Below, piece after piece: positions 1 to 64,000 of a stretch of 64,000 nt of DNA. A model generated the notes under the pieces. That model saw only the letters and a list, made by a program, of their open reading frames with translations, had not been told where the DNA came from and searched no databases. This stretch comes from Leptasterias polaris. Taxonomy: Eukaryota; Echinodermata; Asteroidea; Forcipulatida; Asteriidae. The stretch lies in the NCBI GenBank assembly GCA_037783415.1, contig JAZGTN010000178.1:930001-994000 (forward strand). The letters run 5' to 3'. The stretch's first letter is position 1. Each line of letters starts with the position of its first letter. A program made the position numbers and the translations under genes.

Positions 1-792
1 TAATAATAATAATAACCAAGTGGATAACCCTTTGGCTTCTTGTCGTTATATAATAAATACCCCACATGCATTGAATGGCAATCCAGACACGTGTGAAAAT
101 TGATTCAGTGGCTAGAGCGCCCTCTGTAGTTAGAATTTGGGGCAGCCGTAATCTTGATTTTATTCGATTTTGAGCTTAATAAAATTAACATTCTCACACA
201 ACAAAAATAATAATAACATAATATTGTCTTTTGCTCCACCAAAATACTACCATATTTCGAGGGAAAGATATGACTTCGAAGGAAATAGAGGAAACATTTC
301 CGTTCCCTGCCACCACTTTTTCACGGCATTCGTTATGAATAAAATAGTATCTAAATTACTCCAGTCAAAATGAGATATTCCTCTTAAATGAGTGAAAAGT
401 GGCAGCACGATACGGACCTTTTTCCGAAATAAATACTGATAGGGAATTAAATATTATTTCAAGTGGACGAAATTACATTTTGGATGAACGAAATAATAGT
501 TTAACAAATGATTTAGATTTTAATTTGTTTCTGTAGCTATCGCTCTAGGGGCTCAAAAGCAATGTTTCATTTCACCCAAAATATCAGTATTTCCATACCA
601 TAACAAAGCAAAATGATATCCTGAGTCGAGTTTAAAAAAAAGGGGGGGATTCATAAGTGTCTAGTTACTGCATCATTTTAGAGCATAAAATTGCATGTTA
701 TTTGACCCAAATTCGGTAAAAATGCTGGACCTACCCCTGTGAGTTTTCAATATGAATGAGTGATTCCCTACCCGGCCCGGGCAATATCATAT

Positions 793-816
793 CCCCCCCC
801 CCCCCCCCCCCCCCCC
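793..816. repeat. Poly-C tract (C24)
   Basis: This is a run of 24 C. A second C15 run at 1569-1583 lies in the same local context ('...tgatt..ctacccgg..catat'), so the two are a diverged direct duplication inside the foldback element. Run lengths in such tracts are unreliable in assemblies. Confidence 0.8.
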
Positions 817-825
817 TAATTAGGG

Positions 826-988
826 AATAACAGTGTGGGTAGCCGGTCTTCACTGCGTGGTATGGCTGGGGTGGTGGCTGGCCGCTGTAATGGACCGAGC
901 CGAAGGCGAGGTCCATTAACAGCGGCCAGCCACCAACCAAGGTCATTACCACGCAGTGAAGACCGGCTACCCACACTGTTTTGTTATT
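826..988. repeat. Large hairpin with ~65-bp arms
   Basis: Arms 826-896 and 910-988 are nearly perfect reverse complements, running from 'aataacagtgtggg' to 'gtaatggacc' on the left. The loop is about 13 bases (897-909). It sits inside the foldback element, directly after a C24 tract. It may be a small palindromic element inserted into the larger one. Confidence 0.85.
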
Positions 989-2165
989 GCCATTAATAAA
1001 TACCTTTAACGAAGAAAAAGGGTAGTAATCATCAGAATTTGTGATTTTTCTTTCCCTGTAAATTTTGGAAATAATCCACTCATGTTCAGGGGCCATTCTT
1101 TTGGCTGTTCAACTTTTGCGTGGCTCCTAGTCCCCTGCACTTAATTAATTATATCAGAAATGGAGAGAAATGACTATTATGTGCATATTTTGAAGAACCA
1201 GACTTTTAAAGTAACAGCACTATAAATAGAAACACTTTGGTTGGTGTACGGCTTTATGCTTTGCATTACCTTGGCTTCTTGCATGTACCAGCTACCAAAA
1301 TGATACATTGTCTGCGCGTTTATGCATACGCGTGGTATGCACGAACACGCGTGGTATGCGCGTACACGCGGCACCATCCTGTTCTCGTAAAAATAACCAA
1401 AAACAATACGCGCAAAGAAACAGATTTGATAGTTTCCGCACAGCAAGCACGGTGCAAAACGAACTTTTACACAACATTGTGCTTGTTTAGGGGCCATTTA
1501 TTTGCTAGTTTACAGAGCCGGTCTTTTATCAATATGAATGAGTGATTTCCTACCCGGCAATGTCATATCCCCCCCCCCCCCCCTAAAAATTAATAAATAA
1601 GTAAATAACCAACATTTCTCAAAATATACCTTCATCAAGAAAAGTTGATTTAACATGTTATGGAAGTTGTGATATTTTGGGAGGAATATAACTGCTTTTG
1701 AGCCCCCTGAGCGATAGGTGCAGAAACAAATTAAAATCTAAATTGTCATTTCGTCCCCTTGAAATATTGTAGTATTTTGGTGGAGTAAAATAAGTTATTA
1801 TTTTAGGAAATATTTCCGTATCCTGCCACCACCTTTTCACTAATTTTTACCAAAAGGAATATATCATTTTAGTAAATTAGATACTATTATATTTCATAAC
1901 GAATGAAAAAGTGGTGACAGGATACGGAAATGTTTCCTTATTTTATTATTATGTTTGTTGTGTGAGAACGAAATAATCCACTCCATGTTAATTAAGCTCG
2001 ATATTATTATCTCTGCATTAAAATTGAAAACAAGAAAGATGACGGCTGCCCCAAATTATTACTACAGAGGGCGCTCTAGCCACCGAATCAACTTTTGTAG
2101 ACACATGAGGAGGCTCTATAATTATCAACAAGAAGCCAAATTTAATGTTATCTACTTGGTTGGAT

Positions 2166-2183
2166 CATGGAGGTACCTCCATG
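2166..2183. repeat. 18-bp perfect palindrome
   Basis: CATGGAGGTACCTCCATG is self-complementary and lies immediately outside the right end of the foldback element. The half-site CATGGAGGTA recurs in the hairpin at 2636-2667. Confidence 0.8.
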
Positions 2184-3330
2184 GCTGGATGGGACAAATT
2201 CTCTGGCAACTGCTGGATCTGGACTGACGGAAAAAGGGTTGAGTAGATGCTCGGAACGGACACCCTCCCTCCCCCCATCCCACTCAACCACCACCAGTCC
2301 TGTATCATGTTTTACTATGCGAGACTGACTCTGTGGGGCTGGGGGGAGAGTGCACGCAAAGTTTTGTAAACTGCACATTGGACTTGCGACAACAACCACG
2401 CACCGTAGAAAGGACCCATCGACCTGTAGGCTGTGTGTGTAGGGAGTTCGTTGGTGGTTTCTAGCGGCCGGCTGCCATGACGGATTTGTTATGGCCTATA
2501 AAAAAGTATACTCCTATCCTAAAAATACAGTTTGTCGCTGTTCAGAACTGTGACAATGGGTAAACTTGAATTTGGTAGCTGCTAGAAATGAATGAAAGTT
2601 ACGACCTTCAGCAGCCTCACTTGAGTTGAGTTGACCATGGAGGTAGAACCCTATTTCTACCTCCATGAGTATGACACACGCGGGTTTGAGTGTGGCTTGC
2701 CTTCCAAGTTCCATGTCTTCATGCAGTGAATGCGGGGACCCATCATATACAGTCCGGCGAAGGTGAACTTTTACAACATCGGTGGTAAGCAAAATTTCTG
2801 TACATTTGTGCATTTATTCTTCAAAAAGTGAAAAAAGAAAAAACCGTTTGTTTCTCGTCAGGATTTCAGGCCATTTTTAAAATGCATGAAAATGTTCAAT
2901 GTTTATTTAAACAAATTATTCCTAATACTATTACTGTAATAATAGTAATATACTACTTTACTAGTTTTATATTGGAAGATTTTTTTCAAATACAAATACA
3001 ATGAAGGGGAAAGTGCCCTAAAGGAAATTGCACTGCATGTAAATAAATAACATTATGTGTGACTGAGTGGGTATAGTTGCGATAATCGTACACCTGTAAT
3101 TCTTTATGGATTGTATTTTAATCCAATTTGATGATTTCATGATAAAAAGGGCTCCAAATTTGCGAGAACAATGGTGTTTCATCATTCTTACGCATTTTGT
3201 TATCTACATGTAGTCGCATACCCAGACCCTCATAACAAAACATATGGCACAGTCGTGTGGTAACCAGTCTAGATTTAACAAGAACGATTGCTCCCGCGAA
3301 TGCTCAAAAGTGGTCAGAAATAAATGCATA
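2184..3330. other. Non-coding stretch
   Basis: Apart from the hairpin at 2636-2667 I see no supported gene, element end or RNA here. Open frames are short and composition-driven. Confidence 0.5.
2636..2667. repeat. Hairpin, 13-bp perfect arms
   Basis: CATGGAGGTAGAA (2636-2648) pairs with TTCTACCTCCATG (2655-2667) across a 6-base loop. It shares its half-site with the palindrome at 2166. No gene is evident around it. Confidence 0.8.
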
Positions 3331-3355
3331 TGGGTCACTCCATGAAGTTCGGGCA
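3331..3355. repeat. Left terminal inverted repeat
   Basis: It pairs with 10621-10645 with one mismatch (G versus A at the 14th base). Confidence 0.75.
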
Positions 3356-3789
3356 CAAAGTGTGACATAAAGACCAACATTTCAGAAGTGTTCTTTTCCC
3401 CTCTTTTTCCCACTTTTAGGTACTCCAAGTGTTCTAGCTTAAGAAATGAAAAGAGATTAATTTCTAAAATTTTATCAAAAATAGCCATAGTGGCTCAAAA
3501 AATTGTGTTATTTCAAGAAATACTGATGCTACATGGACACCATTTTAGATTTGCTTATCATTTACTTATAAAAAAATTCATATTTCTTGTAATGTTTTTG
3601 TTGGTTGATGAACTACCCGAGACCATAAACACACAAAAGTAAACCAATGTGTCATATCTAGACATGAATTATAATAACGAGACATCATTTATTAACTCAT
3701 TAATGTTCTGGCTCGTCAGAAAGTGCCAATGTGTATTAGAGTTTTACTTAAAAAGTTAATATAAACAGATATCAACTGTTAAGTACTGG

Positions 3790-4340
3790 CAAGTATTTAA
3801 GAAACTGTTAATTTCAACATTGTTTAACCATTAACTATGTATGCAGAACATGTTAAGTACATGCCTTGTACAGTAAAAATTGCTGCTGATGCTACATGGA
3901 CGCCGTGTCCTGTAGCATTGGGACTATAAGACGTATTCACTCTGATAATTATGAAATGCTCTGTCCAGTTTATCAATGTTGCTGAAAGTATTGAAGAAAC
4001 TAAACATCAACATCATTTAACTATTAACTATAAGTATGCAGAACACATTTATTTATGTCTGGTACAGTAAAATGTGTTGCTGATGCTACATGGACACCGT
4101 GTCATGTAGCATTGGCAACATAACACCTGTTAATTCTGAAATACTCTGTCCAGTTTATCAATGTTGCTGAAGGTATTAAAGAAACTAAACATCAACATCA
4201 TTTAACTATTAACTATAAGTATGCAGAACACATTTATTTATGTCTGGTACAGTAAAATTTGTTGCTGATGCTACATGGACACCGTGCATTGGCAACATAA
4301 CACCTGTTAATTCTGAAATACTGTATCAATGTTGCTAAAG
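3790..4340. repeat. Three ~190-bp subterminal tandem repeats with internal palindromes
   Basis: The phrase GCTGATGCTACATGGA recurs at 3885, 4079 and 4264 (spacing 194 and 185). Around it the whole unit repeats: 'agaaactaaacatcaac', 'ttaactataagtatgcag', 'ggtacagtaaaat'. In unit 2 ATGCTACATGGACAC is followed by GTGTCATGTAGCAT, an almost perfect inverted pair. The region lies just inside the left TIR and probably serves as transposase-binding subterminal sequence (inference). Confidence 0.75.
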
Positions 4341-4839
4341 GTAAGGAGACTGCAATGATCTACATACAGTTGAACATCACTATTGATAGAATCTACCCCA
4401 ATTGTGCTGCAGATGATTAAAATGATTATAATGATTCTGTTTTTCAGCCACAGTAAACTCTTTGACAAGGCGTTCCTGATATTTACTACACCTTTCTGTT
4501 CTTGAAGTCGTATTTTTGTGACCACATAACCTTGTGTACCTTGAGTTAGTGACATGTGTTTCAAAGCAAATTTCAAATTCAAACCTCAATAAATTTGTAT
4601 AAGCAATGAATGATTTACAATAAATTTGATTTAAAAACTTGTTTGTGTTGTAATTGTTTTCTACACAAAGATTGTAGTTATAGGATTCAGTTAAATTCTC
4701 ATGTTTGTAGGGGTGAATGTGCTCTCCAATCACTGAATAGAAATTGAACTAATCCATTTCATAATCAACTACATCACACTGCAGAGAAACTTACTACATC
4801 AATTAACATCAAAATGGGGTTAGACACAGACATGAAGGG

Positions 4840-4905
4840 GATTTGAGCTAGTGACCTCTGGACTACTGTGCCAGCGTTCTATCAACTGAGCCACCAAGGT
4901 GTATT
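4840..4905 (-). repeat. tRNA-derived SINE fragment
   Basis: On the minus strand 'tggctcagttgatagaacg' resembles a Pol III A box and 'ggtcactagctcaaatcc' a degenerate B box, spaced as in a tRNA. Neither an acceptor stem nor a SINE tail is visible, so this is only a head fragment. Confidence 0.5.
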
Positions 4906-5076
4906 TGACAGTCTTCCAATTAGTCACTACTCTTGTTCAATGGACACTATTCAGAAACTGTAAACCTGTACGCGCCATTTGGCCAGCCATATCTTCTCCA
5001 AGTAATCCTGATTGCAACTTTTCAAGTTTGCACCATGTGGGCTTTGAGCTTCTAGCAACCATCCCTTGAATAAAGA

Positions 5077-8000
5077 TTATTTTAGTGTGATTTTACAGAC
5101 AGCAGCTAGTTCAACTTTCTGTATATCTTCTGGTGAGAATACAAACTGGTTCCCGCCACGGTGGTTTCGGAGTGCAGGTGGATTGACTGAGCACAGGACG
5201 TCACTGATGGGATGAGTGAACAGCGCCTCCTCAAATTTATAGTAGCCATCACCTGATCCACCGACCTTGCACATGAACTTCAACACGACCTCGTCATCCT
5301 CTGATTTGTCCATCACCTACATAGCAATTTAAAAAAAAGTTTAAGTTAAATTCATTGATTTGTTTGTATACTATCAAGTACACAAAAATTATACAGGCAA
5401 TAACTTACCATAGCCATGTAACTGATTGAAGAATCTGTACCCTTTCGCTGAGCCTGATTGTCAAACTTAACAGCAACATATCCACCAACCACAATATCCC
5501 TGCAATGCAAAATACAGGGGACATGAATTTTGCATACAGTTTGTAATACACTTATAAGCTTAAGAGCATACCACAGTTAATTGTGATTGTCAAAAACATT
5601 TGCACATGGTAACGAATTGTATGCTGTTGCTAATAAACTGGTGCTATTCTCAGTGGTTTCCGTCTGTTCAGGAAGAGATGACTGTAGTGTCACTGCAGAG
5701 AACAACCTGTAGTAGAGTTAAGGGTTATTGAGTGTATTTCTATTTAAGGGGGAAAACAAAAATAAGCAAACTTGTTAATCTATTTTAAGTGCTTGACTTA
5801 CTGTTCTGTTGGAAACAAAGCAGTTCCATGTCTAACAGTTGCTGCCTCTTCAGGAGCAAATTCCTGTGGTGTTGCTGCTGAGGAAGTTCTGTGGGTAGGT
5901 CAGTGGTAAAGTTAAGTGTAGTGTATTGAGTCTATTATCAAGGGGAAAACACTTATAAACAAACGGGTGTGAAGTTTGTTTACTTTATTTTTAAGCGCTT
6001 GACTTACTGTTCTGTTGCAAACGTAGTGTTGCCATGTCCAACAGTTGCTGCCTGTTCAGGGACAGATGTCGTTGCCACTGCAGAGGAGGACTTATCCTGG
6101 GATTGAGTCTTTACAACGCGAGCTTGGACGTAAGGTTTCACATACAGAGAATTGTCACACTTTCCTGTGTCTTCAATACATGACGGGCAAAAGCAAGAAA
6201 GGCTCCTGACTGCAATTAATTCAGGTTTAACTGACACTGCACTGTGGATTTGTCGTGTTCCTTTGACTGTTGTTGATGTTTGACGATCTCTGTTTCTTAT
6301 TATTTCACTCGTTTCTATGAAGAAGACATCTCGTCGGAAGTGATAGCACTTATCAGGGTCTTCTTCATTAGGCTTCGGGAGAGTGGCATTCCCTTTAGCA
6401 AACACAAACATGTCGTGTGCATTTCGTATTATTGCAGTGCCAGCCATTACAGCATCTGTTGCTAGTCGCTTCATCACACCACTCTCTCCATCACTTGGCC
6501 CTTTTCCGTGACGTGAGCCGAAAAACTCGTGTTGGAATGCAACCCTATAATCAAGTGACCCATATGAGATATCCAAGAATGGTCCTCTCGACTTATATTG
6601 ACAGGAGGCTCCATCTGAGAAGCGGACAATCTTGGTAATAGATGGCAACCTGGTCTGAAGATGATGCACTGCTACTTGTGTGAACTTATTCACGGCGTGG
6701 TAATCATGAGTGTTATCTGGAGAAATCATTACCAGCGAATAGGTTGCAGCTTTACCACACTTTGGGCACTTGTAGGCTGCCACAATAGGGTGCAAGGTGG
6801 TGGATTCATACCCCCAATGAACACTTTGGACTTCATCTTGGTATCTACAGGCATAATTCTCTGCAAAGTCGCACACCAATATAACCCATCCATCTGGTGG
6901 ATTTCTGGAAATACATGAATACTGTGCGCTTTGCCATGATGCTGTAAACAAGTGCTGAGCGAATGGCTGAGCTTCACCCTCCATTTCCTTGACCAGGCTT
7001 GTGATGTCAGCTTGTTTTGTTTGCAGAGTCATCTTAGAAGTTGTTTTGCCTTTTACAATCTTGGTCTCCCTCTCCCATTTCCGCCATGTGACAAGACTTT
7101 CTTCATGTGCAACTGTTTCCGCATAATGTGAGATATTCTTTACTCCACATTCAGCGCACTTTCTCTGAATGCACTCAAGCTGGTGGTATGTGCTGTCCCC
7201 TTTGTTGCATAATGTGATTTCATTCAGCTTGTGGGCACTAGAGAATGGTGATGATTGGTGATGGCTATGTGCATACTTGTTGAGGGCAGCTATTTTTAAC
7301 TCGAGGTTGGCACAGTACTCACAAAGGCATCCTCGATATTTTATAGCACTTCTCAATTTGATGTGAGGTTGGCGCATTGATGTGAACTTAGATAGTCCCA
7401 GTTGGATGTTTGGGTTCTCCTTCCGGAAATTGGTGTAGAGAGTTTTAATTGGTAGGCTAAGGAAACCAGCTGCTTTGTGTGTTTTCTTGCTGACATACTT
7501 TTTGTCTGGGAGCACCACACTATTCTTTTCATAGAAGTTGTGAACAGTATCCTCAATTTGTGCAGAGACTTTTCTTTTGTGTATTTTTGTTTTGTGTTGT
7601 AGTAGCTTTGGGGTAACCCTGAAGGCTTTGCAAACTTGACTTTGAAGTCTGTACTTCTTGGTAAGCCTCAGGGTGACGGAAAGTTTTCTCTTGAGTTCCA
7701 GATCTTTTTTGCGACGAGACTTTCGCAAGCTTGCCACTTGCTCTGCTAAGTCTTCAGATACATGGGCTGCCCAGTTACGACCACTTCTTATTCCAATTTC
7801 TTCAAGGAGTTTCTTTTTCCGAGGTGATGCCTTTGTAACCAAATCCGACAGTGTTGCAGTGTAAACTATAGGATTTTTCGAGATGGATGACCGAGCTCTG
7901 GATAGACGTTTTCGTTCTGCTGCTGTCGTCTTTAGCTTATTTTTCTCTTGTTCAAGCTTTGTCCACTCTTCCATCAGCCTCTGTTCTTCTTGCTGCAGTT

Positions 8001-8577
8001 TCTCTTTCTCCATTGCTCTTATGTGCTCCATTTCTTTTCTTTTGTGTGCTAGGTTAAGCAGTGCTTTTTTTTCTAGCATCCTCTTGTTACGACGTTTTGC
8101 ATTTATTGCTTTTCTTTGTTTTTTTGTCATGTTGACTCTCCTCAATCTCTGGCGGGTAGCATCTTTCGCCTTCAACTGTTTTTCTTTCTCGGTGTCTGCT
8201 CTTGTTCTATGACTCTTTGCATTTCTACCTGCCTTCCCTCTTTCTTTCTCTTTCTTTTCTTTCTCCATTTTTTCTAATCTTTTCCTTGCTCTGTATTCTT
8301 TCATTCTGGCTGCATGTTTTGCTCTTTCTTCTTTTTTTAGTTCTTCATTTTCCGGAAGATCTAACATCATTTGTTTCTCCAACCGACGCAGTCGAGCTGT
8401 TGCAGCATCTTGTTTTTTAAATGCGTCATATTGTTTAGGGTTATCTTTCCTTAGCTTTTGGCGCCAACTTTTTTTATTTGGCTTTCCTTCTCCCTCAATG
8501 CAGTTTGTGGCATCTTCAGCTAAATGGAAGCTTCGCAGTCGTAGCTTGAACTTGAAGTTTCTTAAGGGGGTTGTCAT
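5077..8577 (-). CDS. DDE-like transposase candidate, spliced, ~995 aa
   Basis: Predicted exons on the minus strand: 8577-6008, 5888-5802, 5499-5409 and 5316-5077. All have GT-AG borders and compatible phases (2, 2, 0). The start is the first ATG of the long frame. The N-terminal ~230 residues are a Lys/Glu/Arg-rich coiled coil. CxxC pairs follow mid-protein ('CLCEYC', 'KCAECG'). Acid-bearing blocks that could form an RNase H-fold triad are 'CDFAENYAC' (about residue 569), 'FSDGASCQYKSR' (about 655) and 'HGKGPSDGESG' (about 694). The last two exons encode a small C-terminal domain with 'GGYVAVKFD' and 'DVLCSVNPP'. I recognise these blocks from predicted proteins in aquatic animals but not a named family. 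The gene is the only one between the TIRs, and exon 1 has no frame break. An alternative reading is a domesticated host protein. Confidence 0.65.
5640..6095 (-). repeat. Triplicated exon segment within the transposase gene
   Basis: The end of exon 1 (about 6008-6095), exon 2 (5802-5888) and a third stretch (about 5640-5705) share the pattern 'SSAxxTxxxPEQAATVxHG..TEQ' and the donor context GAACAGTAAGTCAAG (first two). The third copy keeps an acceptor but has lost a clear donor. Exon 2 can splice directly to 5499 in phase, so the third copy is probably skipped. Confidence 0.55.
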
Positions 8578-8604
8578 TGTTCCCAAATTTAAATTCTGTC
8601 TCAA

Positions 8605-10620
8605 AGAAAAAAAAATATTGACAGGCTGAACATAGTGTCGCTACGATACGCCATAGAGCAAGGACCCGATACGCCAATACCTTTACGGATATTTTGTCAA
8701 GTACAGTACGCCATTCATTAGATCTTTTAACAATTCTTTCTGAACACAAGTCAGTAAAAATGCCAAGGTATTATTGAGGGTTTATAGCAGTAGGACTATC
8801 ATATATGACCCAAAAAGTGTCTATAATATATTTAAAATTGTTTAATTGAGAATAAAAAATCACTTGGTTGTTTAGTTTCCCCTTCAATAAATTCAAAACA
8901 GACTATACTGTAGTTTAGTAAGTAAATTGCATTGGCGACACTGCGTATTTTCTGGGAATCCCCCCCCCCCCCCGGCCCCACCCTCACCGCAATAATTGCA
9001 TAGCAACAGTTGCGTGCTTTCTACGATCATTTCCCTTTCTACATAAACAATCTTCACACATTTGCGCAATCTGCATATTGCGCAGAAGATTGTGCACAAT
9101 TTGCCCAAGGTATCAAGATTGTGCATATCCGTAGAATGCGCAATTGCGCAATTCCGTAGAATGCGCTCCACCAGCATCGCGATCGACTCACAACAGACAA
9201 TCCAATTTGGACATCGGATTTTTAGCGGTTTTTTTTTTTCGATAAATGTATCTGAAACTTTTATCAGACCACCATATTATGTGGCAACATATTCTCCGTA
9301 TCTCAATTGAGTTTACAGTATATTATAGAGGTTTTAGATGGATTATGGAGCAGTTGTTTTGGGATTTTAAATCTTTTGTTTAACCATAAATAAGGACCCC
9401 CGTACCGACGCTACTCTGACTGGACGTATACGTCCAAGAACGAAAACTAAGCATCAGTCGTCAGTAGGCCCTACGTCTGATATCATATCAAAATACAGGC
9501 AGTTTATCACCTTGATCATTAAATATATAATGACACCTTTTTATCTTACAGCACCACAGGTTTAAATTTAATTATTGTGAGCCTTGTATTAAAAAAAAAT
9601 ATATATATCCGAGCATCAGTCGTAGTACCATGTCCGATGCTACATGGACGACAGCGTCCCAATACACTCGACTTTGAAAGAACGAAGACCCAAAACCTAA
9701 TTCCAGTCTTTATACTGCTCACCGTGGCATCATTTTAATGCAAAAACGATAACACACACAACATAAATACTCACATTCGACGGTAGTATCCTTAAATATG
9801 TGTACCGTCCCCTAACTCCTGCACGACGCTACATTTGCACCTCGATGTCACCCGTGACGCGATAAGTTTGCACGGTCATAACTCGACACAAGATGCTTTT
9901 CGCGCGAAGAACTTTAGTTCATTGAATGACCCTCGACCCCGTTAGAAGCTGAGACACGTTCACTTTTTTGGAGGGGTGGTTTCTCCTTGGAGGTGTACGC
10001 AAACGTACCTCGACGCCACATGTTTAACACTGGACACCATCACGTAAGCTTATCATCCATCAGACGAAAACACATAATTTGGAGGAAGGACTTTTATTGG
10101 CACTTTCGCCCCACGTTTTAAGAGTTATACCCCGACAACTTCTGAACGTAATTAGTAGATACAATAATATTCTGGTCTAGCATTCGGTTGAATCATCACG
10201 ATGCTACAGATGAATTTTTCATGGACACCGCGCGTAGCGTCGAGTTGTGAATTTGTTAGATGAAATTCGGACAATAAGTTGAACCGAAACAAACTTGTTT
10301 GATGTTATAAAATTTACTACGTGTCCGATATGAATTAGTGTGGGTGAAATAGAGTGTTCAGTAGTTTTTCCAAAAGAATTGTTGACTTTATAAAACTTAC
10401 TTAATTAATGTCACATTTTTGAGTGAGAAATGCTGATGGATACCACTGATTTTTTTGATTTTTTTTTTTCGTAGAATATTTTTTGAAGTTAAAATTTTTT
10501 GTCTGAATTTCAGCTTTAGTTATTGTTCTTTAGAACAACAATCATTCATACATGTACTTGCGGGTTGTTTAATACAAAAAAAATTGATTAGAAAACTTTA
10601 AAAAGCACTGCTATGGCATT
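8605..10620. other. Non-coding 5' half of the 7.3-kb element
   Basis: This lies upstream of the transposase gene and presumably contains its promoter and first non-coding exon. It includes a C14 run (8960-8973), a patch of short repeats built on 'tgcgcaat' (9060-9170) and a copy of the subterminal motif near 9637. No protein gene is supported. Confidence 0.5.
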
Positions 10621-10645
10621 TGCCCGAACTTTATGGAGTGACCCA
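10621..10645. repeat. Right terminal inverted repeat
   Basis: It is the reverse complement of 3331-3355 with one mismatch. Confidence 0.75.
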
Positions 10646-10719
10646 CTTCCGGAAGCTACATGTAATACTCGGCCAATATTCATGAAAACTCATTATCATC
10701 AACAAAAATATATACTCAC

Positions 10720-11190
10720 CACATTTTCATGGAATATTTTAGCTTGTTCACAAAAAACTACAGATTGTTCAGGCTTCATTCTACAAAAATGACCGATATA
10801 GGATACCCTTGACGCACAAAAGGATATTTAACTGTAAAATGTAAGATTTTTTCTTTCAAATTTTATTTTGTTTTGTTGTATTTTGGGGAGGGATTGGGCT
10901 CGGAATTTGGTTTTCGACTTTCGGGCTTGTGAAAAATTGTCAGCAGCATGGTCAACTCAGCACATTTCCGTGGAATTTTTTAGCTTGTTCACAAAAAACT
11001 ACAGATTGGTCAGGCTTCATTCTACAAAAATGACCGATTTAGGATACCCTTAATGAACAAAAGAATTTTTAACTGTGAAATGTAAGATTTTTTCATTCTG
11101 TTTTTGTTTTGTTTTGTTGTATTTTGGGGGGTTACTTTGGGGGGATTGCGCTCGGAATGTTGTTCTCGAATTTCGGGCTAGTGAAAAATT
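10720..11190. repeat. ~235-bp tandem duplication
   Basis: 'tagcttgttcacaaaaaactacagattg' through 'gttttgttgtattttggggag' occurs first at about 10738-10895 and again from about 10979. The 'gctcggaat...tcgggct...gtgaaaaattgt' segment follows in both copies. The copies differ by scattered substitutions and a short insertion of T/G-rich sequence in copy 2. No coding content is apparent. Confidence 0.75.
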
Positions 11191-11239
11191 GTGCGGGCTA
11201 GTCAAACGTACAGCTGACTAGCCCGGCGAGCTAGTCAAG

Positions 11240-11983
11240 AAAAAAAGTTAGCACAAGGCCTGATTTCTATATTTATTGAAATGTTCATCTTCAGATCAAC
11301 CTAACCTACATTATTATAATTATGCAAACACTATCAACAGTTACGAGAATTAATGCATACGCAATCCAAAAGCTATCTAGTCACAGACGTTGGCCGCTTC
11401 AATAGACTAGCTCTACACCGACGATGTGCTCTACCGCATTGACTATTTATAGTCAGCAGAGGGCGCCATTTTTCCGCGCATAAACGATGTTTTTTTGTTA
11501 AAAACAGCATTCTGAAAGATCTCATTTTCGGGAGTAAAACCTCATTTTTGCTAATTTACCGTGAATTTCTAACCATAACGAATGGTTACTCTATCAATCT
11601 ATTACTTAGATTGGCATTTCATCCAGGCCGTTAGTGGCTTATTTTGAAAATGTGTGACGCTATTTTTGTTTTTAATAGTATTATTTTAGGACATTTTAGT
11701 CAAAGATTTCAAAGCATTTTTGCAGTATCATCAAAACTTCGGTCCATATTTTACTTTTTAAAGCTCGAAAGGTTACTTCGAAGGGTAATTTAAAAACAAT
11801 ATTTGCTTTCTCAAACAATTTTTAATATGCCTTCGCAGATACTTTTTTAAGTATTTAGGATGTGTGATTTTTACTGTTTAAACTTACATGTATGTCATTT
11901 TATACATACATGTACGAACCGCAATTCCTTAAAAAACAGGGTGATAAAAATAAAAAAATCTTCAAAAAATTTGTTCTTCATGT
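11240..11983. other. Non-coding stretch
   Basis: AT-rich sequence between the tandem duplication and the piggyBac left end. No gene or element is recognised. Confidence 0.5.
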
Positions 11984-13668
11984 TTAACCCTTTGAACTCT
12001 GACCCCCTGTGTCTGTGTGGTCACTCCACACTGATCCCCAGCAGCATTCACAATACTCACTGCACTGTTATGCTAAGCCACTCCATCTACAGACATACAT
12101 GTATCTTCGTTTTTAGACTTTGTGTACGAGGGTATAAATATTGCTGACTGTAACATTTGTTGTGGTATTTGTTAGTATTTGAGGACTTACCTTCTGCTTA
12201 GTGCCAGTATTCGACCTTGTGGTGCCAGTCGTACCAACAGTTCGAGCCAGGTTTACCAATGCATAAAAATTCTTCACAGTACATGTATGTGCACTTATAC
12301 ACAGTTTTACAACGTTTGGGCAAGTCTCGATCACTTTTCCCAGGATTTGCCCTCTTTGCTACGGTGTATTTTTTTCTGCAGACTGCACAGCGATTATTAG
12401 TGCCAGCTTCTGGGGGTCGTTCAACATCATGGAATGCGTCTCGTGTGAGTCGTCTCTCATCACTAAATGTTTGAGAGCGTCGATTGCCAAAAGTACTTTT
12501 CTCATTTCGAACATCCCCTACAAGCTCTTCGAACAGTTTCTCCAAAAATGCATGGAAGGAGACCACTCTCTTATTTGGCTGAGCGTGGGGCTTGATAAAA
12601 TTCATCAGAATGTATGCATTGTATGCTGTCCACATAAAAATTTCATCACCAAGCGGCGGGGCCATTTATAATGACGACGACATTTTTGCAATCTCGTCAT
12701 TTGGTCGTTTTTGTCCGTGCCTCCCATATAAGCATTATAAGCTTTTACAGTTTTTGGGCAAGGCACGGGCAGTCTTTTCTTCTCAGCAGCATTGTAGCGC
12801 ATCACTTGCTGAGGTGGTGAAGAAATAAACTGAGACGTGATGAAGTAGATGGGCTTCTTGTCCATCCAAACTATAACGGCTACAGTCCCATTATACAGTT
12901 GTTCTCAATCCCCCTTTTGCATGTTTTTTGCATTTTTCATAATTGATTTGGGGAATTCTTTCCTGTTAGTCATCGCCGTTCCACACATTTTTATTCCATT
13001 GCTTAGCAAATGTGTGGCAAGGCGAACAGATGTATAAAATCTATCCGTGTAAACTGCGTAATTCTGATTGGAAAACTCTTTCGTCATTCTGACAACCAAG
13101 TTGCCAGTTATCCCTAGATCAGGGATAGTTTCTGCATCGTCTCTTCGGCCAGTGTAAACTTCAGCGTTGCAGATAAAGCCGTTCTCACTATCACACACTA
13201 AAAATGTCTTTATCCCCCAGCGGATGGGCTTGTCTTTTATACATGTTGTCGAAATGATAGTTTATTTTTTGTGGGTATCATTCCCTCGTCAAGTGAAAGT
13301 TCACATCCTGGAACATAGTAATGTTTGAATTTTTCAAGCAAATGGTTGAATACAGGGCGAGACTTGTATATTTTGTCACTCTTGTCAAGCTGTGGATCAT
13401 TCTGGTTTACACAATGCAGTAGGGACCATATAGCAAGAAATCGGTCTCTTGCCATGACCTCTGGAAAACCTGGATTTTTAGTAAGTTTACAGTCCTTAGA
13501 ACGCCAGTACTGTTCGTATCTATCCTTGTAGAGCAACATTTCCATGGTCCCTCTTAGACCAAAGAATGCCTTCAACTCCTCCAAAGTAAGTCGATTTTTC
13601 ACCAAGGATTTTGCTGCACAACTGTTTGGCTTGCTTGCTATAACATATGCAGCATGCCTATTAGTCTC

Positions 13669-13773
13669 TAAATAAGTATAAGACTATTTGCTGATTAAAG
13701 CAATGCTGACAGGATCTGGAATTGAATAAAGAACAGGGCAACGTATAAGAAGCATAAGAGTCATAGTTCTCTA
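13669..13773 (-). repeat. gypsy 3' LTR
   Basis: 105 bp, identical to 18791-18895. It is preceded in transcript sense by the G-rich polypurine tract at 13774-13782. Confidence 0.93.
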
Positions 13774-13782
13774 TGCCCCCCC
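13774..13782 (-). promoter_or_regulatory. Polypurine tract
   Basis: GGGGGGGCA in transcript sense abuts the start of the 3' LTR, as expected for the plus-strand DNA primer. Confidence 0.7.
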
Positions 13783-13930
13783 AAGTCGTTGGAGGGAAGC
13801 GACAAAGAGACTGATATGGTAAACAGCAACAGATGAACACAACTCGGTGGAGGAACGGAACGTGTAGGAACTAGAGAACTGGAGGTTCCTCCATAAAACG
13901 AAAATGCTGTAACAAAGTCTCAATAGACTG

Positions 13931-16900
13931 TCAGGCTGAAGGGCTGGTCTGACGAGTGGAACGATGCACGGGAGGGGTGTGCAAGTCGGGGGTGGGGGCC
14001 GAAGGGAGGGGTGCTGTGGCAGGGATGGGATGCTCCTTGTGTCCAGGGGCGTTGTGAGGCAGGAGGGCCCGAAGAGCTCGGGGGACAGGGCCAGCGGCTA
14101 CCGGGCGCTGAGGTGAGTCTGGGTGGAAGTTTGTTAGGGGAGGAGGCGTCTGGATGACTGGTGGTAGTGCTGGCAGGCCTGGTGAGTCGTCCGCAGTGTC
14201 GGAGGGATCAGTGCGTGGCGGGTGAGGCTTGGTAGAAGGCGGCAGGACAGGGCTGCGAGATGCAGGTGTTGCCACCTTGGCTGGAGGAATCAAGACTGCT
14301 GCTGGGCCGGGGGCCATAGCCAAAGGCGCACGGGGTAGGACGGGCGTATACTTGCGTAGGAATTTTCTGTTACGAAGTGTGACACGTCCAGAGCCATCCA
14401 CTCTCACGACATATTGGTCAAACTGGCGCACCTCAACCACGATACCGGTCTTGTCCCATTTGGTGGGGCTGGGGCCTGTCTGGTTTTGGATGCGGACACA
14501 GTCCCCAACGACTAGTGGGGGAAGGACACGTGTGTGTTGGGAAAGGCGCTCAGCAGTACGCATATGGCGGTTGCGCAGGGCCTCTTCCCGCGAGAGGAGG
14601 GTCTCCTTCCATGTCGTGTGGGGTTGGTACTTGCCAGGATGAATGGGGATGAAGTCTCTAATGGGTCGTCCGAAGATGCACATGGCTGGAGAGAGGTGCG
14701 TGTCGCGGTCAGGGGTGTTGCGGTACTGGAGCATGGCCCTCTGGAACGCGTCTGTGTTCAGTGAGCCATTGGCGTCTGTGTTGTCTGTAATGAGGCGTTT
14801 CACAGTTTTTACTCCCACTTCTGCACGGCAATTGCTGTGGGGGAAGGCGACCGATGACATGCGATGGGTCACACCCCAATGGCGCAAGAATGTGGTTGTT
14901 GTGCTAGACTTGAACTCAGGGCCACCGTCGGATGTTAGTTCGTCACTGATGCCGTAGGTAACAAAGATGCGACGCAGGGCAAAAATAAGTCCGGCCGCAC
15001 CATTAGCAGATTCTTCCACAATTGGCCAGTTGCTGTATCTATCCACAGCCACCAAGTAGTGCCGGCCACGGTAGTGGAAGTAGTCGGACACAAGGCACTG
15101 GAATGGGTAGGCTGGGTTGAGTGGAGGGGTGGGGGGTGCGTTCGGCTGTGAGGGTGCCATGCGGTTGCATGATGAGCAGCGTGCCCGCATCTCTGTAATA
15201 GCAGGTGTCATACCTGGCCAGAAGAATGATGATTCCGCCCGTGAACACATTTGTGAGACACCCTGATGAGCTGAGTGCAGGGCCTGAAGTATGCGATCGC
15301 GGAGGGATGGGGGGATGACGATGCGGTCGTTGTAGAGGACTACCCCGTCAAAACTGGTCAGGCCGTCACGAAACTGGTGATACTGGCGGAGTTCAGGAGG
15401 GAGGTCACCACGGAGCACAGGGAAGTCATCAATGAGCTCAATCAGTCTTGACATGGAGGGGTCACTGACTGTAGCAAGGCGGACGTTATCCCACGTAACT
15501 GACTTAATCACTGCAGTGGGAGGTGAGGTCGCCTGGGAGCAAACATGAGCGGAGTCCTGATCGAGTGTGCGAAGGGCCTTGAGGAAGGAGTGTGGCAGCT
15601 CAAACGTGGGGAGCTGAGTGTGGGGGTTGAGTACGGTTGCAACATCATCTGGGAGGGTCAACGGCGTTGGCTTGCCAACAGGGTGGCGAGAGACGGCGTC
15701 GGCTGCAGCGTGGCGTACGCCGGGTATGTGAACGACGCGGAAGCGGTAGCGAAGAGACTTCTCTTTGAGGTTGCGCAGGCGAGGGTTGGGTATGTCGTTG
15801 AGGCAGCGGTCGCCGAATATTTTCAGGAGGGGCTTGTGATCCACTGCAACGATGAGGTCAGAGCAGCCAAGTGTGAAGTGACGTGCCTTGTCGAGTGCAT
15901 CAACAACTGCTAGGGCCTCCCCCTCCACTGGGGCATAGCGGGATTCAGCCCCCGAAGTGAAGCGACTTCCGACGAGGGTAATTTTCCAACCAGTCTTACA
16001 GCAAAAGGGGTTGGAGGAAGAGCAGGTACAGTGCTTCTGGAACAGCCAGAACCCAAGACCCTCTTTGCTCCAGTCAGTGGCGAGGCAAGTCGGCTTGGTC
16101 TTGTCGAAGATCTCCACCCCCTTATGGATCTCATTGATGATCAGGGACTTAGACTCCTCGAAGAGACGGTCCAATTGGTCTGTCCAGATGAAGCGGGTGC
16201 CCTGTTTGAGGAGTTGGCGGAAGGGCAGCATTCGTTCAGTGGCGGCAAAGGCGTATGAGACCTGGTTGACCAGGCCAAACCAGCTGCGGACATCAGTGAT
16301 GTTGTGGGGGGTAGGGAAGTTCTGGATGGCCTCAAGATAGCGAGGGCAGGGACGTACAGTGGTTGGGGTGAGTTCGAAGCCCGCGAATTCCACTGTTGTC
16401 TTGGCAAATATGAACTTGGAGGGGTTCAGTGTGACGCCGTTACGGCCACAGATGTCTAGCCATTCAGCTGCCTGGAAGAATGCCTCCTCAATCGTGTCAG
16501 ACCACATAAGGGTGTCGTCTACGCACTTGGTTTTCCGTGGGATGTCTGAAACGATCTCGTCGAAACGGCGGCTGTAACCGTCTCCCGAGGCGATGTAGCC
16601 TTGTGGGGCAACTCGGTACCGATAGCGACCCCATGGAGTGATGAATGTTGTGAGGTGGCGGTCTCGTTCATCAAGGGCGATGCTGTGGTAGCCATTCCAT
16701 GCATCAAAGACGGTCTTGCGTGTGTGAGGGGGTACTGTACGTGCTTGGTGGAAGGGTGACTGGGTGTGGTGTGTCTCACGGAGAGCATGGCGGTTAAGTG
16801 GTTGGAGGTCAACTGTCCGCGTTGGCTTGCCTGACTTCTTGGGGCAGATCACCATTTTGTGGCACCAAGTAACGGGTGTGCCGACAGGGACTGGTTCAAG

Positions 16901-17098
16901 GACACCGAGGCGCACGTCTTGGTCTAGGCCTGCCTTCACATCGTCCTGCCAGTGAACGGGGACAGGGATGGGCGTGTGGTGAGCCACCGGCTGAGCGTCA
17001 GGGTTGATCATGAGGTGCATCGGGGGGCCAGACATCATGGGAAGTGGCTGATGTTCGCATACATTGAAGGTGCTTGACTGTAGTGTTCGAGCAGCCAC
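13931..17098 (-). CDS. pol: gypsy pol: RT, RNase H, integrase (intact, up to 1055 aa)
   Basis: Domains in order: reverse transcriptase with 'YRVAPQGY' and the catalytic 'CVDD' (about residue 193); RNase H with 'LATDWSKEG' (about 340); a zinc-binding H2C2 region ending 'CSSC'; integrase with Asp near 670, 'TSDGGPEF' near 724 and Glu near 759 (the D,D-35-E spacing); and a Pro-rich tail after a GPY/F-like '[13 protein letters not shown]' segment. No chromodomain is evident. The frame is open upstream of any ATG, which fits expression as a Gag-Pol fusion by a -1 shift rather than independent initiation. No stop or frameshift is seen. This is the only full pol in the window; the two other copies end after RNase H. 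Confidence 0.95.
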
Positions 17099-18759
17099 TT
17101 TTCAAGCCTATCTCGGTTCTCCTCTGTGGCTGGGAGTGGGAGTGATGTGGGAGGAGGTGGTGGTGCTTGACGTCGGGGGCACTCGCAAGCGTGGGCGTTG
17201 CAGGAATTGACACTGGTACTGCTAGGCTCGTGTGCCTCACCAATCGAGGGGAACTTGTGAGATATCACGCCGAGGGCTACACAAGCTTGTTTGGATAAAA
17301 ACAGCCTGTCAGTGGAGTTGGTGAAGTATACTATTTGACGTGTCTCAATTGTCTCCTTTGAAGGGGAAGTCCCAGAGATTCTCAGGACAATGGCACCTGC
17401 AATGTTAATGCCACGGTTGTCGGCAGCAGTCATTTTCATAGTGACAGGGAGGAGATGATGCCTACTGAGTCCTAGTTTGGGTAGGAGCTTCGTGCCAGCT
17501 AAGTATGACTGGCATCCGGTGTCGGCCATGGCAGGGTAGGAGACAGCGGGAGTTGGGCTGAGGATGGAGGTGGGGAAGCCGAGGGCTCGGGCGTCGGATG
17601 GGACAGCCTTGATGGAGACATCGATGAAGGGTTGGGGGTCGGATGCCCGCTTCTCCCACGCATCACAGAACTCATTGTAGACATGGTGCTGGAGTGTGAT
17701 TGCGTGGGCGCTGTGTGTCGGGATATCGCTAACGGAGCATAGGGAGTCAAAGATGGCGGTGGCGTCATCCCGTGGTAGAGGTACGGTGAGGGGTGCTGGC
17801 TGGTGTTGCTTGCGCAGTGACTGACGACAAACGTTTTCGTAGTGGTGAAGGATGCCACATTTGGTGCACTTGTGATTGTAGGCTGTGCATTTCTTCATAC
17901 GGTCCTGTCTGCCACGTCCGTGGCCTGGTTTGCCACAGTGGCCGCAGAGCGAGGATGTGGGTCCCGTAGTAGCAGGTAAGGTTCGCAGTCGCCCCCTCTC
18001 TTGGCGCCTGTAGGAGCTAGCAGCAGACACAGTTGTAGTGGTGCCGCCCTCAAGGAGGCGGCTAGCTGACCTCTTGCCACTCTCCTTGGCGTCGACGTAC
18101 CTGAGTGCCTCCTCCAGCGACATGTCTTGTCTCGATTCACCGAGAATGTCCAAGCGGATCTCTTCATCCTCGAGTCCCCGGATGAGAGCGTCCCTAATCA
18201 TAATGTTGCTGTAATCGACCTGTGTTTTGCAGGTGCACTCAATCTTGAAGCTACATACTCCTGCCTGACCTCTGAGGCGGGCAGAGAAGGCCCGCACTGG
18301 CTCATCGCGGTCCTGGCGCATTTGTTGGAGTTGCATCCGTGAGACCATTACGTTTTCCTGACGGACGGCGAGTGTCTTCATGTTGCTGAGAATGGTCTGT
18401 TCATCACTGGAGGCGAAGGTACCGAAGGTCCGTGTGAGGTCTTTCCGAAGTGCCTCGTCGCAACACTCAAGAAGCTGGAAGACGATGTCTGAGCCTGTGA
18501 GATGTGTGGCTGCCTTGTAGTCTGACCACCGTTGTTCAAAGTACGCCCATTCTTCACTTGTGCCAGCTGCCAATATAGCAGGCCGTTTCACCTTCTCAGC
18601 CTTGGCTGCCCCTGGGGCAGGTGCAGGTGTGGGGGCTTGGTCGACTGGGTGAGCAGTCCTGCCATGCAGATTGATCAGGCTGAGCAAGACCTTGGGGGGT
18701 GTGGAAGTGGGCCATGTCATGGTGCAGGCAGGTGCCGGGCAGGGGATAGTGGTACTCAT
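17035..18759 (-). CDS. gag: gypsy gag-protease polyprotein (574 aa)
   Basis: The structural protein with protease begins at ATG 18759, 19 bases downstream of the PBS, and has no breaks. The N-terminal two thirds are a retrotransposon-gag capsid-like region. A Cys/His cluster near residue 271 ('[12 protein letters not shown]' followed by further Cys) is a zinc-knuckle-type nucleic-acid-binding site. 'ADTGCQS' near residue 413 carries the DTG of a retropepsin-like protease. The stop lies 64 nt inside the start of the pol frame, and pol is in the -1 frame relative to gag, so Gag-Pol probably requires ribosomal frameshifting. I see no classical X-XXY-YYZ heptamer in the overlap. Near-identical copies are at 25553-27277 and 46184-47908. 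Confidence 0.93.
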
Positions 18760-18777
18760 GACGGACGAGAGAAGAAT

Positions 18778-18790
18778 GATCCTGTCAGCA
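18778..18790 (-). promoter_or_regulatory. Predicted self-priming primer-binding site
   Basis: In transcript sense TGCTGACAGGATC directly follows the 5' LTR. Its perfect reverse complement GATCCTGTCAGCA lies inside the LTR at 18838-18826, just where the transcript should begin. Tf1/sushi-type elements prime reverse transcription by annealing the mRNA 5' end to the PBS, and this arrangement matches. I recognise no tRNA 3'-end complement (TGG...) here. Confidence 0.75.
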
Positions 18791-18895
18791 TAAATAAGTA
18801 TAAGACTATTTGCTGATTAAAGCAATGCTGACAGGATCTGGAATTGAATAAAGAACAGGGCAACGTATAAGAAGCATAAGAGTCATAGTTCTCTA
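18791..18895 (-). repeat. gypsy 5' LTR
   Basis: 105 bp, identical to the 3' LTR. In transcript sense it carries a TATA-like TTATAC (about 18864-18869). A predicted start of transcription lies about 28 bases further on, at the 14-mer complementary to the primer-binding site. 'TTTATTC' nearby is a weaker alternative TATA box. Confidence 0.93.
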
Positions 18896-19249
18896 GTCTC
18901 TGTCAGAATTAGATTCCAAAGATCGTCATCCCACATCAAACTAAAATAATCAATTGGCTTACTTTCCATGTTCAACGTGTTTGGTAAATTTTTAGGCCCC
19001 GGCATGGGAATCTAACGGCAGTTCTTATTGGTCAATTTTGTCACGAGACAAAGCTGTAAGGTCATGAGTCAAAGACCACAGGTCGCATGAAAATGGTTCG
19101 ATGTTTGTAAACAAACGCACATGTTCCGCGACCGCTATTCCGTCCGCTCAGATTCAAAGGGTTAAGTAAACAAATAATTATACGTATTTATCTCAGAAAA
19201 TAAAAATCAGACCCGATGTCTCATGTCTGGGTCTTAAACCACTGTGCCC

Positions 19250-19596
19250 ACTGTAAAATCATTCTAATGAAGATGTTTGGACACTAGCCAACATCGGATT
19301 CAAGTTCTGGTGGTTTAGTCATCGGGGTGTGGGTTCGAGTCCCGGTCATAATGCTTGTGTCCTTGAGCAAGACACTTTGCTATATAATTGCTTCTCTTCA
19401 CCCAGGGGTATAAATGGGTATTGATATTGTGTTTGAAAAAGCCTTCGGAGCGCCATCAGGGCAGCCCAGGCTGTATACTCCACAGGGAGCTGAGAAAGAT
19501 TAAAAGAATGTTATTGGCCCAATGACCAGGGCACTAATGTAAAGCGCATTGAGACGTTATTGTGAAATGCGCTATACAAGAACTAGTTATTATTAT
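19250..19596 (+). repeat. tRNA-derived SINE
   Basis: A B-box-like GGTTCGAGTCCC lies near 19332 with a degenerate A box upstream. A body follows ('gtccttgagcaagacactttgc', 'taaagcgcattgagacg'), and the tail 'gcgctatacaagaacta' ends in a (TTA)n run. This is the usual form of a tRNA-headed SINE in marine invertebrates. Identical copies at 27768-28114 and 48399-48745 come from the segment amplification, not from new insertion. Confidence 0.8.
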
Positions 19597-19936
19597 TTCT
19601 GATGTCTTTAAGCAGCATTGTGTTGGTTATCATTTCCTTCAACTTGACACATGGCTCAGTACCTTTTGCAAAAGAAAACAGGAAGAGTTACCTTTAAAGT
19701 TCACATTCATTGTTTGCAATAAACAGATGTAGATTGTGTTCTTTCCAAATACTGCCTTTAAAACCAGGTATGAAATATTATTTTTAACTCTCCTTATGCT
19801 TTTTATTGTTTTTTCTAATCAGAAATTCATTTTTATTATTTTTATTTTATTATTTTTAACTGCAGCAAGAACCAAAATTTGTTTAATAGCATGTATTGAA
19901 AATGGGCTAGGAAATGTACATTATCACTTCTAATCG

Positions 19937-20215
19937 TTATTTACCGGACTTCAGCCACTCTTTGCGTTTTTGTGTGTCTTCCTCGAGTTCCTGTAAGTCA
20001 CCATGGAGACATCTTGGATAAATCTCTGAGTGGCCGTCATAGACTCCTTGGATGTGGTTTCCCATGGAGATCCATTTCTGCACCCTCATCTCCTCCTCTT
20101 CATCAGTAGTAGACGCCGCCACCCAATAGACGTGGTTGTTTATACTCCGCTCCCATTTCTTCACTTCTTCAAACCCCTCTTTCTTGGACAAGGCCTTTAT
20201 CTTCTTCTTAACCAC
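19937..20215 (-). pseudogene. DNA-transposon protein fragment (Kolobok-like?)
   Basis: A 92-aa open stretch contains 'WERSINNHVYWVAAS', 'KWISMGNHIQGVYDGHS' and 'YPRCLHGDL'. I associate this pattern with the C-terminal half of large transposase-like proteins of the Kolobok type in invertebrates and fish. That assignment is from memory and tentative. No flanking catalytic region is visible, so this is a fragment or single exon. Copies lie at 28455-28733 and 49086-49364. Confidence 0.45.
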
Positions 20216-20469
20216 TGGAGATTAAACAGATTTGTTTTATTTTACTTTATAAAAAAATAAAAACCGTCAATGACCGCAATGACCGTCAACGACTTCATGT
20301 TTCAAATTTTGCCCTGAGGTTTTAGAGTCTTGTAATTTTCTTTCCATTTTCCTCTGTCTGATGGAAAATGAGCGCATCACAAAATTAATTTGACCTTGAG
20401 GCCCCTCTTTAAAGATTTTTCACTGTACATGTTCTTATGTCAAAGGCACAAGCACTGGCTGCAGATTAA

Positions 20470-20998
20470 CTAAAGCAGCACATCAGATTCCATCAGATCA
20501 ATCACGGTCAATGGAATTGGCCCTTGCAGTATTGCATACTCCTTTAACCTACATGTACATGTACCTATAGCCCACTCTACATGAATTCTGGCATTTGCTA
20601 TAGTTTTAGTTTGAATGTCCTCTGACTCTGTGAACTGACATGTGCTATTTGTTGTGCGCTTAAATGGTGGGATGACAAGTCGCACTTGCTTATGAAGAAA
20701 TAGTTCTTGTATGTTAAAACATCTGTCAGTGTCAGCCATACAAATTTCCCCAGGTTCAAACTTACATGTACATGTATCTACAATATTGGTCATCTTTACA
20801 ATGTGTTTGTCAGACGTGCAACTACCAGCAGGTTTAGATATGTATGATATTGCTCCACTTGCTGAAATGCCTACAAGACATTTAAGTGTTGGTCGCGACT
20901 TACTGACTATAAACTTGCGAGTTTGATGCTGCAAGTGCAAGAGAAGGACGATCAATTTGTATCTCGGTCCAGTCAATTATACATAATCATTCTCATGC
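20470..20998 (-). pseudogene. DDE_Tnp_4-type transposase, C-terminal remnant (ISL2EU/Harbinger-like)
   Basis: From about 20992 the minus strand reads 'IIDWTEIQIDRPS' and then hits a stop. In another frame it continues with 'PTLKCLVGISASGAISYIS', 'SDKHIVK', 'ICMADTDRCFNIQE', 'LVIPPFK' and 'NARIHVEWAIG'. These are the ordered blocks of the DDE_Tnp_4 fold (second Asp in 'MADTDR', Glu region in 'RIHVE'). The frame break lies near 20910. The N-terminal half is missing: the remnant abuts the end of the neighbouring 2A-containing gene. Copies are at 28988-29516 and 49619-50147. Confidence 0.75.
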
Positions 20999-20999
20999 A

Positions 21000-23900
21000 T
21001 AGACAACAATCCAAATGTTGCCTTCTTTCAAATCATCTATAAAACGGAAAGTAAAAACATGTTCATCCTCATCATACTTGACATTAAACCATTCAGGAAA
21101 CTTTGGCACAGGCCCAATAACATCACCCAAATAGTCTTTACCATCACTAAATCTGTTTAAATCGTTTACCAGCTAGAAGTTGTGTTTTTTTGAAACTACT
21201 GTTACCTTAGCGGAAGCTGTGGTGTCTATTATAGTATGATGAGCTGATTGTAAAGTTCTTCAGGTGACTTTAGGACTCCTTTCTTTGAAACTGTAAACAC
21301 TTGGTTGTCCTCATGTCAGCCTGAACTGGAGTTGCCAGGTCAGAGCATTTCTTTTATTTTATACCCCTTACTAAATTTATTGTCAACTTGCTCTTTAGTC
21401 TGCCACAAACCTTCATTTATTATATTTTCAGTGATTTTAGTTTTTTTGTTGAGTGCATTTGTACGTCTTACTTGTTCCTGTTTAGCACGGTTTTTTTTTC
21501 TGTTCAAGATGTTTTTCAAGTATTGCTTGTTCCGTGCTTTATATTGCTTCACAATATCTGGAGTGCGTGATCTTACAGCAGACAGAAGCTGGTTAAGTTC
21601 AGTTTGTGATTTTGGATTGAGGTAATCACTAGTATGATTATATATACATTAAAATAGCCTCATTGGACAGTGTAGAGGCATTCGGTCTAATTCGACACAA
21701 AAAATCTAAAAGTCCAAAAACTTGCTCTGGGTTTTTGTTATGCCTCGGACAGCTTGTGGTTGCTTCCCTTACAGTAGTTGAATCGCAGTATTTACCTCCT
21801 GGCAAATGATCTGCTAACGTTTTTCTCAAATACAAATTAAGTGCATGAAAACATGATTGCAGCATCCCGCACACCAGTACATCATTTTCATCTTCAGAAA
21901 TTAAAGCTTTTACAATATCGTCATGTTCTATGAGATTGGATGCAAAGGGATAATATTCACCTCTCATAAACTTCATCATGTTATCTATGTTATCTTCACC
22001 AACGCAATTATCAATAAATGTAGTGATTTTCTCAATACATGTATATTGTTTGTTCATGTCTAGTATGTGACCTTTCTCTTCTGTTACTCGCCACACGGGC
22101 ATCATTACAAATTTACGTAGAAGTCCGAGAACTTTGCAACCTGCTAAATTGAGGTTATTCTGCAATAAATTTATACACACCCTTACAAGTTTATTTTTTG
22201 GCTCTGGGACCTCCTTTAGGCATTGCATAACATCTTCGTACAAATAAAATAGGTTACCCCCCCAAAAGGAAAATAATATTAAACCTGTTCCCTTTGAAAG
22301 TTTGTAACATACTTATATATTCAGAGTGATTAATTGAGGTACAATGTACTCGCCATTCTTTGTGTTTTCCGCTTTTGGGGTCTGCACCTCTTGCCAGGGC
22401 TTTACAAACAGTACGCACACATCTTACAATAATGGATTCCGATGTTTTCTTCTCCTCCACTGTTTCTGAATCTTCATCCGAACATGCATCTGAGGCGTGC
22501 AATTTTTCAAACTTGGCAAGTGTGGCATTTACCGTATCTGCCATCCCTATCATGAGGTGCAGACCGCAAAAAAATTGATATAGTGTTTGAAGTTTTGTTT
22601 GAGCTTCTTCACCCATTTCATTCCACTTATCATGGTATTGTGGAAGAATTTCTGTATCTAAAAGCCTGTGGAATTTTGTTTCAGTTGCAGCCCGGTCTGA
22701 CATACACTGTAGTTGAAGTTATTTTTGTTAATATTTTGAAGCCAACATGATCTGACCCCATGCGTTCACAAGTACCATTTATGTCACTTAAAATTTCTTT
22801 AAGTGTGTCAAGACAACTCTGTGCAGACTTGTCAGCCATGTGTCTCATTCCAAGAAGGAATGAGTTACCACTGTCATCATCAGCAATAAAAGCTTCATAG
22901 CTTTCGCCAAACTTAAGCGTTTCATCGCTTTGTAATGAGAGGTTGCCTGCTTTTGCCAAGTTTTCCAGGTGTAGTTGTGAGACAGCTACCATTCTTTATT
23001 TATGTTTCTGATTTATGTTTCTGATTGTCGTATTACTAGGTAATTTGTCTATTTTTGCTTTGGCAAGGTTTCGAACACTTTCTATTACTTTGGGAACTTT
23101 GTCTTGTGCCACATGGCACCCCAACAGCTCATAAACACACTTTCGCAAATTGTCTGTGAAAGAGCCATTGACTAAAAGTAACAGTTCCTGATTCTGTTCT
23201 TCTGCTAATTTTGTTCTCCACATTAAAGCGGCATCCATTAATACGGCATTTACCTCTTTACACTGAAGTAGCTCTTCCTTTAAGTCATCTATCTTCCGTT
23301 CTGCTGACACAATATCGTCCTCGATTCCGAGAATGTAGGCATCCTTTTCGAAATTGGTGTCTTCCTCAATACGTGAAATTTTTGCCAATGAATTCTTAAA
23401 CTCGGAAGACAACTTTCTCTTTGTCTTTTTCAATTGTTTTTCTTCCTTTTGTCCAATTCCTTAACTTGTGTCTTCTCACCTGTTTAGAAATTCTTTATTT
23501 GAGTGTTTTTTCAGTGTTCATGTCTATCTTGGTTTGCTTGCGAATGAGGAGATTGACGCTGTTTCAGTGCTTCAACCTAGAGGGCGAGGTCGTTGACTTC
23601 TTTCATTGCTTCTTTTTTTTCTTCCTCAAGTTTCATACTTTTGGCTGTGAGACATTCTAGCTCAAACTTGGAAATACCTGGTGGGGTCACTTTTGGAATT
23701 CTCGGACCACGCACAGATGGTAGTTGATATGTGGCTTCCTCCCAAGCATCAAACTGTTCTTTGCCCTTGTCACTTTTGTTTTTGTCACTCTGAAGGCGCC
23801 GCCGTGCAGCCTTGAGGCTTTTCCAACTATCTCCAATATTTCGCGTCCAGGTTGTGTTGACATCAGAAGGCCCAGGGAAGTCCTTGATGAGGAGCGTGTC

Positions 23901-24118
23901 CCAAGTGCACTTGTGCTTTTCCTTTAGTTGGAACAGTTGTATCACATGCTTGTTTTTCAATCTTTCAACTGGCTGGATAGCTGAATGGTTGCCACTTGAC
24001 AGACTCTGCAGTAACTCATCACTTAGGAGCACCGATGGACCAGGGTTTGACTCAACATCACCACACGTTGCCAAGACATCATAACGATGCGGTAGTTGTG
24101 TCTGCAGTATCAAATTTC
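21000..24118 (-). pseudogene. 2A-containing transposon-type gene, decayed
   Basis: The first recognisable exon begins after a strong acceptor (tttcttttgcag) at 24118. It encodes a 2A-like motif 'CGDVESNPGP' within its first ~30 codons, followed by a Lys-rich and coiled-coil region. Downstream blocks in order: a coiled coil (23433-22996); 'LGMRHMADKSAQSCL' (22992-22681); 'MSDRAATETKF' and 'FFCGLHLMIGMADTVNATL' (22703-22254); 'FKGNRFNIIFLLGG' running into 'LFYLYEDVM' (22254-21638); a basic helix with 'EGLWQTKEQV' (near 21400); and a last block with 'DYLGDVIGPVPKFPEWF' (near 21100). I recall this order from multicopy predicted proteins of corals, molluscs and hemichordates; no function is established to my knowledge. 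Lesions: a frameshift near 22700, another at a C7 run near 22260 and a TAA near 22995. Confidence 0.6.
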
Positions 24119-24183
24119 CTGCAAAAGAAAAAGAAAAAATGAAATGTTTTGTCACAAAAATGCAAAAATAGAATTGCCAACAG

Positions 24184-25616
24184 GTTGGCTTGCCAACAGG
24201 GTGGCGAGAGACGGCGTCGGCTGCAGCGTGGCGTACGCCGGGTATGTGAACGACGCGGAAGCGGTAGCGAAGAGACTTCTCTTTGAGGTTGCGCAGGCGA
24301 GGGTTGGGTATGTCGTTGAGGCAGCGGTCGCCGAATGTTTTCAGGAGGGGCTTGTGATCCACTGCAACGATGAGGTCAGAGCAGCCAAGTGTGAAGTGAC
24401 GTGCCTTGTCGAGTGCATCAACAACTGCTAGGGCCTCCCCCTCCACTGGGGCATAGCGGGATTCAGCCCCCGAAGTGAAGCGACTTCCGACGAGGGTAAT
24501 TTTCCAACCAGTCTTACAGCAAAAGGGGTTGGAGGAAGAGCAGGTACAGTGCTTCTGGAACAGCCAGAACCCAAGACCCTCTTTGCTCCAGTCAGTGGCG
24601 AGGCAAGTCGGCTTGGTCTTGTCGAAGATCTCCACCCCCTTATGGATCTCATTGATGATCAGGGACTTAGACTCCTCGAAGAGACGGTCCAATTGGTCTG
24701 TCCAGATGAAGCGGGTGCCCTGTTTGAGGAGTTGGCGGAAGGGCAGCATTCGTTCAGTGGCGGCAAAGGCGTATGAGACCTGGTTGACCAGGCAAAACCA
24801 GCTGCGGACATCAGTGATGTTGTGGGGGGTAGGGAAGTTCTGGATGGCCTCAAGATAGCGAGGGCAGGGACGTACAGTGGTTGGGGTGAGTTCGAAGCCC
24901 GCGAATTCCACTGTTGTCTTGGCAAATATGAACTTGGAGGGGTTCAGTGTGACGCCGTTACGGCCACAGATGTCTAGCCATTCAACTGCCTGGAAGAATG
25001 CCTCCTCAATCGTGTCAGACCACATAAGGGTGTCGTCTACGCACTTGGTTTTCCGTGGGATGTCTGAAACGATCTCGTCGAAACGGCGGCTGTAACCGTC
25101 TCCCGAGGCGATGTAGCCTTGTGGGGCAACTCGGTACCGATAGCGACCCCATGGAGTGATGAATGTTGTGAGGTGGCGGTCTCGTTCATCAAGGGCGATG
25201 CTGTGGTAGCCATTCCATGCATCAAAGACGGTCTTGCGTGTGTGAGGGGGTACTGTACGTGCTTGGTGGAAGGGTGACTGGGTGTGGTGTGTCTCACGGA
25301 GAGCATGGCGGTTAAGTGGTTGGAGGTCAACTGTCCGCCTTGGCTTGCCTGACTTCTTGGGGCAGATCACCATTTTGTGGCACCAAGTAACGGGTGTGCC
25401 GACAGGGACTGGTTCAAGGACACCGAGGCGCACGTCTTGGTCTAGGCCTGCCTTCACATCGTCCTGCCAGTGAACGGGGACAGGGATGGGCGTGTGGTGA
25501 GCCACCGGCTGAGCGTCAGGGTTGATCATGAGGTGCATCGGGGGGCCAGACATCATGGGAAGTGGCTGATGTTCGCATACATTGAAGGTGCTTGACTGTA
25601 GTGTTCGAGCAGCCAC
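24184..25616 (-). pseudogene. pol: gypsy pol, truncated after RNase H (unit 2)
   Basis: RT and RNase H are intact, but integrase and the 3' LTR are missing because the amplification breakpoint falls after '[10 protein letters not shown]'. The open frame continues by chance through 24183-24119 and into the 2A exon, giving a 679-codon fused frame (25616-23577) of RT, RNase H, 2A-like and coiled coil. The copy retains a 5' LTR and PBS. It cannot integrate by itself. Confidence 0.88.
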
Positions 25617-27277
25617 TTTTCAAGCCTATCTCGGTTCTCCTCTGTGGCTGGGAGTGGGAGTGATGTGGGAGGAGGTGGTGGTGCTTGACGTCGGGGGCAC
25701 TCGCAAGCGTGGGCGTTGCAGGAATTGACACTGGTACTGCTAGGCTCGTGTGCCTCACCAATCGAGGGGAACTTGTGAGATATCACGCCGAGGGCTACAC
25801 AAGCTTGTTTGGATAAAAACAGCCTGTCAGTGGAGTTGGTGAAGTATACTATTTGACGTGTCTCAATTGTCTCCTTTGAAGGGGAAGTCCCAGAGATTCT
25901 CAGGACAATGGCACCTGCAATGTTAATGCCACGGTTGTCGGCAGCAGTCATTTTCATAGTGACAGGGAGGAGATGATGCCTACTGAGTCCTAGTTTGGGT
26001 AGGAGCTTCGTGCCAGCTAAGTATGACTGGCATCCGGTGTCGGCCATGGCAGGGTAGGAGACAGCGGGAGTTGGGCTGAGGATGGAGGTGGGGAAGCCGA
26101 GGGCTCGGGCGTCGGATGGGACAGCCTTGATGGAGACATCGATGAAGGGTTGGGGGTCGGATGCCCGCTTCTCCCACGCATCACAGAACTCATTGTAGAC
26201 ATGGTGCTGGAGTGTGATTGCGTGGGCGCTGTGTGTCGGGATATCGCTAACGGAGCATAGGGAGTCAAAGATGGCGGTGGCGTCATCCCGTGGTAGAGGT
26301 ACGGTGAGGGGTGCTGGCTGGTGTTGCTTGCGCAGTGACTGACGACAAACGTTTTCGTAGTGGTGAAGGATGCCACATTTGGTGCACTTGTGATTGTAGG
26401 CTGTGCATTTCTTCATACGGTCCTGTCTGCCACGTCCGTGGCCTGGTTTGCCACAGTGGCCGCAGAGCGAGGATGTGGGTCCCGTAGTAGCAGGTAAGGT
26501 TCGCAGTCGCCCCCTCTCTTGGCGCCTGTAGGAGCTAGCAGCAGACACAGTTGTAGTGGTGCCGCCCTCAAGGAGGCGGCTAGCTGACCTCTTGCCACTC
26601 TCCTTGGCGTCGACGTACCTGAGTGCCTCCTCCAGCGACATGTCTTGTCTCGATTCACCGAGAATGTCCAAGCGGATCTCTTCATCCTCGAGTCCCCGGA
26701 TGAGAGCGTCCCTAATCATAATGTTGCTGTAATCGACCTGTGTTTTGCAGGTGCACTCAATCTTGAAGCTACATACTCCTGCCTGACCTCTGAGGCGGGC
26801 AGAGAAGGCCCGCACTGGCTCATCGCGGTCCTGGCGCATTTGTTGGAGTTGCATCCGTGAGACCATTACGTTTTCCTGACGGACGGCGAGTGTCTTCATG
26901 TTGCTGAGAATGGTCTGTTCATCACTGGAGGCGAGGGTACCGAAGGTCCGTGTGAGGTCTTTCCGAAGTGCCTCGTCGCAACACTCAAGAAGCTGGAAGA
27001 CGATGTCTGAGCCTGTGAGATGTGTGGCTGCCTTGTAGTCTGACCACCGTTGTTCAAAGTACGCCCATTCTTCACTTGTGCCAGCTGCCAATATAGCAGG
27101 CCGTTTCACCTTCTCAGCCTTGGCTGCCCCTGGGGCAGGTGCAGGTGTGGGGGCTTGGTCGACTGGGTGAGCAGTCCTGCCATGCAGATTGATCAGGCTG
27201 AGCAAGACCTTGGGGGGTGTGGAAGTGGGCCATGTCATGGTGCAGGCAGGTGCCGGGCAGGGGATAGTGGTACTCAT
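25553..27277 (-). CDS. gag: gypsy gag-protease, unit 2 copy (574 aa, intact)
   Basis: Full-length open frame with the same zinc knuckle and DTG motif as the 18759-17035 copy. Leu replaces Phe in 'GTLASSDEQ'. It is followed by the truncated pol. Confidence 0.88.
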   Translation of the reverse strand: MSTTIPCPAPACTMTWPTSTPPKVLLSLINLHGRTAHPVDQAPTPAPAPGAAKAEKVKRPAILAAGTSEEWAYFEQRWSDYKAATHLTGSDIVFQLLECCDEALRKDLTRTFGTLASSDEQTILSNMKTLAVRQENVMVSRMQLQQMRQDRDEPVRAFSARLRGQAGVCSFKIECTCKTQVDYSNIMIRDALIRGLEDEEIRLDILGESRQDMSLEEALRYVDAKESGKRSASRLLEGGTTTTVSAASSYRRQERGRLRTLPATTGPTSSLCGHCGKPGHGRGRQDRMKKCTAYNHKCTKCGILHHYENVCRQSLRKQHQPAPLTVPLPRDDATAIFDSLCSVSDIPTHSAHAITLQHHVYNEFCDAWEKRASDPQPFIDVSIKAVPSDARALGFPTSILSPTPAVSYPAMADTGCQSYLAGTKLLPKLGLSRHHLLPVTMKMTAADNRGINIAGAIVLRISGTSPSKETIETRQIVYFTNSTDRLFLSKQACVALGVISHKFPSIGEAHEPSSTSVNSCNAHACECPRRQAPPPPPTSLPLPATEENRDRLEKWLLEHYSQAPSMYANISHFP

Positions 27278-27308
27278 GACGGACGAGAGAAGAATGATCC
27301 TGTCAGCA

Positions 27309-27413
27309 TAAATAAGTATAAGACTATTTGCTGATTAAAGCAATGCTGACAGGATCTGGAATTGAATAAAGAACAGGGCAACGTATAAGAAGCATAAGAG
27401 TCATAGTTCTCTA
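27309..27413 (-). repeat. gypsy 5' LTR, unit 2 (no 3' partner)
   Basis: Identical in sequence to the unit 1 LTRs. The adjacent PBS (27296-27308) is conserved. Confidence 0.9.
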
Positions 27414-27679
27414 GTCTCTGTCAGAATTAGATTCCAAAGATCGTCATCCCACATCAAACTAAAATAATCAATTGGCTTACTTTCCATGTTCAACGTGTTT
27501 GGTAAATTTTTAGGCCCCGGCATGGGAATCTAACGGCAGTTCTTATTGGTCAATTTTGTCACGAGACAAAGCTGTAAGGTCATGAGTCAAAGACCACAGG
27601 TCGCATGAAAATGGTTCGATGTTTGTAAACAAACGCACATGTTCCGCGACCGCTATTCCGTCCGCTCAGATTCAAAGGG
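27414..27679 (-). pseudogene. piggyBac right end with transposase N-terminus, unit 2
   Basis: Begins with GTCTC and ends at the TTAA at 27680. It contains the start codon and the first ~36 codons of the transposase only. Confidence 0.85.
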
Positions 27680-27767
27680 TTAAGTAAACAAATAATTATA
27701 CGTATTTATCTCAGAAAATAAAAATCAGACCCGATGTCTCATGTCTGGGTCTTAAACCACTGTGCCC

Positions 27768-28114
27768 ACTGTGAAATCATTCTAATGAAGATGTTTGGAC
27801 ACTAGCCAACATCGGATTCAAGTTCTGGTGGTTTAGTCATCGGGGTGTGGGTTCGAGTCCCGGTCATAATGCTTGTGTCCTTGAGCAAGACACTTTGCTA
27901 TATAATTGCTTCTCTTCACCCAGGGGTATAAATGGGTATTGATATTGTGTTTGAAAAAGCCTTCGGAGCGCCATCAGGGCAGCCCAGGCTGTATACTCCA
28001 CAGGGAGCTGAGAAAGATTAAAAGAATGTTATTGGCCCAATGACCAGGGCACTAATGTAAAGCGCATTGAGACGTTATTGTGAAATGCGCTATACAAGAA
28101 CTAGTTATTATTAT
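27768..28114 (+). repeat. SINE, unit 2 copy
   Basis: This is the 8518-bp-shifted copy of the SINE at 19250. One A-to-G change near 27774 is shared with unit 3. Confidence 0.8.
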
Positions 28115-28454
28115 TTCTGATGTCTTTAAGCAGCATTGTGTTGGTTATCATTTCCTTCAACTTGACACATGGCTCAGTACCTTTTGCAAAAGAAAACAGG
28201 AAGAGTTACCTTTAAAGTTCACATTCATTGTTTGCAATAAACAGATGTAGATTGTGTTCTTTCCAAATACTGCCTTTAAAACCAGGTATGAAATATTATT
28301 TTTAACTCTCCTTATGCTTTTTATTGTTTTTTCTAATCAGAAATTCATTTTTATTATTTTTATTTTATTATTTTTAACTGCAGCAAGAACCAAAATTTGT
28401 TTAATAGCATGTATTGAAAATGGGCTAGGAAATGTACATTATCACTTCTAATCG

Positions 28455-28733
28455 TTATTTACCGGACTTCAGCCACTCTTTGCGTTTTTGTGTGTCTTCC
28501 TCGAGTTCCTGTAAGTCACCATGGAGACATCTTGGATAAATCTCTGAGTGGCCGTCATAGACTCCTTGGATGTGGTTTCCCATGGAGATCCATTTCTGCA
28601 CCCTCATCTCCTCCTCTTCATCAGTAGTAGACGCCGCCACCCAATAGACGTGGTTGTTTATACTCCGCTCCCATTTCTTCACTTCTTCAAACCCCTCTTT
28701 CTTGGACAAGGCCTTTATCTTCTTCTTAACCAC
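28455..28733 (-). pseudogene. Kolobok-like fragment, unit 2 copy
   Basis: Same 92-aa open stretch as at 19937-20215. Confidence 0.45.
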
Positions 28734-28987
28734 TGGAGATTAAACAGATTTGTTTTATTTTACTTTATAAAAAAATAAAAACCGTCAATGACCGCAATGA
28801 CCGTCAACGACTTCATGTTTCAAATTTTGCCCTGAGGTTTTAGAGTCTTGTAATTTTCTTTCCATTTTCCTCTGTCTGATGGAAAATGAGCGCATCACAA
28901 AATTAATTTGACCTTGAGGCCCCTCTTTAAAGATTTTTCACTGTACATGTTCTTATGTCAAAGGCACAAGCACTGGCTGCAGATTAA

Positions 28988-29516
28988 CTAAAGCAGCACA
29001 TCAGATTCCATCAGATCAATCACGGTCAATGGAATTGGCCCTTGCAGTATTGCATACTCCTTTAACCTACATGTACATGTACCTATAGCCCACTCTACAT
29101 GAATTCTGGCATTTGCTATAGTTTTAGTTTGAATGTCCTCTGACTCTGTGAACTGACATGTGCTATTTGTTGTGCGCTTAAATGGTGGGATGACAAGTCG
29201 CACTTGCTTATGAAGAAATAGTTCTTGTATGTTAAAACATCTGTCAGTGTCAGCCATACAAATTTCCCCAGGTTCAAACTTACATGTACATGTATCTACA
29301 ATATTGGTCATCTTTACAATGTGTTTGTCAGACGTGCAACTACCAGCAGGTTTAGATATGTATGATATTGCTCCACTTGCTGAAATGCCTACAAGACATT
29401 TAAGTGTTGGTCGCGACTTACTGACTATAAACTTGCGAGTTTGATGCTGCAAGTGCAAGAGAAGGACGATCAATTTGTATCTCGGTCCAGTCAATTATAC
29501 ATAATCATTCTCATGC
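28988..29516 (-). pseudogene. DDE_Tnp_4 remnant, unit 2 copy
   Basis: It appears identical to 20470-20998, including the frame break. Confidence 0.75.
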
Positions 29517-29517
29517 A

Positions 29518-32500
29518 TAGACAACAATCCAAATGTTGCCTTCTTTCAAATCATCTATAAAACGGAAAGTAAAAACATGTTCATCCTCATCATACTTGAC
29601 ATTAAACCATTCAGGAAACTTTGGCACAGGCCCAATAACATCACCCAAATAGTCTTTACCATCACTAAATCTGTTTAAATCGTTTACCAGCTAGAAGTTG
29701 TGTTTTTTTGAAACTACTGTTACCTTAGCGGAAGCTGTGGTGTCTATTATAGTATGATGAGCTGATTGTAAAGTTCTTCAGGTGACTTTAGGACTCCTTT
29801 CTTTGAAACTGTAAACACTTGGTTGTCCTCATGTCAGCCTGAACTGGAGTTGCCAGGTCAGAGCATTTCTTTTATTTTATACCCCTTACTAAATTTATTG
29901 TCAACTTGCTCTTTAGTCTGCCACAAACCTTCATTTATTATATTTTCAGTGATTTTAGTTTTTTTGTTGAGTGCATTTGTACGTCTTACTTGTTCCTGTT
30001 TAGCACGGTTTTTTTTTCTGTTCAAGATGTTTTTCAAGTATTGCTTGTTCCGTGCTTTATATTGCTTCACAATATCTGGAGTGCGTGATCTTACAGCAGA
30101 CAGAAGCTGGTTAAGTTCAGTTTGTGATTTTGGATTGAGGTAATCACTAGTATGATTATATATACATTAAAATAGCCTCATTGGACAGTGTAGAGGCATT
30201 CGGTCTAATTCGACACAAAAAATCTAAAAGTCCAAAAACTTGCTCTGGGTTTTTGTTATGCCTCGGACAGCTTGTGGTTGCTTCCCTTACAGTAGTTGAA
30301 TCGCAGTATTTACCTCCTGGCAAATGATCTGCTAACGTTTTTCTCAAATACAAATTAAGTGCATGAAAACATGATTGCAGCATCCCGCACACCAGTACAT
30401 CATTTTCATCTTCAGAAATTAAAGCTTTTACAATATCGTCATGTTCTATGAGATTGGATGCAAAGGGATAATATTCACCTCTCATAAACTTCATCATGTT
30501 ATCTATGTTATCTTCACCAACGCAATTATCAATAAATGTAGTGATTTTCTCAATACATGTATATTGTTTGTTCATGTCTAGTATGTGACCTTTCTCTTCT
30601 GTTACTCGCCACACGGGCATCATTACAAATTTACGTAGAAGTCCGAGAACTTTGCAACCTGCTAAATTGAGGTTATTCTGCAATAAATTTATACACACCC
30701 TTACAAGTTTATTTTTTGGCTCTGGGACCTCCTTTAGGCATTGCATAACATCTTCGTACAAATAAAATAGGTTACCCCCCCAAAAGGAAAATAATATTAA
30801 ACCTGTTCCCTTTGAAAGTTTGTAACATACTTATATATTCAGAGTGATTAATTGAGGTACAATGTACTCGCCATTCTTTGTGTTTTCCGCTTTTGGGGTC
30901 TGCACCTCTTGCCAGGGCTTTACAAACAGTACGCACACATCTTACAATAATGGATTCCGATGTTTTCTTCTCCTCCACTGTTTCTGAATCTTCATCCGAA
31001 CATGCATCTGAGGCGTGCAATTTTTCAAACTTGGCAAGTGTGGCATTTACCGTATCTGCCATCCCTATCATGAGGTGCAGACCGCAAAAAAATTGATATA
31101 GTGTTTGAAGTTTTGTTTGAGCTTCTTCACCCATTTCATTCCACTTATCATGGTATTGTGGAAGAATTTCTGTATCTAAAAGCCTGTGGAATTTTGTTTC
31201 AGTTGCAGCCCGGTCTGACATACACTGTAGTTGAAGTTATTTTTGTTAATATTTTGAAGCCAACATGATCTGACCCCATGCGTTCACAAGTACCATTTAT
31301 GTCACTTAAAATTTCTTTAAGTGTGTCAAGACAACTCTGTGCAGACTTGTCAGCCATGTGTCTCATTCCAAGAAGGAATGAGTTACCACTGTCATCATCA
31401 GCAATAAAAGCTTCATAGCTTTCGCCAAACTTAAGCGTTTCATCGCTTTGTAATGAGAGGTTGCCTGCTTTTGCCAAGTTTTCCAGGTGTAGTTGTGAGA
31501 CAGCTACCATTCTTTATTTATGTTTCTGATTTATGTTTCTGATTGTCGTATTACTAGGTAATTTGTCTATTTTTGCTTTGGCAAGGTTTCGAACACTTTC
31601 TATTACTTTGGGAACTTTGTCTTGTGCCACATGGCACCCCAACAGCTCATAAACACACTTTCGCAAATTGTCTGTGAAAGAGCCATTGACTAAAAGTAAC
31701 AGTTCCTGATTCTGTTCTTCTGCTAATTTTGTTCTCCACATTAAAGCGGCATCCATTAATACGGCATTTACCTCTTTACACTGAAGTAGCTCTTCCTTTA
31801 AGTCATCTATCTTCCGTTCTGCTGACACAATATCGTCCTCGATTCCGAGAATGTAGGCATCCTTTTCGAAATTGGTGTCTTCCTCAATACGTGAAATTTT
31901 TGCCAATGAATTCTTAAACTCGGAAGACAACTTTCTCTTTGTCTTTTTCAATTGTTTTTCTTCCTTTTGTCCAATTCCTTAACTTGTGTCTTCTCACCTG
32001 TTTAGAAATTCTTTATTTGAGTGTTTTTTCAGTGTTCATGTCTATCTTGGTTTGCTTGCGAATGAGGAGATTGACGCTGTTTCAGTGCTTCAACCTAGAG
32101 GGCGAGGTCGTTGACTTCTTTCATTGCTTCTTTTTTTTCTTCCTCAAGTTTCATACTTTTGGCTGTGAGACATTCTAGCTCAAACTTGGAAATACCTGGT
32201 GGGGTCACTTTTGGAATTCTCGGACCACGCACAGATGGTAGTTGATATGTGGCTTCCTCCCAAGCATCAAACTGTTCTTTGCCCTTGTCACTTTTGTTTT
32301 TGTCACTCTGAAGGCGCCGCCGTGCAGCCTTGAGGCTTTTCCAACTATCTCCAATATTTCGCGTCCAGGTTGTGTTGACATCAGAAGGCCCAGGGAAGTC
32401 CTTGATGAGGAGCGTGTCCCAAGTGCACTTGTGCTTTTCCTTTAGTTGGAACAGTTGTATCACATGCTTGTTTTTCAATCTTTCAACTGGCTGGATAGCT

Positions 32501-32636
32501 GAATGGTTGCCACTTGACAGACTCTGCAGTAACTCATCACTTAGGAGCACCGATGGACCAGGGTTTGACTCAACATCACCACACGTTGCCAAGACATCAT
32601 AACGATGCGGTAGTTGTGTCTGCAGTATCAAATTTC
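29518..32636 (-). pseudogene. 2A-containing gene, unit 2 copy
   Basis: It has the same blocks and the same lesions as the unit 1 copy, so the decay predates the amplification. Confidence 0.6.
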
Positions 32637-32701
32637 CTGCAAAAGAAAAAGAAAAAATGAAATGTTTTGTCACAAAAATGCAAAAATAGAATTGCCAACA
32701 G

Positions 32702-33935
32702 GTTGGCTTGCCAACAGGGTGGCGAGAGACGGCGTCGGCTGCAGCGTGGCGTACGCCGGGTATGTGAACGACGCGGAAGCGGTAGCGAAGAGACTTCTCT
32801 TTGAGGTTGCGCAGGCGAGGGTTGGGTATGTCGTTGAGGCAGCGGTCGCCGAATGTTTTCAGGAGGGGCTTGTGATCCACTGCAACGATGAGGTCAGAGC
32901 AGCCAAGTGTGAAGTGACGTGCCTTGTCGAGTGCATCAACAACTGCTAGGGCCTCCCCCTCCACTGGGGCATAGCGGGATTCAGCCCCCGAAGTGAAGCG
33001 ACTTCCGACGAGGGTAATTTTCCAACCAGTCTTACAGCAAAAGGGGTTGGAGGAAGAGCAGGTACAGTGCTTCTGGAACAGCCAGAACCCAAGACCCTCT
33101 TTGCTCCAGTCAGTGGCGAGGCAAGTCGGCTTGGTCTTGTCGAAGATCTCCACCCCCTTATGGATCTCATTGATGATCAGGGACTTAGACTCCTCGAAGA
33201 GACGGTCCAATTGGTCTGTCCAGATGAAGCGGGTGCCCTGTTTGAGGAGTTGGCGGAAGGGCAGCATTCGTTCAGTGGCGGCAAAGGCGTATGAGACCTG
33301 GTTGACCAGGCCAAACCAGCTGCGGACATCAGTGATGTTGTGGGGGGTAGGGAAGTTCTGGATGGCCTCAAGATAGCGAGGGCAGGGACGTACAGTGGTT
33401 GGGGTGAGTTCGAAGCCCGCGAATTCCACTGTTGTCTTGGCAAATATGAACTTGGAGGGGTTCAGTGTGACGCCGTTACGGCCACAGATGTCTAGCCATT
33501 CAACTGCCTGGAAGAATGCCTCCTCAATCGTGTCAGACCACATAAGGGTGTCGTCTACGCACTTGGTTTTCCGTGGGATGTCTGAAACGATCTCGTCGAA
33601 ACGGCGGCTGTAACCGTCTCCCGAGGCGATGTAGCCTTGTGGGGCAACTCGGTACCGATAGCGACCCCATGGAGTGATGAATGTTGTGAGGTGGCGGTCT
33701 CGTTCATCAAGGGCGATGCTGTGGTAGCCATTCCATGCATCAAAGACGGTCTTGCGTGTGTGAGGGGGTACTGTACGTGCTTGGTGGAAGGGTGACTGGG
33801 TGTGGTGTGTCTCACGGAGAGCATGGCGGTTAAGTGGTTGGAGGTCAACTGTCCGCCTTGGCTTGCCTGACTTCTTGGGGCAGATCACCATTTTGTGGCA
33901 CCAAGTAACGGGTGTGCCGACAGGGACTGGTTCAA
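32702..33935 (-). pseudogene. pol: gypsy pol, unit 3 copy, 3' part of a gene split by EnSpm
   Basis: This RT-RNase H segment corresponds to 24184-25417. Its 5' part lies beyond the EnSpm insertion at 46049-46247. The downstream fusion frame into the 2A exon is preserved (to 32095). Confidence 0.88.
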
Positions 33936-33949
33936 CCCTTACACAAATT

Positions 33950-34395
33950 TACACAAGCTTGCCGGCAAGCTTGTAACAAGCTTGCCGGCAAGCTTGCCTG
34001 CAAGCTGGTAACTAGCTTGTATCGTTCCAAATATTTAAATGAGGGCAAGCTTGCAGCAAGCTTGCCGGCAAGCTTGTTGCGAGCTTGCCTGCGAGCTTGC
34101 CGGCAAGCTTGCGCAAAATTAGATTTTTAGTTACTAGCTTGCAGCAAGCTTGCAGCAAGCTTGCCGACAAGCTTGTCGACAAGCTTGTGAAGCTGGTAAC
34201 TAGCTTGTTTTGTTCCAAATATGTAAATTAGGGCAAGCTTGTAGGCAAGCTTGTAGGCAAGCTTTAGATATGTGATACAAATCTATAGTAATACTAGCTT
34301 GCAGCAAGGTTGCAGCAAGCTTGCAGACTAATCAAAGCTTGCCAGCACAAGCTTGCAGTAAGCTTGTGGCAGACTTGTCCACAAGCTTGCCACTT
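33950..34395. repeat. Left subterminal CAAGCTTG array
   Basis: By eye about 20 AAGCTT hexamers occur in ~450 bp, mostly within CAAGCTTG(C) and often joined as 'gcaagcttgccggcaagcttg'. They are packed directly inside the left end. Subterminal repeats of this kind are the protein-binding sites in plant En/Spm. Confidence 0.9.
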
Positions 34396-34537
34396 GCCAG
34401 CAATTAATTCAGTCATTAGTCAATTAATTCACACTGCACTAAAATATTAATAGGAACAAATGTGTAGTTTTATTATCTGTAGTTGGGTTATTTCCCTACA
34501 GCGTTGAAAGTATTAAAAAAACGACTTTGCATAGATG

Positions 34538-34950
34538 AAATTTAAACTCTTGACATACGTCAATCCTGAGATATTTGCCTTTAAACAAATAAATTATTTA
34601 TTTGTAAAAACCTAACACAACTGCAAAAACTTGAGATAAACTGTCTATATACTGCTGGGAACACATACGTTATTGCGACGTGGCATAATATGGGCATGTC
34701 GTTGGCAAACCTTCAAATTTGGCAAACCATGAACCAGTTTTTTAACTCATGCCGACTCTGAAAAACATTTCTCTATGAAGAACTGCACTAGCTTTGGTTG
34801 TGTACAGTATCTCACTCTATCTCTTTCTCTCGGACATAAAAATGAAGTGTGTGGTATATTGGCAAGCATCTGAATAACAAAATTTAAACTCTTGACATAC
34901 ATCAATCCTGAGATAATTGCCTTTAAAAAAAAGTTATTTATTTATAAAAA
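34538..34950. repeat. Direct repeat pair (~75 bp) downstream of the BEN gene
   Basis: 'atttaaactcttgacata' to 'tttataaaaa' occurs at about 34540-34613 and 34880-34950 with a few substitutions. The second copy contains AATAAA on the minus strand (near 34940), a plausible poly(A) signal for the BEN gene. The rest of 34400-35008 is non-coding. Confidence 0.65.
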
Positions 34951-35008
34951 TACACTGAAGTAAAAACCATTTATTTGGTTCGGTACCCTGGTACCTGTCA
35001 TGGTCCCT

Positions 35009-38000
35009 TTACTGTGCAGATGATGTTTTCCTCTGTAGTGCTCGTCTACATGTGGCACACTTTTGATTTATTTTATCGTTGAATTCCTTCGCACTCATAC
35101 AAGGTTGGCCACTTGGAAGCCTATATCGTCGAAGTACGCACTCTAGAAAACAAATGGCAAGAGAAGTTTGTGCAATAGTCAATATTTAAAAATGAAAGAT
35201 CATTGGTACAGCTATCACCATGAGCCAAACTAGAAAAGTTACCAATTTTGTATAACTCAGATGGTACAGAAACCTGACTTTATAGACCATGTCAGGTGTT
35301 TACCAACAAAGATGGAGCATGTCAGGTGTTTACCAACAAAGATGGAGTGTCATGGCCGAGTGGTTAGTGCGTCGGACTCAAGCCCTGGTGGCCGAGTCAT
35401 CGGAGTGTGGGTTCGAATCCCACAAGATTAAGTGGCATATTTAAATAGTTTCACTCTCTTTAAACTCCAACAAATTGAAAAGAAAAAATACCTTTAATTT
35501 CATGCAACTTCCTTGCATCTAGTGGGACATTCGGTGTGTTAGTCTTCCTATTGACAGCCTGTCTGGATCCACAGGCATTGCCTTGTGCGAGCCTGATTTC
35601 TCCAAAGACTGCTAAAAGCAGAGCGTACAGCAGTGTCTCCTTACATTTACCCTTGGCGAGAGCCGCTCTCCTGTCCTGCTCAGTCAAAAGGTGTATCCCT
35701 CCTGGATACAGTGGGGTTAATGTCTGTGAAAAAAATTAAAGTTGCAATAGGCATGCTCAATAAGTAAGTAAAGATGTGTTTATTGACAACGTCTTGTCTA
35801 TTGCAACCTGTTCACAGTGGACGGGTAAAGTACAATTTTGGACAGACATGAATGGGCGGCAACCAGTCATTTCACTTGCAAATGGTGCCTGCTGTGCCTG
35901 TTTTTTGCAAAGTTTTTTTAAAAATAATGACAGATTGTGCAGAATTGTGATCTTGTTAGGCTATTTGTGATAGAGATTACATAAGATATGGTTTGTAATT
36001 GTAGTGTAAATGCAGTGGCTGCACATCATAAAATGAACTAAAGGGAGGTTACATCATTGGAAGAAATGAAAACAAAAATTACTTTCAAGTTACTACAAAA
36101 TAACTTACTTCACTGAAAGTACATATTATTAAGTATCCAGTAAAATTGTTTTGAGAAGTGTTATTTCATTTTAAAGAAAAATGCAAAATGTTGTAGGCAT
36201 TTTGAAGCGGTGGTCAGCTGACCATCGTTGTTTGCACAATATGAACCATGCACAAAATAACTGATAAAATGGAAACCGTTATTTGCCGATTTGATGATAT
36301 TTTCACAGGTTCGTTTTGTGATGTGTATTTTGAAAAGTAGATGATTGGAATGAATTAAATCTTCAAAAAACAAATGATGCAGCCTCCCTTTAATAGTAGA
36401 TATCTTAAATTATAATCAAAAACAAAATAATAGAGGGTAAAAAGTATGGGGCTGTTCATAGTAAGCCAAGTTAGTCACTTACCTCATCAGATGTTGGAGT
36501 CATGGAGGTGTCTTCGGCTGGTGGGGATGTAGGGATGTCTTGGCCGGTGGTCGTTGCTGTTGGAAGCTTGAGTTTCGATTGGAACACTTGTTTTTGTGGC
36601 TGACTGCTGGTGGCTGGCAAGGTGGATGGCAAGGTGGATGGCAAAGTGGCCTTTGGTGGCTGGCTTGTGGGTTGGGCTGCTGGCTGGCTTGTGGATGGCG
36701 CTGGCTTTGTGGATTGCCACAATTGAAGGACTGAGGTTACCTCTTGCATTAGCTTGATTTTTTTGGGGGTGATAGCTAAAACAAAACAAAAACATCAGGT
36801 ATTTAATATATTTATTTAAGATGTATTGTCCGTGCTAAAGCCAATTTTACCTTCAAAATGAATCCAATTGTTAAATTGCTATTTTTGTAAGATTACCAAA
36901 GTTATGAACTTTCAAATGAGATATTGCACGAAAACATACATCCGACGGTTTTGAAACATGGGCGTGTCGTATTCAACTTCGGCGCAGTGCGCCTTCATCA
37001 ATGCACTAAAAAATAAACATCCCAGATGTTTTAATTCAGTGGGTTTACAAATGCTGTCCATCAGAAATACGACACCAACTCCCAATTTCTTTAAAATCCC
37101 AAAATGTGAATAAGAATTCACAGACCTGTGTAATGGACATTAAGTTTCATTACAAGGAAACAAAATTCTTACCAACACTGAAGGGAAGGTCTGACACAGA
37201 TCTTTGGCGCAGCAGGAGAATTTCCTCATCTTTGTGCTTAAGCTGGTCCTTTAACTGGCTTATTTTATTATCCCTTTCTGCCAGCTGCCATTTCAGATTG
37301 AAAATGACCCCGTCTTCCCCCATGCTCGGACCGGGGTTCATCTCAGCTGCTACTGGTGGCTGCATAAAGAGAGAAAACAACATCAAAAATAAATAAATAA
37401 AGGATTTATTTATTATGATATGTCGTACTTCAATTGAGGAACAATTACTTTTAGTTCCTGATTCAAAAATACAAAGTGTAAGTTCATCGGCTGTTGGAAG
37501 ATTAGAATGCAGTTCAATTAATTTTGTTTGCCATTCATTCAAGATGTCAGCTTTCGCATGTAAATTAAGTGAAAAACCAGTAATTTTTGTCATGTTTTGA
37601 ACAACATAAGACTTTAAGAGTGCCAATGGAAGGTGAAAAGCTACTCATTTAATACATAAATCATGTGGTTATAAACTTGTGTGCCATCTTGGGAAAAAGC
37701 CCCAATCTTGAAAAAAATATTAAAATAAAAATGGTGCCTTCTCTGTCGTTTTTCAAAAAAGCCAGGATGAGAATTATTTTTAAAGCTTTTATTTAAGAAA
37801 AGTTTCTCGTCCGTTTTTTTTTAAAGGAGGGAGGCCGGCCCCTTGTTTCCAAGATGGTGATTTTGTCCAAGATGGCATTCCCCCCCCCAGTTTTGACCAC
37901 CTGATTTATAATAAACCAGCTTTTACCTTCCATTGTTCCAAATATGAAAAAATGAGAGGTTTTGCTAAATTGTATGTTTCCCAATCAATGTATAATTGTT

Positions 38001-40102
38001 TGTTTTTACAGGCATAGGCCTACATTTAAAAACAAAATAAAAAATAAAAACATTTTTGCAGGCAGCCATGAAACAGATGAGGGTGGGGACGAGAAACTGT
38101 ACCTTACCGGTGAGCATCTCTTTGCACAAAGCTTTCTGAACAGTCAACTTGTCCAGCGTCGCCTGTAGCTTTGCTGCTTTCGTAGTCTTTATGTCTGATG
38201 TCGTCGTCTTCATCTTCACCCCCAATGTAGCCTTCCCTTTCAGAGCAGTCTTCCCTTTCAGAGCAGTCTTTTTGATGTTCTTCGCCGTTGTTGGTTGTGA
38301 ATGTTGAGGCTGCCCTGTCTCTTCACGTTCTTCCTCATCCAGCTCCATGGCCTCTTCTTCTTGATTGGTGGTTAAGAAGTCTGCCATTAAAACAGGTTGC
38401 TTCCTGATGCGTTTGGTCATGTTGGTTGATGGGTCCTCTATTATGATGTCACCAGTTGCACATCCATAACCATCAGCCTTTTCAGAACATTCCTCCTCCA
38501 TCAAGTGCAGAAATTTGCCCTGCTCATCCTGCAGCTCTTTCTTATTGTCTGTGAAGTATAATAAAGGAAGTGGATATTAATATTATGCCGGCAACGCCAT
38601 TCTTTTTTATAGTATGCCGGCAACTGTCTCTAATTATAATTAGCATTTTTCTACCAATTCCTGGAGAGGAATAACAGCCCTGATACTTCAGCTTGAAAGG
38701 GGCAAGGCAGTTTTGCCTTGACTTTTTGTAAAAATTTAGGGCACCAAGGCAATTTTCAAAAATTCCAAAGGGCATCAAGGCGATTGCAAAAATTTGCAAA
38801 GGGCACCAAGGCAATTTTTTGAAAAAACACATATTTCATAAATAATACAATCTTACACAATAAATACACATCGGGTCATCGGCGGACGCATCACCCAATT
38901 CCCAAGCCAAAACAAACAAGCCGGCTGCATGCTGCCTGCATTTAACAACAACTTCTTACACGCTCCTTCTCGGTTGTTTTTCTTTTTCGCACGGTCCCAC
39001 CTGCTGGGTCGAATACTCAGCGCGTACGAGGTTGAAACAATGTCTGGGTTACCGACTCGGATGGGCTGTTCACGCGCAGTGCTGCATACACGTGACGTCG
39101 ACGGTCGAAGCTTATTTTACCAGACTATTTCACCGTACATGTACATACATGATATATACATACACGTGCATGCTCAATGGTTTTCGTCGGTGCGTGCGTG
39201 TACTGTGTGATGAGAGGTAAGTTGTTCGTTGCGTTAATTTTGTGTGTGGGATCTGCAGATAGATCACACAGACATCGGAAGTTTTGACAGTCGCTATATT
39301 TCAGCTCATTTTCGGTGTCATTTTTTGAGATTTATGTCGCATGCAGAATATCGTTTAATATATTTTTTTCAGGAGAAAGGGCACGGCGGCAATAACAAAA
39401 AAAGGGCACGGCAACAATTGCCGTGGAAAGTGGGATTTTTAAAGGGCATTGCCATGATTGCGGCAATCGGTTGGGGCATCGACGGCAATTGCCGTCGTTG
39501 CCGTCGTGAAGTATCAGGGCTGGCGAATATAAAAAAAAGGGAAATAAAGCCCAACATCCATTAAAAATCCCTTAATGCAACAAGCACGTAAAATTGGTCA
39601 ATCAGAGACAGTTGCCGGCATAAGTACGTTTACTAAAAAAAGAATGCCATTGCCGGCATTAATATCCACTGCCTAGGCCCTATATTATTTATAATAAACA
39701 AAATGTAGAATTCAGGGGAGGCCAGGCATAGACAGTGTTAGACTAATTATTAATTAACGTTTTACTTATTTTTTTAGGCTAATGCTTACTCTAGGCTCAA
39801 ACATTAACAATTTCATTTGAACAAAAGTTTTTGAAACGACTGAGTTATAACTTACCACTTATCCGAAGGACTTTCCCAGGATATTTCTTGCCACCTTGGA
39901 ACCGAATGTCAGAAATGGTTCCCTCCTTTCTCACATTTTCACAAACGCTGGCTTCGTTCTCTATACTGATTTTTTTGTCGTCGATCCAATAAACCAAACA
40001 CCACGTTTTGGTTTTGGATCGCGATTCCCCATCGACATTAGACAGCTGTGGCTTCTTCAGAGCAAACAACTCCTTTACAAAGCTAGAGCGAATGTTCGCC
40101 AT
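35009..40102 (-). CDS. BEN-domain protein of the EnSpm-like element (~507 aa, six exons)
   Basis: Predicted exons: 40102-39856, 38548-38108, 37349-37173, 36775-36483, 35723-35492 and 35142-35009. Every intron is GT-AG, and phases match throughout (1, 1, 1, 0, 1), giving 1524 nt with a terminal TAA. The N-terminus ('KTWCLVYWIDDKKISI', 'KKYPGKVLRISG') looks like a small beta domain. Exon 2 is acidic, then Lys-rich with 'KGKTALKGK' repeats. Exon 3 is coiled coil. Exon 4 is Pro/Ser/Thr-rich. Exons 5-6 match a BEN domain ('LYPGGIHLLTEQDRRAAL', 'ALLLAVFG', 'VPLDARKLHEIKG'). BEN domains bind DNA, often palindromic sites, as in Drosophila Insensitive. The protein probably binds the CAAGCTTG arrays (inference). 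The acceptor of exon 3 has alternatives. Confidence 0.8.
35288..35347. repeat. 30-bp tandem duplication
   Basis: 'catgtcaggtgtttaccaac' plus ten more bases occurs twice in direct succession within the last BEN intron, adjoining a SINE head. Confidence 0.85.
35344..35432 (+). repeat. tRNA-Leu-like SINE head
   Basis: 'ATGGCCGAGTGGTTAG' (A box) and 'GGGTTCGAATCCC' (B box) are spaced as in a class II tRNA, with 'actCAAgcc' where a Leu anticodon would be. The ends do not form an acceptor stem, so it is a SINE head rather than a working tRNA gene. Confidence 0.65.
38569..39671. mobile_element. MITE with ~63-bp TIRs in BEN intron 1
   Basis: AGTGGATATTAAT followed by 'atgccggcaa' and 'tgccggcaactgtctct' at 38569-38632 is mirrored in complement at 39607-39671. 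A different element (38675-39522) is nested inside it. The left end lies only 20 bp from the splice acceptor of BEN exon 2. Confidence 0.75.
38675..39522. mobile_element. hAT-like non-autonomous element, nested in the MITE
   Basis: The TIR CAGCCCTGATACTTCA (38675) pairs with TGAAGTATCAGGGCTG (to 39522). Subterminal blocks 'gggcaccaaggcaattttt' repeat near the left end. The left 200 bp, the block from 'gggtcatcggcggacgcat' and the right ~200 bp match the element at 60188-61650, but the transposase part is replaced by other sequence. The target duplication is degraded. Confidence 0.75.
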
Positions 40103-40886
40103 AACAAAGATTTCAAAGGTCACGAAAGGTTAAAAATACAAAAGATATGAACGAACAAAATATTATTATATCAATGTAATGATGCGAGAATCAAATGCAC
40201 CGAGTCTTGCCTTGATGAAAGCGTGGCTTGGACGTGATGCATGCTGGGATAATGCGGCCACGCGGGGGATGACGTATATAACATGGATAGGGGTTAACAC
40301 TATGGACAAATTAAACAAAAAATGCGTTACCGTATTTTGAATACCAAAATTCCTTTTTTTATTTTTAATATGTTCCGTTATGTAATCTATAAACTGTTAA
40401 ATAATGGAGGAAAGCGTCACACGATTAAATATTTAAAGAAACTCCTTCAGTGCACACCCCCAAGAAAGTGGTCAATCCCAAGATAATTTACACGTGACAT
40501 CCGGCCCGCGAAATTGACAGACTTTGTGGGGGCCCAGTCATCATACCCAGTGCATGCATGCAGTACTCGAGCTCTCTCGCACGTACATGCCAACTCGACT
40601 CGTTGTCGACTCGTCTTAGTCATCTACGAAAACTTGCGTACGAGTTGGGTCCGGGTTCTATTTCTATGGTGTATGTACGGCATGTCTATGTACGAGTTGG
40701 TCTGGGTGTGCATAGTCGTTCTTATTTTCATGACGGGACGACGTGTCTGCAGGAGAGCGGCGCGACACCGCGTCGTTGCATGTGTACTGCGAGAAATTAG
40801 GACCTTCAGATTATACTGACCATTTTTGTCAATTATTGTTGTTGAAATTACATTCAAAGTCTACATTTCATCACGAAATCTGCACA
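40103..40886. promoter_or_regulatory. Shared divergent promoter region of the BEN and Tnp2 genes
   Basis: 784 bp separate the two start codons, which face away from each other. The region must hold both 5' UTRs and promoters. No clear TATA box stands out. Confidence 0.55.
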
Positions 40887-43800
40887 ATGAGTTGCACGGA
40901 CAGGAAGAGGAGAGGACCCTATGCTTTCTCTCACTCCAAAGGAAATTTGTCTGGAGAAACGAGGTCAATGCCTAAAGTAACAAAATGGCGTTCTCAACGA
41001 CGTGCTCAACAGAATGCCGATGACGATGCAAGTAAGTAAAAAATGGAGGGGGAAATGGAACATGATTGGATGAAATGTCAGAAAATAATTATACTTAGGA
41101 AATAATTTGGCAGGGTTCCGCCACTGAATAGATATATGGCCTAGGCCTATGGGGGGAGGCTATGTGAAAAGTCTGTGGCTGGGCCTGGGATGGGGGAAGT
41201 CGCGGAAAAATTTAGACTTGTTGAAGTCTTTTGGCATGTTTCAATGTTTGGCCTAAAAAACATGATTATGAAAAAAAGATGAACAAAAATACACGTTTAA
41301 ATCACCAAATGAATTAACAAAGCCTGGTTTGAAACTGAAGTGTCCTGGGTGTTCATACAATTCATAACTTGTAAAAAGGCCTAGGCCCCCTACCCGCACC
41401 ATAATGGAGGGCCGGGTCTGTCAATTGTCAACCAGTCAGTGTGACTGTGAGTCAGTTGTAACTTGTCTACTACGGGGGGGGGGGGGGGGGGGGGGGGGCA
41501 GGTGACATGTAAATCACTGTCCCAGACCTTCGTTTTTAACAATACGAGGAGCTCGTTTAACCACTCTCCTGGAAATTACTCAGGAGCTCAATTCGAGCTC
41601 CTCAGATCACTCTCCTGAGTCCTGGGATTGTCCAGGAGCTCAAGGGTGCTTGACTTTTTACAACAGTTGATAAAGTCAATTATATGGTTCAGTTTAACAA
41701 CCAAACACATGGTAGAAACATTTTGGGGTTTGTTAAATAAAACATGATGAAAAGCACCATCCCGGTACAGTACCAATGAGGTAGTTTTGGCTGCGAGTAG
41801 TGGCACCATTGAATGACCATTAATGTTGACCATGCCAAATTATTTCTTATTTCTGCACTTGGAATTTCACCATGAAATTCAACAAGACCCGGGGTTCGGT
41901 AAAGACCAGACCGAACACGATTAATAATTTGTTGAAAATAAATATGCTGAAGTAAAAAAGAATTAAAACATGCGGAACTAACATTGTTAGTTCTGCATGT
42001 TTATGGTCTTTCTCCATGTGAATGTATTCATGAATGTTCATGAATACATTACAAAGTTATATTTGTAGGCCCCTACATTTTTTTTTCTTCAAAATGAAAC
42101 GCACCTTTGACATGTTTGATAATTTATCACATTATTTATACTTATAGGCTACTAAATCTGTTTGATGTTTGTTAGGAATTTGGGGTAATTTTTTATTTTT
42201 ATTGAATATTGGGGGGGGGGAATTAAATGGTTTTAGTAATGAACCTATGCTGCTTCTTCCAGTAGGAATCCCTCCTGCAGAGTTTCAATTATTTAACTAA
42301 ATGCATGTTTTCTTTTCTCAATTTGATGTACAGCAGCAGACTTGCATGATCCAAGAACAAGTCAGTCCACAAGTGGAACTGCTTGGTACGAAGATGATAC
42401 AACGTGTCCACTACAATCAGCCGGACAAGACAGGCCGAACCTGTCAAAAGACATGAATCCACCTGTGTGTCTTGATCATCTGTCAGCACTGGCCGCATCT
42501 GGAACTGCAGCATTGGAATCGGTTGACTGTGAACCACAGGTAGATTTACATGTACAAGGATGTACAGAAACCCCAGACATTGATCTTGATTGTCTGCCAA
42601 TTCATTCCACACCTCATTATGTGGAACCGTGTACGGACTTGCAGTATATGCATAATTCTACTACCGGTTGCAACATCAATGACACTGAAGATATGTGGAA
42701 TGATGCCCAAGAGCAAGTGTATGATAACCTTGATTGGTACGAAGCCCAAGAGCCACTTGATGACAATTTGTCAGATGATGAGGGCGAGTCATTTGCCACA
42801 TGTGGGGAAAGTGAATGTTGCGATGATTCACCTCTGTATGATGGTGCTCCCATAACATTGGCAGAGAGCATGCTCCTCATCCTTACCCTGTGTATCAGAC
42901 ATAGTTTAACTGGAAGTTGCCTGGTTGATATTCTCACTCTCGTATCGCTTCACTGTCAGCAGCCCAATCTGTGCAAAACATCACTTCATTTATTCCGGAA
43001 ATATTTTTCAGATTTATCAATGCCCCTCAAATTCCATAAATTCTGTACCAAGTGCCAATTCTTAGTTGAAAACGACAATGTTAATTGTTCATGTTGTAAT
43101 GCTGTTTTTGGCAGTGACCCGAAATCCCTTTCCTATTTCATTGAAATACCTTTTTTAGCACAGCTAGAGACGCTTTTCAAGCGAAAAGAATTTTGTGAAG
43201 ATCTTGAATACCGTTTCAAACGTAACAAAAAGGTACAGGGAAATATAGAAGATATATATGATGGAAATCTCTATAGACGGTTCTCATCACCAGGGGGTTT
43301 TCTTAATAATAAGCATAATATCTCTTTTATGTGGTACACAGATGGTGTTCCTACATTTAAATCATCTCGTTTTTCAATATGGCCATTGTATTTCGCTATT
43401 AATGAATTGCCTCCAAACAAGAGAATGCATAAAGAAAATATGATTATTGCTGGTATATGGTATGGAGAATCAAAACCATGTATGGGGACATTTCTGAAAC
43501 CATTTCATGCAACTTTGAAAAATATCTTTGATGGGGTGACTATAAGAAATTATTTGAATAACGAAATTAACGTGCGTGGAATGTTGTTGTGCGGAACATG
43601 CGATATGCCAGCAAAGTGCATGGTCCTCAATATGAACCAATTCAATGGTTTGTATGGCTGTCCAAGATGTGTCCAACCTGGACAGGTAATTGCAGTAGGT
43701 AGAGGACATGCTAGAACATTTCCTGTAGATGTTAGTAATTTTGATGGTCCAAAAAGAACTCACGAAGAAACCTTGCAGTCGGCTCAAGAAGCTTTTCAAA

Positions 43801-45089
43801 CCGGACATCCTGTTCTGGGAGTGAAAGGGCCCTCGTGGTTTTTGTATCAAATGCCAGATATTATTCGTGGTACTGCACTAGATTGGATGCATCAAGTTTT
43901 GCTGGGAATTGTCAGAAGAATGCTTTTTCTTTGGTTTGACAGCAGTAACTCTTCAGAACCCTTTTCAATTTCTCATCTTATAGATGTAGTTGATAAACGA
44001 CTTCATAACATTCAACCTGCTAATTTTATTACCAGAGTTCCTCGGAGCATAAAAGAACATAGAAAGTATTGGAAGGCATCGGAATGTAGAGCCTGGTTGT
44101 TATATTATTCGTTGCCAGTTTTGACAGGATTATTGCCCGAAATTTTTTTCCAACATTATCTGCTTTTGGTTGAAGCCATCGTCTTGTTGAATGGAGATTC
44201 CATTTCACCAGATACTGTAGATCACTGCGAAGCAGTGCTGAGAAACTTCTGTATGATGCATGCCAGTCTCTATTCACAAAAGCAAATGACATCAAATGTA
44301 CACCAGTTATTACATTTATGTGATGTTGTGCGCGATCTCGGACCTTTGTGGGTTTACTCATGTTTTTCATTTGAATCTTTGAATGGCGAAATATTGTCTC
44401 TTTTCCATGGAACACAAAAGATTGACTTACAGATAGCTAGTAATATTTGTACATTATTGAAAGAACCTCTCTTGAAACTGCAGCTAAAACGTGGGACACC
44501 CGTTTCAACATTTTATTTGTCTATGAAAAGTCGCATTTCCTGTAGTTCGAAGAGAGAACAGATATGTGATGGCATTTACACCCTAGGTCTACTAAAAAAC
44601 TACTGTTTAAGTCGAGACGAGAAGGTTGCATTGTATTCATATTTTGGTTATCACTGCACAGGCACATTGTACAAGTGTGTTGCATTCTCTCGTATTTTAA
44701 AGCAGAACATTGTCATATGCTCCAAATTATTTACCCTACCAGTCCGCAGAAATTCTTATACTGTGTCATTTATGCACAGTAATGCGGAGAGATATGGTCA
44801 CGTTAATAAATTCATAAAAATAACACCTGTTGGTTGTGCATGTGAAATTATCTGCTCATGTTCTGTTTACATGTCCTTTGTGGAAATGTTTGATGAATCA
44901 TCATACAAAATGTCTACAGATGACATTACCTCTGCTACTGTGGATCACATCGTCCCATGTAAACGAAATATGCAGTCAATGTTGGCAGTACCTGTTAAAG
45001 CCATTTTAAATTTATGTGTGTATGTAGATATCAAAGATATTGATACAGTGTTTGTTGCAAAGTGTCCAAACACCGTTGAAGGAGATTAG
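40887..45089 (+). CDS. Tnp2-type (Transposase_21) transposase, two exons (~965 aa)
   Basis: Exon 1, 40887-41031, starts with ATG (MSCTDRKRR...) and ends at a GTAAGT donor in phase 1. The intron runs to a tacag acceptor at 42333 (or cag at 42336). Exon 2 continues in phase to the stop at 45089. Key blocks: a zinc-ribbon-like 'FCTKCQ...CSCC' near residue 280; 'YTDGVPTFKSSRFSIWPL' near 383 (first catalytic Asp); 'FAINELPP' and 'GIWYGESKP'; 'CGTCDMPAKC' near 472; and 'GLYGCPRC' near 492. This order is diagnostic of Tnp2/Transposase_21, the EnSpm/CACTA transposase. AATAAA follows at 45401. No frame break is visible, and the length is typical for the animal family. It pairs with the divergent BEN gene inside the same insertion. 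Confidence 0.92.
41474..41498. repeat. Poly-G tract (G25) in the Tnp2 intron
   Basis: A run of 25 G in the intron; the length is probably assembly-uncertain. Confidence 0.8.
41967..42001. repeat. Hairpin in the Tnp2 intron
   Basis: 'aacatgcggaactaac' and 'gttagttctgcatgtt' pair with one mismatch around a short loop. Confidence 0.75.
42021..42050. repeat. Perfect 30-bp palindrome in the Tnp2 intron
   Basis: 14-bp perfect arms ('aatgtattcatgaa' and complement) lie around a TG centre, 19 bases after the preceding hairpin. Confidence 0.85.
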
Positions 45090-45400
45090 AAAGAATACAC
45101 ACTGACTTCAAATTAACGCTACCTTTTAATTGACAGAAATGTAAAGGAGCTGATCCCATATTTTGAAGTCTCTACGATATAGATGATTGGTGTTTGCCAT
45201 CTCAATTTGGATTTCAACAATATTTAATCAACTTTGTAGACTTTGTACTTGTCCTTTAACAGATATTTTAATTTAATGCAGATCTGCATTTGAAAGTTTG
45301 TTAGAATTAGAGCTCTAATGTACATGTATGCTGCTTAAGTACACGTTTTACTGTTGTATTACATGAATGAACTTTGGTTTTTACAATAACAATGTTTCTT

Positions 45401-45406
45401 AATAAA
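45401..45406 (+). terminator. Poly(A) signal of the Tnp2 gene
   Basis: AATAAA lies 312 bases after the stop codon. It is the first clear signal downstream. The interval 45090-45614 has no other feature. Confidence 0.6.
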
Positions 45407-45614
45407 ATATTGTCAAATTCTAACTGAACTGTTCTTGTTTGATTGCTGCATTGATTTTATATGGTAAGCGCTTACATTTTTTTTTTTTATGGGGGTGGGC
45501 GGGCTGCATAAGGAATGAAATTTTGATTTTCATGTGTATAGCTGCATGCAAGAACATTTTGTTTGCGATTTGTCTATTCCATTACATTAACAGAACATAT
45601 TATGTACATATATC

Positions 45615-46035
45615 GATGGCAAGCTTGCACACTGGCAAGCTTGTATTAATAAAGCACTGTGCAAGCTTGCACTGGCCATTGCTACAAGCCATGATGCAGT
45701 CGTTTATCAGCTTGTTAAACAGATTGCAAGCTAACCAAGAAAGCATGCAAGCATGCTGCAAGCTTGCAAGCTTGTCAAAAAAACATGAAAGCTTGCCAAG
45801 AAACCATGCAAGCTTGCACAAAAGATTGCAAGCTTGCCAAAAAATTTGCAAGCTTGCATGAAGACAAACGTGTTTCATATAAGCTTGCTGCAAGCTTGCT
45901 GCAAGCTTGCACGGGCTCGCAAGATTGCAAGGAGCTTGCAGCTAGCTTGCTGAAATTATTGCAAGCTCATTTGAGCTTGCAGCAAGCTCAATGAGATTGT
46001 CACAAGCTTAAAACTAGCTTGCCGCAAGCTTGATT
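45615..46035. repeat. Right subterminal CAAGCTTG array
   Basis: By eye about 14 AAGCTT hexamers occur in ~420 bp, with variants such as 'aagcatgc' and 'gagcttgc'. The array mirrors the one at the left end. Confidence 0.9.
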
Positions 46036-46048
46036 TTCCGTAAGGGAA

Positions 46049-46247
46049 GGACACCGAGGCGCACGTCTTGGTCTAGGCCTGCCTTCACATCGTCCTGCCA
46101 GTGAACGGGGACAGGGATGGGCGTGTGGTGAGCCACCGGCTGAGCGTCAGGGTTGATCATGAGGTGCATCGGGGGGCCAGACATCATGGGAAGTGGCTGA
46201 TGTTCGCATACATTGAAGGTGCTTGACTGTAGTGTTCGAGCAGCCAC
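46049..46247 (-). pseudogene. pol: gypsy pol 5' fragment, unit 3
   Basis: Start of the pol frame up to the EnSpm insertion site; continues at 33935. Confidence 0.85.
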
Positions 46248-47908
46248 TTTTCAAGCCTATCTCGGTTCTCCTCTGTGGCTGGGAGTGGGAGTGATGTGGG
46301 AGGAGGTGGTGGTGCTTGACGTCGGGGGCACTCGCAAGCGTGGGCGTTGCAGGAATTGACACTGGTACTGCTAGGCTCGTGTGCCTCACCAATCGAGGGG
46401 AACTTGTGAGATATCACGCCGAGGGCTACACAAGCTTGTTTGGATAAAAACAGCCTGTCAGTGGAGTTGGTGAAGTATACTATTTGACGTGTCTCAATTG
46501 TCTCCTTTGAAGGGGAAGTCCCAGAGATTCTCAGGACAATGGCACCTGCAATGTTAATGCCACGGTTGTCGGCAGCAGTCATTTTCATAGTGACAGGGAG
46601 GAGATGATGCCTACTGAGTCCTAGTTTGGGTAGGAGCTTCGTGCCAGCTAAGTATGACTGGCATCCGGTGTCGGCCATGGCAGGGTAGGAGACAGCGGGA
46701 GTTGGGCTGAGGATGGAGGTGGGGAAGCCGAGGGCTCGGGCGTCGGATGGGACAGCCTTGATGGAGACATCGATGAAGGGTTGGGGGTCGGATGCCCGCT
46801 TCTCCCACGCATCACAGAACTCATTGTAGACATGGTGCTGGAGTGTGATTGCGTGGGCGCTGTGTGTCGGGATATCGCTAACGGAGCATAGGGAGTCAAA
46901 GATGGCGGTGGCGTCATCCCGTGGTAGAGGTACGGTGAGGGGTGCTGGCTGGTGTTGCTTGCGCAGTGACTGACGACAAACGTTTTCGTAGTGGTGAAGG
47001 ATGCCACATTTGGTGCACTTGTGATTGTAGGCTGTGCATTTCTTCATACGGTCCTGTCTGCCACGTCCGTGGCCTGGTTTGCCACAGTGGCCGCAGAGCG
47101 AGGATGTGGGTCCCGTAGTAGCAGGTAAGGTTCGCAGTCGCCCCCTCTCTTGGCGCCTGTAGGAGCTAGCAGCAGACACAGTTGTAGTGGTGCCGCCCTC
47201 AAGGAGGCGGCTAGCTGACCTCTTGCCACTCTCCTTGGCGTCGACGTACCTGAGTGCCTCCTCCAGCGACATGTCTTGTCTCGATTCACCGAGAATGTCC
47301 AAGCGGATCTCTTCATCCTCGAGTCCCCGGATGAGAGCGTCCCTAATCATAATGTTGCTGTAATCGACCTGTGTTTTGCAGGTGCACTCAATCTTGAAGC
47401 TACATACTCCTGCCTGACCTCTGAGGCGGGCAGAGAAGGCCCGCACTGGCTCATCGCGGTCCTGGCGCATTTGTTGGAGTTGCATCCGTGAGACCATTAC
47501 GTTTTCCTGACGGACGGCGAGTGTCTTCATGTTGCTGAGAATGGTCTGTTCATCACTGGAGGCGAGGGTACCGAAGGTCCGTGTGAGGTCTTTCCGAAGT
47601 GCCTCGTCGCAACACTCAAGAAGCTGGAAGACGATGTCTGAGCCTGTGAGATGTGTGGCTGCCTTGTAGTCTGACCACCGTTGTTCAAAGTACGCCCATT
47701 CTTCACTTGTGCCAGCTGCCAATATAGCAGGCCGTTTCACCTTCTCAGCCTTGGCTGCCCCTGGGGCAGGTGCAGGTGTGGGGGCTTGGTCGACTGGGTG
47801 AGCAGTCCTGCCATGCAGATTGATCAGGCTGAGCAAGACCTTGGGGGGTGTGGAAGTGGGCCATGTCATGGTGCAGGCAGGTGCCGGGCAGGGGATAGTG
47901 GTACTCAT
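46184..47908 (-). CDS. gag: gypsy gag-protease, unit 3 copy (574 aa, intact)
   Basis: Open over its full length and apparently identical to the unit 2 copy at protein level. Its downstream pol is split by the EnSpm insertion. Confidence 0.88.
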   Translation of the reverse strand: MSTTIPCPAPACTMTWPTSTPPKVLLSLINLHGRTAHPVDQAPTPAPAPGAAKAEKVKRPAILAAGTSEEWAYFEQRWSDYKAATHLTGSDIVFQLLECCDEALRKDLTRTFGTLASSDEQTILSNMKTLAVRQENVMVSRMQLQQMRQDRDEPVRAFSARLRGQAGVCSFKIECTCKTQVDYSNIMIRDALIRGLEDEEIRLDILGESRQDMSLEEALRYVDAKESGKRSASRLLEGGTTTTVSAASSYRRQERGRLRTLPATTGPTSSLCGHCGKPGHGRGRQDRMKKCTAYNHKCTKCGILHHYENVCRQSLRKQHQPAPLTVPLPRDDATAIFDSLCSVSDIPTHSAHAITLQHHVYNEFCDAWEKRASDPQPFIDVSIKAVPSDARALGFPTSILSPTPAVSYPAMADTGCQSYLAGTKLLPKLGLSRHHLLPVTMKMTAADNRGINIAGAIVLRISGTSPSKETIETRQIVYFTNSTDRLFLSKQACVALGVISHKFPSIGEAHEPSSTSVNSCNAHACECPRRQAPPPPPTSLPLPATEENRDRLEKWLLEHYSQAPSMYANISHFP

Positions 47909-47939
47909 GACGGACGAGAGAAGAATGATCCTGTCAGCA

Positions 47940-48044
47940 TAAATAAGTATAAGACTATTTGCTGATTAAAGCAATGCTGACAGGATCTGGAATTGAATAA
48001 AGAACAGGGCAACGTATAAGAAGCATAAGAGTCATAGTTCTCTA
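47940..48044 (-). repeat. gypsy 5' LTR, unit 3
   Basis: Same 105-bp LTR with the adjacent conserved PBS (47927-47939). Confidence 0.9.
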
Positions 48045-48310
48045 GTCTCTGTCAGAATTAGATTCCAAAGATCGTCATCCCACATCAAACTAAAATAATC
48101 AATTGGCTTACTTTCCATGTTCAACGTGTTTGGTAAATTTTTAGGCCCCGGCATGGGAATCTAACGGCAGTTCTTATTGGTCAATTTTGTCACGAGACAA
48201 AGCTGTAAGGTCATGAGTCAAAGACCACAGGTCGCATGAAAATGGTTCGATGTTTGTAAACAAACGCACATGTTCCGCGACCGCTATTCCGTCCGCTCAG
48301 ATTCAAAGGG
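48045..48310 (-). pseudogene. piggyBac right end, unit 3
   Basis: Starts GTCTC and ends before TTAA at 48311. Same content as 27414-27679. Confidence 0.85.
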
Positions 48311-48398
48311 TTAAGTAAACAAATAATTATACGTATTTATCTCAGAAAATAAAAATCAGACCCGATGTCTCATGTCTGGGTCTTAAACCACTGTGCCC

Positions 48399-48745
48399 AC
48401 TGTGAAATCATTCTAATGAAGATGTTTGGACACTAGCCAACATCGGATTCAAGTTCTGGTGGTTTAGTCATCGGGGTGTGGGTTCGAGTCCCGGTCATAA
48501 TGCTTGTGTCCTTGAGCAAGACACTTTGCTATATAATTGCTTCTCTTCACCCAGGGGTATAAATGGGTATTGATATTGTGTTTGAAAAAGCCTTCGGAGC
48601 GCCATCAGGGCAGCCCAGGCTGTATACTCCACAGGGAGCTGAGAAAGATTAAAAGAATGTTATTGGCCCAATGACCAGGGCACTAATGTAAAGCGCATTG
48701 AGACGTTATTGTGAAATGCGCTATACAAGAACTAGTTATTATTAT
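48399..48745 (+). repeat. SINE, unit 3 copy
   Basis: This copy was carried in unit 3 and matches unit 2 more closely than unit 1. Confidence 0.8.
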
Positions 48746-49085
48746 TTCTGATGTCTTTAAGCAGCATTGTGTTGGTTATCATTTCCTTCAACTTGACACA
48801 TGGCTCAGTACCTTTTGCAAAAGAAAACAGGAAGAGTTACCTTTAAAGTTCACATTCATTGTTTGCAATAAACAGATGTAGATTGTGTTCTTTCCAAATA
48901 CTGCCTTTAAAACCAGGTATGAAATATTATTTTTAACTCTCCTTATGCTTTTTATTGTTTTTTCTAATCAGAAATTCATTTTTATTATTTTTATTTTATT
49001 ATTTTTAACTGCAGCAAGAACCAAAATTTGTTTAATAGCATGTATTGAAAATGGGCTAGGAAATGTACATTATCACTTCTAATCG

Positions 49086-49364
49086 TTATTTACCGGACTT
49101 CAGCCACTCTTTGCGTTTTTGTGTGTCTTCCTCGAGTTCCTGTAAGTCACCATGGAGACATCTTGGATAAATCTCTGAGTGGCCGTCATAGACTCCTTGG
49201 ATGTGGTTTCCCATGGAGATCCATTTCTGCACCCTCATCTCCTCCTCTTCATCAGTAGTAGACGCCGCCACCCAATAGACGTGGTTGTTTATACTCCGCT
49301 CCCATTTCTTCACTTCTTCAAACCCCTCTTTCTTGGACAAGGCCTTTATCTTCTTCTTAACCAC
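49086..49364 (-). pseudogene. Kolobok-like fragment, unit 3 copy
   Basis: Same 92-aa open stretch as at 19937-20215. Confidence 0.45.
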
Positions 49365-49618
49365 TGGAGATTAAACAGATTTGTTTTATTTTACTTTATA
49401 AAAAAATAAAAACCGTCAATGACCGCAATGACCGTCAACGACTTCATGTTTCAAATTTTGCCCTGAGGTTTTAGAGTCTTGTAATTTTCTTTCCATTTTC
49501 CTCTGTCTGATGGAAAATGAGCGCATCACAAAATTAATTTGACCTTGAGGCCCCTCTTTAAAGATTTTTCACTGTACATGTTCTTATGTCAAAGGCACAA
49601 GCACTGGCTGCAGATTAA

Positions 49619-50147
49619 CTAAAGCAGCACATCAGATTCCATCAGATCAATCACGGTCAATGGAATTGGCCCTTGCAGTATTGCATACTCCTTTAACCTA
49701 CATGTACATGTACCTATAGCCCACTCTACATGAATTCTGGCATTTGCTATAGTTTTAGTTTGAATGTCCTCTGACTCTGTGAACTGACATGTGCTATTTG
49801 TTGTGCGCTTAAATGGTGGGATGACAAGTCGCACTTGCTTATGAAGAAATAGTTCTTGTATGTTAAAACATCTGTCAGTGTCAGCCATACAAATTTCCCC
49901 AGGTTCAAACTTACATGTACATGTATCTACAATATTGGTCATCTTTACAATGTGTTTGTCAGACGTGCAACTACCAGCAGGTTTAGATATGTATGATATT
50001 GCTCCACTTGCTGAAATGCCTACAAGACATTTAAGTGTTGGTCGCGACTTACTGACTATAAACTTGCGAGTTTGATGCTGCAAGTGCAAGAGAAGGACGA
50101 TCAATTTGTATCTCGGTCCAGTCAATTATACATAATCATTCTCATGC
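49619..50147 (-). pseudogene. DDE_Tnp_4 remnant, unit 3 copy
   Basis: It appears identical to 20470-20998, including the frame break. Confidence 0.75.
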
Positions 50148-50148
50148 A

Positions 50149-50628
50149 TAGACAACAATCCAAATGTTGCCTTCTTTCAAATCATCTATAAAACGGAAAG
50201 TAAAAACATGTTCATCCTCATCATACTTGACATTAAACCATTCAGGAAACTTTGGCACAGGCCCAATAACATCACCCAAATAGTCTTTACCATCACTAAA
50301 TCTGTTTAAATCGTTTACCAGCTAGAAGTTGTGGTTTTTTGAAACTACTGTTACCTTAGCGGAAGCTGTGGTGTCTATTATAGTATGATGAGCTGATTGT
50401 AAAGTTCTTCAGGTGACTTTAGGACTCCTTTCTTTGAAACTGTAAACACTTGGTTGTCCTCATGTCAGCCTGAACTGGAGTTGCCAGGTCAGAGCATTTC
50501 TTTTATTTTATACCCCTTACTAAATTTATTGTCAACTTGCTCTTTAGTCTGCCACAAACCTTCATTTATTATATTTTCAGTGATTTTAGTTTTTGTTGTT
50601 GAGTGCATAATTTGTGTACGTCTTACTC
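50149..50628 (-). pseudogene. 2A-containing gene, 3' end only (unit 3)
   Basis: Only the C-terminal blocks remain. Homology stops near 50628, so the 2A exon and core are absent here. Confidence 0.6.
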
Positions 50629-51267
50629 AAATTTTGGGGGATAAAAAGCAATATATTTTTCCATATAAACCATTAGTATATTGAAGGGAAATGTTTCTCA
50701 AAATGCATTATACTATCCAAAGCTGCGTAAGTTTTTATTGCCATTTTTTTTAAAGAGTCATTACTAAACGTACATGTGCATACAGAAACCCTTTAATATA
50801 AAACTCAGACAAAAGTAAAACATTTATAAAACCTGAACCTGAACTGAACGTTTAAGACCATTCAGAAAAATTTATTACAGTAAGTTGAAGGAAATTTATT
50901 TTTCCCAACTACACTTAAGGTGTCAGGCAATGTGGCATGTACTACTATTTTTTTAGTAATAATAAAAACTAATATAGTCATAAAAACAACAGACAGAGCA
51001 ACAACATGTTGTGTTCATGTGTTTTGATGTGTACAATCAATAAGATTGTGCAAAATTATACGCAATATGATTTTAGAGCTGCCAATCTGCAGAGTGCAAA
51101 CTTCAGATTGCGCAAACAGTAGAACGCGGTATTTACACACAGAACGCGCATCGAACAGTCCCGTCGTCAAAAAAGAAAAAACATTGAAAATGTACACCCT
51201 TTTTACAAAGCACTATAACGGGCAACACCACCCGAGTACTCAAACCCAACTGAGTTTAAAATTTATT
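50629..51267. other. Non-coding stretch beyond the amplified segment
   Basis: Single-copy AT-rich sequence after the unit 3 breakpoint. No supported gene. Confidence 0.5.
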
Positions 51268-51627
51268 TTAAGGGTCCATGGTTAATTTTAGAGCAGTTTT
51301 ACGCCCTGTCATTTTGTGTGCATTCCAGAATCTAGGCCTGGCTGGGGGAACGGACCGGGGACATTTGGTTGGTGCCTTTATGGTCAGTACAGCATCCTTC
51401 TTCAGGATATACATGTAGTATGCTTTCAATCCAAGTTGTGACTTCAGTTTGGATTGGGTATCCTGACAATCATCAGTAAAATGGGCCTTACAAACCAAAC
51501 CCCACTTTGATAACTTGAAGTCCGACCTCAATGTCTCCACAAATGTCAACCACTGCTTCCGAACTTGCTTGTTTTGGGGAAATTTGAAGAAATTTGACTC
51601 TTTCGCTACGGCATTGTTTTGCAACAA
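51268..51627 (-). pseudogene. THAP-domain fragment
   Basis: The minus strand reads 'NFFKFPQNKQVRKQWLTF', 'LVCKAHFTDDC' and 'LKKDAVLTI', the central and C-terminal parts of a C2CH THAP zinc finger (FxFP, W, C..HF, AVPTI-like). The N-terminal CxxC half is missing. Its place is taken by the 63-bp satellite array, whose edge reads into the frame. THAP domains are DNA-binding modules of P-, ISL2EU- and Kolobok-type transposases and host regulators. No partner transposase is adjacent. Confidence 0.75.
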
Positions 51628-54313
51628 AGCATTGCACAGTCAGTCCTGCAGTCAAATGATTTTTACTGCATGCTGTGACGTAAACAACAAAGCATTGCAC
51701 AGTCAGTCCTGCAGTAAAATGATTTTTACTGCATGCTGTGACGTAAACAACAAAGCATTGCACAGTCAGTCCTGCAGTAAAATGATTTTTACTGCATGCT
51801 GTGACGTAAACAACAAAGCATTGCACAGTCAGTCCTGCAGTAAAATGATTTTTACTGCATGCTGTGACGTAAACAACAAAGCATTGCACAGTCAGTCCTG
51901 CAGTAAAATGATTTTTACTGCATGCTGTGACGTAAACAACAAAGCATTGCACAGTCAGTCCTGCAGTAAAATGATTTTTACTGCATGCTGTGACGTAAAC
52001 AACAAAGCATTGCACAGTCAGTCCTGCAGTAAAATGATTTTTACTGCATGCTGTGACGTAAACAACAAAGCATTGCACAGTCAGTCCTGCAGTAAAAGGA
52101 TTTTTACTGCATGCTGTGACGTAAACAACAAAGCATTGCACAGTCAGTCCTGCAGTAAAATGATTTTTACTGCATGCTGTGACGTAAACAACAAAGCATT
52201 GCACAGTCAGTCCTGCAGTAAAAGGATTTTTACTGCATGCTGTGACGTAAACAACAAAGCATTGCACAGTCAGTCCTGCAGTAAAATGATTTTTACTGCA
52301 TGCTGTGACGTAAACAACAAAGCATTGCACAGTCAGTCCTGCAGTAAAAGGATTTTTACTGCATGCTGTGACGTAAACAACAAAGCATTGCACAGTCAGT
52401 CCTGCAGTAAAATGATTTTTACTGCATGCTGTGACGTAAACAACAAAGCATTGCACAGTCAGTCCTGCAGTAAAATGATTTTTACTGCATGCTGTGACGT
52501 AAACAACAAAGCATTGCACAGTCAGTCCTGCAGTAAAATGATTTTTACTGCATGCTGTGACGTAAACAACAAAGCATTGCACAGTCAGTCCTGCAGTAAA
52601 ATGATTTTTACTGCATGCTGTGACGTAAACAACAAAGCATAGCACAGTCAGTCCTGCAGTAAAATGATTTTTACTGCATGCTGTGACGTAAACAACAAAG
52701 CATTGCACAGTCAGTCCTGCAGTAAAATGATTTTTACTGCATGCTGTGACGTAAACAACAAAGCATTGCACAGTCAGTCCTGCAGTAAAATGATTTTTAC
52801 TGCATGCTGTGACGTAAACAACAAAGCATTGCACAGTCAGTCCTGCAGTAAAATGATTTTTACTGCATGCTGTGACGTAAACAACAAAGCATTGCACAGT
52901 CAGTCCTGCAGTAAAATGATTTTTACTGCATGCTGTGACGTAAACAACAAAGCATTGCACAGTCAGTCCTGCAGTAAAATGATTTTTACTGCATGCTGTG
53001 ACGTAAACAACAAAGCATTGCACAGTCAGTCCTGCAGTAAAATGATTTTTACTGCATGCTGTGACGTAAACAACAAAGCATTGCACAGTCAGTCCTGCAG
53101 TAAAATGATTTTTACTGCATGCTGTGACGTAAACAACAAAGCATTGCACAGTCAGTCCTGCAGTAAAATGATTTTTACTGCATGCTGTGACGTAAACAAC
53201 AAAGCATTGCACAGTCAGTCCTGCAGTAAAATGATTTTTACTGCATGCTGTGACGTAAACAACAAAGCATTGCACAGTCAGTCCTGCAGTAAAATGATTT
53301 TTACTGCATGCTGTGACGTAAACAACAAAGCATTGCACAGTCAGTCCTGCAGTAAAATGATTTTTACTGCATGCTGTGACGTAAACAACAAAGCATTGCA
53401 CAGTCAGTCCTGCAGTAAAATGATTTTTACTGCATGCTGTGACGTAAACAACAAAGCATTGCACAGTCAGTCCTGCAGTAAAATGATTTTTACTGCATGC
53501 TGTGACGTAAACAACAAAGCATTGCACAGTCAGTCCTGCAGTAAAATGATTTTTACTGCATGCTGTGACGTAAACAACAAAGCATTGCACAGTCAGTCCT
53601 GCAGTAAAATGATTTTTACTGCATGCTGTGACGTAAACAACAAAGCATTGCACAGTCAGTCCTGCAGTAAAATGATTTTTACTGCATGCTGTGACGTAAA
53701 CAACAAAGCATTGCACAGTCAGTCCTGCAGTAAAATGATTTTTACTGCATGCTGTGACGTAAACAACAAAGCATTGCACAGTCAGTCCTGCAGTAAAATG
53801 ATTTTTACTGCATGCTGTGACGTAAACAACAAAGCATTGCACAGTCAGTCCTGCAGTAAAATGATTTTTACTGCATGCTGTGACGTAAACAACAAAGCAT
53901 TGCACAGTCAGTCCTGCAGTAAAATGATTTTTACTGCATGCTGTGACGTAAACAACAAAGCATTGCACAGTCAGTCCTGCAGTAAAATGATTTTTACTGC
54001 ATGCTGTGACGTAAACAACAAAGCATTGCACAGTCAGTCCTGCAGTAAAATGATTTTTACTGCATGCTGTGACGTAAACAACAAAGCATTGCACAGTCAG
54101 TCCTGCAGTAAAATGATTTTTACTGCATGCTGTGACGTAAACAACAAAGCATTGCACAGTCAGTCCTGCAGTAAAATGATTTTTACTGCATGCTGTGACG
54201 TAAACAACAAAGCATTGCACAGTCAGTCCTGCAGTAAAATGATTTTTACTGCATGCTGTGACGTAAACAACAAAGCATTGCACAGTCAGTCCTGCAGTAA
54301 AATGATTTTTACT
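51622..54313. repeat. 63-bp satellite array, ~42 monomers
   Basis: The monomer runs 'acaacaaagcattgcacagt' - 'cagtcctgcagtaaaatgat' - 'ttttactgcatgctgtgacg' - 'taa'. Copies are almost identical. Variants: 'aaaaggatt' in three monomers spaced two units apart (near 52095, 52221 and 52347), one 'catagcac' near 52640 and an irregular first unit. Each monomer holds a hairpin with 10-bp perfect arms (TGCAGTAAAA / TTTTACTGCA, loop TGAT) and a CRE-like TGACGTAA. Because 63 is a multiple of three, long frames stay open on both strands (931, 553 and 375 codons); these are not genes. Confidence 0.97.
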
Positions 54314-54988
54314 CTGCTAATCTGACGGCTATATTGCTAAATGATACACCAAAATGAAGCTGACATTGTCACCAGTGTGAATAAAGGATCACCATACTTG
54401 TATTTATTAATAAAAAAATATGGCAACACTCCAATTAAGACAAATTATGTTTATGATATGTAAATAAACAAGAGTTTTTCATGGATATGAGCTAATAACA
54501 CAATTTCTTTTATAGTGGACCATTGTTTATTTCATTTGTAGTGAGTGGTGGTATTCTTACCAATCATATTTGCAAATTTGACTCAATTTGAATAATGTTT
54601 GCCCGAGTTATGGGTTTTTTAATCCAATGGTACAAAACACAAGTGGGCAACTAATTTGCATAATCATTTCCTGTTTGTTGGGTAGTGTACATACAGGTAT
54701 CATATGACCTGTCTTTTTTGTGTTGCATTGCAGTTATTTCATGAGAATCATCAATTCACATAAACATCACTGGTGAATTACATTCTAATCACAACATTTA
54801 TATTATGAATACTGATTATTTGATATTGGAATGTACAAATATTACCTTTTTCACAGTTCAATCAGGAAAAAAACAGTGAATTCTCGTGAATAAAAACCCC
54901 CAAAAAGTATCAAATGTTCCTTTAATGTCAAAGGTAGAAGCAAACATATTTGGTACCCAATAGTTCAAGTTCACATACTGTTCAGACT
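54314..54988. other. Non-coding stretch
   Basis: AT-rich sequence between the satellite and the LINE 3' end. Nothing recognised. Confidence 0.5.
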
Positions 54989-57900
54989 ATTATTATTATT
55001 ATTTTTTATTATTTTATTCGGCAATTAAAAACAAATACATGTAACATAGAAAATACAAGTAAATCGATTAAAAGCCAAGGATAGCCCAAAAAGCTGAGTA
55101 AACGGCTTATTTCCATCGGGGTCCTTAAAAAACACAGAAAAAACACAAAAACAAACAGAACACAACAACAAATGACAACATTTCACTGCTCTTAACAATT
55201 AAAAGAGAAAAATTGAACATTAACAGGTAATATGAAGTCAATTCAATTCATGCACTCTGTCCCTATCTAATGGTGAAACTACCCCTTGAGAAAATTTAAG
55301 TATATTGGGAGGAGAGATGTTTTTTTACTGCTCTTTTAAATTGATAGTGACTCTTAGAACATTTGATGCTATTAGGAAGTAAATTCCATTCATGAATCCC
55401 AGTATAAAAAAATGTATTGCACTCTGACCCTTTTATTCTAGGAACAACAAAATTGGAGGAACTACCCCTTGTAAAATAACTATGCATATCTGAAACCTTC
55501 CTGAAATTTTGATAGAGATAGTCTGGTGCCATGTCATGAAAATTTTTATAAACATGGTTTAGCTTGAATTGTGTAACCCGGTCATTAACGTTTAACATGC
55601 CCAACTTGCTTAATTCTGTTTGACCAATGTGTGATCTAGAATCCATGCTTAAAATAAAACGGACTAATTTGTTTTGTGTGACTTGCAGCCTTTTTTTCAA
55701 TTTAACCGACAATGTAGAGAACCAGGAAGAACAACAATAATCAAAATGACATTGAATGAGAGCAGAACAGAGTGTTTTGCGAGATCTCTCATTCAAACAG
55801 TTGGCATGTCTGTAAAGGAAACGTAATCTAGCACCGGCCTTTTTAATCACAGAATTTGCAATGTTCTCACCAGTTAGACTCTGATTAAGTGTAATGCCCA
55901 AATATTTAATTGAGTTTGAAGGAGTAACAGTCTTCCCAGAACAAGAAACCTCAAATTTATCTACATTGCTTAATTTCTTCTTAGATCCAAAAAGAATAGA
56001 CTCAGTTTTGCCGAGGTGCAAAGACAGTTTGTTGTCAATCAGCCACTGCCTGCAAGATTCAAGCTCCCTACTCAAACTGTCGGCTATAACTTCAGGATCC
56101 TTACCAGAAATAAACAGGGCACTATCATCAGCATACAATATCAAATTAGATTGGACACTCATTTTCATATCATTCACATAGCAGAGGAAAAGTAGAGGCC
56201 CTAAAATACTACCCTGTGGGACACCACAAGTTATTCTCATTGGTTGAGATTCCATCTGATTTACACTGACAATTTGCTGCCTACCTGAGAGATATGATTG
56301 AAACCAAAAAATAGAATCAGAATGAATACCCATAGCCTGCAGTTTCTGGCATAAAATCACATGGTCTACAGTATCAAATGCCTTCTGCAAATCCAATAAC
56401 ACCATACCTGTATAATTGCCTTTAGCCATCTGTGATTGAATGTAATCAGTTAGGTGAATCAAGCTAGTGTCGGTTGAATAGGAACTTCTAAACCCAGATT
56501 GTAAATTATAAATGAGGTTACTGTCAGTGAGATATTTTTTCAACTGATTGTACACTGCTCTTTCCAAAAGTTTAGATATTGCACTTAGTATACTGACCGG
56601 TCTGTAGTTGCCTACATCAGACCTAGAATTTTTTTTAAATAATGGCCTAACTCTAGCGAACTTCAGTTCAGTGGGAACAGTATTACTTGAAATGGACAAA
56701 TTAATGATGAACGAAATAGGGTCACTTAGTACATTAGCACCATCTTTAAGAAATTTAACCGGTATATTGTCTGGACCTGTACTCTTATTAGAATTCAATT
56801 TGAGAATTTCCTTATGCACGAAATCAGTAGCTACAGCAGAAAGCTCAAAGCAATCAGGAGTAACGCCTTTACTTTCATAGTAGTCCTTGAAGGCTCTAGA
56901 TTCAGTACCAAAGATATTTTTGGCACAGGGAAGTTTCTCCACCAAATCTGAGGCAACTGAAGTGTAGAACTTGTTGATGTAGTTCGCCACTTTATTTGAA
57001 TCAAAACAGAGCTCACCATCAATTTTAAGAACAACTCTAGATTGGCCCTTAGTCTTACTGCTGTACCCAAGTGATTTAAACTGATGCCACAGATTTTTAG
57101 GATTATTTCTGTGTTCCTCGATCTTATTACTGAAATAGTTACCTTTAGCAGATCTAACATCCCTCTGGATCTTATTTCTAATTTGACAGTAGGCTGTATA
57201 AAGAGCAGTCTTACTTCGATCTTTCTGAAATGTGTTCAGGAGTTTGTCTCTAAGCCTGATATTCTCAAGAATCTCATGATTAAACCATGGCTGCGTCCTC
57301 GTCTTTAATCTAATCTCCTTGTTCGGAGCAACAGTGTCAATAATTTGCAAAAGAGTAAAATGAAAGTTCTCATAAGCCTGGTCGACACTGCCGCAATACA
57401 CATTAGACCAGTCAGCTGAGGACAACCTCAGTAGGAAATCATCCGCACTGTAGCTCCTAAGAGATCTAATCTTGGTGACATTGTGACCAAAACTATTTGG
57501 ACTTTTTACCACCTTACGTGTACAATATGTAAGAAAGTGATCAGTCAGACCCAAGCTTACGGTTCCCGATTGACATATCCTACCCTCCCGGTTACAAACA
57601 ATGTGATCAAGTAAGGTTGAACAAGAATCTGTGACCCGGGTTGGATCCCTGATCAATTGTTTATAATCGAACAAGTCCAGAATACTTTTGTAATCTTTAA
57701 ACAAGCTACAATTTTGCTGAAGGTAATTGATATTGAAATCACCCATGATAATTGTTTCGCAATTTGACCCAATAGTTGAAATAGTGTTTTCAAAATGTTC
57801 AAGAAAATTCTTGTCTTTGGGAGGTCGATAACAAACGCCAATTGTTATAGGTTTAGTCTTGGGCAATAGTAGATCAAACCAAATTGTCTCTATGCAGTCT

Positions 57901-58860
57901 TTCATTAAATCCTGTCTTTGGTTGAAGGCAAAGACATTCGTGATGTACACACAGACTCCTCCACCATGCCGTGACCTATCGTGGCGTAGTACTGAGTATC
58001 CATCAATCATGATTTCAGCATCTGGTACAGAATCATTCAGCCATGTTTCGGAAATTCCAATAATGGCGGCTTTAGTTTTCAGGGCAAGAATTTTTAATTC
58101 TGGAAGATTTGGTATAAGCGATCTTGCATTTAAATGAACTATGTGAATTCCTCTCTGACGAAAGCACTGGAAAAGGTCAACGTTGGCTTGATCATCTTGA
58201 TTGACAGCCTCCTTGATATGACTAGCCACCGTTTCTCCGATTTGACCTTGACTAGACTCTAGTCTAGAGGTGTCAGCATTTCGAATGGCAATATGACGAC
58301 GACCTGCTTTACGACCTCGTGATTTCTTCAGTAGATCTAACGTTTTCAAGGTGTCATATGTAGATTTGGATATGCAGAACTTGATCCTGCTTCTTAAAGC
58401 TTTCAGTTCATTTGGAGTGTAGGCGAGTCGCTGGTAGTCTGCGGACATGTAGGTATGAGGTCCTGGATTTTTTAACACATCCATGAAGATAGTTATATCC
58501 GTAGGTGGGTCATGGCCAGGGATGGACATGCAGAGGTATCCATGTTTCAACCATTTAAACGCTGCTGACTTTGAAGAACAGAAACCAGAAGCACAAAGTC
58601 TAAACTTTACAGCAGTTGGTAGATTGACAGGTCTGGACCCAGCAAAAATAATCATTGAGGCATGATCATAATAATGCCCATGTTCCTGGTAGCGTTTTAA
58701 AACTGGGCAAGATGAAGAAGTCATCAAATGTGCACTGGTAAACACAGATTGTAACTGGCATTGTATAAGCAGTGTGATGAACACAAGTGTGTTGACAAGT
58801 CTCATGGTGGCCATTAAGAATGGTACAGAGTTTGAAGATGTAGATTACTTACATTGAAAA
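54989..58860 (-). mobile_element. CR1/L2-group non-LTR retrotransposon (LINE)
   Basis: A single long minus-strand ORF is followed by a ~280-bp 3' UTR that ends in an AAT-type microsatellite tail (54989-55019). The 5' limit is uncertain. The ORF is intact, so the copy may be recent. No separate ORF1 is visible upstream, although 5' truncation is possible. Confidence 0.82.
55296..58814 (-). CDS. LINE ORF: N-terminal 2A-like region, APE endonuclease, reverse transcriptase (1172 aa)
   Basis: The frame starts at ATG 58814; a second ATG three codons on has an excellent GCCACC context. Residues 4-28 are hydrophobic and resemble a signal peptide. 'DVLKNPGP' at residues 112-119 resembles the 2A consensus D-V-E-x-N-P-G-P with Leu-Lys replacing Glu-x. 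An APE-type endonuclease follows from about 220 ('HLNARSL', 'SETWL', 'GDFNINYL', 'LTDHFL'), then reverse transcriptase ('FKKNSRSDVGNYRPVS', 'LLDLQKAFDTVDH', 'CGVPQGSILGPLLF', 'LYADDSALF' near 891) and a C-terminal thumb region. No stops or frameshifts. APE-type LINEs with 2A sequences are known from invertebrates. The clade (CR1, L2 or close relative) is not resolved. Confidence 0.9.
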   Translation of the reverse strand: MATMRLVNTLVFITLLIQCQLQSVFTSAHLMTSSSCPVLKRYQEHGHYYDHASMIIFAGSRPVNLPTAVKFRLCASGFCSSKSAAFKWLKHGYLCMSIPGHDPPTDITIFMDVLKNPGPHTYMSADYQRLAYTPNELKALRSRIKFCISKSTYDTLKTLDLLKKSRGRKAGRRHIAIRNADTSRLESSQGQIGETVASHIKEAVNQDDQANVDLFQCFRQRGIHIVHLNARSLIPNLPELKILALKTKAAIIGISETWLNDSVPDAEIMIDGYSVLRHDRSRHGGGVCVYITNVFAFNQRQDLMKDCIETIWFDLLLPKTKPITIGVCYRPPKDKNFLEHFENTISTIGSNCETIIMGDFNINYLQQNCSLFKDYKSILDLFDYKQLIRDPTRVTDSCSTLLDHIVCNREGRICQSGTVSLGLTDHFLTYCTRKVVKSPNSFGHNVTKIRSLRSYSADDFLLRLSSADWSNVYCGSVDQAYENFHFTLLQIIDTVAPNKEIRLKTRTQPWFNHEILENIRLRDKLLNTFQKDRSKTALYTAYCQIRNKIQRDVRSAKGNYFSNKIEEHRNNPKNLWHQFKSLGYSSKTKGQSRVVLKIDGELCFDSNKVANYINKFYTSVASDLVEKLPCAKNIFGTESRAFKDYYESKGVTPDCFELSAVATDFVHKEILKLNSNKSTGPDNIPVKFLKDGANVLSDPISFIINLSISSNTVPTELKFARVRPLFKKNSRSDVGNYRPVSILSAISKLLERAVYNQLKKYLTDSNLIYNLQSGFRSSYSTDTSLIHLTDYIQSQMAKGNYTGMVLLDLQKAFDTVDHVILCQKLQAMGIHSDSIFWFQSYLSGRQQIVSVNQMESQPMRITCGVPQGSILGPLLFLCYVNDMKMSVQSNLILYADDSALFISGKDPEVIADSLSRELESCRQWLIDNKLSLHLGKTESILFGSKKKLSNVDKFEVSCSGKTVTPSNSIKYLGITLNQSLTGENIANSVIKKAGARLRFLYRHANCLNERSRKTLCSALIQCHFDYCCSSWFSTLSVKLKKRLQVTQNKLVRFILSMDSRSHIGQTELSKLGMLNVNDRVTQFKLNHVYKNFHDMAPDYLYQNFRKVSDMHSYFTRGSSSNFVVPRIKGSECNTFFYTGIHEWNLLPNSIKCSKSHYQFKRAVKKHLSSQYT

Positions 58861-59476
58861 ACCACGGTACGAAGATGAGCAGAAAACAACAAAGCACAGT
58901 TTAAAAGCTCCCATGCGTGGTGGTGAAGACAAGGCTTGTTGAACGTGAGCAGCTTGTGGAACGTGAACGTTAACGTAAACGTGAACAGCCATTGACAAAG
59001 TACATGTACATTACATCCTTGGAGATTGCATTCACTGCATGCATGCATGTACGTATGTACATCTTAATGTATATGACACACCATTTTCCTTCGACCATCC
59101 AACGGGAAAAATCGTCAAAAACTAACTTACAGTTCAGACAATGATCGACATAAAAAGACTAAAAAGACGGCAAAGAGCATCCAAAACTGTACAGTAAAAA
59201 ATAGAGCGTTGATGTACACACAGAAACAGGATTAGGACGGATTAAAAACTGCACAACTACAGACAGATACAAAAACAGCAGGCAGCCGGTAAACAGCGCC
59301 CTCACAGTCCAAAACTTCATGAAGCACTCTTTAGGATGGAGATGGGATGGGGCATGTCGCTGCAACCAATGCAATGACCCCGACCGCGACCTCCCAGTCC
59401 CAGTGTCGCTGTATCGTCCGAATCGCTTTCAGAGGTGGTTGTACTGTCTTGTTCATCATTTTCGCTGTCTGAATCA
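58861..59476. other. Non-coding, possible LINE 5' UTR
   Basis: It contains short imperfect 'aacgtgaac' repeats (about 58938-58985) and 'catgcatgcatgtacgtatg' (about 59037). No coding evidence. Confidence 0.4.
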
Positions 59477-60005
59477 TTACTTTCGGCTTGGGTAGTATTG
59501 GTCACGGCTGGTGATATAGTGATAATGACTTTCACGATGAGAACGGGGATGGGGGCTGTTGGAGCGGTAGGTACCGGCCCGAGTAGGGGAGGGAGAATTT
59601 TGGCGGTGGTGGGGACCGTTTGATGGGAGATTGTCCAATTTTAAATCAAGCTTCTGGAGGAGGGCCAGAATGGAATTTTCGACTGAATTAACGGAGGGGG
59701 GAGAAGCACCACAAAAAGCAGGGATGGCTGAGGAAGTAATGGCAGAGATAGGGGGGTTAGTGGGGGTAGTTAGGGATAAGTCAATGCGGCTGGCATCATG
59801 GGCGCGTTCGACCTGAACCGCAATTCGCAGGGCAGCGTCCAGAGTCGTCACATCCTATTCGTGGATCTTAAGTTGGAGATATGGGGATAGCCCGCGACAA
59901 AGCGGCGGAATTTTTCACCATCTTTGGCTTTTTTGCCATGCCAGGCAATGCAAGATTGCCCTCTTGGGTAGAGTTTGGATTCTGCTCGCTGCGTCTCACT
60001 GTAAC
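59477..60005 (-). pseudogene. gag-like fragment of another LTR retrotransposon
   Basis: The minus strand reads 'KFRRFVAGYPHISNLR' and then 'TTLDAALRIAVQVERAHDA', a combination typical of the C-terminal end of Ty3/gypsy-type capsids, followed by a Pro/Ser/His-rich linker. The phase changes near 59855, and neither pol nor an LTR is visible. It is unrelated in sequence to the gypsy copies in the amplified segment. Confidence 0.45.
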
Positions 60006-60187
60006 CCTGTGAATATTTGCATATCCATGTTTAACAGTAAATAACAATAATTATAGTATTTTTTAAGAGTATTAAATAAAACTGATATATTGCTATACCT
60101 ATTATTAGGGACAGAAATGGGAAATAAAATATCAAACTAATTCCTCCAGTCTTTGTTTGATGTATTTCAAACACTTAGACAATTCAT

Positions 60188-61650
60188 CAGCCCTGATACT
60201 TCAGCTTGAAAGGGGCAAGGCAGTTTTGCCTTGACTTTTTGTAAAAATTTAGGGCACCAAGGCAATTTTCAAAAATTCCAAAGGGCATCAAGGCGATTGC
60301 AAAAATTTGCAAAGGGCACCAAGGCAATTTTTGAAAAAACACATATTTCATAAATAATACAATCTTACACAATAAATACACACCACTCAGTTATTCTGTT
60401 CTGCTTACTTCCTTCATGACATACTGTACACGTAGTTTATTAAATCTCTTGGCACGTCCCACACCAAACTCGCTTTACGAAAACACCATCTGCTGTCGCT
60501 TCATGTTTCAACCAGTCAAAGTTCCACGACTGCACTGTTGTCACTTTAACACGGCCAGCAGGTTTCTTGGTTGACTTGTCAGAAGTGGAAGAAGTATCTT
60601 TGTCAAGATGGTCCACTACTGATGTCAATACAGATCCAACTGCAAGGTTGTCCTTGTTAGATAGGTCATTGACGACACTTGATGAGGCTTTCTCAACATC
60701 TGCATCAGCATCCGATACCAGGATGGGGTTAGGTCTCCTGGGAAATTTAAGAGTAGCTTGTTGTGTTAAATAAGGAAAACCACAATGTTATTGTTTAATT
60801 GTAAACAGTCTGATTCTGTAAGCAATCCTTTTTTATTAGAAATATCATAATTTGAAATTTAAATTTGTATTAAAAACACGTTTTCTTTGAATCAAACTAT
60901 AAATAAATATTGATAAGACCTGTAGCAAATTGTTGATGTAGTTTAATCCAGTTCCAGTTTTCTTAATTTTAAACAAGTTTTATGCATTCAATAATTTTAA
61001 ACCAGATTTTTCACTAACCAGAAATCTAAACTATTAGTATTATTATTATTGGGCAATTTATAAAAAGAAATGGATCTTTAATTACCGGTTTTTGTTTGGC
61101 ATGTCGTTCAACAAGGTTGCTAAAATATCTACAGACATGTAATGTATGCAAATCGTGCCTTAATAAAATACCAAACACGAAAAAATAAAAACGAAAAAAA
61201 CTGACATAAAAAAAACTTACCTGAAAAAGGTGTCCAATTTGCAGCATTTTGATGCTGCAACATTTAGTTGGGATAATTTTTTTTGCTTGGTTCTTTCCTG
61301 ATACGGCATGTTGAAGCTTCTGAATATCAAAAAAAGTAACTAACTTCGGACTGTCGGGTCATCGGCGGACGCATCACCCAAGCCAAAACAAACAAGCCGG
61401 CTGCATGCTGCCTGCATTTAACAACAACTTCTTACACACTCCTTATTTTCGGTGTCATTTTTTGAGATTTATGTCGCATGCAGAATATCGTTTAATATAT
61501 TTTTTTCAGGAGAAAGGGCACGGCGGCAATAACAAAAAAAGGGCACGGCAACAATTGCCGTGGAAAGTGGGATTTTTAAAGGGCATTGCGGCAATCGGTT
61601 GGGGCATCGACGGCAATTACCGTCGTTGCCGTCGTGAAGTATCAGGGCTG
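60188..61650. mobile_element. hAT-like element with transposase remnant
   Basis: The TIRs CAGCCCTGATACTTCA (60188) and complement (to 61650) are flanked by a 7-bp direct repeat AATTCAT (60181-60187 and 61651-61657). hAT elements normally give 8 bp, so the call is provisional. The ends are nearly identical to 38675-39522. This copy keeps internal sequence with a transposase-like exon (60440-60745) that the smaller one lacks, so it is closer to the parental element. Confidence 0.8.
60440..60745 (-). pseudogene. hAT-type transposase N-terminal exon
   Basis: An open minus-strand stretch ends with 'VQSWNFDWLKHEATADG' and 'VKRVWCGTCQE', which resembles the degenerate BED-like zinc-finger start of hAT-type transposases (W..W..CxxC). 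No catalytic core follows, so the element is defective. Confidence 0.5.
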
Positions 61651-61657
61651 AATTCAT

Positions 61658-63100
61658 TGTCGTTTGACATTTGAATTGTTAGAATCGGTCAAGGTCCAGT
61701 AAGTTCCTGGTTAACAGTCTTACCAATAAGAAGGGGAATAGAAACGTTGTCTTGATCAAGGGTGATTTTCTGAACTGACTGTTCTGCACTAACAGATAGT
61801 GCAGCATCAATGAAATTAAACAAATGATCCCATGGTTTGGGTTAACCATGTTCAGTAAATGCAAACTGTTTAGGCCTAACTCCTTTAACATATTGATTAA
61901 AAACTTCTCATCTGAACTGTTGTTTTTTTTGAAGCCTTTTTTCTTTGTTGGTGGTGCATTCAGTCATGGACTTTTCTCTTGATTTTATTTTGCGCATACA
62001 CTTTCCCTTTCCTTTGTTTTTATGTTGTTGTTTTTTACAAGCTCTTCCTGTCTTTGTTTTATCTCTGTTCTACATTTTTTTCTTCCGGTAGGTCCTTTCT
62101 GGAGCTCAGAGCTTCATTTACAAGTTTCTCAATTTTTCTTGAAGAGAGGGAAGAAATGTATTCACCAGTTTTGTTAAAAAGAAACATAACCTATTGTGCT
62201 TCATTAGCAATTGAACTTGAATTTGGTCTTTTGCCAAGTATAAAAAACCCAGGCAGCCCAAAACTCACTCTTTCAATTTGTTATGTTTTGGTGCAGACAT
62301 CGTTTTCCCACAATAAGTTTCATCTCCTTTTTGCTTGTTGTCCCCCAAGCAGATTTTCTACCATTACAGGGCCTAAGTTGTTTCAATACAAGAAGTCTTC
62401 ATGAATCCATGGTTTGGAAAGTGAGTCAAATACCTCATCACTTGTGATAAGCAAATCTTTGGTTAGAAGATAAATCCTCTTGTGTTGTGTTGTGCAGTAC
62501 TCTGTGTATGAAGATTTGGTAAATTCACAAGTGCTGCTATCCTGCTGAACCAAATCACTGGAAATGGGGTCGCCAACCAAGTTTCCTAGTTGGTGAAGCA
62601 GGGTCAAGAGTTTCAGATGTTCATTTTTTCCCCAGGGAAGAAAACTGTTTCTGTTTTCTTCAGTGCTCCTTCATATGTCTGTGTAGGGACATGTGAGTTG
62701 AGTGGGTACCCCCTCCTTTCATAGAGTAAACCTGTCTGTAGCAGTGTTTTGCTTTGTCCTAGATTTTCCACCCTATTAATAACACTTACCATTTGGCATT
62801 TATGGAGATGGTGCAGAATTTTCTCTGGGGTGCGACCTATTATTGCTCTGTGTCATTGGCACTGTTTTTGGAGAGAGTGGTCCATTACGTCCTTGGAAAC
62901 CTAGTTGTACTGAAATAAAGTGGAATATTTCAACCTTGGAAAAAGTAATTCAAAGTGCAGGAACTGCCTGCCATATGCTATAATTAGTCCAATTTACATG
63001 TGCTTCGTCAGATTGCAGATTTTCCCATGCGGTGTATGTGGGCAGCAGAGCTTTTAAAATCACTTTCATGATTTTCTCTGCTGCCATTTTCTGTGTTTAA
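61658..63100 (-). pseudogene. Possible degenerate coding remnants
   Basis: On the minus strand near 61850 an interrupted frame reads 'PKPWDHLFNFIDAALSVSAE' with a stop just before it. Near 62383-62607 another reads 'LLHQLGNLVGDPISSDLVQQ'. Both look like protein sequence rather than random translation, but I cannot assign a family. The rest of the interval shows nothing. Confidence 0.3.
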
Positions 63101-63142
63101 TGTTGCACAATATTGTACCACCAGTTCAAATTGAGCACTCAC

Positions 63143-63315
63143 CTGGTAGGACTGTTGGATGTGCTCGTGGAGGGGGTGGAGGCGATCTGTTGAAGGCAGA
63201 TGGAGATGACTCTATTGTGTCGTAATCTGATGATTCATCAGGAATACTAGTTCTTATTCTTTTGAATCTTGGTTGGGGACTTAGGGACCTTGACCTCTCA
63301 AATCTCAGCGGCGTT
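63143..63315 (-). CDS. Candidate internal exon, unknown gene
   Basis: This 173-nt open segment is bounded by a good acceptor (ctttttcaacag) and a consensus donor (CCAG|GTGAGT). It encodes a Ser/Arg/Pro-rich stretch with 'RSRSLSPQPRFKRIRTS' and a run of six Pro. It could be an exon of a gene that extends beyond this window or of another mobile element. No neighbouring exon was found. Confidence 0.35.
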
Positions 63316-63785
63316 CTGTTGAAAAAGACATGTATTGCAATTAAAAACAAATACTAGTTTTGCCTAAATAAAGGTTACATTTTGTGTGTAAAGAGTATCT
63401 TGGTATAACCCTCTCCAAAAGGCATGTATTTGTCCATCACTGTACACCTGTATCCCTCCACTAAATGCTGTATCCATAATTGTGCCCCCTTCTGAAAAAA
63501 TTGGTGGCTACGCTGCTTCTGAACCCCATGTACATGAAAATACTGAACAGACCTCTCTTAGCACTAGTGTATGTTTTGTAATACAGATAAACTACATGTA
63601 CAGTATGCTGTCAGCAGCTACAACTTAAACTTAAAGGCACCTGGAAATAGATTTTTTTTATTTTTTTATATAAGAGTATATGTATATTAACAATAAAACA
63701 ATTTTTTGAGTAATTGTTTGTCAGTATTTATATGTTAAAAAAATAGATAAAGTTGTTTGGGGGCGACTCCGCCCATCCCGTTTTG

Positions 63786-63818
63786 TGACGTCAATCGAGG
63801 AAGACTTCGCCTCGATTG
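63786..63818. promoter_or_regulatory. CRE-like site overlapping a hairpin
   Basis: A perfect palindromic CRE TGACGTCA (63786-63793) overlaps by two bases a hairpin with 9-bp perfect arms CAATCGAGG / CCTCGATTG (63792-63818, loop aagacttcg). The adjacent sequence is unusually GC-rich for this end of the window. The flanking stretches 63316-63785 and 63819-64000 contain no gene I can support. Confidence 0.5.
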
Positions 63819-64000
63819 CACATCGACCCCACTCGAACTTGCCTGCATTTACGTTGTATATACACGTGCAAGTAGTGAGATTGTACGTTTCGTTTGGTTA
63901 TCCAAAAGGGTTTTTTTTTCTTGCATTTTTCCAGCGAAAATTGCTGCTGGATGCAGCAAAACGACTAAAGATGGGGTCAGCCAGCATTTTTTTCCTGCAG

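Follow-up and report, generated by a model that had tools for sequence, protein, structure and literature searches.

A CACTA/EnSpm-type element in the sea star Leptasterias polaris pairs a Tnp2 transposase gene with a divergent BEN-protein gene between arrays of a palindromic repeat

The stretch of L. polaris DNA that we analysed (the window: 64,000 nucleotides, assembly GCA_037783415.1, contig JAZGTN010000178.1, positions 930,001 to 994,000) contains three tandem 8.5-kb units, the third of which holds a 12,111-bp element at 33936-46046. The features of the element, in window positions, are:

33934..33935, no strand: left AA target-site duplication, from comparison with the empty tandem units
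33936..46046, plus strand: whole element, 12,111 bp, delimited by the empty site in two sister units
33936..33942, plus strand: left terminal inverted repeat CCCTTAC, 7 bp, perfect
33955..34388, no strand: left array, 20 AAGCTT sites, 17 of them inside CAAGCTTG, from motif count and shuffles
35009..40102, minus strand: BEN-protein gene, 508 aa, six predicted exons, all introns GT-AG, phases consistent
39856-40102, 38108-38548, 37173-37352, 36483-36775, 35492-35723 and 35009-35142, minus strand: exons 1-6 of the BEN gene
35009..35723, minus strand: exons 5-6, encoding the BEN domain (residues 418-492), with a phase-1 intron between them
38675..39522, no strand: DNA element lodged as a passenger in intron 1 of the BEN gene, ends CAGCCCTGATACTTCA/TGAAGTATCAGGGCTG
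40103..40886, no strand: intergenic region separating the start codons of the two divergent genes
40887..45089, plus strand: Tnp2 transposase gene, 966 aa, predicted exons 40887-41031 and 42334-45089, GT-AG, intact frame
45621..46031, no strand: right array, 14 AAGCTT sites, 11 of them inside CAAGCTTG, from motif count and shuffles
46040..46046, minus strand: right terminal inverted repeat GTAAGGG, 7 bp, perfect
46047..46048, no strand: right AA target-site duplication

The borders of the element were defined exactly by its empty site, which is kept in the other two tandem units (at 16875 and 25393), the flanks forming a continuous TTCAAGGACACC. The insertion borders, AA duplication and CCCTTAC ends given in the initial annotation, which was made from the sequence alone, were thereby borne out. 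The element belongs to a family (family A) of which six copies were found, namely the window copy (C178), C44, C30, C173, C49 and C197, and matching 2-bp duplications were found at the sites of C44 (AC), C197 (CA) and C173 (TG). The initial annotation also pointed out that the ends lack the canonical CACTA. This is correct but unremarkable: CCC ends and 2-bp target duplications are what the available part of the source gives for animal CACTA elements (PMC1636069), and we rejected the missing CACTA as a mark of novelty. With its Tnp2 transposase, D/D/E residues, CCC- terminal inverted repeat and 2-bp duplication, the element falls within the animal TRC branch of the CACTA/EnSpm superfamily; it has neither the CACTA tips nor the 3-bp duplication of plant-type elements.

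The transposase gene was intact and had the two-exon structure first proposed, with predicted splicing. Its product matched Transposase_21 (PF02992) with an E-value of 3.5e-13 and a score of 49.7 bits, above the cut-off of 28.6, in the HMM search that the initial annotation had suggested. Residues D339, D426 and E683 (in the numbering of the 920-aa ORF), which we take to be catalytic, were invariant in 10 of 10 aligned Tnp2 proteins. There were 278 homologues at E ≤ 0.001, and those named among the best 120 of the 278 were from animals. A scan of viral contigs with Tnp2 gave no lead.

The second gene encodes a protein with a C-terminal BEN domain. The six-exon minus-strand structure held up, again with predicted splicing, and the HMM search supported the BEN assignment through homologues and not through the window protein itself, which aligned to positions 2-75 of the 76 in the Pfam BEN profile (PF10523) with a score of 18.4 bits, under the cut-off of 23.2. 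The assignment stands because two homologues, P0002 (28.8 bits) and P0003 (34.1 bits), exceed the cut-off, and their alignment with the window protein runs through the whole BEN domain and spans three of five exon junctions. Apart from BEN, a Pfam scan of the window protein yielded just two coiled-coil matches, both weak. The fold comparison was done with a weak model of a homologue, P0126 (mean pLDDT 48; 43-86 in the BEN part), and the best ten Foldseek matches were all BEN domains solved with DNA, from NACC1, Bsg25A, Insv, BEND6, BANP and BEND3, with E-values of 0.004-0.46, all above 0.001, and probabilities of 0.80-1.00. Judged on this homologue, the predicted three-dimensional fold is that of a BEN domain. 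NACC1 was also matched by sequence profile (E 0.04).

The AAGCTT sites were concentrated at the two ends in the numbers originally noted. There are 20 at 33955-34383 and 14 at 45621-46026, far beyond the mean of about 1.5 and the maximum of 6 (left) or 5 (right) in 100 shuffles of the 900-bp ends, and the 10.3 kb between these ends contains 5.

The BEN gene and the array occurred together in all five A-family copies whose BEN region was read (C178, C44, C30, C173 and C49; C197 is outside this count). The search for the same gene pair and repeats in further copies, proposed at the outset, thus found the BEN gene in four of four, and none of the five copies read had Tnp2 and arrays yet no BEN gene. 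The BEN genes of C44 and C30 were nearly identical to that of the window (99.9% across 5986 bp and 99.93% across 7174 bp, respectively), and those of C49 (47-71% amino acid identity in matched pieces) and C173 (48-79%, in exons 1, 5 and 6) were diverged. Between the window and C49, codon positions 1, 2 and 3 of the BEN gene differed at frequencies of 0.38, 0.28 and 0.62, and changes had occurred at 52 of 70 four-fold sites, a pattern that would be expected under purifying selection. The Tnp2 part of C173 was near-identical to that of the window (3 of 380 four-fold sites changed) and its BEN part was strongly diverged (33 of 45). Likeness between the two copies starts at 40833, close to the right edge of the intergenic region, and C173 is a chimera. 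The palindrome GCAAGCTTGC was kept in both arrays of C173 despite the diverged BEN part.

The pairing of BEN with Tnp2 extended beyond the A family. Genome-wide, a divergent BEN match lay no more than 9 kb upstream at 16 of 73 Tnp2 places, and a same-strand match upstream at none; these 16 pairs include several copies of one family and so do not count as independent. The other 57 had no Pfam BEN match in that position, in a scan that also misses the BEN of the window and of family B. Within 12 kb there were 17 pairs; 2000 random placements, in which the largest coordinate seen stood in for contigs of unknown length, gave 0.6 on average and at most 5. Based on these results, we rejected the idea that BEN is a chance neighbour of Tnp2.

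A common plan of array, BEN gene (minus), Tnp2 (plus) and array was found in seven of the nine Tnp2 families read, that is, in six families besides A, with loci D, E and G picked for having a nearby BEN match. Tnp2 identity among the families read in L. polaris was as low as 30%. CCCTTAC was confirmed at both ends in five families (A, C, D, E and G). Each of the seven had a private motif at both ends that was far above shuffles and had few or no occurrences in the middle of the element (for example, GCAAGCTTGC in A, TCCAATAGGA in E and TCCAATTGGA in G). The quality of the arrays varied. The right side of family B had only two CTTATAAG sites; the D motif, ACCATTG, is an imperfect palindrome, and AACCAGTT of family I has a non-palindromic centre; palindromic 6-mers in D and I were not clearly above shuffles. 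Two candidate motifs were dropped: the odd palindrome ACCATTSAATGGT for family D, with no occurrences (CATTSAATG was present, on the left side only), and ACATGT, the NAC1 site, for family B, with 14 of 18 occurrences in the middle. Family C was counted as BEN-bearing because the C-terminal BEN half of copy C136 was read by eye, without HMM support (the N-terminal half was not found in this copy), and because copy C160:864666, placed in family C by equal Transposase_21 score and CCATGG sites, had a BEN match 6.7 kb upstream (23.8 bits, E 0.026, above the cut-off).

The arrays might instead have arisen by simple tandem-repeat decay, or be sites for host factors, unconnected with the BEN gene in either case, and the left array of family D is in fact largely a tandem repeat. 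We consider this explanation extremely improbable: a motif concentrated at the two ends recurs in seven families, and the left halves of A1 and A3 gave no blastn alignment at 1e-20 and both kept the palindrome.

Two families had array motifs that match known BEN sites. The family G motif CCAATTGG, with 16 of 16 occurrences in the ends, is identical to the Insv/ELBA site as given in the accessible part of the published work, and the family E motif TCYAATHRGAA, with 28 of 29 occurrences in the ends, matches this site of Drosophila BEN proteins, as does TCCAATAGGA. TCYAATHRGAA did not occur in A1, A2, A3, B, C, D or I, and CAAGCTTG of the window element had no counterpart among the BEN sites compared from those partial sources.

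The same gene pair recurs between family-specific arrays in several families, and this therefore suggests that the second protein is the recogniser of the element ends. A different possibility is that Tnp2 itself binds the arrays and that the BEN gene was picked up a single time and has since travelled as a passenger. Some transposases do bind their own subterminal repeats, and families F and H have Tnp2 with no BEN detectable in the fetched DNA. These two families also lack two-sided arrays in that DNA. BEN moreover keeps its position and orientation across distantly related families, it looks constrained, and two arrays match BEN sites in the partial sources. All of this argues against a passenger, which we regard as very unlikely.

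We think it probable that the window element is an animal CACTA (En/Spm-type) transposon that moved recently and carries two genes and, jointly with this, that the BEN protein is a TnpA-like end-binder; its binding to the arrays, its contact with Tnp2 and its requirement for transposition are what we infer. The initial annotation had proposed this counterpart of TnpA, and the comparison across the A family and six other families supports it. Tnp2 would be the DDE transposase of the element. The BEN protein, with its predicted coiled coil, would bind, in dimeric or multimeric form, the family-private repeats close to the two ends, marking and pairing the ends for Tnp2, which would cut at the common CCCTTAC tips. 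The role would be that of TnpA in maize En/Spm, via an apparently unrelated DNA-binding fold.

It is also conceivable, though unlikely, that BEN, once bound to the arrays, acts chiefly on transcription or chromatin, through self-repression, as an insulator or against silencing, and that Tnp2 alone recognises and cuts the ends. The BEN proteins that have been studied are repressors and boundary factors (PMC6911014, in the part available), plant TnpA too has a regulatory role according to the accessible parts of PMC1636069 and PMC2613891, and a repeated GTTCCAAA-ATGCAAAT-type motif in the left arrays of A1, A2 and A3 could be a promoter or enhancer. Against a mainly regulatory role, the arrays sit at the two ends, whereas both genes start in the middle of the element, about 5-6 kb from each end. 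In addition, since five families share the CCCTTAC tip, the tip alone would not distinguish families.

The end-binding role for BEN would make the element resemble plant CACTA elements in design. As described in the available part of PMC2613891, these elements, including maize En/Spm with TnpD and TnpA, combine a Tnp2-type transposase with a second DNA-binding protein and have many subterminal repeats at both ends that differ between families. In the window element, unlike maize En/Spm, the second protein is BEN and comes from a separate divergent gene rather than by alternative splicing of one transcript, and the ends are CCCTTAC with a 2-bp duplication, not CACTA with a 3-bp duplication. The animal TRC/CACTA elements (SmTRC1 and its Aedes and Tribolium relatives) share Transposase_21, CCC- tips and 2-bp target duplications with the window element; unlike the present case, the available part of PMC1636069 mentions no BEN gene, and for SmTRC1 it mentions a tandem-repeat region and a repeat inside the terminal inverted repeat and does not use the word 'subterminal'. 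Drosophila Insv/ELBA and vertebrate NACC1, BANP and BEND6 likewise have BEN domains and symmetric sites, CCAATTGG being the family G repeat, but in the accessible sources they are host chromatin factors not described as transposon-encoded, whereas here BEN lies inside a transposon. We found no link between the BEN domain and CACTA/EnSpm elements in the literature covered, which lay outside Repbase reports and most subscription journals.

The BEN–Tnp2 pairing also points to a possible, testable source of the BEN chromatin factors of hosts. It is possible, though we hold it as rather doubtful, that BEN is the ancestral end-recognition partner of animal CACTA elements, that BEN specificity and array evolve anew in every family while the tip stays constant, and that host Insv/ELBA and BEND proteins descend from transposon proteins. 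Such descent, if true, would explain why host BEN proteins bind short palindromes. In plants, reading the subterminal repeats of CACTA elements takes a protein of its own. BEN is a candidate for this reader in animals, and three things tie it to the role: its repeated co-occurrence, the layout of the elements and, for two of the families, a binding motif that is already known. With a natural pair of BEN protein and DNA site in each family, a single genome offers ready material for studying the site preference of BEN domains.

The element in the window lies in the last of three tandem 8518-bp units (one shared word starts at 16875, 25393 and 33911) with a reading frame carrying reverse transcriptase and RNase H domains. 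The exact borders, AA duplication and CCCTTAC ends claimed in the initial annotation were borne out by the empty site in units 1 and 2: unit 3 is broken at TTCAA^GGACACC by 12,111 bp with tips CCCTTAC and GTAAGGG. The units are 99.6-99.9% alike, so the insertion is young. The reported AAGCTT sites, about 20 and 14, were counted as 20 and 14 at the two ends, against a shuffle mean of ~1.5 each. The canonical CACTA is indeed lacking, but this is no oddity, as CCC tips and 2-bp duplications are already known in animal CACTA elements (PMC1636069, in excerpt). Three near-identical tandem units (16875-50627) are an unusual arrangement for a retroelement. A long array of a 63-bp satellite lies at about 51496-54440 (43 in-register places, most among the matches listed being 99-100% alike).

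The two genes of the element are divergent, with starts 785 bp apart. The Tnp2 gene was recovered with two exons as proposed, a predicted 966-aa frame with a Transposase_21 match that keeps D339, D426 and E683 (invariant across 10 aligned proteins). The proposed six-exon minus-strand BEN gene also stands as a prediction, encoding 508 aa with an N-terminal part, a predicted coiled coil, a P/T-rich linker and a C-terminal BEN domain that scores 18.4 bits over the full Pfam profile, under the 23.2 cut-off. Homologous proteins P0002 and P0003 exceed the cut-off and align to it across the exon 3/4, 4/5 and 5/6 junctions; among named BEN homologues, that of the sea star Asterias rubens comes nearest. 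A structure model of another homologue (P0126) had a mean pLDDT of 48, with values of 43-86 in the BEN part and a maximum of 93 in the coiled-coil helix. Its ten best Foldseek matches were DNA-bound solved BEN domains (NACC1, Bsg25A, Insv, BEND6, BANP and BEND3) at E 0.004-0.46, with no match at E 0.001.

The same gene pair is present in all four other family-A copies whose BEN region was read. We searched the genome (629.7 Mb, 334 contigs), in which the window is C178:930001-994000, with Tnp2. Among 50 scored hits out of 273 candidates, Tnp2 identity to the window was 100% on contigs C30 and C44, 99% on C173, 72% on C49, and 83% in a broken copy on C197. Target duplications of 2 bp were AC (C44), CA (C197) and TG (C173); the C30 copy has lost the final GGG of its right tip, and the C49 copy has a left tip altered at one base and no clear target duplication. 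BEN was found in C44 (99.9% over 5986 bp), C30 (99.93% over 7174 bp), C49 (matched pieces 47-71% aa, more exons being read by eye) and C173 (exons 1, 5 and 6, 48-79%). The C30 and C44 copies lack 393 bp of Tnp2 intron 1 (window 41110-41502, with a G run at the end) and align through a DNA element in BEN intron 1, which therefore travels with the transposon as a passenger.

38675-39522: DNA element with ends CAGCCCTGATACTTCA/TGAAGTATCAGGGCTG, inside BEN intron 1
60188-61650: relative of this DNA element, with matches at both end parts only

A related BEN-plus-array copy seems to be present in another species. Asterias rubens protein P0001 (LOC117292407) contains BEN exons 4-5 (exon 4 is 84% identical to the window over 89 residues), then a stretch that looks like a translation of the left array (62% identity across 52 columns at E 6e-9), then a SET domain. 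It may be a transposon-host fusion gene, or else a gene-prediction artefact. Separately, GTTCCAAA-ATGCAAAT-type repeats, possibly a promoter or enhancer, are common to the left arrays of family-A versions A1 (the window version, about 34033 and 34221), A2 and A3; in A2 and A3 they include the POU octamer ATGCAAAT.

In the C173 element, the BEN gene and left array appear to have been swapped as a block, with the motif retained in both arrays. The alignment of this 13,489-bp element with the window element (95.8%) is confined to the stretch between window position 40833, which is 54 bp upstream of the Tnp2 start codon, and the right tip; to the left of that stretch, blastn gave no match at 1e-20. 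Four-fold sites had changed at 3 of 380 positions in Tnp2 versus 33 of 45 in BEN. The match boundary and this contrast argue for exchange as one block. The C173 arrays hold AAGCTT (24 left, 17 right) and GCAAGCTTGC (15 left, 12 right). Judged from these sequences, the conserved part of the array is the motif rather than its surroundings.

Seven of the nine Tnp2 families read (A, B, C, D, E, G and I) combine a motif common to both ends with a BEN gene that diverges from Tnp2. Families D (C58:4.35 Mb), E (C58:4.72 Mb) and G (C49:2.31 Mb) were picked for a nearby match in an initial genome-wide BEN search; B (C75), C (C136), F (C170) and I (C3) were picked by Tnp2 score and had no such match; H (C265) was picked later, once the pairing analysis had given no BEN match near it. 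A BEN gene was later found in three of the five families without a nearby match in the initial search (B, C and I). BEN scores above the cut-off, some of them from a single exon, were 26.6 (B), 36.8 (D), 41.7 (E), 31.9 (G), 27.9 (I) and 23.8 (the C160 copy of family C).

Array motifs by family, with counts left/middle/right; in the shuffle control for B, C, D, E, G and I the maximum was 6 in 100 shuffles of an end
A: GCAAGCTTGC
B: CTTATAAG, 14/0/2
C: CCCATGGG; CCATGG, 19/5/30
D: ACCATTG; TACCATTGA, 6/0/15
E: TCCAATAGGAATTCC; CCAATAGG, 26/0/10
G: CCAATTGG, 9/0/7
I: AACCAGTT, 64/1/25

Palindromic 6-mers exceeded shuffles in A, B, C, E, G (barely) and I (only just), and did not in D. CCCTTAC/GTAAGGG at both tips with a matching 2-bp duplication was found in A (AA), C (AT), D (AG), E (CA) and G (GT). 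Families F and H had neither BEN nor two-sided arrays in the DNA fetched. Upstream of the family H Tnp2 there are frames resembling integrase and reverse transcriptase by eye, so the C265 locus probably consists of nested elements.

The family G repeat CCAATTGG is the symmetric site bound by Drosophila BEN-solo factors (PMC6911014, in excerpt), and all 16 copies are in the ends. By our own arithmetic, the chance of this site in one of seven families is ~3% if the motif is random among the 256 8-base palindromes. The same excerpt gives TCCAATTGGA and variants TCYAATHRGAA as the binding site of Drosophila Insv, and CCAATAAG as that of ELBA. Family E has 28 copies of TCYAATHRGAA in its ends and one in the middle, G has five in its ends, and none occur in A1, A2, A3, B, C, D and I. 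Because the comparison followed sight of the motifs, it is support and not a planned test.

In maize, TNPA binds subterminal repeats, which differ between families, TNPD is the transposase, and both are needed (PMC2613891, in excerpt). The animal elements fit this scheme, with the BEN protein in TNPA's place: it would bind the array-bearing ends, pair the two ends of the element, and contact Tnp2. We found no earlier paper joining BEN (including DUF4806, a BEN subtype) with EnSpm/CACTA in the literature searched, with Repbase outside the search; excerpts of PMC5704228 and PMC11075544 made no such link, nor did excerpts of the DUF4806 papers PMC7642931 and PMC11075544.

Across the genome, BEN matches near Tnp2 were predominantly upstream and divergent. 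We merged by hand 50 of 52 and 23 of 51 rows of two Tnp2 searches into 73 places (the rows dropped were second pieces or repeats of places already listed) and used all 77 rows of a BEN search that admitted E values up to 10. At distances of 9 kb or less, BEN was upstream and divergent at 16 of the 73 places, several being copies of one family and thus non-independent, and downstream on the opposite strand at 2; there was no same-strand BEN in either direction, and 57 places had no BEN match upstream and divergent. Widening the distance to 12 kb gave 17, where 2000 random placements averaged 0.6 and peaked at 5; a distance of 17 kb gave 20, with 2 downstream BEN on each strand. The window's own BEN is absent among the 77 rows, so the true extent of pairing is higher.

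A tree of 24 Tnp2 proteins, rooted by midpoint only, grouped C, D, E, G and I together with H in a well-supported clade and placed A and B among proteins of molluscs, a brachiopod, holothurians and others, the position of B being weakly supported. BEN-bearing families in both regions argue that the pair is old, or formed repeatedly. Of the 73 Tnp2 places, 25 are on the single contig C58 (9.5 Mb, 1.5% of the genome), as are 17 of the 77 BEN matches; this part of the genome may be repeat-rich or sex-linked.
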